Origin: Silicimonas sp. | Lineage (GTDB): Bacteria; Pseudomonadota; Alphaproteobacteria; Rhodobacterales; Rhodobacteraceae | DNA length: 40,286 nt | NCBI GenBank assembly: GCA_022820365.1 | Contig: JAJEFO010000033.1 | Span: 1 to 40,286, forward strand | Reading direction: 5' to 3' | Shown: positions 1 through 40,286 of the stretch, one piece after another | Position numbering within the stretch: the stretch's first letter is position 1 | Layout of the letters: each line of letters starts with the position of its first letter | Made by a program: the position numbers and the translations under genes | Notes under the pieces: generated by a model | Told to the model about the DNA's origin: nothing | The model's database searches: none | The model's input: the letters and a program-made list of their open reading frames with translations, nothing else

Positions 1-88
1 CGACCGATTCGCCCGGCCGTTGTCAGACACGCCACCTACAGAAAAAGCTGGCAGAAATCGCCAAAGTCAACAAATTGGGCTACACCCC
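1..88. other. Foreign sequence abutting a broken gene
   Basis: The reverse-strand gene that begins at 249 loses its family-like sequence near position 90, right after an N-A-S-F-Q stretch. Leftward the reading continues for only a few unrelated residues to a stop at 67-69. Read on the reverse strand, the junction begins GGGGTGTAGCC, which could be the end of another insertion sequence continuing beyond the window. Only the breakpoint is visible; the identity of the inserted DNA is a guess. Confidence 0.35.
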
Positions 89-249
89 TGGAACGAAGCA
101 TTGGCGGGGCAGATTTCCGTTACCCCGTCGATGCTGGCCGCGCGCACGGCGTTGGTCATCGAAAGGGACGTGAAGAACGCCTCCAGCGACATCGCTTCGT
201 CGACCTCTACAAAGATGTGCTCGTCGCCACCGAATGTGAATCGACTCAT
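67..249 (-). pseudogene. Truncated carboxyltransferase (KipI / urea amidolyase subunit 1-like) fragment
   Basis: Only about 54 native residues remain. The fragment starts with ATG at 247-249, preceded by a good GGGAGG ribosome site. Its GGDEHIFVEV start and later EICPANASFQ stretch resemble the first part of the subunit-1 carboxyltransferase/KipI family found in urea carboxylase, allophanate hydrolase and 5-oxoprolinase proteins, which are normally 200 residues or more. After Q54 the sequence changes to unrelated residues and stops, so it is disrupted, probably by another insertion. Its upstream side is also cut off by the IS element starting at 271. Family assignment is from memory of the motif and is moderate. 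Confidence 0.5.
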
Positions 250-369
250 GCAGCAGCCTCCCCTTGTCTAGGGTCCGTTGACATTTGGGTTGCGAATCGA
301 ACTGAGCAGCACCATTTCCTGCCCCAATGACCGCCGGAACGGCGGCACAGGCAAACGAGCAGGTATCAA

Positions 370-744
370 ATGAATGCAGACAGGACTGTGCTTACCGACG
401 CCATGTGGGCGCGGATCGAGCACATGCTGCCCGGCAAGGCGACCGATCCCGGCGCCACTGCGGCGGACAACCGGCGGTTTCTCGAAGCCGTTCTCTGGCG
501 GTCCCGGACGGGATCTCCCTGGCGCGACCTTCCGGAGCGCTTCGGCAATTGGAACAGCGTCTTCAAGCGCTTCCGCCGCTGGGCGCTTTCTGGCGTCTTC
601 GAGCGTGTTTTCAACGCGTTGTCGGACGAGTTCGACCTCGAGTACGTGTTCGTTGACGGCACGATCGTCCAGGCGCACCAGAAGGCGGCGGGCGCAAAAG
701 GGGGACCCGCAACCAAGGGATCGGCCGTTCCCGGGGAGGCCTGA
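370..744 (+). CDS. IS5/IS427 transposase, frame A
   Basis: This 124-residue frame carries the N-terminal helix-turn-helix part of an IS427-type transposase (W-R-S-R-T-G-S-P-W-R-D-L-P near residues 42-54) and the first catalytic aspartate in the VFVDGT motif (residues 93-98). On its own it ends shortly after an A-K-G-G segment. Normal IS427 transposases continue with G-T-R-N-Q-G-I-G-R-S-R-G-G-L-T, and exactly that sequence is found in the -1 frame. The functional product is therefore likely made by ribosomal frameshifting at AAAAGGGGG (696-704). An ATG start at 370 is the first in frame inside the element. Confidence 0.85.
   Translation: MNADRTVLTDAMWARIEHMLPGKATDPGATAADNRRFLEAVLWRSRTGSPWRDLPERFGNWNSVFKRFRRWALSGVFERVFNALSDEFDLEYVFVDGTIVQAHQKAAGAKGGPATKGSAVPGEA
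696..704 (+). promoter_or_regulatory. Putative programmed -1 frameshift site in IS427 transposase
   Basis: The run AAAAGGGGG sits exactly where frame A stops matching the transposase family and frame B begins to match it. Such A/G slippery runs drive OrfAB fusion in many IS5-group elements. No stimulatory structure was tested. Confidence 0.65.
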
Positions 745-1127
745 CCAGCAAGATCGTGGCCGTCGTGGACGCGCTTGGGTTTCTTGTGCGGTTCATGATC
801 CTTCCCGGCCAGGCGCACGACCTCGCGGGCGTGCCGGATCTTCTGGAAGGTCTTCCGTTCGGGGCACTGATCGGCGACAAGGCGTTCGACGCGAAATGGC
901 TGCTCGGGGAGGTCGAGGCGCGCGGAGCGGAGGCGGTGATTCCCTCGAGACGGAACCGGACGGAGCCCCGGGACCACGACCGGGAGATGTACAGGTGGCG
1001 GCATCAGATCGAGAATTTCTTCGCGAGGATCAAGGAGTTCCGTGCGGCGGCGACGCGGTACGACAAGACGGACGAGGGCTTCGCGGCAGCAATTCATCTC
1101 GTCGCTGGCGTTATAGCAGCGACATGA
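702..1127 (+). CDS. IS5/IS427 transposase, frame B (made by -1 frameshift)
   Basis: The -1 frame from about 702 continues the DDE transposase: GGLTSKI, then I-G-D-K-A-F-D with the second catalytic aspartate, and Y-R-W-R-H-Q-I-E-N-F-F with the catalytic glutamate near the end. There is no convincing independent start; a GTG at 756 exists but would miss the conserved junction. The shift most likely occurs on A-AAA-GGG (696-702), where the 0-frame GGG is re-read one base back. If frameshifting works, a fused protein of about 250 residues results, the normal length for this group, and the IS may still be active. Confidence 0.8.
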   Translation, partial: GTRNQGIGRSRGGLTSKIVAVVDALGFLVRFMILPGQAHDLAGVPDLLEGLPFGALIGDKAFDAKWLLGEVEARGAEAVIPSRRNRTEPRDHDREMYRWRHQIENFFARIKEFRAAATRYDKTDEGFAAAIHLVAGVIAAT

Positions 1128-1166
1128 ATGTCAACAGGCCCTAGTCTCCTGAATCTTAAGTTCGTA

Positions 1167-2544
1167 TCAAACCTCTTCGCTTTCGCCGAGCGCGTTTGCC
1201 TTGAGGCAGAATCTCCTGACGGACGCGAGGATCTCGTCGGCGGACTTGACCCACTTGTAGGGCTTCGGCTTCTCGTTGTGCGCGTCGATGAAGGACATGA
1301 TGTCGGCGTTGAGTTCCGCGACCGAACGATGCACGCCCCTCTGCAGCTTCTTCCTGGTCAACTCCGCGAACCAGCGCTCAACCTGGTTGATTCAGGACGC
1401 CGAGGTCGGCGTGAAGTGGACGTGCCAGTGCCTGCGGCGGGCAAGCCAGTTCCTGACCTTCTCCGTCTTGTGCGTCGCGTAGTTGTCCATCACCAGATGC
1501 ACGTCCAGCCCTTGGGGCACCGTCGCCTCGACCTCCTTGAAGAAGGCAAGGAACTCCGTGGCGCGGTGGCGCCTGCTGCACTTCCCGATCACAGCCCCGG
1601 TCGCGACGTCGAGCGCGGCGAAGAGCGTCGTCGTGCCGTGGCGGACGTAGTCGTGGGTTCTCCGCTCGGCCGCCCCCGGCGCCATCGGCAGGACCGGCTG
1701 CGTCCGGTCCAGAGCCTGGATCTGCGACTTTTCGTCGACGCACAGGACGACCGCGCGGTCCGGCGGGGCCATGTAGAGCCCCACGATGTCCTGCACCTTG
1801 TCGACGAACAGCGGGTCCGTCGAAAGCTTGAACGTCTCGCTCCGGTGCGGCTTCAGGCTGAACGCCGACCAGATCCGGTGCACGGTCGTGTGCGACACGC
1901 CCGTCCTCTCGGCCATACTCCGGACCGACCAGTGCGTCGCGTCCTTCGGCATCGTGGTCAGCGTCCGCTCGACCACCTCCGCCACCTTGTCGTCCGTCAC
2001 GGTGCGGGGACGTCCGGACCGGTACTCGTCCGAGAGGCCCTCGATGCGCTTCTCGGCGAACCGTCTGAGCCACTTGCCGACCGTGTGCTCGTGCACGCCG
2101 GTCCGCTCCGCGATCTCCCTGTTTCGCAGCCCCTCGGCACAGAGAAGGATGATCCTGCAGCGGTCGGACAGCGACCTCGGCGCCTTGTGCTTTCGGACAT
2201 GCTGTAAGGTCTCACATTAATCGAGCATGAGCGTGCGGTTTTTTCCCACGCAGTAAGTGAGCGGTTTTCCCAGGGGATCAGTGACACGCCCGCATCGTCG
2301 CCGAAAGCCGAAAAACGGGAACGCGGGCAAGGATCGCACCGAATCGTGACGGCAACGAAATCGGGAAACGACGATGTCCCGAAAACCCGTCCAGCCAGTT
2401 CAGGCCAAAGCGGGAAAAATCGTCCCGATCCGAACGGAATAGCGTGGGAAATCCGAGTCAGACCAGTTCAAAAAACAACACATGCGCCTCGAGAAACGCG
2501 CGCTCCTCGTCGCTCAGCACCACTTCAACCGCCTTGCCTCTCAT
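1167..2544 (-). pseudogene. IS630 transposase, broken by insertion and a nonsense codon
   Basis: Three in-family pieces can be read. The N-terminus starts at ATG 2542-2544 behind a GGAGG site and reads M-R-G-K-A-V-E-V-V-L-S-D-E-E-R-A-F-L-E-A-H-V. After removal of the 278-bp insert it joins in frame to [12 protein letters not shown] and the HTH region. The DDE core shows L-C-V-D-E-K-S and V-M-D-N-Y-A-T-H. At 1392-1394 a TGA interrupts the frame just after T-S-A-S, where relatives carry tryptophan (S-W-L-N-Q-V-E). The frame then continues with N-Q-V-E-R-W-F, including the catalytic glutamate, to 1167. Two independent lesions make it a pseudogene. Confidence 0.85.
2203..2480. mobile_element. Small non-coding element inserted in IS630 (IS21-like MITE?)
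   Basis: The sequence CATGC is duplicated at 2198-2202 and 2481-2485. Deleting everything from 2203 to 2485 restores a perfect in-frame IS630 transposase, so this is a real insertion of about 278 bp. Both ends begin TGT when read inward. Near each end the 10-mer TTTCCCACGC occurs in opposite orientation (2242-2251 forward, 2451-2442 reverse). The left end has a second GCGGTTTTCCCA copy (2235-2248 and 2261-2272). TGT ends, 5-bp duplications and multiple subterminal repeats are typical of the IS21 family; there is no coding capacity. Family assignment is inference. Confidence 0.65.
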
Positions 2545-2716
2545 CGAACCGCCTCCTGCTGGGTGTCATCCGCCGCTTTGATAGCAACTATTGTTACAGA
2601 AGACAAGAAACCACCTGATGCCCCAAAGCGCCAAGGCTGGGTGAATTGCCTGCGGTTCCAATGACCCAATCAAGGTCGCCTTGCGCCGTATCGCCGGTCG
2701 CAGCATCGAGGTCATG

Positions 2717-2760
2717 CTGCAAATTTCTTTGCAGATTGATAGTATAACGTACGCACTATC
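2717..2760 (+). promoter_or_regulatory. Candidate operator/promoter region of the defence operon
   Basis: In an AT-rich stretch about 65-105 bp before the helicase start lie a perfect inverted repeat CTGCAAA-TTTC-TTTGCAG (2717-2734) and a second repeat GATAGT-N11-ACTATC (2738-2760) enclosing a -10-like TATAAC (2743-2748). Because the first gene of the operon carries an XRE-type HTH, one of these palindromes could be its operator. No good -35 box was identified. Confidence 0.35.
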
Positions 2761-2823
2761 GCACTTGATATATTTCTCGCCCTCGTTTATTCGCAACCTT
2801 GGTTGTAGGTGCGAGAGCGGGCG

Positions 2824-5800
2824 ATGCCGCCAGAATACGACACTATTCCCCAAGATTATCCCGAGCGCGTCAAGAACTTGCGTGATCGGCTCGGCCTGAC
2901 ACAGACTCAAATGGCGGAGCGCATTGGCGTGTCGTTCGCAAGCGTTAACCGCTGGGAAAACGGCCAGTCCCGGCCGACGCGTCTGGCATGGAAGGGGATT
3001 CTCGATCTGGAAGACGATTTCCGTACATCGATTCGACGGGCCGAACCGGCCGCCGCCTTGAGAACGCCCACGCTTGACTTTGGTGCGAGACCAGAGATGG
3101 TGTCTGCAGTTGCCGAGGCGACCCGCCTTGCCTACGGCCACCTTTCCAACCCCTCCTTCGCCGCTGAAATATCCTCCATCGATCCGCTCCCGCACCAGCG
3201 TATCGCCGTATATGAGCATATGCTCGACCAGTCGCCTCTTCGGTTCCTTCTTGCCGACGATGCCGGCGCAGGCAAGACGATCATGACCGGCCTTTACCTC
3301 CGGGAGATGCTCTCGCGCCGCCTCGTCACGCGTGTCCTCGTGGTTCCCCCGGCCGGCCTTGTCGGCAACTGGGAACGCGAGATGCGCACGCTGTTCCGCC
3401 TCCCATTCCGCATTGCGCGTGGCGCCGATGCGCGTGCCGGAAACCCCTTCGCCGGACCGGAAAGCGACCGCCTCATTGTCAGTATCGATACGCTCGCTGG
3501 CGAGCGCATGTTCGAACGCATGAATGAGGCGGTAGCTTCCGGCGCCGCGCGTCCCTATGACCTAGTGGTGTTTGACGAAGCCCACAAACTGGTCGCCGAC
3601 CGCGAGCGGGACTTCTACGTCCGCAAGACTGACCGCTACCGCCTCGCCGAGGCGCTGGCGGGCCTGCCTACGGACGACGACCGATGGCGCCTCGGCTGGT
3701 CGGCATCGAACGTCCTGCTGCTGACCGCAACCCCTCATATGGGCAAGGACTTTCCCTACTACAGTCTCTGGCGGCTTCTTGCGCCGGACGCGCTCGCGAC
3801 TTTCGAGGCGTTTGAGGCTTTCCCAGAGACGCAACGCCGCCGCCATTTCATCCGCCGCACCAAGGAAGAGATGGTTCAGTTCAACGGTCAGCCCCTCTAC
3901 CCGCAGCGAAACTGCGATACCCTCGGGTACGTGCTCAACCCGGGAGAGCAAGAACTTTATGACGCCACGACACGCTACATCGCCGAAACCTACAACAAGG
4001 CTCGCATTCTGAACCGTTCCGCCGCGCGCCTCGCCATGAGCGTGTTCCAGCGCCGTCTCGCCAGTTCGACCTACGCGTTAATGCGGTCGTTCGAGCGGCG
4101 CGTTGATCGCCTGAACGAGGCCATCGCGCTCGTTCAGGCGGGCCGCAGCGACGAGTTGGAACGGCGGCAGAAGCGGATCGCGAGCACACCAGATTTTTTC
4201 GAGTCCCGAACCGCCGACGAGGATGCCGACGACGACGGCCAGCGGGAGCGACATGAAGCGTTCGAGGAGCTTGCGTTCGGCGGATTCGCAGCCGTCACCC
4301 TAGCGGAACTCCGAGAGGAACGGGCCGAAGTCGAGGCCCTTCTCTCCCACGCACGCCGTCTCGCCGAGACTGGCGAGGATTCCAAGTTCGAGAAGCTGCG
4401 GACGGTATTGACCGATCCGGTCTTTGCACGGGAAAAGATCATCGTCTTCACCGAGCACCGCGATACGGCGGAGTTTCTGGTGCGCCGCTTGGAAGGGCTT
4501 GGCTTTGCCGGCCGGGTCGCCCTGATACACGGCGGGCTCGACTATCGCGAGCGTGAGGCCCAGGTCGAGCAGTTTCGACGTCCCGCCGATCATGGTGGCG
4601 CCAACTATCTGGTCGCCACCGACGCTGCCGGCGAGGGCATCAACCTTCAATTCTGCTGGCTGATGGCGAACTACGACGTGCCCTGGAACCCGGCGCGTCT
4701 TGAGCAACGGATGGGTCGAATTCACCGCTACGGACAGACTCGCGACCCGGTGGTGATCGTCAACCTGATCGCCGGAGAGACGCGAGAGGGTCGGGTCCTC
4801 AAGGTGCTTCTTGAAAAGCTTGAGACGATCCGCAAGGAGCTCCATTCGGACAAGGTGTTCGATGTTATCGGGCGGCTATTCGAGAACGTCCCGTTGAAGG
4901 ACTATCTGGAGAAGGCTGCGACGGAGGCGGGCACCCGTGACGCCACTGAGGCGCTCGGTCGCCGACTTTCGTCTGATCGGGTGACCGCGATCGACGGGCG
5001 AGAACGCGCCTTGTACGGCGGCGGCGAAGTGCGCAGCCGTCTCCCCGAGATCGCCGCGGCAATGGAACGGGAGCAGTATCGTCGCCTGCTGCCCGGATAT
5101 GTTCGCCGCTTCGTCGAGACAGCGGCTCCCATGATCGACCTGCGGCTGGAGGGCGACATTGGTGGCGTCTTCGACCTTGTGCCCGAGCGCCCAAGCGCCG
5201 CCGACGGCGTGCGCGGCGCAATGGACGCCTACCCCGAAGCGATGCAGGGCCGACTCACAGTCCACCGCCCCAAATCCAACGGCAACGCCATCTGGATGCA
5301 TCCCGGTGAACCGGTGTTCGAGCGTTTCCGGGCAGCCGTCCTGGAACGCCACGGCGCCGCAGCGCGAAGCGGATCCATCTTCGTCGATCCCCACGCCGAA
5401 TCGCCCTATCTCGTTCATTTGGCCCAAGCGTCGGTCGTTCGCCACGATGCGCAGCGGTCAGAGACGATTGAAACCCGGCCGATAGGAATGCGGCAGGAAG
5501 CCGACGGCACCATCTCGCCCTGCCCGCTGGAGCATCTGCTCTTGCTGCGCGGCGCGGACGGGATCGCGCCCGGCGCCGTGCCTTTGGCTCCGTTGGCTCG
5601 TGGTTTGACGGAGCGCGCGGAGGAATGGCTAAGGGAAACCGCACTGCGCATGGCGGCGGAACAATGTGCACGCATCAAAGAGTCGCTGCCTGAGCGGCGA
5701 CGCTGGATCGTGCGCGGGTACGACCACAAGACCGCCGAGTTGATGGCGAGACGGCGGCGCGTGAACGGCGATGCGCGCAAGGGCGATGCGAGTGCCAAGA

Positions 5801-6390
5801 CGGAGCTTGCTATCGTCAAGGAAGAACAGAGCCGACTTGTCGTGGAGAGGCGGCGCGGTCTGGCATTGCTGGACGCGGAGCCGTCCCTGATCGAGCCTGG
5901 CGAGACGGCCATGATCGCCCACGCGCTGGTCGTCCCGACAGACAATCCAGAGCAGCGCCGAAGGCACGACGCAGAAGTCGAGGCGATCGCAATGAACTTC
6001 GCGTGCGTCCACGAGGAAGCGGCTGGCGCCGCGGTCCGGGACGTGTCGCGGCCCGCTCTCGCGCGCCGCGAGGGGTTGGGAGATTGGCCCGGATTCGATC
6101 TTCGCTCCCAGCGTCCCGCCTCTGCGCATGGGCCAGCCGAGGACCGCGCAATTGAGGTCAAGGGCCGTGCCGGGACCGCCGCCGTGGAAGTGAGCGAGAA
6201 CGAATGGGCCGCGGCCTGCAACCTGCGGGACCGCTACTGGCTCTATGTCGTCTTCGACTGCGCAACGCCCCGGCCCCGCCTGGTCAAGATACGCGATCCG
6301 TTCAGCCGCCTTCTGGCTAGGGCGAAGGGTAGCGTCGTCATCGCCGCATCCGAAATTCAGTTGGCGAGCATGGACGAGGAGGGCGCATGA
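2824..6390 (+). CDS. HTH-SNF2/DEAH helicase with C-terminal DUF3883-like domain
   Basis: A protein of 1188 residues, the first gene of the defence operon. Residues 12-60 form an XRE/Cro-type HTH (L-T-Q-T-Q-M-A-E-R-I-G-V-S). The helicase core follows: Walker A D-A-G-A-G-K-T (146-152), DEAH box (251-254), T-A-T-P-H (301-305), the second RecA lobe with D-A-A-G-E-G-I-N-L, and Q-R-M-G-R-I-H-R (628-635). This is the layout of the SNF2-like helicases of DISARM (DrmD) and Hma-type systems. The C-terminus (about 1050-1180) has A-I-E-V-K-G and W-L-Y-V-V, typical of DUF3883. A fused HTH at the N-terminus is unusual. ATG 2824 is chosen over GTG 2809; neither has a strong ribosome site. Confidence 0.85.
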   Translation: MPPEYDTIPQDYPERVKNLRDRLGLTQTQMAERIGVSFASVNRWENGQSRPTRLAWKGILDLEDDFRTSIRRAEPAAALRTPTLDFGARPEMVSAVAEATRLAYGHLSNPSFAAEISSIDPLPHQRIAVYEHMLDQSPLRFLLADDAGAGKTIMTGLYLREMLSRRLVTRVLVVPPAGLVGNWEREMRTLFRLPFRIARGADARAGNPFAGPESDRLIVSIDTLAGERMFERMNEAVASGAARPYDLVVFDEAHKLVADRERDFYVRKTDRYRLAEALAGLPTDDDRWRLGWSASNVLLLTATPHMGKDFPYYSLWRLLAPDALATFEAFEAFPETQRRRHFIRRTKEEMVQFNGQPLYPQRNCDTLGYVLNPGEQELYDATTRYIAETYNKARILNRSAARLAMSVFQRRLASSTYALMRSFERRVDRLNEAIALVQAGRSDELERRQKRIASTPDFFESRTADEDADDDGQRERHEAFEELAFGGFAAVTLAELREERAEVEALLSHARRLAETGEDSKFEKLRTVLTDPVFAREKIIVFTEHRDTAEFLVRRLEGLGFAGRVALIHGGLDYREREAQVEQFRRPADHGGANYLVATDAAGEGINLQFCWLMANYDVPWNPARLEQRMGRIHRYGQTRDPVVIVNLIAGETREGRVLKVLLEKLETIRKELHSDKVFDVIGRLFENVPLKDYLEKAATEAGTRDATEALGRRLSSDRVTAIDGRERALYGGGEVRSRLPEIAAAMEREQYRRLLPGYVRRFVETAAPMIDLRLEGDIGGVFDLVPERPSAADGVRGAMDAYPEAMQGRLTVHRPKSNGNAIWMHPGEPVFERFRAAVLERHGAAARSGSIFVDPHAESPYLVHLAQASVVRHDAQRSETIETRPIGMRQEADGTISPCPLEHLLLLRGADGIAPGAVPLAPLARGLTERAEEWLRETALRMAAEQCARIKESLPERRRWIVRGYDHKTAELMARRRRVNGDARKGDASAKTELAIVKEEQSRLVVERRRGLALLDAEPSLIEPGETAMIAHALVVPTDNPEQRRRHDAEVEAIAMNFACVHEEAAGAAVRDVSRPALARREGLGDWPGFDLRSQRPASAHGPAEDRAIEVKGRAGTAAVEVSENEWAAACNLRDRYWLYVVFDCATPRPRLVKIRDPFSRLLARAKGSVVIAASEIQLASMDEEGA

Positions 6391-6716
6391 AGATCTGTCA
6401 TGTCGACCAGGGCGGCAACACCGTGCGAGTTACTTTCTTGACATTTGTGCCGACCTCCAAGACGAAAAATGGGCGGTATGCGACAGTTCAGGGGCTGTTA
6501 AGGCACTGCCCGCGGGAGGAGGCGACGATGGAGTTGGATCAGTCCGACGATCGATTGTCGGAGGCGACCGTGCGCGACCACGGGTCGGCCTGCGCCTCTG
6601 CGGCGATGCACAGGGCCGCCCTGCCTCCGCTTCACGACACGGCTGTGAACGGAGCCCGCGATCACCGTGTCCGAGGACGGCGTGGCCGTCTGGTTGAAGG
6701 TGGACGAGCATCATGA
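6387..6716 (+). CDS. Small ORF linking helicase and MNT genes, unrecognised, possibly decayed
   Basis: An open frame of 109 codons overlaps the helicase stop (ATGA at 6387) and ends overlapping the MNT start. The first 40 residues (M-K-I-C-H-V-D-Q-G-G-N-T-V-R-V) look coding. The second half is rich in R, A and H and looks like out-of-frame GC-rich DNA. A strong GGAGGAGG site at 6515-6522 precedes an in-frame ATG at 6528. In another frame, I-T-V-S-E-D-G-V-A-V-W-L-K-V-D-E-H reads like a genuine C-terminus ending at about 6723. The stretch may be a frameshifted gene between intact neighbours. No family recognised. Confidence 0.35.
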   Translation: MKICHVDQGGNTVRVTFLTFVPTSKTKNGRYATVQGLLRHCPREEATMELDQSDDRLSEATVRDHGSACASAAMHRAALPPLHDTAVNGARDHRVRGRRGRLVEGGRAS

Positions 6717-7045
6717 CGGATGACGACTTGCTTTTGCAGCAAATGACGGCGGCCATCGTCGAATCGGCCGACCCCGAGCAAGTGATCCTGTTCGGCTCCC
6801 GAGCGCGCGGGGACGCCGGGATGGACTCGGACATCGATCTGTTGATCGTCGAGGCGGAACCGTTCGGGCCGGACCGGGATCGCGGAGTCGTAGAGACGCG
6901 CCTCTGGCGCGCGCTCGCGAAATTCCACGTCCCAAAGGACATTCTGGTCTACAGCCGCGACGAGGTCGATTACTGGCGCGACTCGCTCAACCATGTGCTC
7001 GCGCGTGCACTGCGGGAAGGCAGGGTACTCTATGAGCGACCTTAG
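6713..7045 (+). CDS. MNT-type nucleotidyltransferase (antitoxin of HEPN/MNT pair)
   Basis: A 110-residue minimal nucleotidyltransferase. The Pol-beta superfamily signature is intact: I-L-F-G-S-R-A-R-G-D at residues 25-34 (G28-S29) and the metal-binding pair S-D-I-D at 39-42 (D40, D42). In characterised MntA/HepT modules the enzyme AMPylates and neutralises the HEPN RNase toxin. Its stop codon overlaps the start of the next gene (HEPN), so the two are translationally coupled in the usual MNT-then-HEPN order. What is unusual is its place inside a helicase-methylase defence operon, where it may guard the system or act as an abortive effector. Confidence 0.85.
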   Translation: MTDDDLLLQQMTAAIVESADPEQVILFGSRARGDAGMDSDIDLLIVEAEPFGPDRDRGVVETRLWRALAKFHVPKDILVYSRDEVDYWRDSLNHVLARALREGRVLYERP

Positions 7046-7430
7046 GGAGGCCCGGACGCTCACGGACGCGGCGGAACGGGATCTCTCCGCCCTTCACGGC
7101 ATGGACGATGCGGCGGTGTTTGCGGACGAAATCTTCGGTTTCCACGTGCAACAGGCGGCCGAAAAGCTGCTCAAGGCATGGCTTGCTATGCTGGGCGAAA
7201 CCTACCCGCTGTCGCACGACCTGGCGGCGCTGTTGGACATGGTGAACACGCACGGCGCGGACGTCGCTCGGTTTGACACTCTCGTGGATTATAGCCGCTA
7301 TGCCGTTCGCCTGCGTTACGCGGGTGCCGACCCCGGTGCAAGACCGCTCAACCGCAGCGAGGCTCTTGGGCGGGTCGACGAATTGTTCGAAGAAGTCCAG
7401 CGGCGGCTGACAAGCGCGGAAAGTACGTGA
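7032..7430 (+). CDS. HEPN-domain protein (toxin partner of MNT)
   Basis: 132 residues, all-helical. ATG at 7032 overlaps the MNT end by 14 bp and is preferred over the upstream in-frame ATG at 6993, which would add unrelated residues. The segment F-H-V-Q-Q-A-A-E-K-L-L-K-A-W-L and the later Y-S-R-Y-A-V-R-L-R-Y match the PF05168-type HEPN fold. HEPN toxins are often RNases with an R-x4-6-H motif, but here the R-Y-A-V-R-L-R segment lacks a clear following histidine. The catalytic status is therefore uncertain, and the pair could act through binding or as a nucleotidyltransferase substrate rather than as an RNase. Confidence 0.8.
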   Translation: MSDLREARTLTDAAERDLSALHGMDDAAVFADEIFGFHVQQAAEKLLKAWLAMLGETYPLSHDLAALLDMVNTHGADVARFDTLVDYSRYAVRLRYAGADPGARPLNRSEALGRVDELFEEVQRRLTSAEST

Positions 7431-8401
7431 CCATGGTGGACGTCAATCTCAAGGTCCCGGCGCTCGAAAAGTTGTTGGACTACGCTGCCAGTGGCATTGG
7501 CGCGGTGGCGCGGTCGATGCTAGCGCCGTGGAAGGCCCGAAGGGAAGCCGAGGCACGGCTCATCGGAGTTATTGCCGAGGTCGAAAGCCTGAAGCTCATC
7601 GCCAAAACCCATGCCGACGCGCGCAGTTTTCTCGTCGTGCCGGGCGAGGCGGAGCGCGGAGTACTCGACCTCGGCCCCGATGGTGTCGCGCAGCGGATCG
7701 AGTTTCAGGAGGAGAGACGGCAGGCGAACATCGTGTCCGTTGTCCAGGAGGCCGCCACCGAGCTCGGCGACAAGGAGGTTCCAGATCACGAACCGGATCA
7801 CGACTGGATCGCGCGGTTTTTAGACGGTTTTCAGGATGTCTCTGCGGAGGATATGCGGAAGATTTGGGCGAAATTTCTTGCCGGCGACGTGGAAGCGCCG
7901 GGCCGCACCTCTCTTCGCACGCTCTCGGTTTTGAAGAATATGTCTCAAAGCGATGCGAGGACTTTATCGGAGATCATGCGATATCTCATAGACGGCTTCA
8001 TTCAATCTCAATATTGCAAGCAGTCGTCTGATGATCCAAGGGGCATGTTTCTTGTTGAGCTCGAAAAATTGGGAATTTTCTTTAATAACGGTACGAGGTA
8101 CCTCATGCAACTAGGTGAAACTGGAACGAGAACTCTGGAGTGTTGTAACCGAGCAGTTGTTGCTTTTGGAAGTCACTGTCATAAATTTCGAATTCATGGA
8201 ATAATAATTCGAAATAGAGTAGGACGACAACTTGTCGTGTTATATGGCATTGATTCAAACTTCGAATATCTGAGCCATTTTGTGAGACTTTTGTCTCTGA
8301 ATGGGTGTGTAATGAAGTTTTCTCCTGTCGTCGATAGGTTGTCCGGAGGAAGGATCGGCGCAAATCACGGAGGCCTCCGCCTCTTCGAGCCGGCGCCATG
8401 A
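7427..8401 (+). CDS. DUF2806-like protein
   Basis: A protein of up to 324 residues; a GTG at 7427 overlaps the HEPN stop, and an ATG at 7433 is an equally good start. The middle (about residues 125-175) reads D-W-I-A-R-F-L-D-G-F-Q-D-V-S then M-R-K-I-W-A-K-F-L-A-G-D-V then S-L-R-T-L-S-V-L-K, which is the pattern I know for DUF2806, a family of unknown function seen in prophages and defence loci. The N-terminal 60 residues may form a short amphipathic helix. From about 7950 to 8350 the gene turns strikingly AT-rich compared with its first half and the operon, suggesting the C-terminal region has been exchanged. Overlaps the methylase gene by 4 bp. Confidence 0.7.
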   Translation: MTMVDVNLKVPALEKLLDYAASGIGAVARSMLAPWKARREAEARLIGVIAEVESLKLIAKTHADARSFLVVPGEAERGVLDLGPDGVAQRIEFQEERRQANIVSVVQEAATELGDKEVPDHEPDHDWIARFLDGFQDVSAEDMRKIWAKFLAGDVEAPGRTSLRTLSVLKNMSQSDARTLSEIMRYLIDGFIQSQYCKQSSDDPRGMFLVELEKLGIFFNNGTRYLMQLGETGTRTLECCNRAVVAFGSHCHKFRIHGIIIRNRVGRQLVVLYGIDSNFEYLSHFVRLLSLNGCVMKFSPVVDRLSGGRIGANHGGLRLFEPAP

Positions 8402-11400
8402 CATCCGACGCCCCCCGTCTCATTGAGGTCGAATTTCCGCTGGAGCGGGTCTCGCTCGACGCCGTGCACGAGAAGAACGTACGGCATGGGCATATCTCGA
8501 CTTTGCATATCTGGCCCGCGCGACGTCCTTTGGCGGCTTGTCGGGCGGCGCTGGTTGCAACGCTGTTGCCGGATCCGGACGACGCGGCCGAGCGCAAGGA
8601 AATTTATCGCCGACTCGCAGGCCAGGTTGTTGAAACAGTGAAGACCGAACGGCGGAACGGGCGCACGGTTGAGCGTCGTCGGCGCGAAACCCGGGGCGGC
8701 ATCCTCCATTGGGGGCGCGAGCACGGTCCCGACCTCGACTGGTTCCGCGAGAAGATCCGAGAGGCCTATGGCGGTCGCGCGCCCAAGGTGCTGGATCCGT
8801 TCGCGGGCGGTGGTGCGATCCCGCTGGAGGCGATGCGGCTCGGCTGCGAAGCGACTGCTGTCGACATCAATCCCGTCGCGTGGTTCATCCTCAAGTGCAC
8901 ACTCGACTACCCGAACCGACTCGCAGGGGAGTCTTTGCCGCTTCCAGGCTTCGCCCGCTCTGACTGCGACTTCATGGAGGCCTTCCTCAAGTCCAAGGGG
9001 TTCAAGGGCAAGGCGCTCGCCCGGTGCCTTGCGGCGTTCGGCCATGGCGAAGATGGCCGCGAGGCGGAGCCTGCCCTGATCGACGACACCCCTTCGCATA
9101 CTGACGAGCTTCTCCAAGCCGACCTCGCCTGGCAGGTTCGCGCCTGGGGCGGGCGCGTCTTGGCCCGTGCCCGCGCCGCGTTGGCAGAGCGTTACCCGAC
9201 ATATGCGGAATTCCAGCCGCTCGCGCTGGGCGGCAAGTCGTTCGAGCCACGCCCCTTGGAGCTGTTGGCACCGGATGGGAAGGGACAGACAGATGCCCGA
9301 CCGTTGAACGACAAGCTTGACGCAGTGTATCTCGACGATCCCCGCAACCCGCGATGGGTGGCGAAGCCAACCGTAGCTTACTTGTGGGCTCGCACGGTGC
9401 GTTGCAAGGGCTGTCGAGCCACCTTGCCGCTGCTCAAGACCCGCTGGCTCTGCAAGAAGGAGAGCAAGCGCGTCCTGCTCACGATGATGGAAAAGGCGGA
9501 TGGGACCGGCGTCGAATTCGGCGTTGAAGCCGGAGTCTCGCGAGTAGGCGGCAACGCGGCGCAGCGACGTGAGCACGACAAACGGCTGGGCGAGGGCACA
9601 ATGAGCCGCAGCGGTGCGCGCTGCCCCTGTTGCCCAACTATCATGACCATGGAGGATATACGCCTCGAAGGCCGCGCCGGACGGCTCGGTGCAGCGATGA
9701 CCGCTGTGGTCGTGAACGGGCCGAATGGAAAGGAATACCGGTCGCCGGAGGACGAGGAATTGCACGCTGCCGATGTTCCGCCGCACGAGATCGAGGCGAC
9801 TTACGCGGATATACCCTTCGGTCTGCAACACGAAAGAGTGTTAGAAGATGCGAAACGGAATACGTGGTGCGCGCAGTACGGCCTCGACCAATGGTCAAAG
9901 CTGTTCACCGACCGGCAACTCCTTGCGCTCGGTACGTTCGCTGAAGAACTGCGCCGGATGTCAATGAGCATGGAAAGCGTCCCAGACGAATTGCGCGAGG
10001 CGGTAATTTCCTGCGTGACTTGCATGCTCAGCAAGCAGACGGACTACAGCAGCAACGTTTGTTCTTGGGACAATACTAGAGAGACACTGCGCAACACATT
10101 CGCCCGATTTGCACTTCCCATTGTGTGGGACTATTGCGAAGTGAATCCGTTGTCGAATGGATCGGGAAGTTTTTTTGGCATGACGAACTGGCTGGGCCGC
10201 TATCTGGATCATGCGTTGTCCGCAACCGAAGCTGCGCCAGCCTCGACTATAGTCAACCGAAGCGCCATTGGGGCCGGTCAGGAAGGCTTCGACCTGATCT
10301 GCACCGATCCGCCCTATTACGACGCAATTGGGTATTCGAACCTAATGGACTTCTTTCATGTTTGGCTGAGACGCTTGCTTCATGGCATCGTCCCCGACGC
10401 CGACCGTGTCTTCGCTGATCCGCTGGGTCCGAAATGGGACAACGACGCCGAGGACGGCGAGTTGATCGACGACGCCAGCAGGTTCGGCGGCGACAAGGCG
10501 CTATCCAAGAAGACATACGAAGACGGCATGGCCCGCGCATTCCAGGCATGCCACGAGGCGCTGAGTCGGGAAGGGCGGTTGGTCGTGGTGTTCGCGAACA
10601 AGTCTCCCGACGCATGGGAAACGCTAGCCGCCGCCTTGATCCGCGCCGGATTCGTCGTTGACGGTTCTTGGCCGATCCAGACCGAAATGCAGAATCGTCA
10701 GCGTTCCCTAGCCTCAGCCGCGCTGGCCTCTTCAGTCTGGCTCGTCTGCCGGAAGCGCGCGCCGGCGCGGCCTGGATGGGACGCGGCCGTGCTCGCAGAG
10801 ATGCGCCAGAACATCGCGCGCCGCCTGCGCGACTTCTGGGACGCCGGTATCCGCGGGCCAGACTTCGTGTGGGCGGCGACGGGGCCGGCGCTCGAAGCCT
10901 TCTCCAGGCATCCGGTGGTGAAGAAGGCTGACGAGCCCGACGCGCTGATGACGGTCTCCGAGTTCTTGCGCGAAGTGCGCCGGATGGTGGTGGACTTCGT
11001 CGTCGGACACGTGCTGAGCGGCGGCGGCGACGATGACACGGCAGGCGGGCTTGATGACGTGACCACCTACTATCTGTTGCACCGGGGCGATTTCGGCTTG
11101 GCGGAGGCGCCTGCGGGCGCCTGCATCCTCTATGCGCTCTCGTGCAATCTATCGGACCGAGAGCTCTCCGACCGCTTCGCAATTCTCTCACGCCCCGGCC
11201 GCACGCTGTTTGACGACCTCGAAGACGGCGAGGCTGCGAGCGAAGAAGAAAATGCCGACTCTGCATCCAGCGGCGGCAAGGTCAAGCTCCTGCCATGGAC
11301 CCGGCGCAAGGCCAAGTGGCTCGGCCACGAGGGGCCGGGAGGACGACCAGTACCGCTGATCGATCGCGCGCACCGGCTGATGCACCTCTGGCGCGCCGGC

Positions 11401-11607
11401 GACGAAGCCCGGGTGAACGGCTTTATCGACGACAACGGCCTGGCGCGTCATGCCTTGTTCGTCCGGCTGGTGCAGGCGCTGGTCGAGCTGGCGCCCGCGG
11501 GGTCGGAGGAACGCACGGTTCTCGAATCCCTCTCCAACCACATCGCCGCCCGTGCCAGCATCGCCTCTCCGCGTCAGACTGCATTCCGACTGGAGACCAA
11601 GCCGTGA
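8398..11607 (+). CDS. DUF1156-type adenine-specific DNA methyltransferase with zinc ribbon
   Basis: 1069 residues. The N-terminal DUF1156 block contains H-I-S-T-L-H-I-W-P-A-R-R-P-L-A (about 32-46). The SAM site is L-D-P-F-A-G-G-G (132-139) and the catalytic motif is D-P-P-Y at 637-640, so N6-adenine methylation is expected. Paired cysteines C336/C339 and C409/C412 form a likely zinc ribbon. The C-terminal 300 residues carry no motif I can name. COG1743 proteins of this type are associated with DUF499 ATPases and SNF2-like helicases in predicted restriction-like defence loci, where methylation would mark self DNA. Start ATG overlaps the DUF2806-like gene and its TGA overlaps the ATPase GTG. 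Confidence 0.88.
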   Translation: MTSDAPRLIEVEFPLERVSLDAVHEKNVRHGHISTLHIWPARRPLAACRAALVATLLPDPDDAAERKEIYRRLAGQVVETVKTERRNGRTVERRRRETRGGILHWGREHGPDLDWFREKIREAYGGRAPKVLDPFAGGGAIPLEAMRLGCEATAVDINPVAWFILKCTLDYPNRLAGESLPLPGFARSDCDFMEAFLKSKGFKGKALARCLAAFGHGEDGREAEPALIDDTPSHTDELLQADLAWQVRAWGGRVLARARAALAERYPTYAEFQPLALGGKSFEPRPLELLAPDGKGQTDARPLNDKLDAVYLDDPRNPRWVAKPTVAYLWARTVRCKGCRATLPLLKTRWLCKKESKRVLLTMMEKADGTGVEFGVEAGVSRVGGNAAQRREHDKRLGEGTMSRSGARCPCCPTIMTMEDIRLEGRAGRLGAAMTAVVVNGPNGKEYRSPEDEELHAADVPPHEIEATYADIPFGLQHERVLEDAKRNTWCAQYGLDQWSKLFTDRQLLALGTFAEELRRMSMSMESVPDELREAVISCVTCMLSKQTDYSSNVCSWDNTRETLRNTFARFALPIVWDYCEVNPLSNGSGSFFGMTNWLGRYLDHALSATEAAPASTIVNRSAIGAGQEGFDLICTDPPYYDAIGYSNLMDFFHVWLRRLLHGIVPDADRVFADPLGPKWDNDAEDGELIDDASRFGGDKALSKKTYEDGMARAFQACHEALSREGRLVVVFANKSPDAWETLAAALIRAGFVVDGSWPIQTEMQNRQRSLASAALASSVWLVCRKRAPARPGWDAAVLAEMRQNIARRLRDFWDAGIRGPDFVWAATGPALEAFSRHPVVKKADEPDALMTVSEFLREVRRMVVDFVVGHVLSGGGDDDTAGGLDDVTTYYLLHRGDFGLAEAPAGACILYALSCNLSDRELSDRFAILSRPGRTLFDDLEDGEAASEEENADSASSGGKVKLLPWTRRKAKWLGHEGPGGRPVPLIDRAHRLMHLWRAGDEARVNGFIDDNGLARHALFVRLVQALVELAPAGSEERTVLESLSNHIAARASIASPRQTAFRLETKP

Positions 11608-12830
11608 TTACCTCGCTCCGCCTCAAGGACTTCAAGAACTTTGCCGACGAGACGCTGCGCGTTGGCCCGTTCACCTTGATCGTTGGCGCCAACGCCAGCG
11701 GCAAGAGCAACATCCGCGATGCGTTCCGCTTCCTCCATGGCATCGGCCGGGGCTATACGCTCGCGGAGATCGTCGGTGGCAAGTATGGGGGCGACTGGAA
11801 GCCGATTCGCGGGTCGGTGGCCCGGATCGTGCGGCTTGGAGCCTCTGAATCACCTTGGAAACCCGGGCCGTTTTCCCTGGAAGCCCGGATGCAACTTGGC
11901 TCCCAAACTGCAGCCGCTCAGGGAAATGACGTGAGATACCGCATCGAGGCCTGTCCCGAGGCATTCAGCGGCGGCGGACTCTCGGTTGTCGCAGAGAGTC
12001 TGAGGATCGATTCGGAAGAGGTGATCCAAGGTCACTTATTTGGCGACCGGCAGATGAACCTAGATCGTGCTCAGCCAGCGTTGTTCCAGATTCTCCACTG
12101 GGGGACCGACAACGTAACCTTCAAGAAGGTGAGACCGGTTGTCGATGAACTTCAAAGAGCACGTTTTTTTGATTTCAGACCAGACCGCATGCGAGAACCG
12201 ACCTCCCCTGGCCAGACGGCCTTGGGTGATGGCGGCGAGCATCTTCCTTTAGTGCTGCAAGAAATTTGCAACGATCCCGAGCGCAAGTCAGTTCTCACCC
12301 GTTGGATTCGTGAACTGACGCCGATGGACGTGAAGGACTTCGAATTTCCCACCGACCCGTCAGGCAAGGTCCACCTCGTCATCCAGGAAAGAAACGGTGG
12401 ACGCATACCTGCCGACAGCGCTTCGGACGGCACCTTGCGGTTCCTCGCCATGCTGGCTGCCCTGCTAGGAAATAACCCGAGTGATCTCTATTTCTTCGAG
12501 GAAATCGAAAACGGTCTACACCCGTCGCGGCTTCATCTCCTGGTCGAAATCATAGAGCGGCAGACCGCCAATGGAGGGCCCCAAGTAATTGCCACGACTC
12601 ATTCGCCCGATCTACTATCCATTGTGAGTGACGAGACTTTCGAAAACACTTCGGTCACCTGTCGCCTGGAGCATGCGAATGACGCTGTCATTCGCCGGGT
12701 CGCCGATCTGCGCAACGTCCGGAAATTGCGGAAATCTCAGGGATTGGGCAGGCTTCTTGCAGGCGGCTGGATGGAAACCGCGCTTGCTTTTTCTGAAGAT
12801 AACGGGGACTGCGGGGAGCAATCCGAATGA
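11604..12830 (+). CDS. OLD/AAA_21-like ABC ATPase
   Basis: 408 residues starting at GTG 11604, coupled to the methylase stop. Walker A is G-A-N-A-S-G-K-S (28-35), after the typical S-L-R-L-K-D-F-K-N-F start of OLD-like/RecF-like ATPases. Walker B is Y-F-F-E-E-I-E (296-302), followed by L-H-P and the switch region T-H-S-P (332-335). It lacks a fused Toprim nuclease, but the next gene, overlapping by 4 bp, supplies a Toprim-like protein. The two-gene layout recalls split OLD systems such as PARIS (AriA/AriB), although the partner family differs. It would act as sensor/motor gating the small partner. Confidence 0.85.
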   Translation: MITSLRLKDFKNFADETLRVGPFTLIVGANASGKSNIRDAFRFLHGIGRGYTLAEIVGGKYGGDWKPIRGSVARIVRLGASESPWKPGPFSLEARMQLGSQTAAAQGNDVRYRIEACPEAFSGGGLSVVAESLRIDSEEVIQGHLFGDRQMNLDRAQPALFQILHWGTDNVTFKKVRPVVDELQRARFFDFRPDRMREPTSPGQTALGDGGEHLPLVLQEICNDPERKSVLTRWIRELTPMDVKDFEFPTDPSGKVHLVIQERNGGRIPADSASDGTLRFLAMLAALLGNNPSDLYFFEEIENGLHPSRLHLLVEIIERQTANGGPQVIATTHSPDLLSIVSDETFENTSVTCRLEHANDAVIRRVADLRNVRKLRKSQGLGRLLAGGWMETALAFSEDNGDCGEQSE

Positions 12831-13390
12831 GGGTTTTGGTCATTCCCGAGGACTTCCGCAACGATCAATACATTCTGAAACCGCTGTTCAAGCGGCTGTT
12901 CGCTACCATGGGCAAAGGAAACGCACGTGTCCGGGTCTGCCAGGACCCGTTGCTGGGCGGCGTCGATGAAGCCCTGAAAATGGAGCGCATTCAGGAGGTC
13001 GTGGACCAGCACGACGGCATGACCGACATCTTCATCCTTTGCGTCGACCGCGACTGCGTTTCAGGACGGCGCCAAAGACTGGACCAACTCGAAGGAGAGT
13101 TCGGAATTGATCGCACTTTCCTCGCGGAGAATGCTTGGGAAGAGATCGAATCCTGGGTTCTGGCCGGTCTGGATTTACCGAGTGGATGGCATTGGGCGGA
13201 CGTTCGCGCAGAGATCCATGTAAAGGAACTATACTTCGACGCATTGGCCCATGAGCGCGGCGTCGTCGACGGACCTGGCGGCGGCCGTCAGGCTTTGGGT
13301 GAAGAAGCCGCACGCAAGATTTCAGCGATTCGGCAGAAATGCCGCGAGGACTTCGACGCTCTCGCCCAGCGTCTCGAAGCTCTACCCTGA
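12827..13390 (+). CDS. Small Toprim-like protein (DUF4276-like), ATPase partner
   Basis: 187 residues, beginning in a 4-bp ATGA overlap with the ATPase gene. The arrangement V-L-V-I-P-E (E8) and, after about 65 residues, L-C-V-D-R-D-C (D74, D76) fits the E...DxD metal site of Toprim folds. A conserved-looking E-E-I-E-S-W segment follows at about 103-108, as in DUF4276/DUF4435-type nucleases. In PARIS-like systems such a protein is the released toxic nuclease. Function here is inferred from fold motif and position. The exact Pfam family is uncertain. Confidence 0.65.
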   Translation: MRVLVIPEDFRNDQYILKPLFKRLFATMGKGNARVRVCQDPLLGGVDEALKMERIQEVVDQHDGMTDIFILCVDRDCVSGRRQRLDQLEGEFGIDRTFLAENAWEEIESWVLAGLDLPSGWHWADVRAEIHVKELYFDALAHERGVVDGPGGGRQALGEEAARKISAIRQKCREDFDALAQRLEALP

Positions 13391-13410
13391 ACCTGCAGAG
13401 TGAGGCCGAG

Positions 13411-16400
13411 ATGGCTCAGAAACTTCTTTGGACACCTTGGCACGAAGTTGCGAAATTGCGAGAGGACGTGCGCACGGGCGAACTCTCGCTCGCCGACTTC
13501 GCTGCCGACCTGCACGACGTGGCCATGCAACGAGGCGTGCGGCCCATCTATGAGGACCCTGAACGGTTCTTCGCCCTTACTTTTCCCACCATTCCGTTAC
13601 GCGAACTGGCCCGCGACGTGGCGCTTCGCCTCGCCGGAAAAAACACCAAGGCCATCCGCCAGCTCGAACTCACTTATGGTGGGGGCAAGACCCATACTTT
13701 GGTCACGCTCTATCATCTCGTGCACAAGCCGGATGCGTTGCCGGTGCTGCCCGCAGTCGAACAGTTTCAGTCCCATATCGGCGCGCCCCTGCCGACGGCG
13801 CGGGTCGCGGCGCTCTGTTTCGACAAGCTCGATGTCGAGAAGGGTATGGAGGTACGCGGCTCCGATGGCGCACTGCGCTGGCTCAAGCATCCCTGGAGCG
13901 TGCTCGCTTTCCAGGTCGCGGGTGAGGAAGGCCTGCGTGCGCTTCATCCGGACAGTGCGAACGAGGAACGCGAGACACCGCCTGCGGAGCCGCTTCTGGC
14001 CGATCTGCTGTCACGACCGCAGGCGCAAGGCCTCGCGACCTTGGTGCTGATCGACGAAGTGCTGATGTACGCACGCGAGAAGGCCACGATGGCGGAGGGC
14101 TGGCGCGCTCGACTGATCGACTTTTTCCAGTATCTTTGCCAGGCAGCGGTCAGGGTCGATCGCTGCGCCCTCGTTGCATCGCTGCTCGCATCCGATCCTG
14201 GAAAGAGCGACGCTCTCGGCAAGGAACTCACCCAAGAGATCTTCGACATTTTCAATCGGCAGAGGGAAGCGGGCATCCAGCCGGTGCAGCGGCAGGACGT
14301 GGCCGAGGTCCTGCGCCGACGATTCTTCACCCCCCAGTCGATCGCCAATCCCGACGCATTCCGTCCCCACGTTACGGCGGCTGTGGCCAACATCGCGGGG
14401 GTCGACGAGACCGTGCGCAAGGACAGGGCAAGTGCGGAACAGCGGTTTCTCGAAGGCTACCCTTTCCATCCGGACCTGACCGACATCTTTTACTCCAAGT
14501 GGACCCAACTGGACGGGTTTCAGCGCACGCGCGGCATCTTGAGGACCTTCGCCATCGCGTTACGTGACGCCGAAACATGGGACACCGGCCCGCTGGTCGG
14601 TCCAAACGTGTTCCTGCCGGCCCCCGGTGAGGGAGATCTCGCCGAAGCGGCGCGAGAACTCGCCGGCACAGCCACCCGTGAAGTGACAGACGGTACCGGC
14701 AACGTCTGGAGCGCAGTACTCGAAGGCGAGCTAGCCAAGGCACGGACGATTCAGGACGAGCAGCCTGTATTGAAGTTCCGTGAAATGGAGCAGGCAGTAT
14801 GCGCCACGTTCCTAAGCTCGCAACCGATTGGCCAAAGGGCGCATACGCCGGAACTGCTGGCGCTCATCGGCGCGACGCGCCCGGATCGCATCGAGCTGGA
14901 GAAGGGCCTACGCCGGTGGACGGATCTTTCCTGGTTCCTCGACGAGGCGGAGTTCTCTGGTTCTTCTGTGGCCGACGGCGGCTTGGGTGCGCTTCCTAAG
15001 GCATGGCGTCTCGGCAACCGGCCCAACCTAAAGCAGATGCACGATGACGCATGCTCCAACCGTGTTACGGCGGAGCTTGTCGAACAAACGCTCCTCGCCG
15101 AAGTTCGGCGGACGAAGAGCCTCACCCAAGGCGCTACGGCGGCGGGCGCACGCGTGCACATGCTGCCGGAGCGGCCACGCGACATCGAGGACGACGGGGA
15201 GTTTCACTTCGCCATTTTGGGACCGGGAGCGGTTTCCGACTCGGGCAAGCCAAGCGCGGAGGCGCGGCGCTTCATCGACGAGACAACGCGAATAGACCGT
15301 CCGCGCACACGCCGCAACTCCATCGTGTTGGCGGCGCCCTCTCGCGACGGTCTGAATTCCGCCCGCGTGCGTATCCGCGAATACCTCGGCTGGGAGGAAG
15401 TGCGAACCCAGCTTGGGGACCAGACGCGCGATCCTGTTCGCGAAGGAATGCTCGCCTCCTGGACGGGGCAAGCGCGCAAGCGTGTTCCCGATTCGATACG
15501 CCAGGCTTGGGCGATCGTCGTCACGGTCAACGAGCGCAACGAAATCCAGGCGTTCAAGGCAACAGTCGGTAACGAGCCGCTATTCGCGACCGTCAAGAGC
15601 GACCGGCGGGCGCGCATCCAGGAGACCGCGATCAGCGCCGAGGCGATGCTGCCGGGTGGCCCCTACGATCTCTGGCGGACCGACGAGATATCGCGTCGCG
15701 TCAAGGACATGGCGGGCGCGTTCGCGGAAAACCCCAAGCTGCCAAAAATGCTCCGCCAAAAGGAGATCCTTGACACCATCGACGGGGGTGTCCGGCAGGG
15801 CATCTTTGTTGCTTCACTTTTGCGTCCCGACAAGTCTATCAAGACCTGGTGGCGGATGCCGATCGACGAAGCAGCGCGGGCCGAGCCCGCCCTGGAATTG
15901 CTCTTGCCGGACAAAGCGACTCTTTCGGATCTTGATCCGAATACGTTGGCTCCTGGCGTTCTGCCCGAACTGTGGGCCGGTGAGTCTTTGTCCGTGGCTG
16001 ACATAGTCGCATATTTCGCAGGCGAGCGCATCGTGACCATGCAGCGCAAAGGTTACGAAGAGCCAGTGCCCATCCCAGCTTGCCCGCGCGCTGCAATCGA
16101 GGCGTCTGTCTCCGACGCCGTTCGTCAGGGAGTCCTGTGGCTGGTGAACGGTCCCGCGAGCTTTCTTGGGGAGCCCGCACCGCCCGGCGTATTGACAGAC
16201 GCCGCCGAACTGCGCGCACCAATGCAACCTATATCAGTGGATCGATTGACTAAGGATGCCGTGCCGAAGGCCTGGGCGGACGGGCAAACGAACGCACTCG
16301 CCCTGTCGGCCGCACTCTCAGTGCAGGCGGGAGCACCGCTACCATGGTCGATTTTACGCCGGGCAATCGACGATGCGCTCAGCGCACGCTGGCTCGCACT

Positions 16401-16734
16401 CGCACACGACAGTGGCCCTTGGCCGTGCGAAGCCGCAGGCGCAGCTGTCGTGACACTGACAGAGCCCAAGGCGGTCCCATCGAGTTTTGCGGATCAGAAG
16501 GACGACGCAGCGCGGATTCCGAAAGGAGCTCGCACCGCCGCCGCCGACCTAGAACCCCACGAACTTCAGGATCTGATGGACGTGCTGCCGGATGTCATCA
16601 CGGCCGCCGCCGGCGTTCCCGTGCGGTTCCACTTCCGCGTCACGCTAGGTGACGGCGATGACGTGACTCCCGAGACAGCGAAGTCCGTCAATGAACTCCT
16701 GGAAAGCATCAACTCCAAGTTGCGCCTGACGTAA
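13411..16734 (+). CDS. DUF499-type AAA ATPase
   Basis: 1107 residues. ATG 13411 is chosen because the sequence from M-A-Q-K-L-L-W-T-P-W onward resembles the family start; 20 bp separate it from the previous stop. Walker A is Y-G-G-G-K-T-H-T (89-96) and Walker B L-V-L-I-D-E-V (211-217), both characteristic of DUF499 (COG1483). A second conserved region, G-F-Q-R-T-R-G-I-L-R near 370, also fits. DUF499 ATPases accompany DUF1156 methylases and helicases in DISARM-like and Pgl-like islands and are thought to power DNA translocation or remodelling. It is the last gene of the coupled operon. Confidence 0.85.
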   Translation: MAQKLLWTPWHEVAKLREDVRTGELSLADFAADLHDVAMQRGVRPIYEDPERFFALTFPTIPLRELARDVALRLAGKNTKAIRQLELTYGGGKTHTLVTLYHLVHKPDALPVLPAVEQFQSHIGAPLPTARVAALCFDKLDVEKGMEVRGSDGALRWLKHPWSVLAFQVAGEEGLRALHPDSANEERETPPAEPLLADLLSRPQAQGLATLVLIDEVLMYAREKATMAEGWRARLIDFFQYLCQAAVRVDRCALVASLLASDPGKSDALGKELTQEIFDIFNRQREAGIQPVQRQDVAEVLRRRFFTPQSIANPDAFRPHVTAAVANIAGVDETVRKDRASAEQRFLEGYPFHPDLTDIFYSKWTQLDGFQRTRGILRTFAIALRDAETWDTGPLVGPNVFLPAPGEGDLAEAARELAGTATREVTDGTGNVWSAVLEGELAKARTIQDEQPVLKFREMEQAVCATFLSSQPIGQRAHTPELLALIGATRPDRIELEKGLRRWTDLSWFLDEAEFSGSSVADGGLGALPKAWRLGNRPNLKQMHDDACSNRVTAELVEQTLLAEVRRTKSLTQGATAAGARVHMLPERPRDIEDDGEFHFAILGPGAVSDSGKPSAEARRFIDETTRIDRPRTRRNSIVLAAPSRDGLNSARVRIREYLGWEEVRTQLGDQTRDPVREGMLASWTGQARKRVPDSIRQAWAIVVTVNERNEIQAFKATVGNEPLFATVKSDRRARIQETAISAEAMLPGGPYDLWRTDEISRRVKDMAGAFAENPKLPKMLRQKEILDTIDGGVRQGIFVASLLRPDKSIKTWWRMPIDEAARAEPALELLLPDKATLSDLDPNTLAPGVLPELWAGESLSVADIVAYFAGERIVTMQRKGYEEPVPIPACPRAAIEASVSDAVRQGVLWLVNGPASFLGEPAPPGVLTDAAELRAPMQPISVDRLTKDAVPKAWADGQTNALALSAALSVQAGAPLPWSILRRAIDDALSARWLALAHDSGPWPCEAAGAAVVTLTEPKAVPSSFADQKDDAARIPKGARTAAADLEPHELQDLMDVLPDVITAAAGVPVRFHFRVTLGDGDDVTPETAKSVNELLESINSKLRLT

Positions 16735-16843
16735 TGGATACCGCGCTCGGCTAACATTCTTGCAAAAATTGATGAGGAGCACCCGAAGCATCCGTTCTGT
16801 ACCGAAGGCAACATTCACTTCAATCCTCAAGAGCGATTCTCAG

Positions 16844-17281
16844 ATGGAAAGACACAATTTGACCTTAGTGACGCTAAACCCCGAACAAGTCGTGCGGGCC
16901 AAAGAAGCTAATAGCAGACGAAAACGGATCACGCACGCATTGATTTGCGGACCATACGGACAACTGTTTGGCACGGAAGCGCACTGCTTCAAGTACTTCG
17001 AAGTCTGGGATCCGGCCTACAGATTCGAAGTTGCACCAGGACAGTTCAAATCGATGTTCCCAAACTTGTTCGACAAAGCGGTGAGAACCGATGATTTCGA
17101 AATCACCGTGTTCGAAAACACACGGAACTTGACCGACAAACTGATCATGGCATCCGAAGCAAAACCGCGAATTGCGAGAAATATGCCGAAGCAAAGACGC
17201 CGGGCGAAAGCCCAACGCCCCTCTTCTCCCAAAGTGCCGCGGAGAAAGGGGCTTCTCGCACGACTGTTCCGTGGAAAATGA
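16844..17281 (+). CDS. Unrecognised small basic protein
   Basis: 145 residues if the ATG at 16844 is used; an upstream in-frame ATG at 16760 adds 28 less plausible residues. The central part is mixed alpha/beta in character with aromatic residues (H-C-F-K-Y-F-E-V-W-D-P). The last 40 residues are highly basic (K-Q-R-R-R-A-K, R-R-K-G-L-L-A-R-L), suggesting nucleic-acid or membrane contact. It lies 110 bp after the DUF499 gene on the same strand, so it could be the last member of the defence operon or an independent cargo gene. I recognise no family. Confidence 0.55.
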   Translation: MERHNLTLVTLNPEQVVRAKEANSRRKRITHALICGPYGQLFGTEAHCFKYFEVWDPAYRFEVAPGQFKSMFPNLFDKAVRTDDFEITVFENTRNLTDKLIMASEAKPRIARNMPKQRRRAKAQRPSSPKVPRRKGLLARLFRGK

Positions 17282-18316
17282 GATGCGCCCGTGATTCAAG
17301 CCTTCACACGATTTTGACGGCAATTTCGAGCTTGATTGTGTAGAACCTCGGTCGGTCGAAGAACTTGTCGCATTGGCGGGCAGCGATGTGACCTGGCACC
17401 TGTTCCGGCTAGAAGCTGCAGCCGAGGGCCTTGGAGGTGATCCCAGTGAACTGCGCTCGGGACAAGACCATTGAGCACTTGCCTTCACCCACCGATTGCC
17501 TCGATGCCCGCGAACCAAACGCCCGCAGGGCTGCTTGACCACATGCACTTTTTCCCCGCGCTCAAGATGCTGGCACTTGACTCCCGATAAATCCTGGTGA
17601 GCAACACGGCGTCGCGTCAAAAATACAAACGTGAATTCAGAAGATTACAACGTGTCAGATCGAGACTGACAGTGATTGTCGGTCTCGGTGATTGCGAGCC
17701 CCCGCAACCACAAAAGTACTGAAAATCAGAAAGTTAGAGTGTGTTCAACTTTCTGACGGATTCGTCCGAGAACAAGTTCGAGATGGACTCCGCAGGGTCG
17801 TGAAGGGTGGGCTTGACGGTTTCGCTGCGGAATAGAGGTGCGCATACGCAACCGTTACGCCACACCCCCAAGATTGGTGTGCAAACCTGTCCCGCCTCGT
17901 GACGCATTCCCTTCCCAGCTTCCGCTTTGCAGTAAAGACCGGTGTTACGTGCAACTCAGCCCTGGTTGTCCAGAGTGCGACTGATGTTGACCATCGGCGA
18001 CGGTCGGTTGTCCGAATCGTAATGCTGGCCGCTGTGCCTTACCTGTCATACGGCATTGAGTGAATCTATCACTACACTAATTGACAATTCAACCGGCCGA
18101 ACAGTGGGGATCTTGACCATAAGCAATGGACATCTGAGTATCGCAGTGGCAATAAAGGTTTATGATAGAGAAGCAAGGCGGACGCTAGTGAGACGGCACA
18201 CAGAGAAACAGTGACCCAAGCGCCCCATCTTATGGAACCAAAAGGGGCGTTCACTGGCACTGTGAGTGAATTGCAAGTCACAAGCATATGGCGTTAGAGA
18301 CCAAGGGACGGCCAAT
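17282..18316. other. One kilobase without an intact gene; decayed remnants
   Basis: Short protein-like pieces appear without starts. From about 17294 to 17470 the forward strand reads D-F-D-G-N-F-E-L-D, then L-V-A-L-A-G-S-D-V-T-W-H-L-F, then stops. From about 17744 it reads V-F-N-F-L-T-D-S-S-E-N-K-F-E before a stop. A hairpin lies at 17660-17686. No tRNA, IS terminus or attachment site could be identified. The segment separates the coupled operon from the AT-rich membrane gene and looks like an old recombination junction. Confidence 0.4.
17660..17686. repeat. Inverted repeat / hairpin
   Basis: CGAGACTGAC and GTCGGTCTCG pair over 10 positions with one G-T mismatch around a 7-base loop. No T-run follows on either side, so it is not a clear terminator. 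It may belong to a lost element. Confidence 0.4.
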
Positions 18317-19318
18317 ATGGAATTCATAAGCATCATTTTAGCAGTGCTCGGAACAATTGTGTCCATTGCCTTGTTTCTTTTTGGCCTTCGGCAAACGGTT
18401 GGGGCTCGTAAAGAACGGATCCGATCAAGCAACGAAGAAATTGAAAAGGTACTTGTCCGACGCATTGTGCTTGAGGGTTTTACACCCGCTTCGGACGAAA
18501 TTGGCCGTCTTATTTATACGAAGGCTCGGGATTTCGGTGTACGCACAACAGATTTGCTGTCGGAAACACAGCTCATTAATAACATATTTACCCGCATTTT
18601 GGAATCCGATTTCATTCCTCCCGAGCAGCGTCAGACGATTTTGGACCGAGTGGTGCAATTATTTGATTCGATTGAAGTGGCGTCCATGGAAGAGAATTTA
18701 GAATTCGAAGATTCTTCCCAGAAAACTTTTGGCAATTTTACGATTTCTATGACGGTGGCCATGGCAGTAAGTGCCTCTATTGCTGGAGCATCTTTGACCA
18801 TATTGCCAGAAATTCAAGATCTCGTCAACGATAAGGGAGCGTTACTTGATGCCTTGCCATTGGCAGTTGCAACAGTTGTTGGAAGTCTAGTGATGATTTC
18901 TTTCATTGTAATTGTATATAGTTCTCTTGAGAGACAGCAGGAGAATTCAAATAGAGGATCTGAAATTGAAGACTATGCAAGATTTGAAGGAGAAGTATCT
19001 AATTTGTTGAATAAATATGATATAAAAGTAGTTAAGGCGTCCAGTACTTATGGGCCAAGTCATGCATACGACATTTTAATTGATAGAGAGGGCGAGAGAC
19101 TTCTTGTTCTGGTAAAGAACTGGAATCGAAGACTGCCATCATCAATCATTTCCGGAACACTTGCGGAACTTGCTGATGCGGTGGCGAAAGAAAATGCAAG
19201 CCATGCAATCGTCGTAACCAAAAGAAACGGAAACAAGAATTTCTCTGCCCTTAACGATGAAAGAGTAAAGATAATGACATTAGGAGAATTTCGAAGGCAT
19301 CTAGAAAGTTGGACTTAG
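18317..19318 (+). CDS. Membrane-anchored protein with Mrr-like (PDDEXK-fold) C-terminal domain
   Basis: 333 residues starting at ATG 18317. An N-terminal membrane helix (residues 4-23) is followed by a soluble helical part, then two more membrane helices (about 138-160 and 180-203). The last 105 residues resemble Mrr-type restriction domains: R-F-E-G-E-V-S-N-L-L start, then A-Y-D-I-L-I-D and L-L-V-L-V-K-N-W, ending with A-I-V-V-T-K-R. The usual E/Q two residues before the catalytic lysine is V here, so nuclease activity is doubtful. The gene is visibly more AT-rich than its neighbours, implying transfer. It converges with the Avs-like gene; a joint role is possible but unproven. Confidence 0.6.
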   Translation: MEFISIILAVLGTIVSIALFLFGLRQTVGARKERIRSSNEEIEKVLVRRIVLEGFTPASDEIGRLIYTKARDFGVRTTDLLSETQLINNIFTRILESDFIPPEQRQTILDRVVQLFDSIEVASMEENLEFEDSSQKTFGNFTISMTVAMAVSASIAGASLTILPEIQDLVNDKGALLDALPLAVATVVGSLVMISFIVIVYSSLERQQENSNRGSEIEDYARFEGEVSNLLNKYDIKVVKASSTYGPSHAYDILIDREGERLLVLVKNWNRRLPSSIISGTLAELADAVAKENASHAIVVTKRNGNKNFSALNDERVKIMTLGEFRRHLESWT

Positions 19319-19324
19319 GTCCAA
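19309..19324. terminator. Weak hairpin at the end of the membrane-protein gene
   Basis: TTGGAC-TTAG-GTCCAA is a perfect 6-bp stem whose loop holds the TAG stop codon. It lies between two convergent genes, but no U-tract follows directly, so terminator function is tentative. Confidence 0.3.
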
Positions 19325-19442
19325 TACTGTTGCTTTGAGGAATTTCTTGTGCCAGAATTGCGGCAAACCGCAAGCTGTGGAGATTCCCGCCATGGCTATC
19401 ACTATTGCGTTGCAGTCGATGTTGAGATGGAGCTTCGTTATT

Positions 19443-22400
19443 TCACGGAAGCGGAAATATCCCTGCCGCATCCGAATTAACAGGACCATCTCCACAGTTG
19501 AAGTCATGCAGGTCCTGCTTCAAAACATGTGGAGGCTCATTGGGTTCATAGCGCAGCCATGTGATTAGATCAATTTGCGAACTTTCATCGTTCCGTGGAG
19601 AGTAGAAAATACGATGCGCAAAGCGCCGACACAGCAATTTACGTCTTGTGGTATCCAGGTAATTGTTGAGGCTGGATCGCAGGATGAACAATCCGCTTCG
19701 CTGCCTGCCGCGTATTTCAAACGCCACCAACTTTCCGGCAGCATCGAGCCAGCCCCTTTGCTTGTCCCATTGCAGTGCCAGGGCCTCAATAATGCTCTTG
19801 CATGGGACCCGAAGATGTCCCTGCCTCTCCTGTGATGCATATGAGTAGTCGTACTCCCATTCTCCATCACGTGAGAGCACAACCTCCGAAAATTCAATGT
19901 CTCTTTGGTCGTAATGGAACTCTTTGTCTTCCAACAGTTGCTTATACATTAGCCCGTCGGGATACTCGGCTAGAAACCCACGATAGAAACTTGTCCCCCG
20001 TTCATCGAATGCCTCAATTCCGAAATTTCTGCCCTTAGAATTTGCCACCTCCGCATCGACAAGGATGCTACTGTAGTACACTGTCACACTCAGATGAGGT
20101 TCCCTCCAGGCATCATGCCCGGTCGACCGATCGCTATCCTCAACACTCAATGTCAATGCCACCCATTCGTCACCTGCCGGAGAATTTCGAATGAGGCACT
20201 GTTCGTGCGGCGTAAAGTCATCTGTACGCACCCAGCGCTTGACGTCCGTGGTCCGATTCGGGAAGTCATATCGAGGACCTCGGACCATACAATCAGGATA
20301 TTCGATCAGCGGAAAGATGTCTCGTACATCACTCAGGTCTTCTTTCCGTACTTCCACCGACCATAAATGTCCCGGGCCCAAAGATCTGCCAGAATACGGT
20401 TCCTTCGCATCTATGTTGTCTGCGAGGACTCCAAGTAGGCGATGGAGCAGCAACCAGTAATACTTTTTTCCTAACCGCTCTGCGTATCCCTTGCGGCCTC
20501 GGCCAGATCCGAAATTGTAGCTAATCAGCCGATCAGCACGAAGCGCAGTTCCGCCGTGTCCTGGATATCCAAGCTTCAGAGTCTCGACCATGATCCAACA
20601 CGCAATGTTCTCTTGGCTAATTCCTGCACTTTCCAAGTCAAAACTCCTGATACTTGGTTCCACCTGGTATCGCCAAAAGTCGGGATGCAATTTGACCCCC
20701 CAAAGCTCCATATTTAGTGGTAAGTGCTCTAGATCCAGTAACGTCCGCGCGTCCCTCGTTACTGGCCAAGGTCGAGGAGCGGGCACGATGGAAGGGAACG
20801 AATCCAGACGTTTCTTTAACTCTCTTGGGAGATCGGCCTTTTGAAATAGGCTTGCCAACAGGTATACGGAGTCCCGAATCAAGACATTTGGCGAATCAAA
20901 CACGGGACTCAATAATCCATCCAAGGCAGGAATAAACTCCTTTCTACGGTCAACCGCTAGCAAACATGCGCTATAGATTGCTTGAGCAATGCTTTCGAGA
21001 ATGTAATCGTCATCACACACGCCGAACTCTTCAACTAATTCCCGGCCGAGGCTAGGTTGGTTTGCAATGATTCGTGTGAGCGCCTTGGCTGAAAGGCCCC
21101 GCACGCGCCTGTCGGCACAAGAAGTCAACCAAGAAAGTGCGAAGGCTGCCAAGCGTCTGCTTTTCTCCGGCCATTTTTGTATGTCCGCGTGCAAAGAGGC
21201 GTTGATGAGAGACCCGACCGCACCGTTGTCATCGAACGACTTGAATGCAGCGACCGACAGGAACGCATCACGGTCGACCATGCAAGAACGACGCAAAAAT
21301 GGTCCAAGCCAATTTGCAGCGTTCAACGGGTGATCCGGTACCAAGCTTAGGCGAAAGAACACTTCATAAACTTGCTGCCATAGGTTCGGTGTATGCAGAG
21401 CTCCATACACATGGCCGACAATGCCGGAGTCAATGCTGGCACGGGATCGCCAAGGTAGTGCGCCTATGAACAACCGATGAGCAAGCTCTGGATCGAGTTC
21501 CAGTTCGCTGGAAGTCAATTCTACGCGGGTTTTTTCGGGAAGAACGGCAGCCAAGGCCTCCAAGAGCCCCTCGTCGTTCGGTGACATCAAGCTGAGCTTG
21601 TTGGCAAGCGTTTCTTTGTCCAAGTCCGATGCTTGCATCACACTTTCGACAAGTTGGGTTGCACGAAGAACATCGCCAAAACGCTGATACCCCAGCCGAA
21701 TCAGCCAAACATCGTTTTCGACGGGCGAAAGAATGACAAGCCCTTCGTGCTCAAGCTCCCTGAGCAGTTTGTCCGGAGCTACCTCACCCGCAGTCAGGCC
21801 CTCCAGTGCATCAGTACATGCGTCCCATGTCTGATCTCGCGGAGGATTCCGTGTCAGGACATCAGAGAGACGCGTCATGGCCAACCGTACTAGGTTTTGC
21901 GGAGTCGAGTACAGCAGCCTTCGGCGAACAAGGTCATCACAATGTCTGAGATGCAGATCCAAAAGTGCCGAAAAGCCTGAAACGGAAACATCCAGCGACT
22001 TGCGGCCTTCGTTTTTCATTGCTCTGCACGTCAAATGCAGAACAAGCGGATTGCAGAGTTCTTGCGAAAAGAGCGGTGTGATTTCAGCATCAAGTCCATA
22101 GTGAGTTGCAAAGGCTTCGATCGCCTCGAACTCCCGCCCCGTGAACCCAGCGTGCACGAACGCGTAGCCTGGAAATCTACTGTCGATTACCAAGTCTCGA
22201 TACGTGTCCCTCGCTGAAACACAAACCTTGATATGCCCATAGGGCATGCACTGAACAATCAATTCCGGAAGTTTGTCCTTCCACCGTGCGGTGTGCGGAC
22301 TCTCATTGAGTGCGTCAATATAGATTACGAAGGGTAACCCGGAGTTTTCCCCGCACGCATTCAAAGACTCCAACAACGTTGCGCGACCGACATCTCCCCC

Positions 22401-23642
22401 AAATCCCAACTTGCTTCGAATTACCTCCCATGGCTCCGCGTTGCCAAAATCATCGCCGAACAAGACCAATGAGGGTCCACCGCGTGCCAGCCGCCGCAGC
22501 GCGGCGCTCACGATTGCATGAGTTTTGCCAATACCTGCGGGTCCAAGCAACAACAGAGAACGATTTGATGCTGCACCAATTTCGAAAGACGTAAGTACCG
22601 CATGTAACTGTGATGCCAGCTCTTCCCATTTTCGTGCTGCGTCCATTTCCCCTGCAGGGAATGTGACCATGTATTCCGCATTAAATTGCCGAAAGCCGGG
22701 AGTGTCATTCTCCTTTCCGTGCTTACTATAAAATGCGTCTTCCTGTGCTTCTCTTGCCTTGGTGAACAGCGGCAACATCTCCTGCAATGTCTGGCTGACA
22801 TCGACACTCTGCACGGTCGCCACCGACATATTTATCATGCTTTCGCAAATCTCAATGACTTGGGCAATTTGCATTCGTACTTTGTTGACGTCCTGTCGTG
22901 CAAGAATGTCGAGTGCCTCGTTGCCCCACCCTTGCAAAGCACAAAATTCGTTGATCACCGGCACAAGAGACTCTTCACGCCATGTTTGAAAGTTGCCAAC
23001 GCCGCCAAAGAAGTCGAGGCAGATATGCGCAGTGGTGGAGACGTCAAGAACTTCCGTATACCTCGGGCCAGCAAATGCCTTTGCGGCGTCTATGCAATTG
23101 CGGATTTGCAGATCCGTCAATACCGAGTCGTCAAACCAGTACCTGCGCATTCCACCGTTAGTGTCAACGTGGAGTAGTTGATCTCGAATAACTTCGGCGG
23201 TGCATAGCGTGATCGTAAGGTCGGAGCCTCGGTCTGTGGCCTGAGCTTCAACATTGTGCTTCCAACATTCGAACCTTTCGGCTTGGCTCTTGCCTCGACT
23301 TCCTTTGGCAACTCGCCCGGTGAGGTCGAATGGAATGTACACCCAGTAGTTAGACAGTGTTGGATGATTGCAAATCGCAGTCTTCAAAGAGTGATCAATT
23401 TGTCGGAGTTGTGATGGACCAAGCTCAAACAAGAATTTGGCTTGAATGCCCGCAACGGTTCCACTGGGCGTGCGAAAATAGGCTTCGACACCTCCGTCAC
23501 CGCCATCCCCTCTCAGACTGACGAAGGTTGACCCTTCGGGCGCCTCATAGGTGCGGCGGAAGAGCTGGACGGAGAGTGATTCAAAACTCTGATTTTGACC
23601 TTTAGGGCCACTTCGGATTGTCGTGAAATCTATCTTCGTCAT
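19443..23642 (-). CDS. Avs-like STAND NTPase with N-terminal Cap4/DUF4297-type nuclease
   Basis: 1399 residues; ATG at 23640-23642 is preceded by GGAG. The N-terminus has the PDDEXK signature of the Cap4/DUF4297 DNase: F-E-S-L (E21), G-D-G-G-V-E (48-53, D49) and G-I-Q-A-K-F (65-70, Q67, K69). The STAND NTPase has Walker A G-P-A-G-I-G-K-T (367-374) and Walker B V-I-Y-I-D-A-L-N-E (D443). The remaining 800 residues are mostly helical without named motifs, the usual place of the target sensor. Nuclease-STAND proteins of this layout are the Avs/AVAST antiphage family, in which a phage protein triggers oligomerisation and DNA cleavage. The trigger cannot be read from sequence. It is a one-gene system on the opposite strand to the operon. 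Confidence 0.8.
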   Translation of the reverse strand: MTKIDFTTIRSGPKGQNQSFESLSVQLFRRTYEAPEGSTFVSLRGDGGDGGVEAYFRTPSGTVAGIQAKFLFELGPSQLRQIDHSLKTAICNHPTLSNYWVYIPFDLTGRVAKGSRGKSQAERFECWKHNVEAQATDRGSDLTITLCTAEVIRDQLLHVDTNGGMRRYWFDDSVLTDLQIRNCIDAAKAFAGPRYTEVLDVSTTAHICLDFFGGVGNFQTWREESLVPVINEFCALQGWGNEALDILARQDVNKVRMQIAQVIEICESMINMSVATVQSVDVSQTLQEMLPLFTKAREAQEDAFYSKHGKENDTPGFRQFNAEYMVTFPAGEMDAARKWEELASQLHAVLTSFEIGAASNRSLLLLGPAGIGKTHAIVSAALRRLARGGPSLVLFGDDFGNAEPWEVIRSKLGFGGDVGRATLLESLNACGENSGLPFVIYIDALNESPHTARWKDKLPELIVQCMPYGHIKVCVSARDTYRDLVIDSRFPGYAFVHAGFTGREFEAIEAFATHYGLDAEITPLFSQELCNPLVLHLTCRAMKNEGRKSLDVSVSGFSALLDLHLRHCDDLVRRRLLYSTPQNLVRLAMTRLSDVLTRNPPRDQTWDACTDALEGLTAGEVAPDKLLRELEHEGLVILSPVENDVWLIRLGYQRFGDVLRATQLVESVMQASDLDKETLANKLSLMSPNDEGLLEALAAVLPEKTRVELTSSELELDPELAHRLFIGALPWRSRASIDSGIVGHVYGALHTPNLWQQVYEVFFRLSLVPDHPLNAANWLGPFLRRSCMVDRDAFLSVAAFKSFDDNGAVGSLINASLHADIQKWPEKSRRLAAFALSWLTSCADRRVRGLSAKALTRIIANQPSLGRELVEEFGVCDDDYILESIAQAIYSACLLAVDRRKEFIPALDGLLSPVFDSPNVLIRDSVYLLASLFQKADLPRELKKRLDSFPSIVPAPRPWPVTRDARTLLDLEHLPLNMELWGVKLHPDFWRYQVEPSIRSFDLESAGISQENIACWIMVETLKLGYPGHGGTALRADRLISYNFGSGRGRKGYAERLGKKYYWLLLHRLLGVLADNIDAKEPYSGRSLGPGHLWSVEVRKEDLSDVRDIFPLIEYPDCMVRGPRYDFPNRTTDVKRWVRTDDFTPHEQCLIRNSPAGDEWVALTLSVEDSDRSTGHDAWREPHLSVTVYYSSILVDAEVANSKGRNFGIEAFDERGTSFYRGFLAEYPDGLMYKQLLEDKEFHYDQRDIEFSEVVLSRDGEWEYDYSYASQERQGHLRVPCKSIIEALALQWDKQRGWLDAAGKLVAFEIRGRQRSGLFILRSSLNNYLDTTRRKLLCRRFAHRIFYSPRNDESSQIDLITWLRYEPNEPPHVLKQDLHDFNCGDGPVNSDAAGIFPLP

Positions 23643-23682
23643 CAGTCGGTCTCCGTGCGCCTCTCACCATCGAACCGAGGTA

Positions 23683-24390
23683 TCAGCCGGAAAACGCCGC
23701 CTCGAGTGCGATCCGCACCATTTCGCCAAAGGACCTCTCGCGGCTTTCCGAGTCCAGCGCTTCGCCTGTCTGCAAGTGATCCGAGACGGTCAGGACGGCG
23801 AGCGCTCGCGCCCCGTGACGCGCCGCGACGGTGTAGAGTTCCGCTGCCTCCATCTCGACAGCCAATGTGCCGTGGCGGGTCATTTGCTCGTTGAGGTCGG
23901 GTCGTTCATCGTAGAAGGCATTTGACGAGTAGATGCCGCCGACATGTGTGGGCACACCGGTTTTTCCGGCGGCCTGAACGGCAGCCCGGAGAAGTGTCCA
24001 GTCAGCGCAGGGCGCGAAATTCAGCTCCCGAAACATCCCCCTCGACGGCGTCTCCATCGAGGACGCAGTCATCGCGATGACGATGTCGCGGAGCTTTACG
24101 TGCGCCTGCATGCTGCCGCAGGACCCGATGCGGATCAGCTTCTTGGCGCCGTAGTCGCGGATGAGCTCGTTGGTGTAGATTGAGAGCGACGGCATTCCCA
24201 TGCCCGTGCCGTGGATCGTGACCGGGTTTCCGTTCCATGTGCCCGTGTAACCCAGCATGCCGCGCACCTCGTTGACCAGCTTCGGGTCATCGAGAAACTT
24301 CTCCGCCGCCCACTTGGCGCGCAGGGGATCGCCCGGCAGGAGAACGGTTTCGGCAATGTCGCCGGGCTTGGCGCCGATATGGATGGTCAT
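23683..24390 (-). CDS. deoD: Purine nucleoside phosphorylase, DeoD type
   Basis: 235 residues from ATG 24388-24390, close to the length of E. coli DeoD (239). The start [11 protein letters not shown], the phosphate-binding [10 protein letters not shown] segment, I-G-S-C-G-S, the substrate-site V-E-M-E-A-A-E-L and V-S-D-H near the end are all family hallmarks. The enzyme splits purine (deoxy)nucleosides with phosphate for salvage in the cytosol. Its stop is 40 bp from the start codon of the Avs-like gene, so this is where the chromosomal backbone resumes after the defence island. The ecm gene lies 186 bp upstream on the same strand. Confidence 0.95.
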
Positions 24391-24576
24391 GTCTCGGGTT
24401 CCTGTCTGCTGCTGTCCTGGAGACAGGTTCCGCCAATTCGCGACCGTGTGCAATTGCCCAAGTGGGCGGATTTCGCCGGAAGCGTCAGGCCATGCCGGAC
24501 GCACGGCACCTGACCGGCACATTGCGGGCCGGTTCAGTCAGGGACAGCCGTTCGCCAAGGTGCGGTGAGGATTCGC

Positions 24577-26535
24577 CTATTCGGCTGCGACCGCCTGCCG
24601 GTCGGCAAGCTCCACGATGTCGAGCATTATCCGGTTCAGTTCGAAATCCCGTGGCGTGTAGACCCGCGCAACGCCCATGGCACGAAGCTGCGCCGCGTCG
24701 CCGTCGGGAATGATGCCGCCCACGACCACAGGCACGTGGTCGAGACCGGCGCACCGCAATTCCACGAGGGTCTCCTTGATCAGTTGCAGGTGAGAACCGG
24801 ACAGGATCGACAGGCCGATGACATGGGTGCCGGACTCCTTGGCGGCGGCAACGATTTCCGACGGGGTGAGGCGGATGCCTTCATAGGTTATATTCATGCC
24901 GACATCCCGGGCGCGGACGGCGATCTGCTCCGCGCCGTTCGAATGGCCGTCGAGGCCGGGCTTGCCGACGAGGAACTTCAGGCGCTCGCCGAGCCTTGCG
25001 GACACCGCGTCGACGGCCGTCCTAATGTCATCAAGGCCTTCGGTCCGGTTGGACGGCGAAATCGAGACGCCGGTCGGGGCGCGGTACTGGCCGAAGGCCG
25101 CGCGGACGACGTCTCCCCACTCGCCCGTCGTGGCGCCCGCTTTGGCGGCCTTGATGGAGGCGGGCATGACGTTCCTGTCCGACGCGCACGCGGCGCGCAG
25201 CTCCTCGAGCGCTTCCGTCACTGCCGCGTCGTCGCGTTCCCTGCGCCAGGCTTCTAGGCGCGCCGTCTGCTCCGCCTCGGCGCTGCGGTCGATGACGGTT
25301 ATGGCTTCGGCTCCGGACGGCAGGGGCGACTCCTCGCCCTCCTCGTACCTGTTGACGCCAACGACGACGGTCTCGCCGGATTCGACCCTGGCAATCCGTT
25401 CCGAGTTCGAAATCACCAGTCGGGACTTCATGTACTCTATGGCCTCGACGGCGCCGCCCGCGGCATCGATGTGGGCCAGCTTGTTCCGGGCGCAGTCCTT
25501 CAGTGCCTCGACCTTCGCCTCGACGACCGGGTTGCCGTCGAACAGGTCGCCGAACTCCAGGAGGTCCGTCTCGTAGGCGAGGATCTGCTGCATGCGGAGC
25601 GACCATTGCTGGTCCCAGGGACGCGGCAGTCCGAGCGCCTCGTTCCAGGCAGGCAGCTGCACCGCGCGGGCGCGTGCGTTCCGCGACAGCGTGACCGCGA
25701 GCATCTCCAGGAGGATGCGATAGACGTTGTTCTCGGGCTGCTGTTCCGTCAGGCCGAGCGAGTTGACCTGGACGCCGTAACGGAAGCGTCGGTACTTCGG
25801 ATCCTCGACCCCGTAGCGTTCGCGGCAGATCTCGTCCCAGAGTTCTGAGAATGCGCGCATCTTGCACATCTCGGTCACGAAGCGGATGCCGGCATTCACG
25901 AAGAAGGAGATGCGTCCGACCATGGCCGGGAAATCCTCTGCCGGCACTTTTGCCTTAAGGTCGTCGAGCACGGCCTGCGCCGTTGCAAGCGCGTAGGCAA
26001 GTTCCAGTTCGGGCGTCGCGCCGGCCTCCTGCAGATGGTAGGAACAGACGTTCACCGGGTTCCATCCGGGCATGTGCTTGCCCGTGTAGGCCGCGACGTC
26101 AGTGACCATGCGAAGGCTGGATGCGGGCGGACAGATGTAGGTGCCGCGCGACAGGTATTCCTTGATGATGTCGTTCTGGACCGTGCCCTTGAGCTTCGCG
26201 GTGTCCGCGCCTTGTTCCTCGGCAACGGCGATGTAGAGGGCGAGAAGCCAAGGTGCCGTGGCATTGATCGTCATCGACGTGTTCATCTCTTCTAGCGGGA
26301 TCCCGTCGAAGAGAAGCCGCATGTCGCCCAGGTGCGAGATCGGCACGCCCACCTTGCCCACCTCTCCCTGCGCCAGCTCGTGGTCGCTGTCATAGCCCGT
26401 CTGCGTCGGCAGGTCGAAGGCGACCGAAAGGCCTGTCTGGCCCCTTGAGAGGTTTTCGCGGAAGAGCGCGTTCGAGGCCTGGGCCGTCGAATGCCCGGCA
26501 TATGTCCTGAAGAGCCAAGGTCTGTCTGCGGTCAT
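24577..26535 (-). CDS. ecm: Ethylmalonyl-CoA mutase (B12-dependent, MeaA-like)
   Basis: 652 residues. ATG 26533-26535 follows a GGGGG ribosome site; an earlier in-frame ATG (26545-26547) would only add M-G-A-T. The N-terminal barrel has R-P-W-L-F-R-T-Y-A-G and F-D-L-P-T-Q-T-G-Y-D-S-D, as in the acyl-CoA mutase family. The C-terminal cobalamin domain has the lower-ligand motif D-G-H-S-N-G (529-534) in L-D-G-H context. The single-chain length, together with divergent ccr next door, argues for ethylmalonyl-CoA mutase (conversion of ethylmalonyl-CoA to methylsuccinyl-CoA) rather than methylmalonyl-CoA mutase. The pathway assimilates acetyl-CoA in organisms lacking the glyoxylate shunt. Confidence 0.9.
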   Translation of the reverse strand: MTADRPWLFRTYAGHSTAQASNALFRENLSRGQTGLSVAFDLPTQTGYDSDHELAQGEVGKVGVPISHLGDMRLLFDGIPLEEMNTSMTINATAPWLLALYIAVAEEQGADTAKLKGTVQNDIIKEYLSRGTYICPPASSLRMVTDVAAYTGKHMPGWNPVNVCSYHLQEAGATPELELAYALATAQAVLDDLKAKVPAEDFPAMVGRISFFVNAGIRFVTEMCKMRAFSELWDEICRERYGVEDPKYRRFRYGVQVNSLGLTEQQPENNVYRILLEMLAVTLSRNARARAVQLPAWNEALGLPRPWDQQWSLRMQQILAYETDLLEFGDLFDGNPVVEAKVEALKDCARNKLAHIDAAGGAVEAIEYMKSRLVISNSERIARVESGETVVVGVNRYEEGEESPLPSGAEAITVIDRSAEAEQTARLEAWRRERDDAAVTEALEELRAACASDRNVMPASIKAAKAGATTGEWGDVVRAAFGQYRAPTGVSISPSNRTEGLDDIRTAVDAVSARLGERLKFLVGKPGLDGHSNGAEQIAVRARDVGMNITYEGIRLTPSEIVAAAKESGTHVIGLSILSGSHLQLIKETLVELRCAGLDHVPVVVGGIIPDGDAAQLRAMGVARVYTPRDFELNRIMLDIVELADRQAVAAE

Positions 26536-26550
26536 GGTTGCCCCCATAGA

Positions 26551-26563
26551 GCAACAAAGTTGC
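26551..26563. promoter_or_regulatory. Palindrome in the ecm leader
   Basis: GCAAC-AAA-GTTGC is a perfect inverted repeat between the putative ecm promoter and its ribosome site. It could be a repressor site; the ccr side carries a related TTGCGCAA palindrome at 26763-26770. Confidence 0.3.
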
Positions 26564-26573
26564 GGCATCTGCA

Positions 26574-26602
26574 TATAAACCGTAATATAATGCCCCTGTC
26601 AA
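26574..26602 (-). promoter_or_regulatory. Putative sigma70-type promoter for ecm
   Basis: On the reverse strand TTGACA (26602-26597) is followed after exactly 17 bp by TTTATA (26579-26574), a good match to the consensus. Transcription would start near 26567, giving a leader of about 30 bases before the ecm ATG. Confidence 0.6.
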
Positions 26603-26762
26603 TACGCCGCGTTGCAGCGTGTACCGGGCGTGGCGGCGGAATTCAGGGTCTGGCACCAACCGCCGGGCAACGGTTTCAGGACATGAGATTGTCCCGAATC
26701 TGATTCTGTGGCGTGAATTTGGGCAATAAAGTTTCAATTTGGAGATGGTGACTTAGTAAATG

Positions 26763-26770
26763 TTGCGCAA
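26763..26770. promoter_or_regulatory. TTGCGCAA palindrome upstream of ccr
   Basis: An 8-bp perfect palindrome, preceded by TG and followed by AGGAG, lies 70 bp before ccr. TTTGCAAA-like palindromes are, as I recall, bound by PccR/RamB-type regulators of acyl-CoA metabolism in Rhodobacter. Similarity is suggestive only. Confidence 0.25.
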
Positions 26771-26839
26771 AGGAGCGATTGACTTAAGGTTTGGATTGTG
26801 GTTCTGCATTGCGGCGTCACGTGGAAGGAGCAAGTCGGG

Positions 26840-28129
26840 ATGGCTTTGGACAAGATGAAGGCAGATACGGCATCAGGAACGGTCAAGGATCTCTACGATC
26901 TGGGAGAGATTCCCCCCTTGGGCCACGTGCCCGCCAAGATGCATGCTTGGGCGATACGCCGCGAGCGGCATGGCGAACCAGACCAGTCGTTCCAGCTGGA
27001 AACGGTCGACGTCCGCAAGCCCGGCAGCAACGAGGTCGTCGTTCTCGTGATGGCCGCCGGCGTCAACTACAACGGCGTCTGGGCCGGCCTCGGCGTTCCG
27101 ATCAGCCCCTTCGACGTTCACGGCGCCGACTACCACATCGCCGGCTCCGACGCCTCGGGCATCGTCTGGGCCGTCGGGGATCGCGTCAGGAACTGGAAGG
27201 TCGGCGATGAAGTCGTCATCCACTGCAACCAGGACGACGGTGATGACGAGCACTGCAACGGCGGCGACCCGATGTACTCCCCGAGCCAGCGGATCTGGGG
27301 ATACGAAACTCCGGACGGCTCGTTCGCCCAGTTCACGACCGTCCAGGCGCAGCAGCTGATGCCGCGTCCGAAGCACCTGACCTGGGAAGAGAGCGCGTGC
27401 TACACGCTGACGCTGGCCACGGCCTACAGGATGCTCTTCGGCCACCACCCGCACGAGCTGAAGCCCGGGCAGAACGTGCTGGTCTGGGGTGCCAGCGGAG
27501 GTCTCGGATCCTACGCGATCCAGCTCGTCAACACCGCCGGTGGCAACGCGATCGGCGTGATCAGCGACGAGGACAAGCGCGATTTCGTCATGAGCCTTGG
27601 CGCGAAGGGCGTGATCAACCGCAAGGAATTCGACTGCTGGGGGCAGCTGCCGGTCGTGAACTCGCCGGAATACGGAGAGTGGTTCAAGGAGGTCCGCCGG
27701 TTCGGCAAGGCCATCTGGGACATCACCGGCAAGGGCGTCAATGTCGACATCGTCTTCGAGCACCCGGGCGAAGCCACGTTCCCGGTCTCGACCTTCGTGG
27801 TCAAGAAGGGCGGCATGGTCGTCATCTGCGCGGGCACCACGGGCTACAACCTGACGATGGACGCGCGATACGTCTGGATGCACCAGAAGCGCATCCAGGG
27901 GAGCCATTTCGCCCACCTGCAGCAGGCCGCGGCCGCCAACAAGCTGATGGTCGACCGCCGCCTCGACCCGTGCATGTCTGAAGTCTTCCCGTGGAGCGAC
28001 ATCCCGGCCGCGCACGTGAAGATGCGCAGGAACGAGCACAAGCCGGGCAACATGGCCGTCCTGGTCCAGGCGCCGCATACAGGGCTGCGCACGCTCGAGG
28101 ACGTGCGGGAAGCGGGCAAGCAGGGATAG
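26840..28129 (+). CDS. ccr: Crotonyl-CoA carboxylase/reductase
   Basis: 429 residues, the same length as the Rhodobacter enzyme. ATG 26840 sits behind AAGGAG; a GTG at 26798 is in frame but gives an implausible start. The quinone-reductase-like MDR fold shows A-G-V-N-Y-N-G-V-W, the dinucleotide site W-G-A-S-G-G-L-G-S-Y, and V-F-E-H-P-G-E. Near the end are H-Q-K-R-I-Q-G-S-H-F and E-V-F-P-W. It reduces crotonyl-CoA with NADPH while fixing CO2 to make ethylmalonyl-CoA, the signature step of the ethylmalonyl-CoA pathway. Its divergent arrangement with ecm, sharing a 304-bp control region, is common in Rhodobacterales. Confidence 0.96.
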   Translation: MALDKMKADTASGTVKDLYDLGEIPPLGHVPAKMHAWAIRRERHGEPDQSFQLETVDVRKPGSNEVVVLVMAAGVNYNGVWAGLGVPISPFDVHGADYHIAGSDASGIVWAVGDRVRNWKVGDEVVIHCNQDDGDDEHCNGGDPMYSPSQRIWGYETPDGSFAQFTTVQAQQLMPRPKHLTWEESACYTLTLATAYRMLFGHHPHELKPGQNVLVWGASGGLGSYAIQLVNTAGGNAIGVISDEDKRDFVMSLGAKGVINRKEFDCWGQLPVVNSPEYGEWFKEVRRFGKAIWDITGKGVNVDIVFEHPGEATFPVSTFVVKKGGMVVICAGTTGYNLTMDARYVWMHQKRIQGSHFAHLQQAAAANKLMVDRRLDPCMSEVFPWSDIPAAHVKMRRNEHKPGNMAVLVQAPHTGLRTLEDVREAGKQG

Positions 28130-28585
28130 GCAAGCCCCGCGCCGTGAAGCAGGTGCGGGCGAGCCGACGCTGCCCACGCTATGCCGTGGGCGAGGGCGGT
28201 CCGCGCTGAACGGCGCCGGCCAGGTTCGGCGTCTCATGTCGGCAGATTTCCCAAGGGCCGCTTTTTTTGCCAGCCAGACCGGGGCGGCAATGCCAAATCC
28301 GGCTGCCTGGCCCGGCGTGATCCTGGGCACTTGTCACCGTGCGGAAATTGCCGGCGCCGCAAGGAAGGTCCGGCGACGATCTGTCAACTGACCGGAGAGG
28401 CCGTGCGACACATTCAGCGCGTGATGATTTCGCCTGAGGTGCAATCCGCGACGAATTCCCCGCGAGGCGCAGATGCCAAGAGCCTTGCGACAGGCATGAG
28501 GCCACGCCTGCGGCGTTCTTGGGCCGGGCGCAGGCCGTGAAGTCTCCATGCGAAGGGCGGCCGTAAACGCCCGACAATTCCGGGT
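28130..28585. other. Intergenic stretch between ccr and the ligase gene
   Basis: No plausible gene. A perfect hairpin GCCCACG-CTATGC-CGTGGGC lies at 28172-28191 (listed separately), and a T7 run occurs near 28262-28268 without a convincing stem before it. Confidence 0.5.
28172..28191 (+). terminator. Possible hairpin terminator after ccr
   Basis: A perfect 7-bp GC-rich stem with a 6-base loop begins 43 bp after the ccr stop. No U-tract follows, so it may be a processing or pausing structure instead of an intrinsic terminator. Confidence 0.35.
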
Positions 28586-29764
28586 TCAGATGCCTTCGCG
28601 CGTGTCGGCGATGCCCTGGTCAACGACTTTGCGGAGCGCCTCCGCGTCGCTGTCTCCCTCGACGCGTCGCAGGCGGAAGAGATCCACCTGCCGGTCGGCG
28701 GACGTGCCCGCGCGAACGATGTCGAGCGCGCGACGTATTTCCACCTCGCAACCAAGCGCGTGCGCGTCTTCCGCCACGTCGTCGAGAAGCTCGGTAACCA
28801 GGTCCTCGATGTCCGTCCGACCGCTCAGGCGGCGGGAGTCGCCGAAATTCGCCAGCACGCCGTAGCGCTGCGCGACCCAGCGGTTTTCGGAAATGATCTC
28901 GGTATGGTCCTCGAGCGGCAGCTTGCCCTCCTTGTCCAGGCGCATGAGCATCCGGATGAGGGAGGCGTACAAGGCCGCGATGCAGACCGCGTCCTCGATG
29001 CGGGTGCAGACGTCGCATATCCGAAGCTCGATGGTCGGAAAGGCATGCGAGGGACGAATGTCCCACCACAGCTCGCTGCCGTCCTCGATGAACTTCATGC
29101 GCTGGTACTCGCCGAGCAGTTCATCGTATTCGTCCCAAGAGTGCAGCGGACCGGGTATTCCGGTGCGAGGCAGGCCGCCCATCAAGGTCAGTCGCCAGGA
29201 CTTGAACCCGGTCATCCGGCCCTGGCTGAAGGGCGAGGAGGTCGACAGGGCATGCAGCAGAGGCAGGTAGTTGCGGAGCACCGTCATGACCCGGATCCGG
29301 GAATCCGGGTCCCCGAACCCTGCGTGAATATGCATGCCCCCGATCAGGAACTGGCGCACGTTTTCCTGGAACCTGCTCGCGAATGTCTCGTAGCGCTTCC
29401 TCGGCGTTGTCATCTGTTCTGTCTGTGACGCAAAGGGATGCGTGGAAGCGGCGAGGAGCGCCGCGCCGTGCCGTTCCGCCGCCTCGATGATCGTGCCGCG
29501 GGTTTCGCGCAGGGCCTGCCGCAGCAAGGCAACGGAATTGCAGACGCGCGTGTTGGATTCGATCTGGGCGCGCAGGAACTCGCGTACGATCTTGTGGGCG
29601 CCGCTGGCTTTCTCGCTGGCCTCGAATATCCCGACATCCGGGTCGACGATCAGGTCGCGCGTCCTTGGATCGACAAGGAAGAACTCCTCCTCGATTCCGA
29701 GCGTGATCGCGAATTCGTCGTCGTCGGGATGAAGGGTCTTGGTTTCGGTGTCAGGTTCGCTCAC
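28586..29764 (-). CDS. Carboxylate-amine ligase, YbdK/GCS2 family
   Basis: 392 residues from GTG 29762-29764, chosen because GGGGAAG lies just upstream and the ATGs further up are in another frame. The ATP-grasp-like glutamate-cysteine ligase 2 fold is shown by L-G-I-E-E-E-F-F-L-V-D (about 22-32), S-N-T-R-V-C, G-M-H-I-H-A-G-F and E-L-R-I-C-D-V. E. coli YbdK has weak gamma-glutamylcysteine synthetase activity; the physiological substrate in most bacteria is unknown. The gene stands alone between two long intergenic regions. Confidence 0.88.
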   Translation of the reverse strand: MSEPDTETKTLHPDDDEFAITLGIEEEFFLVDPRTRDLIVDPDVGIFEASEKASGAHKIVREFLRAQIESNTRVCNSVALLRQALRETRGTIIEAAERHGAALLAASTHPFASQTEQMTTPRKRYETFASRFQENVRQFLIGGMHIHAGFGDPDSRIRVMTVLRNYLPLLHALSTSSPFSQGRMTGFKSWRLTLMGGLPRTGIPGPLHSWDEYDELLGEYQRMKFIEDGSELWWDIRPSHAFPTIELRICDVCTRIEDAVCIAALYASLIRMLMRLDKEGKLPLEDHTEIISENRWVAQRYGVLANFGDSRRLSGRTDIEDLVTELLDDVAEDAHALGCEVEIRRALDIVRAGTSADRQVDLFRLRRVEGDSDAEALRKVVDQGIADTREGI

Positions 29765-30275
29765 TGGACTTCCCCACGCATTCTCATGGCCCGTAGCGGC
29801 CGCTTGCAAATTCCGCCGCCGCAAGGCGGCAGGCATCGCCCGGGACGCATGCTCACGCGGACTAGAGTGTTGCCTGCGTGTGGTACGGCCCCTGAGGGCG
29901 GATTTCCATTAGCGCGACCCGCCCACGACGTCAAAGCGAAGGCCGCCTGCCTTTGGTTGGGTTGCCCGCGCTCACCGTTCGGGACTCCTGCGGTGTCGGT
30001 TAGTGACCGGCTTGGACCCATCAACCCATCAAGATCGAGCCCTGCAATTCTCTGTGTGGTCTTCTTCCGGCCTGGACATTCGAGACAAGGCGCTGGGGTG
30101 CCTTGCCGCGATGAACGAGGCGTCCGGGCGCATCGGCACGGCGAGAGGCATTTGCGTTGGCTACCTTGATGAGCCGTGAAATCAGTCCGGGAGCCACATC
30201 GTGACTTTCGAACACAATTCCCCTACGAACCGATCGTCGACGCCGCCGCAAGGCGGGACAGCGGACCGAACAGCG
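29765..30275. other. Intergenic stretch, no gene recognised
   Basis: The only structure seen is a small hairpin GCCGCC-GCAA-GGCGGC (29815-29830). On the reverse strand near 30150 a short V-A-N-A-N-A-S-R reading recurs as V-A-N-A-D-A-S-R near 31360, on the far side of the toxin-antitoxin locus; this may be a decayed repeat. Confidence 0.4.
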
Positions 30276-30626
30276 TCAGGCGACGGCACTGAGCCCCTTT
30301 TTCTCAACCAAGGCGAGGAGCTTGGCAGACGGGCCACCAGGGCGCTTTTCTCCACGCTCCCACTGGCTAACGAGACCCGGCGAAACATTCAGATGAAGCG
30401 CGAAAACTGCCTGGCTCGCGGATTCGCGATGTCTAAGCTCGCGGATGTCTTCTGGAGTCATGGGCTTGATCGGAGTGAGACAAAGTTCGTCAAACTCTGC
30501 CATCGTGCGCTTCGAAATCAGCTTCAGGTCTCGCAGGTCCCGAGCTGTTTCGTGCAGGTCCGCCAACACTTCGGACTTGTACTGCAGGTCTCCCTCTTTG
30601 GTGTCAGTCATGCATCTTGTCCTCAT
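30276..30626 (-). CDS. HigA-like XRE-family antitoxin
   Basis: 116 residues. ATG 30624-30626 overlaps the stop of the toxin frame (ATGA); an internal ATG at 30609-30611 is an alternative. The C-terminal half contains a clear HTH: E-S-A-S-Q-A-V-F-A-L-H-L-N-V-S-P-G-L-V then S-Q-W-E-R-G-E-K-R-P. That W-E-R-G-x-K-R-P ending is typical of HigA2/MqsA-type antitoxins following a RelE-like toxin gene. The order toxin first, antitoxin second fits the higBA type. It likely represses its own promoter. Confidence 0.82.
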   Translation of the reverse strand: MRTRCMTDTKEGDLQYKSEVLADLHETARDLRDLKLISKRTMAEFDELCLTPIKPMTPEDIRELRHRESASQAVFALHLNVSPGLVSQWERGEKRPGGPSAKLLALVEKKGLSAVA

Positions 30627-31060
30627 TCATGTTCATTGCATTCAGGCTTCTTGTCTTTGGACTCTTCGTCTTCTTGCCTCCGCACATCTTCCTCTCTCGG
30701 GTCAATTTCCCTCATGACCCCGTTGTCACGCACGGTCAGGCTCTCTTCTTTCGACATTCGCAGAAACTGTGCCGCGGTCTGGGCCGCTTCAAGTTCATCG
30801 TTGTTCAGGTTCGCCTTTTTGCCTTTCGGAAAGACATTGAAAAATATTATGATTTTTTCGGTTCGCATGCAAAGGACCGTCCGGAAGCCGCCGGCGCGGC
30901 CTTTGCCTTTTCGCGCGATGCGCTCCTTGAAATGTGCTCCGCCAAGGGCCGCGTAGGCGTTTCCCTCCCGAACACGTTGCGTTGCTTCAAGCAATTGCTC
31001 GTCGGTAATGCTGTACTACTTCGCCCTCCGGTCGAACGGCTTGATTGCAAACGTCGCCAA
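30623..31060 (-). pseudogene. RelE/HigB-like toxin with in-frame stop
   Basis: The frame reads A-T-F-A-I-K-P-F-D-R-R-A-K from a possible TTG at 31058-31060, meets TAG at 31016-31018, then continues Y-S-I-T-D-E-Q-L-L-E-A-T and R-I-A-R-K-G-K-G-R-A-G-G-F-R-T as in PF06296-type toxins. The N-terminal part is normally continuous with the rest, so a single AAG-to-TAG type change would explain it. The remaining frame could start at a TTG near 30994, giving 123 residues without the first helix. The C-terminus is extended and very acidic (R-E-E-D-V-R-R-Q-E-D-E-E). The antitoxin downstream is intact. Confidence 0.65.
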
Positions 31061-32026
31061 CTGCCGTTCCCTTCTGGACTCCTGAGAACGGGACTATAAC
31101 ACTACGGGTGATAGGCATCAATCGCTCGCGCCTGGCCTTGGGGTCGGGGAGGGGGTTGAAAATGGGAATCTCGGAAAGTGACATCGCGACTCCATGTGGT
31201 TAACCGACAGCGGAACACGACGCTTTCTCCGCAAGCCAGAAGGGCGCGTTGCCCGTCGGTCTTCGGCACGGCTTTGCGCGAAAGTGTTGTGTGGTTGCCG
31301 GCCCGCAATGCGGGAACTTGAGGAGGCGTCCGGGACTAGCGCAAATTCTCGAGAAGCGTCTGCGTTGGCAACCACTGCCCCGTGAAGTCAATGCTTGCGG
31401 CGACCCGACGGCCAGTTATGTCAATTGCATTCCTTTCATTTCGAAGCCCCGGGCGCCGCCAGGCGTACAACGCCATGTTCGAGGATTGGCCGAGCAAGGC
31501 GGCGGTTGCCGACGGTACCGTTGAACTTCCGAAGGGCGCTCTTCGCGTCGCATTGGACCATGCGCTGGCAACGAACGGGCAGTCGCAGATTGCGTTGGAG
31601 GTGACTGCCAACACGGCCGATTCCTGGGTTGCGTTGCGCGAGCGACCAGGTGAATTGATGTTCACGGCTTGACTCGCGTGGTCTCCAATCCCGGAGCACG
31701 AGCGACCCCGGAACGCGAACTCTGAGGATGTTGTCGTCAAATTGTGCCAGTCATTCAGTCATGACCTTCTTTACACTTTCGAATGACGATGGGACATTCT
31801 GCACATCAGAGCATTGCGCTCCGGGGTCGGCTGAGCCGGCCGACATAGGGTCCGGGCAACCGGCCCCTGAAATCAACACGGTTCCCGCCCGGAAACCCCC
31901 AAGACTGCTCAAGTCACCCGCCGAACTGCGGAAAGCCGGGACAGGGCCCGGGCCAACTCATGGCCCTGCCGGGGTGCAGGTTTTCCGGTGCCGCACGGGA
32001 TCGGCTCCCTGTCGGGATTCCGGGGT
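31061..32026. other. Long stretch with one doubtful small ORF
   Basis: Apart from the ORF at 31418-31672, nothing gene-like is seen. CAGGGCC and GGCCCTG form arms of a hairpin at 31942-31968, 59 bp beyond the end of the peroxidase gene, possibly its terminator, though without a U-run. Confidence 0.4.
31418..31672 (+). CDS. Hypothetical small protein or gene fragment
   Basis: 84 residues from ATG 31418 (an in-frame ATG at 31382 also exists). The part from Q-A-Y-N-A-M-F-E-D-W-P to R-E-R-P-G-E-L-M-F has balanced, protein-like composition, unlike shadow frames in this GC-rich DNA. The first 15 residues look arbitrary. No ribosome site is evident. It may be the C-terminal remnant of a larger gene. 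Family unknown. Confidence 0.3.
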   Translation: MSIAFLSFRSPGRRQAYNAMFEDWPSKAAVADGTVELPKGALRVALDHALATNGQSQIALEVTANTADSWVALRERPGELMFTA

Positions 32027-33364
32027 TCAATCGACGGGCAGGCCGCTCGGCACGCGTTCCGGACGCCCGAGCGGTCGGAGGTCTGCCGTCTCGCCGGTGA
32101 GTGCGTTCAGGAAGGCTACGAGCTCCTGCACGTCCTCGTCCGAGAGGGGAGGCAGCGCGATGTCAAGTGCTCGCTCCTGGCGCGCCATTTCCAGGACGTC
32201 CGACTGGATCACGAAATCGATGTCCGCGAGCCACGGCGCCGGCGGCAGGGCCGCCATTGCCGGTGTCCACCTGGCGCGGCTTGCCGCCGGGTCGAGATGG
32301 TGGCGAACCATGTCCTCGAGCGTCGGCATCGCGCCGTTGTGGCCGTAGGGCGCCGTCAACGCGACGTTGCGCAGGAACGGCGTGCGGAACCGGTAGGCGT
32401 CCCGCAACTCGTCGCTCTCGCCCATCCGTCCAACGTCGCGCGGCATCGGATCCCACATGCGCTTGCGACCGGGGCCGAAAGCCGGCAGGCCAAGCGCGTG
32501 GAAGGACTGGTCGGACAGGAGCGGCCCCGAGTGACAGCCCGAACAGCCGGCCTCGCCGAAGAAAAGCTCCATGCCGCGCTTCTCTGCGGGTTCGAGCGCC
32601 GTCGCGTCGCCGGCAAGATGGCGGTCGAAGGGACTGTCGTGATTGCGGAACTCGGTGCCGACGAAAGCGGCGATCGCGTTGGCGATCTCGACGATGCTCA
32701 CGTCCTCGGGTCGCTCGACGTGATCGAAGGCGGCGACGAACAACTCGCCGTATTCCGGAATAATGCGCACGCGCTTGGCAAGGATGGGCCAGCCCTTGTC
32801 GATTCGGTCGATGACGGCGCCGGCGACCTCGTTCTCGCCGGGATCGCCCGCCATTTCGGCGGCCGAGGCAAGCGGCAACAGGGCCTGCGCGGCCAGCAGC
32901 GAGTCCAGCCCCTTCGGCAGCCATTCCTCGGCGGGAGAGTTGAAGCCGTTTCCGTAGAGGGCCGACGGGCTCAGCCTGCCGTCATGGAGCAGGAGCGCGA
33001 TGTCCTTGTGGCCTAGGTTCCAGAGCCCGAGAGAGTTCCTGGCGATCCGCCGCCTGATGCGGTCACGGCCTTCTCCGGCGGTGCGCAGCGGCCCGAGGCC
33101 GTCCCCGCCCTCGCCGATCCCGAGGCTCAGGCCGTCCGACGAGGCGTGATCGTGGTGATGGCAGGTGCCGCAGGAGATGTTCTGGTTGCCGGACAGGATC
33201 TTGTCATAGAATAAGAGTCGGCCGAGCGCGGCCTGTTCGGAATCGAAAGCGATGAAGTCGCCCTCCGAAAGCGGTGCAGGCAGGTCGGGTGCGGCACCCG
33301 CCCCGGCAAGCGGGGTGACGCAAGAGATGAAGGCGAGGACGACGGCATGGAAGCGAGACGCATG
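32027..33364 (-). CDS. Di-heme cytochrome c peroxidase / MauG-like protein, start unclear
   Basis: About 445 residues. A signal-peptide-like stretch (A-V-V-L-A-F-I-S-C-V-T-P-L-A) precedes the mature part. Two heme-binding motifs are present, C-G-T-C-H (about 33158-33172) and C-S-G-C-H (about 32530-32545), with L-L-F-Y-D-K-I-L-S-G-N before the first and R-T-P-F-L-R-N-V-A-L-T-A-P-Y-G-H-N-G-A-M near the C-terminus, all usual for the CCP/MauG family. It would work in the periplasm. No ATG, GTG or TTG lies in frame close before the signal peptide. The nearest ATG (33361-33363) is one frame off, so a 1-bp indel at the N-terminus is likely, or an unusual start. Confidence 0.75.
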   Translation of the reverse strand, partial: HASRFHAVVLAFISCVTPLAGAGAAPDLPAPLSEGDFIAFDSEQAALGRLLFYDKILSGNQNISCGTCHHHDHASSDGLSLGIGEGGDGLGPLRTAGEGRDRIRRRIARNSLGLWNLGHKDIALLLHDGRLSPSALYGNGFNSPAEEWLPKGLDSLLAAQALLPLASAAEMAGDPGENEVAGAVIDRIDKGWPILAKRVRIIPEYGELFVAAFDHVERPEDVSIVEIANAIAAFVGTEFRNHDSPFDRHLAGDATALEPAEKRGMELFFGEAGCSGCHSGPLLSDQSFHALGLPAFGPGRKRMWDPMPRDVGRMGESDELRDAYRFRTPFLRNVALTAPYGHNGAMPTLEDMVRHHLDPAASRARWTPAMAALPPAPWLADIDFVIQSDVLEMARQERALDIALPPLSDEDVQELVAFLNALTGETADLRPLGRPERVPSGLPVD

Positions 33365-33391
33365 TTTGCGGGAGGTCGAGGCCGGATCGGC

Positions 33392-33859
33392 ATGTTCGCG
33401 GCGCTGATCTGGCTCGGGTTCGGCATTCCGGCGGCGGCCGAGCTTGAAGAGGCGCGTGACCTGATGGAAGCCGGCCGCTTCGAGGAGGCGCGTGCGGCGC
33501 TTTGGCCCGCCGCGCGGTCGGGCAACGCCGAAGCCGAGGAATTGATCGGCGTCATGTATGCCCTGGGCCTCGGCGTCGAGAAGGACGAGGTCAGGGCATT
33601 CGAATGGTACCTGCGCGCCGCGATGAAGGGTCACGCCGGTGCCCAGTCCGGCGTTGGCTGGTACTACGAGGTCGGGACCGGCCTCACTGCGCCCGATCTC
33701 GTGCGGGCCTACATGTGGTACGTCCTGAGCGCGATCGGCGGCGATCCCGATGCCGCGATCAGCCTTGAAGAGGTCCGGAAGAAGATGACGCAGGAACAGA
33801 TCGATCATGCCCATGCGCTCGTGGACGACTACCGGGTCTGGCTCTACCCGTTCCGCTGA
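33392..33859 (+). CDS. Sel1-repeat protein, secreted
   Basis: 155 residues from ATG 33392; an earlier ATG at 33347 would add 15 residues and overlap the peroxidase signal region. The N-terminus M-F-A-A-L-I-W-L-G-F-G-I-P-A-A-A is a signal peptide. Two Sel1-like helical repeats follow (A-E-A-E-E-L-I-G-V-M-Y-A-L-G-L-G and A-G-A-Q-S-G-V-G-W-Y-Y-E-V-G-T-G). Such proteins are adaptor scaffolds in the envelope. It is divergent from the peroxidase gene with almost no spacer, and convergent with the dioxygenase gene. Confidence 0.8.
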   Translation: MFAALIWLGFGIPAAAELEEARDLMEAGRFEEARAALWPAARSGNAEAEELIGVMYALGLGVEKDEVRAFEWYLRAAMKGHAGAQSGVGWYYEVGTGLTAPDLVRAYMWYVLSAIGGDPDAAISLEEVRKKMTQEQIDHAHALVDDYRVWLYPFR

Positions 33860-33992
33860 CCTGGCCGTGACACGTGCCATGCCCTGCAGAGAGCCGGGCG
33901 GAGAACTGGCGCCGGACCTGCCTTGAGCCCGAAGGCCGGATCTTCGCACCGGTTCGGGGCGTTGCCGCAAGCGGCTGCCGACATGGAAACGG

Positions 33993-34694
33993 TCAGGCGG
34001 CACGCCTGACGGGCTTGGCGAAGCGCTTGAGTTCGCCGGACTCCGGGTTGCGGATCGGTTCGACCGAATACTGCGCGATATAGGCGCGGCGCGGCCTGTC
34101 GGTGCCGTTGGGGCCTGAGCGATGAAGGGTCCTGCTCGAGAACGCGACCACCGTGCCCGCCGGGCAGACCATGGGCCGGCCGGGATCGTCCCCGAAATAG
34201 CCGTTCAGCTCCTTCGACTCCTCCTGCCATTCATGCTCGTCGATGCCCGGATCCGTTTCCAGGTTGCGCGGGAGGAGGTAGACGCAGCCGTTCTCCTCGG
34301 TCGTGTCGTCAAGCGCGATCCAGACCGTGAGGTAGGGCTTGTGGTCGAAGCCGACATAGGCGGAGTCCTGGTGCCAGGCGAAGCTTGCGCCTTTACCCGC
34401 GCCCTTGACCACGAACTGCTCGTTGAACAGCACCGAATCGGAACCCAGGCAGGGGCGGACGATCCGGTCGATCGTCTCGGACGTGACGAATTCATCCAGT
34501 TCCGGAAAATCCGCATGACGATGCCGCAGGAACCGGCGCGCGTTGCCGAGACCGATGTTGTGCAGGCCCGTGCCCCCGTCCTGCGCCGGTTCCTCGAGCA
34601 ACCTGTCGCAGACATCGCGAAGCATGCCGAGATCGTCGCCGGAGAGGGCGTCGGCAAACACGAGATAGCCCTGTTGGTCAAAGGATTCGGACAT
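33993..34694 (-). CDS. Phytanoyl-CoA dioxygenase (PhyH) family enzyme
   Basis: 233 residues from ATG 34692-34694 (GGGAGCAAGG upstream). The Fe(II)/2-oxoglutarate site is seen as W-H-Q-D-S (H108, D110) and L-H-R-S-G-P-N (H191), with a downstream arginine-rich R-P-R-R-A-Y for 2-oxoglutarate. The start F-D-Q-Q-G-Y-L-V-F-A-D-A-L and L-F-N-E-Q-F-V-V-K fit the PhyH family, which includes hydroxylases of small metabolites such as ectoine. The substrate is unknown. Its stop is 133 bp from the convergent Sel1 gene. Confidence 0.88.
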   Translation of the reverse strand: MSESFDQQGYLVFADALSGDDLGMLRDVCDRLLEEPAQDGGTGLHNIGLGNARRFLRHRHADFPELDEFVTSETIDRIVRPCLGSDSVLFNEQFVVKGAGKGASFAWHQDSAYVGFDHKPYLTVWIALDDTTEENGCVYLLPRNLETDPGIDEHEWQEESKELNGYFGDDPGRPMVCPAGTVVAFSSRTLHRSGPNGTDRPRRAYIAQYSVEPIRNPESGELKRFAKPVRRAA

Positions 34695-34910
34695 GGCCTT
34701 GCTCCCGATTCTGGAAGTTTCCTCCCGCGCAGCATAGCACATGTGCCGCCCGTGCAATCATGGAATTGCCTTGCCGCGCAACCGGTTCGCCCCGCTTGAG
34801 GGGATGCGCAGCTTCAACTGGAACGGAGACCAGCGATGCCGCACGGTTCTCGGACTCGCGAGCGGTTGCGCATTGCCGTGACGGCGTCGTTCGCGTGGCT
34901 TGACGAAAGC

Positions 34911-34933
34911 GGCCGCCCCGAAGCGGGGCGGCC
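34911..34933 (-). terminator. Intrinsic-type terminator after dctP
   Basis: GGCCGCCCCG and CGGGGCGGCC form a perfect 10-bp stem with a 3-base loop, 22 bp after the dctP stop. In the reverse direction it is followed by GCTTTCG, a short pyrimidine tract. It probably ends the TRAP operon. Confidence 0.6.
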
Positions 34934-34955
34934 GTAATTTCCTGGTGGCGAACGC

Positions 34956-36020
34956 CTACTGCGTGTCCGTCATCCGGACCATGTCAATTTCGGCCTCGAC
35001 ATCGGCAACCGCACCGACAAGCGCGTCGTAGATGCGCGCTCCGCCGTCCACGTTGGACTTGAACCAGTCATAGACCGGTGATGCGGCGTCCTTGAACATC
35101 GCCTTCTCGTCGGGTGTCGGCACGTAGATGTCGCCGCCGCCGGCCTGGAAGTCCTGGTAGGCCTGGATCGACTTGCGCTTAGGGCTTGCGAACGTGGCCT
35201 GCTGCAGCGCGTAGAACCCGTCGGAAACGACGTTGCGCAGGGCCGGGTCAAGCGACATGAACCTGTCGTTGTTCATGAACCACAGGGCGCCCATGTAGGC
35301 ATGGCCGTCAAGCGTGACGTACTGCAGCCCGGCATCCGGGAACTTCATGTTCATGATGTCGGTGATGCCGTTCTTGGAACCCTCGACGACGCCGGTCTGG
35401 AAGGACGTGAAGAGTTCCGGCCACGGAATCGGCGTCGGCGATGCGCCGAGAGCCTTGACGAGCTCCTGCGGCAGGTCGGCGACGACCGTCCGGATTTTCA
35501 GCCCTTCCATGTCGGAGGGCTGCGTGACGCGCCGCTGGGTGTTGGCGAAGTTGCGCCAGCCGCCGGTGTTCCCGATCGTCATGAGCCGCACCGCACCGTC
35601 GGAAGTCTCGGCCACCATGTCCTGCATCGTCTTAACGAAGGGAGATCCGTTCGCGAGCACCGCCTCGGCCACCCGGTCGTCGGACATCAGGTAGGGCAGG
35701 TCGAGGACTTGCACGAACGGGAAGATGTTGGCCGTGCCGCCCGAGGTCTGGATCACGATGTCGATGTTGCCGTCGGCAATGCCGGCAAGGCATTCCGAAC
35801 CGTTGGAACAGAGCTGCGTGCCTATGAACAGCTCGACCTCGATGGCGCCGTTCGACGCCTGTTCGACGTAATTCTTGAAGACCACGAGGCCGTCATAGTC
35901 CTCGTCGTTCTCGTTCGAGTTCGCTGTCGCCCTCAGCTTGATGGTCTCGGCGGAGACCGCGATCGCCGAGCCAAGGGACAGTGCCGCGGCAAAGGCGGCG
36001 ATGGTCAGGTGTTTCAGCAT
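34956..36020 (-). CDS. dctP: TRAP transporter substrate-binding protein (DctP)
   Basis: 354 residues with a near-perfect AAGGAGG ribosome site before ATG 36018-36020. A signal peptide (M-L-K-H-L-T-I-A-A-F-A-A-A-L-S-L-G-S to A-V-S-A) precedes the mature protein. A-N-S-N-E-N-D-E-D-Y, the P-Y-L-M-S-D-D region, W-R-N-F-A-N-T and L-K-I-R-T-V with P-W-P-E-L-F-T-S-F-Q-T-G-V-V-E-G match the DctP family, including the E-G-x-x-N-G substrate loop. It captures an organic acid or similar solute in the periplasm. It is the last gene of dctQMP, 64 bp after dctM, and its strong ribosome site fits the need for excess binding protein. Confidence 0.93.
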   Translation of the reverse strand: MLKHLTIAAFAAALSLGSAIAVSAETIKLRATANSNENDEDYDGLVVFKNYVEQASNGAIEVELFIGTQLCSNGSECLAGIADGNIDIVIQTSGGTANIFPFVQVLDLPYLMSDDRVAEAVLANGSPFVKTMQDMVAETSDGAVRLMTIGNTGGWRNFANTQRRVTQPSDMEGLKIRTVVADLPQELVKALGASPTPIPWPELFTSFQTGVVEGSKNGITDIMNMKFPDAGLQYVTLDGHAYMGALWFMNNDRFMSLDPALRNVVSDGFYALQQATFASPKRKSIQAYQDFQAGGGDIYVPTPDEKAMFKDAASPVYDWFKSNVDGGARIYDALVGAVADVEAEIDMVRMTDTQ

Positions 36021-36052
36021 TTTCTTACCTCCTTGTGGTCTGCTGGTTAGAC

Positions 36053-36115
36053 GTCATTGAACGAAGCTGGTCAACCGCGTGCCGTCATTGGACGAACCCG
36101 GTCAACCGCGGGACC
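36053..36115. repeat. Imperfect tandem duplication of the dctM 3' end
   Basis: The 31 bases at 36053-36083 match those at 36084-36114 at 26 positions (both begin GTCATTG and contain GGTCAACCGCG). The second copy covers the last codons and stop of dctM; the first lies just beyond the stop. Confidence 0.75.
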
Positions 36116-37560
36116 GTCATGGAAATCGCCGGAATGTAGGTTATCAGGAAGATGACCACAATCTCGATGGCGAGGAAGGGCAGAATCGACTTCGCAATGG
36201 TCTCGACGCGCTCGCCGGAGACCGACGAGGCCACGAACAGGACGAGGCCCATCGGCGGCGTCGCGAGGCCGACCGTCAGGTTGACGCTCATGATGATCGC
36301 GAAGTGCACCGGGTGCACGCCGAGGTCGACGAAGACCGGACCGAGGATGGGTCCGAGAATGATGATCGCCGGGCCCGCATCCAGGAACATGCCCACGACG
36401 AAGAGAAGCAGGTTGATCAGGAACAGCAGGATCAGCGGGTTCTCGGAAAGGCCGAGGATGAAGTCGGCGAGAATCTGCGGCGCATAGCTCAGCGAAACCA
36501 CCGTCTTGAACGCAAGCGCGGCGCCGACGAGAAGCAGGATGACGGCGCTGGTCATCGCGGCGCGCGCCAAGACGTCCGGCAGGTCCCGGATCGTCATCGT
36601 GCGCAGGATCAGGAACGCCACGATTATCGCGTAGGCCACCGCGACTGCGGCGGCCTCGGTCGGCGTGAAGACGCCTGCGAGGATTCCGCCCAGGATCAGG
36701 ATCGGCGTCTGCATCGGCACGACGGCGCGCTTGCAGACCATGCGGAAGTCGCTGGACACGGCGCGTCGCAGCCCGAGCATGAACCCGTGCGCCACCAGGA
36801 AGCCGGCACCGAGTGCCAGCCATTCGGCAAGGGCGGTCGGCGCTTCGCCGAGTGGCACGAGCTGGGCAAGGAGCCAGCCGATGTTGAGGCGGACGATGAC
36901 GAAGGAGAACCAGTATTCCGTGCGTCCGAGCTCGACGCCGGTCGTCACGACGCGTCTCGCGGGCGGCAGCTCGTAGCGGTCGGCGACGGCCCGGACCATG
37001 AACATCAGCCCGACGCCCACGAGGATGCCGGGCACGATGCCCGCGAGGAAGAGGGCGGCCACGGATTCGCCCATCACGTAGGCATAGATGATCATGATGC
37101 CCGATGGCGGGATTATCGGGCCGATGACCGACGAGGCGGCGGTGATCGCGGCGGCGAAGCGGCGCGTGTAGCCCTCTTTCTCCATAGCCGGAATCAGCAT
37201 GGAGCCGAGCGCCGAGGTGTCCGCCACGGCCGAGCCGGAAAGGCCCGCGAACATGATGGAGGACAGGATGTTGACCTGCGCCAGGCCGCCCCGGAGATGC
37301 CCGATGAGCGCCTGCGAGAACTCGACGATCCTGATGGTTATGCCGCCCCTGTTCATGAGCTCCCCGGCCAGCATGAAGAACGGGATGGCCATGAGCGGGA
37401 AGCTGTCCATGCCGTTGTAGACGTTGCGGTAGAGCAGCGAGATGTCCTTTTCCTGACCTGCGAGCCAGAGCAGGATGCCGGGTGCGGCGATCAGCCCGAA
37501 GAAGACCGGGAGCCCGATCGCCAGGAACAGCAGGAAGGCAGGGAGGAACCAGATCAGCAT
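36085..37560 (-). CDS. dctM: TRAP transporter large permease (DctM)
   Basis: 491 residues, starting at ATG 37558-37560, 8 bp after the dctQ stop. It is a highly hydrophobic protein with about 13 membrane helices. Family stretches include M-A-I-P-F-F-M-L-A-G-E-L-M-N, S-G-S-A-V-A-D, I-P-P-S-G-I-M-I-I-Y and L-A-T-P-P-M-G-L-V-L-F. The subunit is the ion-coupled translocation channel of tripartite transporters. It is longer than many DctM proteins (about 430) because of an extra loop region near residues 180-270. The terminal residues lie in the small duplication noted separately. Confidence 0.92.
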   Translation of the reverse strand: MLIWFLPAFLLFLAIGLPVFFGLIAAPGILLWLAGQEKDISLLYRNVYNGMDSFPLMAIPFFMLAGELMNRGGITIRIVEFSQALIGHLRGGLAQVNILSSIMFAGLSGSAVADTSALGSMLIPAMEKEGYTRRFAAAITAASSVIGPIIPPSGIMIIYAYVMGESVAALFLAGIVPGILVGVGLMFMVRAVADRYELPPARRVVTTGVELGRTEYWFSFVIVRLNIGWLLAQLVPLGEAPTALAEWLALGAGFLVAHGFMLGLRRAVSSDFRMVCKRAVVPMQTPILILGGILAGVFTPTEAAAVAVAYAIIVAFLILRTMTIRDLPDVLARAAMTSAVILLLVGAALAFKTVVSLSYAPQILADFILGLSENPLILLFLINLLLFVVGMFLDAGPAIIILGPILGPVFVDLGVHPVHFAIIMSVNLTVGLATPPMGLVLFVASSVSGERVETIAKSILPFLAIEIVVIFLITYIPAISMTVPRLTGFVQ

Positions 37561-37568
37561 GCCGCGCC

Positions 37569-38156
37569 CTACTCAGCCATGATCTCGTCTTCGGGCGGCC
37601 CGAGGTCGGCCAGGTCGTCCCTGCCGCCCAGGACCGTTATGAGCGAGCGAAGGAACAGCTCGACGTTCACGACGAACAGCAGGACGACGCCGACGAAGAA
37701 CGACATCATCATCCACTGGCGCGGCACCTTCACCCACTCCAGGTCCAGGTTGACGTAGTAGAGCGAAGCCGTCTTGGCGCGCGACATGAAGCCCGTGACC
37801 TCGCCCAGGCCAATGTCGATGCCCCAGCCAAGAACGGTTCCGGCGATGGTCAGAAGGAGCAGGGAGAGCAGGGCGGCAGCGCGTTCAGGAAGGGCGCGGA
37901 CCAGCATGTCGATGGCGACGAATCCGCCTCGGCGATAGGCCAGGGGCGCGATCAGGCCGGTCATCCAGAGCATGGCGAAGCGCGCGGCCTCGTCGGGCCA
38001 GGGCAGGGGATTGTTCAGGACGTAGCGGAAGAAGACCTGGATCAGGATGGCAATGACCATCAGCGCGATCGCGACGATCGCCACGGCTCGGCCGAGTTGC
38101 AACACGAATTCGTTGAAGGTCTGAAACGGAAGCAAGAGCCAGTGCAGCAGCTTCAA
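37569..38156 (-). CDS. dctQ: TRAP transporter small permease (DctQ)
   Basis: 195 residues if it begins at TTG 38154-38156, which has GAGGAA six bases upstream; no ATG is nearby, and upstream codons give a non-family, charged extension. Four membrane helices are visible. The motif F-F-R-Y-V-L-N-N-P-L-P-W-P-D-E-A-A-R-F is the DctQ signature. The subunit links DctP to DctM at the inner membrane. First gene of the dctQMP operon. A TTG start probably keeps its synthesis low. Confidence 0.88.
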   Translation of the reverse strand: MKLLHWLLLPFQTFNEFVLQLGRAVAIVAIALMVIAILIQVFFRYVLNNPLPWPDEAARFAMLWMTGLIAPLAYRRGGFVAIDMLVRALPERAAALLSLLLLTIAGTVLGWGIDIGLGEVTGFMSRAKTASLYYVNLDLEWVKVPRQWMMMSFFVGVVLLFVVNVELFLRSLITVLGGRDDLADLGPPEDEIMAE

Positions 38157-38465
38157 TTCGCGTTCCTCGTTCTCGCCCGTCCGGCCCCGATGTTCCGTGC
38201 CGGGCGGCTCCCTGCATCTGGCCGCCGTGAACGGAAGCGTTCCCCCAGGCACGGTGCCGGATCATTCATGGCACCTTGCTGACACAATTGCACCGGACCA
38301 TCAAGGGGACGCGCGCGCGGCGGGGCGCGAGTTCCGGGGCAGCTTTCTCGAGCAATGCTCGGATCGCGGCAACAGGTCACGCAATCCGGCGTCTCGCAGC
38401 CAGCATCACGGACCCTGTCGCCTGCCTCTGGCAAACCCCTGGCGTCCGGGGTAGCTACGCACCCC
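38157..38465. other. Divergent intergenic region of dctQ and the helicase
   Basis: This 309-bp spacer must hold both promoters. I found no convincing -35/-10 pair, palindrome or small gene. Confidence 0.4.
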
Positions 38466-39995
38466 ATGTCGCTTCCCGCCGCAGAGTTTTCCGAGGATCA
38501 GGCAGAGGCCTTTGATCGCATCGCCGAGGTGATGCTGGCTGCCGGCGTCAACATGGAGAAGGCAGTCGCGAAGCGACGCCCGCGCGGCAAGCGGAACGTG
38601 GTGGCCGTGATCGGCAAGGCCGGTTCGGGCAAGACGCTGCTGCTGGCGCATCTCGCACAATCCCTTTCCGATGCCGGAGTGGAGACTGTCGGCGGCGACT
38701 ACGAGGGGCGACGGACGAAGAGCGCTCGCACGCTGGCGGTTCTCGCGCCGACGAACAAGGCGGCGAGCGTTCTGCGCTCGCACGACGTGCAGGCAACGAC
38801 GATTCACCGAATTCTCTACACGCCGGTCTACGATCCGGAATACGAAAAGATTGCCGAGTGGCTTACGGGCCGTCGCAAAAAGCCCAAGACCGAGGCGGTG
38901 ACCGAGGAGGCGCTGGATCGGGCGGCAGAGTTCTACAAGAAGCAGCCCTCGATTCCGGGAGCAATGGCCGTCGTGGGCGTGAAGGGTTCGGATTTCATCA
39001 AGGGGTGGCAGCGACGTGACGATCCGCTGGACATCGGGTTCGTGGACGAAGCGTCCATGCTTGACGCCGAGCAGTTCAAGGACCTGCAGGAGATATTCCC
39101 GACGCTCGTGATGTTTGGCGATCCGGCCCAGCTCGCGCCCGTGAACCAGTCGGGCGAAATGGTCTTCGATGCCCTTCCCCAGCCCCAGAAGCTCTCCCTC
39201 AGTCGCATCCATCGCCAGGAGACGGACAATCCCGTGCTAGGACTTGCTCACGCCCTTGCTGACGAGGAACTGACCTTCGAGGGTTTCGAGCGTATGGTCG
39301 AAGACGTCGCCAGGAATGACAGCCGGGTGGTGCTTGCCTCCCGCGTCGATGCCACGCTGATGGCGCGGTCTCCCGTGCTCGTCTGGCGAAACGCGACGAG
39401 AATTCGCCTGATACATGCGTTCCGGTCCGCCCACGACGCACCGCCGGATCAGCTCCTTCCCGGCGAGCCCCTGATCTGCGACGGGATGGAGTTGCCGTTC
39501 AAGCATCGGATGAAGCGGCTCGATCTTGAGGCCCGGGGCCTGATCAAGGGCGCCCAGGCGATCTTCCTTGGCCGCGGTGACCGCTCCGGGTTTGCGCGCG
39601 TGCACGTGATCGGAGCGGCGGAGCCCCAGGTGTCCGTGGCATCAATCATCAAGATCGAGATGCCGGGGCAAGACGAGCCGAACATCGTTACGGCGGCGCA
39701 AATGGGCGCCGCGTTCCTGCATGGCGCGGCGGTGACGATCCACAAGGCGCAGGGTTCCCAATGGAAGGACGTGCAGGTCTTTGCGCCCGATCTCTACGCC
39801 GCGTACCGCTCCGAGCGCATGGAGGCCGGAATTCCGCTCTGGAAGCGCCTGGCCTACGTGGCGATCACGCGGGCGGAGGAGCGGTTGCACTGGGTGACGC
39901 GTTACAGGATGAGGAAGCCCGCAGCGCCTCTTGGAACCAGCGACATGGAGAGGCGGGCGGCGCCGTTCACGCTTTCGGCGGAGGAGGAGACTTGA
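38466..39995 (+). CDS. RecD/Dda-like SF1B DNA helicase
   Basis: 509 residues from ATG 38466. Helicase motifs: G-K-A-G-S-G-K-T (50-57, motif I), L-A-P-T-N-K-A-A (Ia), F-V-D-E-A-S-M (D194-E195, motif II), F-G-D-P-A-Q-L-A-P-V (III), S-R-I-H-R-Q (IV), V-T-I-H-K-A-Q-G-S-Q (V) and Y-V-A-I-T-R-A (VI). The order and the A-I-T-R-A ending are those of RecD2/Dda helicases, which unwind 5' to 3'. No RecBC partner genes are near, so it most likely works as a stand-alone repair or replication helicase. About 40 residues around the region 130-175 (K-K-P-K-T-E-A-V) form an insert between motifs Ia and II. Confidence 0.88.
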   Translation: MSLPAAEFSEDQAEAFDRIAEVMLAAGVNMEKAVAKRRPRGKRNVVAVIGKAGSGKTLLLAHLAQSLSDAGVETVGGDYEGRRTKSARTLAVLAPTNKAASVLRSHDVQATTIHRILYTPVYDPEYEKIAEWLTGRRKKPKTEAVTEEALDRAAEFYKKQPSIPGAMAVVGVKGSDFIKGWQRRDDPLDIGFVDEASMLDAEQFKDLQEIFPTLVMFGDPAQLAPVNQSGEMVFDALPQPQKLSLSRIHRQETDNPVLGLAHALADEELTFEGFERMVEDVARNDSRVVLASRVDATLMARSPVLVWRNATRIRLIHAFRSAHDAPPDQLLPGEPLICDGMELPFKHRMKRLDLEARGLIKGAQAIFLGRGDRSGFARVHVIGAAEPQVSVASIIKIEMPGQDEPNIVTAAQMGAAFLHGAAVTIHKAQGSQWKDVQVFAPDLYAAYRSERMEAGIPLWKRLAYVAITRAEERLHWVTRYRMRKPAAPLGTSDMERRAAPFTLSAEEET

Positions 39996-40109
39996 ACCGG
40001 AGGCGGCGGATCGAGTGGCTCTCGCAGGAGGTGAGCAAGGGACCTGGCATTCGGGCACGGGGAACGGCTTGATCTGTCTGCAGGGCCGCCCGTTCCCGGG
40101 CCGGTCGAA

Positions 40110-40165
40110 CCCTGTCCGCACGCGAAGGCCGGGCCGACGTGCGGACAGGGGCTCTTATGAGCCCC
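40110..40165. terminator. Two overlapping hairpins
   Basis: CCCTGTCCGCACG (40110-40122) pairs perfectly with CGTGCGGACAGGG (40138-40150). GGGGCTC-TTAT-GAGCCCC (40148-40165) forms a second perfect hairpin. They share three Gs and would compete. They lie between the helicase end and a reverse-strand frame, so they probably terminate one or both. Confidence 0.5.
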
Positions 40166-40167
40166 AC

Positions 40168-40286
40168 TCAGTCAAGCCCTTTTTCCCGTCCCCCTTCAAA
40201 TCCATATCGAAAGGGTTGTTGTTGCTGTCCTGTGGGCTCGTGGGCCGGCCCGAAGGGCTCGTTCACAAATCCACAGGACCAGCCCG
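40168..40286 (-). CDS. C-terminal part of an unidentified reverse-strand protein (truncated at window edge)
   Basis: An open frame enters from the right edge and ends at TGA 40168-40170. It reads F-V-N-E-P-F-G-P-A-H-E-P-T-G-Q-Q-Q-Q-P-F-R-Y then G-G-R-E-K-G-L-D, a hydrophilic, protein-like tail, and is followed by two hairpins. A second open frame in the same direction (N-N-N-P-F-D-M-D-L-K ending at a TAA inside the hairpin) is a competing reading. Family unknown. Confidence 0.35.
   Translation of the reverse strand, partial: GWSCGFVNEPFGPAHEPTGQQQQPFRYGFEGGREKGLD

Follow-up and report, generated by a model that had tools for sequence, protein, structure and literature searches.

Gene content of the locus

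Within the window, a stretch of 40,286 nucleotides from a Silicimonas sp. genome, the preliminary description had listed eight genes running in one direction. A check of the open reading frames and translations bore this out; all eight are present on the + strand and uninterrupted. Together with a ninth open reading frame that was absent from that list and a palindrome 5' of the first gene, the locus is laid out as follows:

2757..2772, + strand: operator-like palindrome TATCGCACTTGATATA, 5' of hmaA (PWM score 20.9)
2824..6390, + strand: HmaA, XRE HTH, SNF2 helicase and predicted DUF3883/NOV_C PD-(D/E)XK nuclease (alternative GTG start at 2809)
6387..6716, + strand: ninth open reading frame, 109 aa, probably what remains of an earlier cassette (5' end of DUF3800)
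6713..7045, + strand: MNT nucleotidyltransferase, embedded in the A-B gap (PF01909 3.5e-10, PF18765 6.6e-10)
7032..7430, + strand: HEPN protein, embedded in the A-B gap (PF05168 5.7e-11; start picked from the sequence, the frame opens at 6993)
7427..8401, + strand: DUF2806 protein, embedded in the A-B gap (PF10987 6.8e-27, 95 bits)
8398..11607, + strand: HmaB, DUF1156 N6-adenine methyltransferase (PADLOC HmaB 395 bits)
11604..12830, + strand: OLD/AriA-like ATPase, embedded in the B-C gap (AAA_21 1.9e-34)
12827..13390, + strand: 187-aa Toprim/RloB-like protein, embedded in the B-C gap (motif and weak fold matches)
13411..16734, + strand: HmaC, DUF499 ATPase (PADLOC HmaC 226 bits; start set by comparison with relatives, the frame opens at 13339)

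The 4-bp start/stop overlaps described earlier as prevailing are found at six junctions (6387/6390, 6713/6716, 7427/7430, 8398/8401, 11604/11607 and 12827/12830), the first two by way of the added frame at 6387-6716; with HEPN starting at 7032, its gene shares 14 bases with that of MNT, and with hmaC starting at 13411, 20 bases separate it from the Toprim-like gene. The family names given to the proteins were recovered by Pfam and PADLOC for the HTH-helicase-DUF3883, MNT, HEPN, DUF2806, DUF1156, ATPase and DUF499 proteins, and the Toprim name by a motif and weak fold matches only. Further genes downstream of the operon include Avs2 and one of Mrr type.

HmaA, HmaB and HmaC are an Hma core (Type-1 BR: DUF499-centred, BREX-related). 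HmaA carries the Pfam domains HTH_3, SNF2-rel_dom, Helicase_C and NOV_C and scores 532 bits with the PADLOC HmaA model; among the sequences of its clade that cover each motif, Walker A is conserved in 29/29, DEAH in 31/31 and the E and K of EVK in 45/45, and the predicted C-terminal PD-(D/E)XK nuclease residues D1097, E1116 and K1118 (numbered from the GTG at 2809) are invariant in 45. HmaB adds a DUF1156 match (2e-17), a DPPY motif and a variable region at approximately aa 451-630 of its variability profile, and HmaC a DUF499 match (1.4e-14) with Walker A/B. The core had previously been named Hma and called DISARM-related; PADLOC upholds Hma, and membership of DISARM itself was rejected, the DrmD helicase model NF038317 reaching 332.6 bits against a curated cut-off of 610.

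The core shares with Hma the helicase with a C-terminal PD-(D/E)XK-type domain, the DUF1156 N6-methyltransferase and the DUF499 ATPase; however, the published helicase begins with a TUDOR domain, whereas that of the window's lineage begins with an XRE HTH and its gene is preceded by a palindrome. The window's HmaC is only 21-24% identical to 8 other HmaC proteins, and in an HmaC tree of 43 rows the 19 clade rows are split from the rest by a branch of length 2.55 with SH-aLRT 100, which supports a deep, separate Hma lineage. An XRE-type HTH was detected in 26 of the 29 clade HmaA proteins that reach the N-terminal part, the window's included, and matched only 2 of 20 other helicases, both weakly.

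The ninth frame has no family match in Pfam, PADLOC or NCBIfam. In a targeted comparison, its first ~45 bases were identical at 34/45 positions (E 4e-6) to the start of a DUF3800 gene in the same gap of L037; its protein scored 54 against the L037 DUF3800 protein (shuffle maximum 46) and only 37 against that of L067 (shuffle maximum 47). The window thus probably keeps the scar of an earlier A-B cassette. MNT has a GSx10DxD motif and matches PADLOC PDC models only, the best being PDC-S09 (41 bits); a type VII toxin-antitoxin MntA was rejected (NF047752, 32.4 bits against a cut-off of 60). The HepT active site is RX4HXY, and the closest resemblance in HEPN is only RDLSALH at aa 29 of its frame, possibly by chance. 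The ATPase scores 191 bits with PDC-M07A, 141 with HEC-01A and 122 with AriA, and its variability profile is hypervariable at aa 61-180. HEPN, DUF2806 and the Toprim-like protein match no PADLOC model, and the last has no Pfam or NCBIfam match either. In the Toprim-like protein, E8 and D74-x-D76 are invariant in 8 homologues, and its structure model, with a pLDDT of 42.2 from a single sequence and 81.9 with 8 sequences, weakly matches the fold of the OLD C-terminal Toprim and an RloB-like protein. Because every fold match in the two libraries fell short of E 0.001, the protein is at most likely a Toprim; its profile gave one irrelevant match (E 0.87) among solved structures.

Turnover of the embedded genes

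The gaps between the core genes were surveyed in 80 relatives from 17 named phyla. Among assessable loci, the A-B gap is filled in 37/46 and the B-C gap in 42/69, with very diverse contents; these counts took the A-B-C order only, and the orders C-B-A and B-C-A, observed in other Hma lineages, as well as likewise filled gaps in other-lineage, plasmid and viral loci, lie outside them. The cargo comprises 172 open reading frames in 102 clusters. In the gaps 126 frames are sense and 15 antisense, as against 202 and 169 downstream, and exact 4-base overlaps occur at 66 of 253 cargo junctions, with starts taken as longest-frame starts. The gaps carry known systems with both of their genes (Pycsar, short Argonaute with TIR or SIR2), and they also carry genes that do not look defensive, encoding a UvrD-like helicase, a ParA-like ATPase, two aspartyl-protease-like proteins and one DDE_Tnp_1-associated protein.

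The contents of the A-B gap turn over fast. Among 13 locus pairs with at least 80% HmaC identity (loci being shared among pairs), any common A-B cargo family was found in 2, and in 1 the A-B gap was empty at both loci. DUF2806 recurs in the A-B gap of L043 and, in two frames, of L040, and MNT in that of L042; for DUF2806 and the window-type MNT this recurrence is confined to near relatives, and a more distant MNT sits in the B-C gap of L113. The ATPase recurs between the helicase and the DUF499 gene in many loci, and the window's HEPN had no match among the 80, so that the recurrence expected of the inner genes held for some of them only. Of the 32 cargo clusters found at more than one locus, just 2 are shared between the A-B and B-C gaps, whereas 10000 permutations gave a mean of 20.1 and never fewer than 8. 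Since in only 2/217 sharing pairs is the cargo over 10 points more identical than HmaC, vertical inheritance within a gap can account for this slot specificity, and it is not claimed as independent evidence.

The palindrome upstream of hmaA and the HmaA HTH

A palindrome, TATAGCATATGCTATA, was found upstream of hmaA in 22/28 HTH-bearing loci at a leave-one-out score of at least 14, as against 0/131 hmaB/hmaC upstreams and 1/1120 random stretches; the motif arose from a hunt for inverted repeats, and these 28 loci also served to train its matrix. In held-out HTH-bearing loci, some of which are close kin of training loci, it was present in 14/18 (control 0/1080). The threshold was thus missed by 6/28 and 4/18 loci, and most surveyed loci are metagenome bins. 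The window's palindrome has a leave-one-out score of 20.5 and is the sole match of at least 10 in the window; a pattern made to include it, with one mismatch tolerated, occurs once in the 4.7-Mb genome. Such operator-like sites were found in members of the lineage from 11 named phyla.

Presence of the palindrome follows the HTH. It was found in none of 30 operons without a clear HTH (HTH-less clade members 0/3, other Hma 0/16, other Hma copies in the same host genomes 0/11), four of which have weak HTH matches. Furthermore, among 46 upstreams the site accompanied the recognition helix GVS[FY][AP][ST][VI]NRWEN in 36/40 and a changed helix in 0/6, a rule that was phrased once the carriers in the first set were known. 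L071, L110 and L184 keep the usual helix and have no site, and L182 falls narrowly below the threshold (13.3). Two HTH-type copies are present in each of the genomes of L045 and L092, and within each genome they differ in both helix and palindrome. Because four first-class sites (L076, L083, L091, L096) contain the inner 12-mer of the second class of operator, the two classes differ in outer bases only. Taken together, these patterns indicate that HmaA most likely regulates its own operon, embedded modules included. A literature search found no account of an HTH-bearing Hma helicase with a matching upstream palindrome.

Proposed control of the operon and relation to known systems

The preliminary description had read the eight genes as one layered system in which every inner gene is a dedicated backup part of the core. 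The single direction and 4-base overlaps fit such a system, as does the Toprim-like protein, whose identity tracks that of HmaC (Spearman 0.89, 21 pairs of 7 loci); of the inner genes, only the ATPase-Toprim pair behaves as a long-term partner. However, that pair is lost or decayed in the near relatives L038-L041 and occurs with no Hma core genes in view on a Brasilonema plasmid, a viral contig and G331; DUF2806 stands away from Hma on two plasmids inspected; and relatives close to the window (HmaC 73-87%) either differ in what fills the A-B gap or have a B-C gap that is emptied or decayed. As fixed parts, MNT-HEPN-DUF2806 are refuted, and a fixed eight-gene system is very improbable.

It is unlikely that the opposite holds and that modules merely landed between the Hma genes by ordinary defence-island build-up, without a regulatory or functional tie. 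The diversity of the cargo, the complete known systems and non-defence-looking genes within it, and the Avs2 and Mrr-type neighbors would all suit build-up; however, the strand bias in the gaps as compared with downstream, the exact 4-base junctions, and a palindrome that stands before hmaA and not before hmaB or hmaC argue against it. Equally doubtful is that target-DNA binding or complex assembly is the role of the HTH and that a different regulator reads the palindrome: some usual-HTH loci have no palindrome, but the palindrome is absent from all 30 operons without a clear HTH and depends on the HmaA recognition helix. The palindrome could instead serve an activator or another regulator.

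The reading that we favor, and consider probable, is that of an Hma operon of a separate lineage in which HTH-bearing HmaA binds the promoter palindrome and represses the operon, core and cargo being derepressed on infection. The N-terminal XRE HTH would probably bind the palindrome in its own promoter, acting in repression rather than activation. The A-B modules (MNT-HEPN, DUF2806) and B-C modules (ATPase and Toprim-like protein) would share one transcript with the core and would therefore come under HmaA control. On infection, HmaA would quit the operator, either because the HmaB/HmaC machinery engages it on invader DNA that is unmethylated or through titration or inhibition, and its departure would derepress core and cargo together; the ATPase may then sense infection or inhibition of the core and free the Toprim-like putative nuclease, with a presumed anti-phage effect. 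To the more specific proposal, that the restriction helicase-nuclease is its own operon's repressor, its fused HTH reading the palindrome while the same protein attacks invader DNA and gates core and embedded modules, with engagement on phage DNA as the induction signal, we give an even chance.

Embedding as such is not new. Defence genes between Hma genes have been published as Hma-embedded candidates (HEC; Payne et al. 2024, bioRxiv 2024.01.29.577857), and by coordinates the window's inner genes sit between core genes in the way described by papers that cite this preprint; their passages on it do not mention operator control of cargo. None of the inner genes has an HEC model as its best PADLOC match, HEC-01A scoring below PDC-M07A for the ATPase; the window's nearest relative, L037, has HEC-07 (658 bits) in its A-B gap. 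HEPN, MNT-HEPN and OLD-ATPase plus TOPRIM modules by or within BREX/BR loci have also been proposed as backup effectors (PMC12839542), an idea that the preliminary description shared; the main text of that paper has no mention of slot, intergenic, DUF2806, Argonaute, pAgo, Pycsar, TIR, XRE, autoregulation, promoter or operator. Because embedding in Hma was known and backup effectors there had been proposed, the composite is no new kind.

The ATPase followed by a Toprim-like protein recalls PARIS (AriA-AriB), OLD and RloA-RloB, the last a paired system, but the best model of the ATPase is not AriA, and its partner has no sequence match and a weak Toprim fold. The proposed control resembles, as far as the accessible part of its description goes, that of the type I RM island controlled by RptR, where a DarTG toxin-antitoxin is embedded in the RM operon and both are under one promoter repressed through palindromes (PMC12255303); there the regulator is a separate small protein, whereas here the restriction helicase would itself contain the regulator.

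A search of the literature found no account of how Hma-embedded modules stay silent or why they are located there; the fused HTH and its matching palindrome offer a concrete, testable answer. The two also provide a marker by which a widespread Hma lineage, low-scoring with present models, can be recognized, and, because its gaps hold whole known systems and many unnamed genes, this lineage is a promising place to search for new defence genes. If engagement of HmaA on phage DNA is indeed the induction signal, modules would gain from a place downstream of hmaA inside the operon.

Genes of the window operon and its surroundings

Eight intact genes were found in one direction at 2824-16734 of the window, as the preliminary description had proposed, and its identification of the core as Hma was borne out by PADLOC matches to HmaA (532 bits), HmaB (395 bits) and HmaC (226 bits). 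The gap between hmaA and hmaB (A-B gap) holds MNT (PF01909/PF18765), HEPN (PF05168) and DUF2806 (PF10987), and the gap between hmaB and hmaC (B-C gap) holds an AAA_21 ATPase and a 187-aa Toprim-like protein that had no match in the family searches of the window proteins. The catalytic motifs looked for in the core proteins, the ATPase and MNT were all found. Further features of the window are as follows:

2757-2772, operator-like palindrome, the sole window match scoring 10 or more
6387-6716, + strand, extra ORF with no family match, its start resembling that of the DUF3800 gene of L037
16760-17281, + strand, 173-aa ORF directly after HmaC, without Pfam match
18266-19318, + strand, protein of 350 aa carrying an Mrr_cat restriction domain (E 8.3e-5), its gene lying in AT-richer DNA (44% G+C)
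19443-23642, - strand, Avs2 homologue (618 bits), downstream of the operon on the opposite strand

In a targeted comparison, the first ~45 bases of the ORF at 6387-6716 matched the DUF3800 start in the same gap of L037, the locus of the nearest relative, at 34/45 positions (E 4e-6), and the protein score was 54, whereas 100 shuffles reached 46 at most. The score against the DUF3800 of another relative, L067, was 37 and not significant (shuffle maximum 47). The ORF is probably the scar of an earlier cassette. Two further stretches were variable among eight relatives. Identity in HmaB falls to 36-51% at aa 451-630 (9748-10287), consistent with a changing target-recognition domain, and aa 61-180 of the ATPase (11784-12143) share 22-37% identity, with 80-91% before and mostly 46-74% after, making this stretch between conserved flanks a candidate sensor region.

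Gap filling and cargo turnover among relatives

Relatives were collected in one genome-collection scan with an HmaC alignment of the window, L021 and L022 as the query; the best 80 of 201 were kept, and these represent 17 named phyla, with 4 unplaced. In the kept loci, HmaA and HmaB near HmaC on the same strand come before HmaC, save for extra copies such as the second helicase after HmaC in L087. With a gap of 250 bp or more scored as filled and the window left out, the A-B gap was filled in 37/46 and the B-C gap in 42/69 assessable loci among these best 80 of 201, counts that include L042, whose helicase is a remnant, and the decayed 258-bp gap of L040 as filled. Where both gaps were assessable (n=46), both were filled in 25 loci, A-B alone in 12, B-C alone in 4 and neither in 5. 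ORFs called by length alone (at least 100 aa, both strands) numbered 126 sense and 15 antisense in filled gaps, and 202 sense and 169 antisense downstream of HmaC. By the same 250-bp rule, other Hma lineages had the A-B gap filled in 10/18 loci with A-B order and the B-C gap filled in 11/22 loci with B-C order; L036 enters these counts despite having no 100-aa sense ORF in its two gaps, as do L155 and L156, which come from a single genome.

Cargo ORFs of at least 60 aa, counting those of the window, numbered 172 and formed 102 clusters, and 23 of the 30 representatives scanned had a Pfam family at E 0.001. Families include Schlafen/AlbA_2, AbiEii, Fic, GmrSD, DUF4143-ATPases, TIR, Piwi and DUF3644. 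Known pairs were also found within Hma operons of relatives: a Pycsar cyclase (369 bits) with PycTM (113 bits) at L061:2670-4911, a TIR-type Argonaute partner (211 bits) with a short Argonaute (561 bits) at L048:2433-5290, and a SIR2-type short-Argonaute pair, class II Argonaute (644 bits) with a SIR2 partner (401 bits), at L090:6857-9983. Cargo unlike defence comprised a UvrD-like helicase, a ParA-like ATPase, two aspartyl-protease-like proteins and one DDE_Tnp_1-associated protein. NTP_transf_2 occurred in 2/88 and HEPN in 1/88 cargo proteins, in a tally listing the 25 commonest families.

Compared with L037 (HmaC 87%), the window shows ~80% DNA identity through HmaA and up to 29 bases past its stop, and no DNA match from there until 18 bases into HmaB. 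Among locus pairs at HmaC identity of at least 80%, which have loci in common and are not independent, a cargo family was shared in 2/13 (both empty in 1/13) at the A-B gap and in 11/31 (both empty in 5/31) at the B-C gap. Ahead of its DUF2806, L043 carries a stretch resembling the MNT start (36/50, E 1e-5), along with weak resemblance to the DUF3800 start (E 0.07). These comparisons demonstrate both the operon architecture and the turnover of its cargo. In the B-C gap, the ATPase of L041 has an internal deletion, the gap of L040 is a remnant, and the B-C junction is clean in L038 and L039. Divergence of the Toprim-like protein followed that of HmaC (Spearman 0.89; 7 loci, 21 pairs); the value for the ATPase cluster was 0.66 (79 pairs). 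Because the Toprim-like protein co-diverges with HmaC, the ATPase-Toprim pair behaves as an old partner in the window's subclade with several losses; the pair is also found with no Hma core genes in view.

An HTH-bearing helicase lineage and its palindrome

In an HmaC tree of 43 rows, built by a quick method that gave long-branch warnings, a single branch (SH-aLRT 100, length 2.55) separates the 19 rows of the window's clade from the remainder, and HmaC identity to 8 others was 21-24%. The clade HmaC at L022:14060-17146 (G321) has neither HmaA nor HmaB in the 19.5 kb of sequence covered, ~14 kb of it upstream, which suggests an orphan or remnant. An XRE-type HTH was present on HmaA in 26 of the 29 clade sequences that reach the N-terminal part, window included, and absent from L088, L098 and L112. 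The HTH profile matched strongly in both viral-contig clade members and weakly in 2/20 other helicases (L023 and L145; the 20 include L028, a fragment). These viral-collection contigs, L139 and L140, carry HTH-type Hma and the palindrome, and may be provirus, plasmid or misfiled host DNA.

An inverted-repeat search upstream of hmaA first revealed the same palindrome in several phyla, and a symmetrised weight matrix gave the consensus TATAGCATATGCTATA. Leave-one-out scores reached at least 14 in 22/28 hmaA upstreams, a set that takes in the window and both viral contigs, in 0/131 hmaB/hmaC upstreams (one scored 8 to 10) and in 1/1120 random stretches with the site masked; scores were below 2 in 3/3 HTH-less clade members and 16/16 other Hma. 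The palindrome was also present in 14 of 18 held-out upstreams, which lay outside training and were obtained by extending loci among the same best 80 of 201 relatives (coding and downstream controls, 0/1080). Eleven other Hma copies in the same host genomes, two with weak HTH matches, did not have it (best score 7.4). A consensus pattern worded so as to cover the window site, with one mismatch allowed, occurred once in the window's own 4.7-Mb genome. Of the loci with this putative operator, the 33 with a record title span 11 named phyla, with 3 unplaced.

The helix GVS[FY][AP][ST][VI]NRWEN was found in 22/22 first-set and 14/14 held-out palindrome carriers. Over all 46 upstreams, a site of at least 14 accompanied this helix in 36/40, the exceptions being L071, L110, L184 and, narrowly, L182 (13.3), and a changed helix in 0/6 (L078, L093, L101, L106, L185 and L188). 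A second helix type, VT[PL].TxHRWE (L106, L188, L191 and L192), had exact TATCANNTGATA, without outer TA ends, in 3/4, compared to 1/1120 random stretches, although this class was named only after its sites had been seen. The two classes differ in outer bases only, because the second-class 12-mer lies within the first-class sites of L076, L083, L091 and L096. The genomes of L045 and L092 have one copy per helix type, each with its own palindrome type, and L193 is a third extra HTH-type copy (palindrome score 14.0). As judged from sequence, HTH, helix type and palindrome go together. The L045 genome (G714) has five HmaA-like matches, two of them HTH-type with different recognition helices and upstream palindromes.

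Proposed regulation and relation to known systems

We propose that HmaA would repress its own promoter, in likeness to RptR and antitoxins, which are described as repressing theirs (PMC12255303). Engagement of HmaA on invader DNA, or its disabling, would release the promoter and co-induce the embedded modules; the ATPase may then act as an infection sensor that sets the Toprim-like nuclease free, following the sensing-and-release scheme proposed for PARIS-like modules in BREX/BR loci (PMC12839542).

The eight-gene composite itself belongs to an already known kind of arrangement. The name Hma comes from PMC8565338, and PMC12839542 reclassifies Hma as Type-1 BR, describes its helicase with an N-terminal TUDOR and proposes backup effectors within BR loci; Hma-embedded candidates are attributed to Payne et al. 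2024, as cited in PMC12988326, PMC12111858 and PMC12255303. The terms XRE, promoter, operator, Argonaute, Pycsar and DUF2806 are absent from the PMC12839542 main text, and no Hma operator was met in the literature surveyed, though the searches were not aimed at one as such. What is new here, and strongly supported by the sequence comparisons, is an HTH-helicase lineage of Hma with its matched palindrome, a putative operator.
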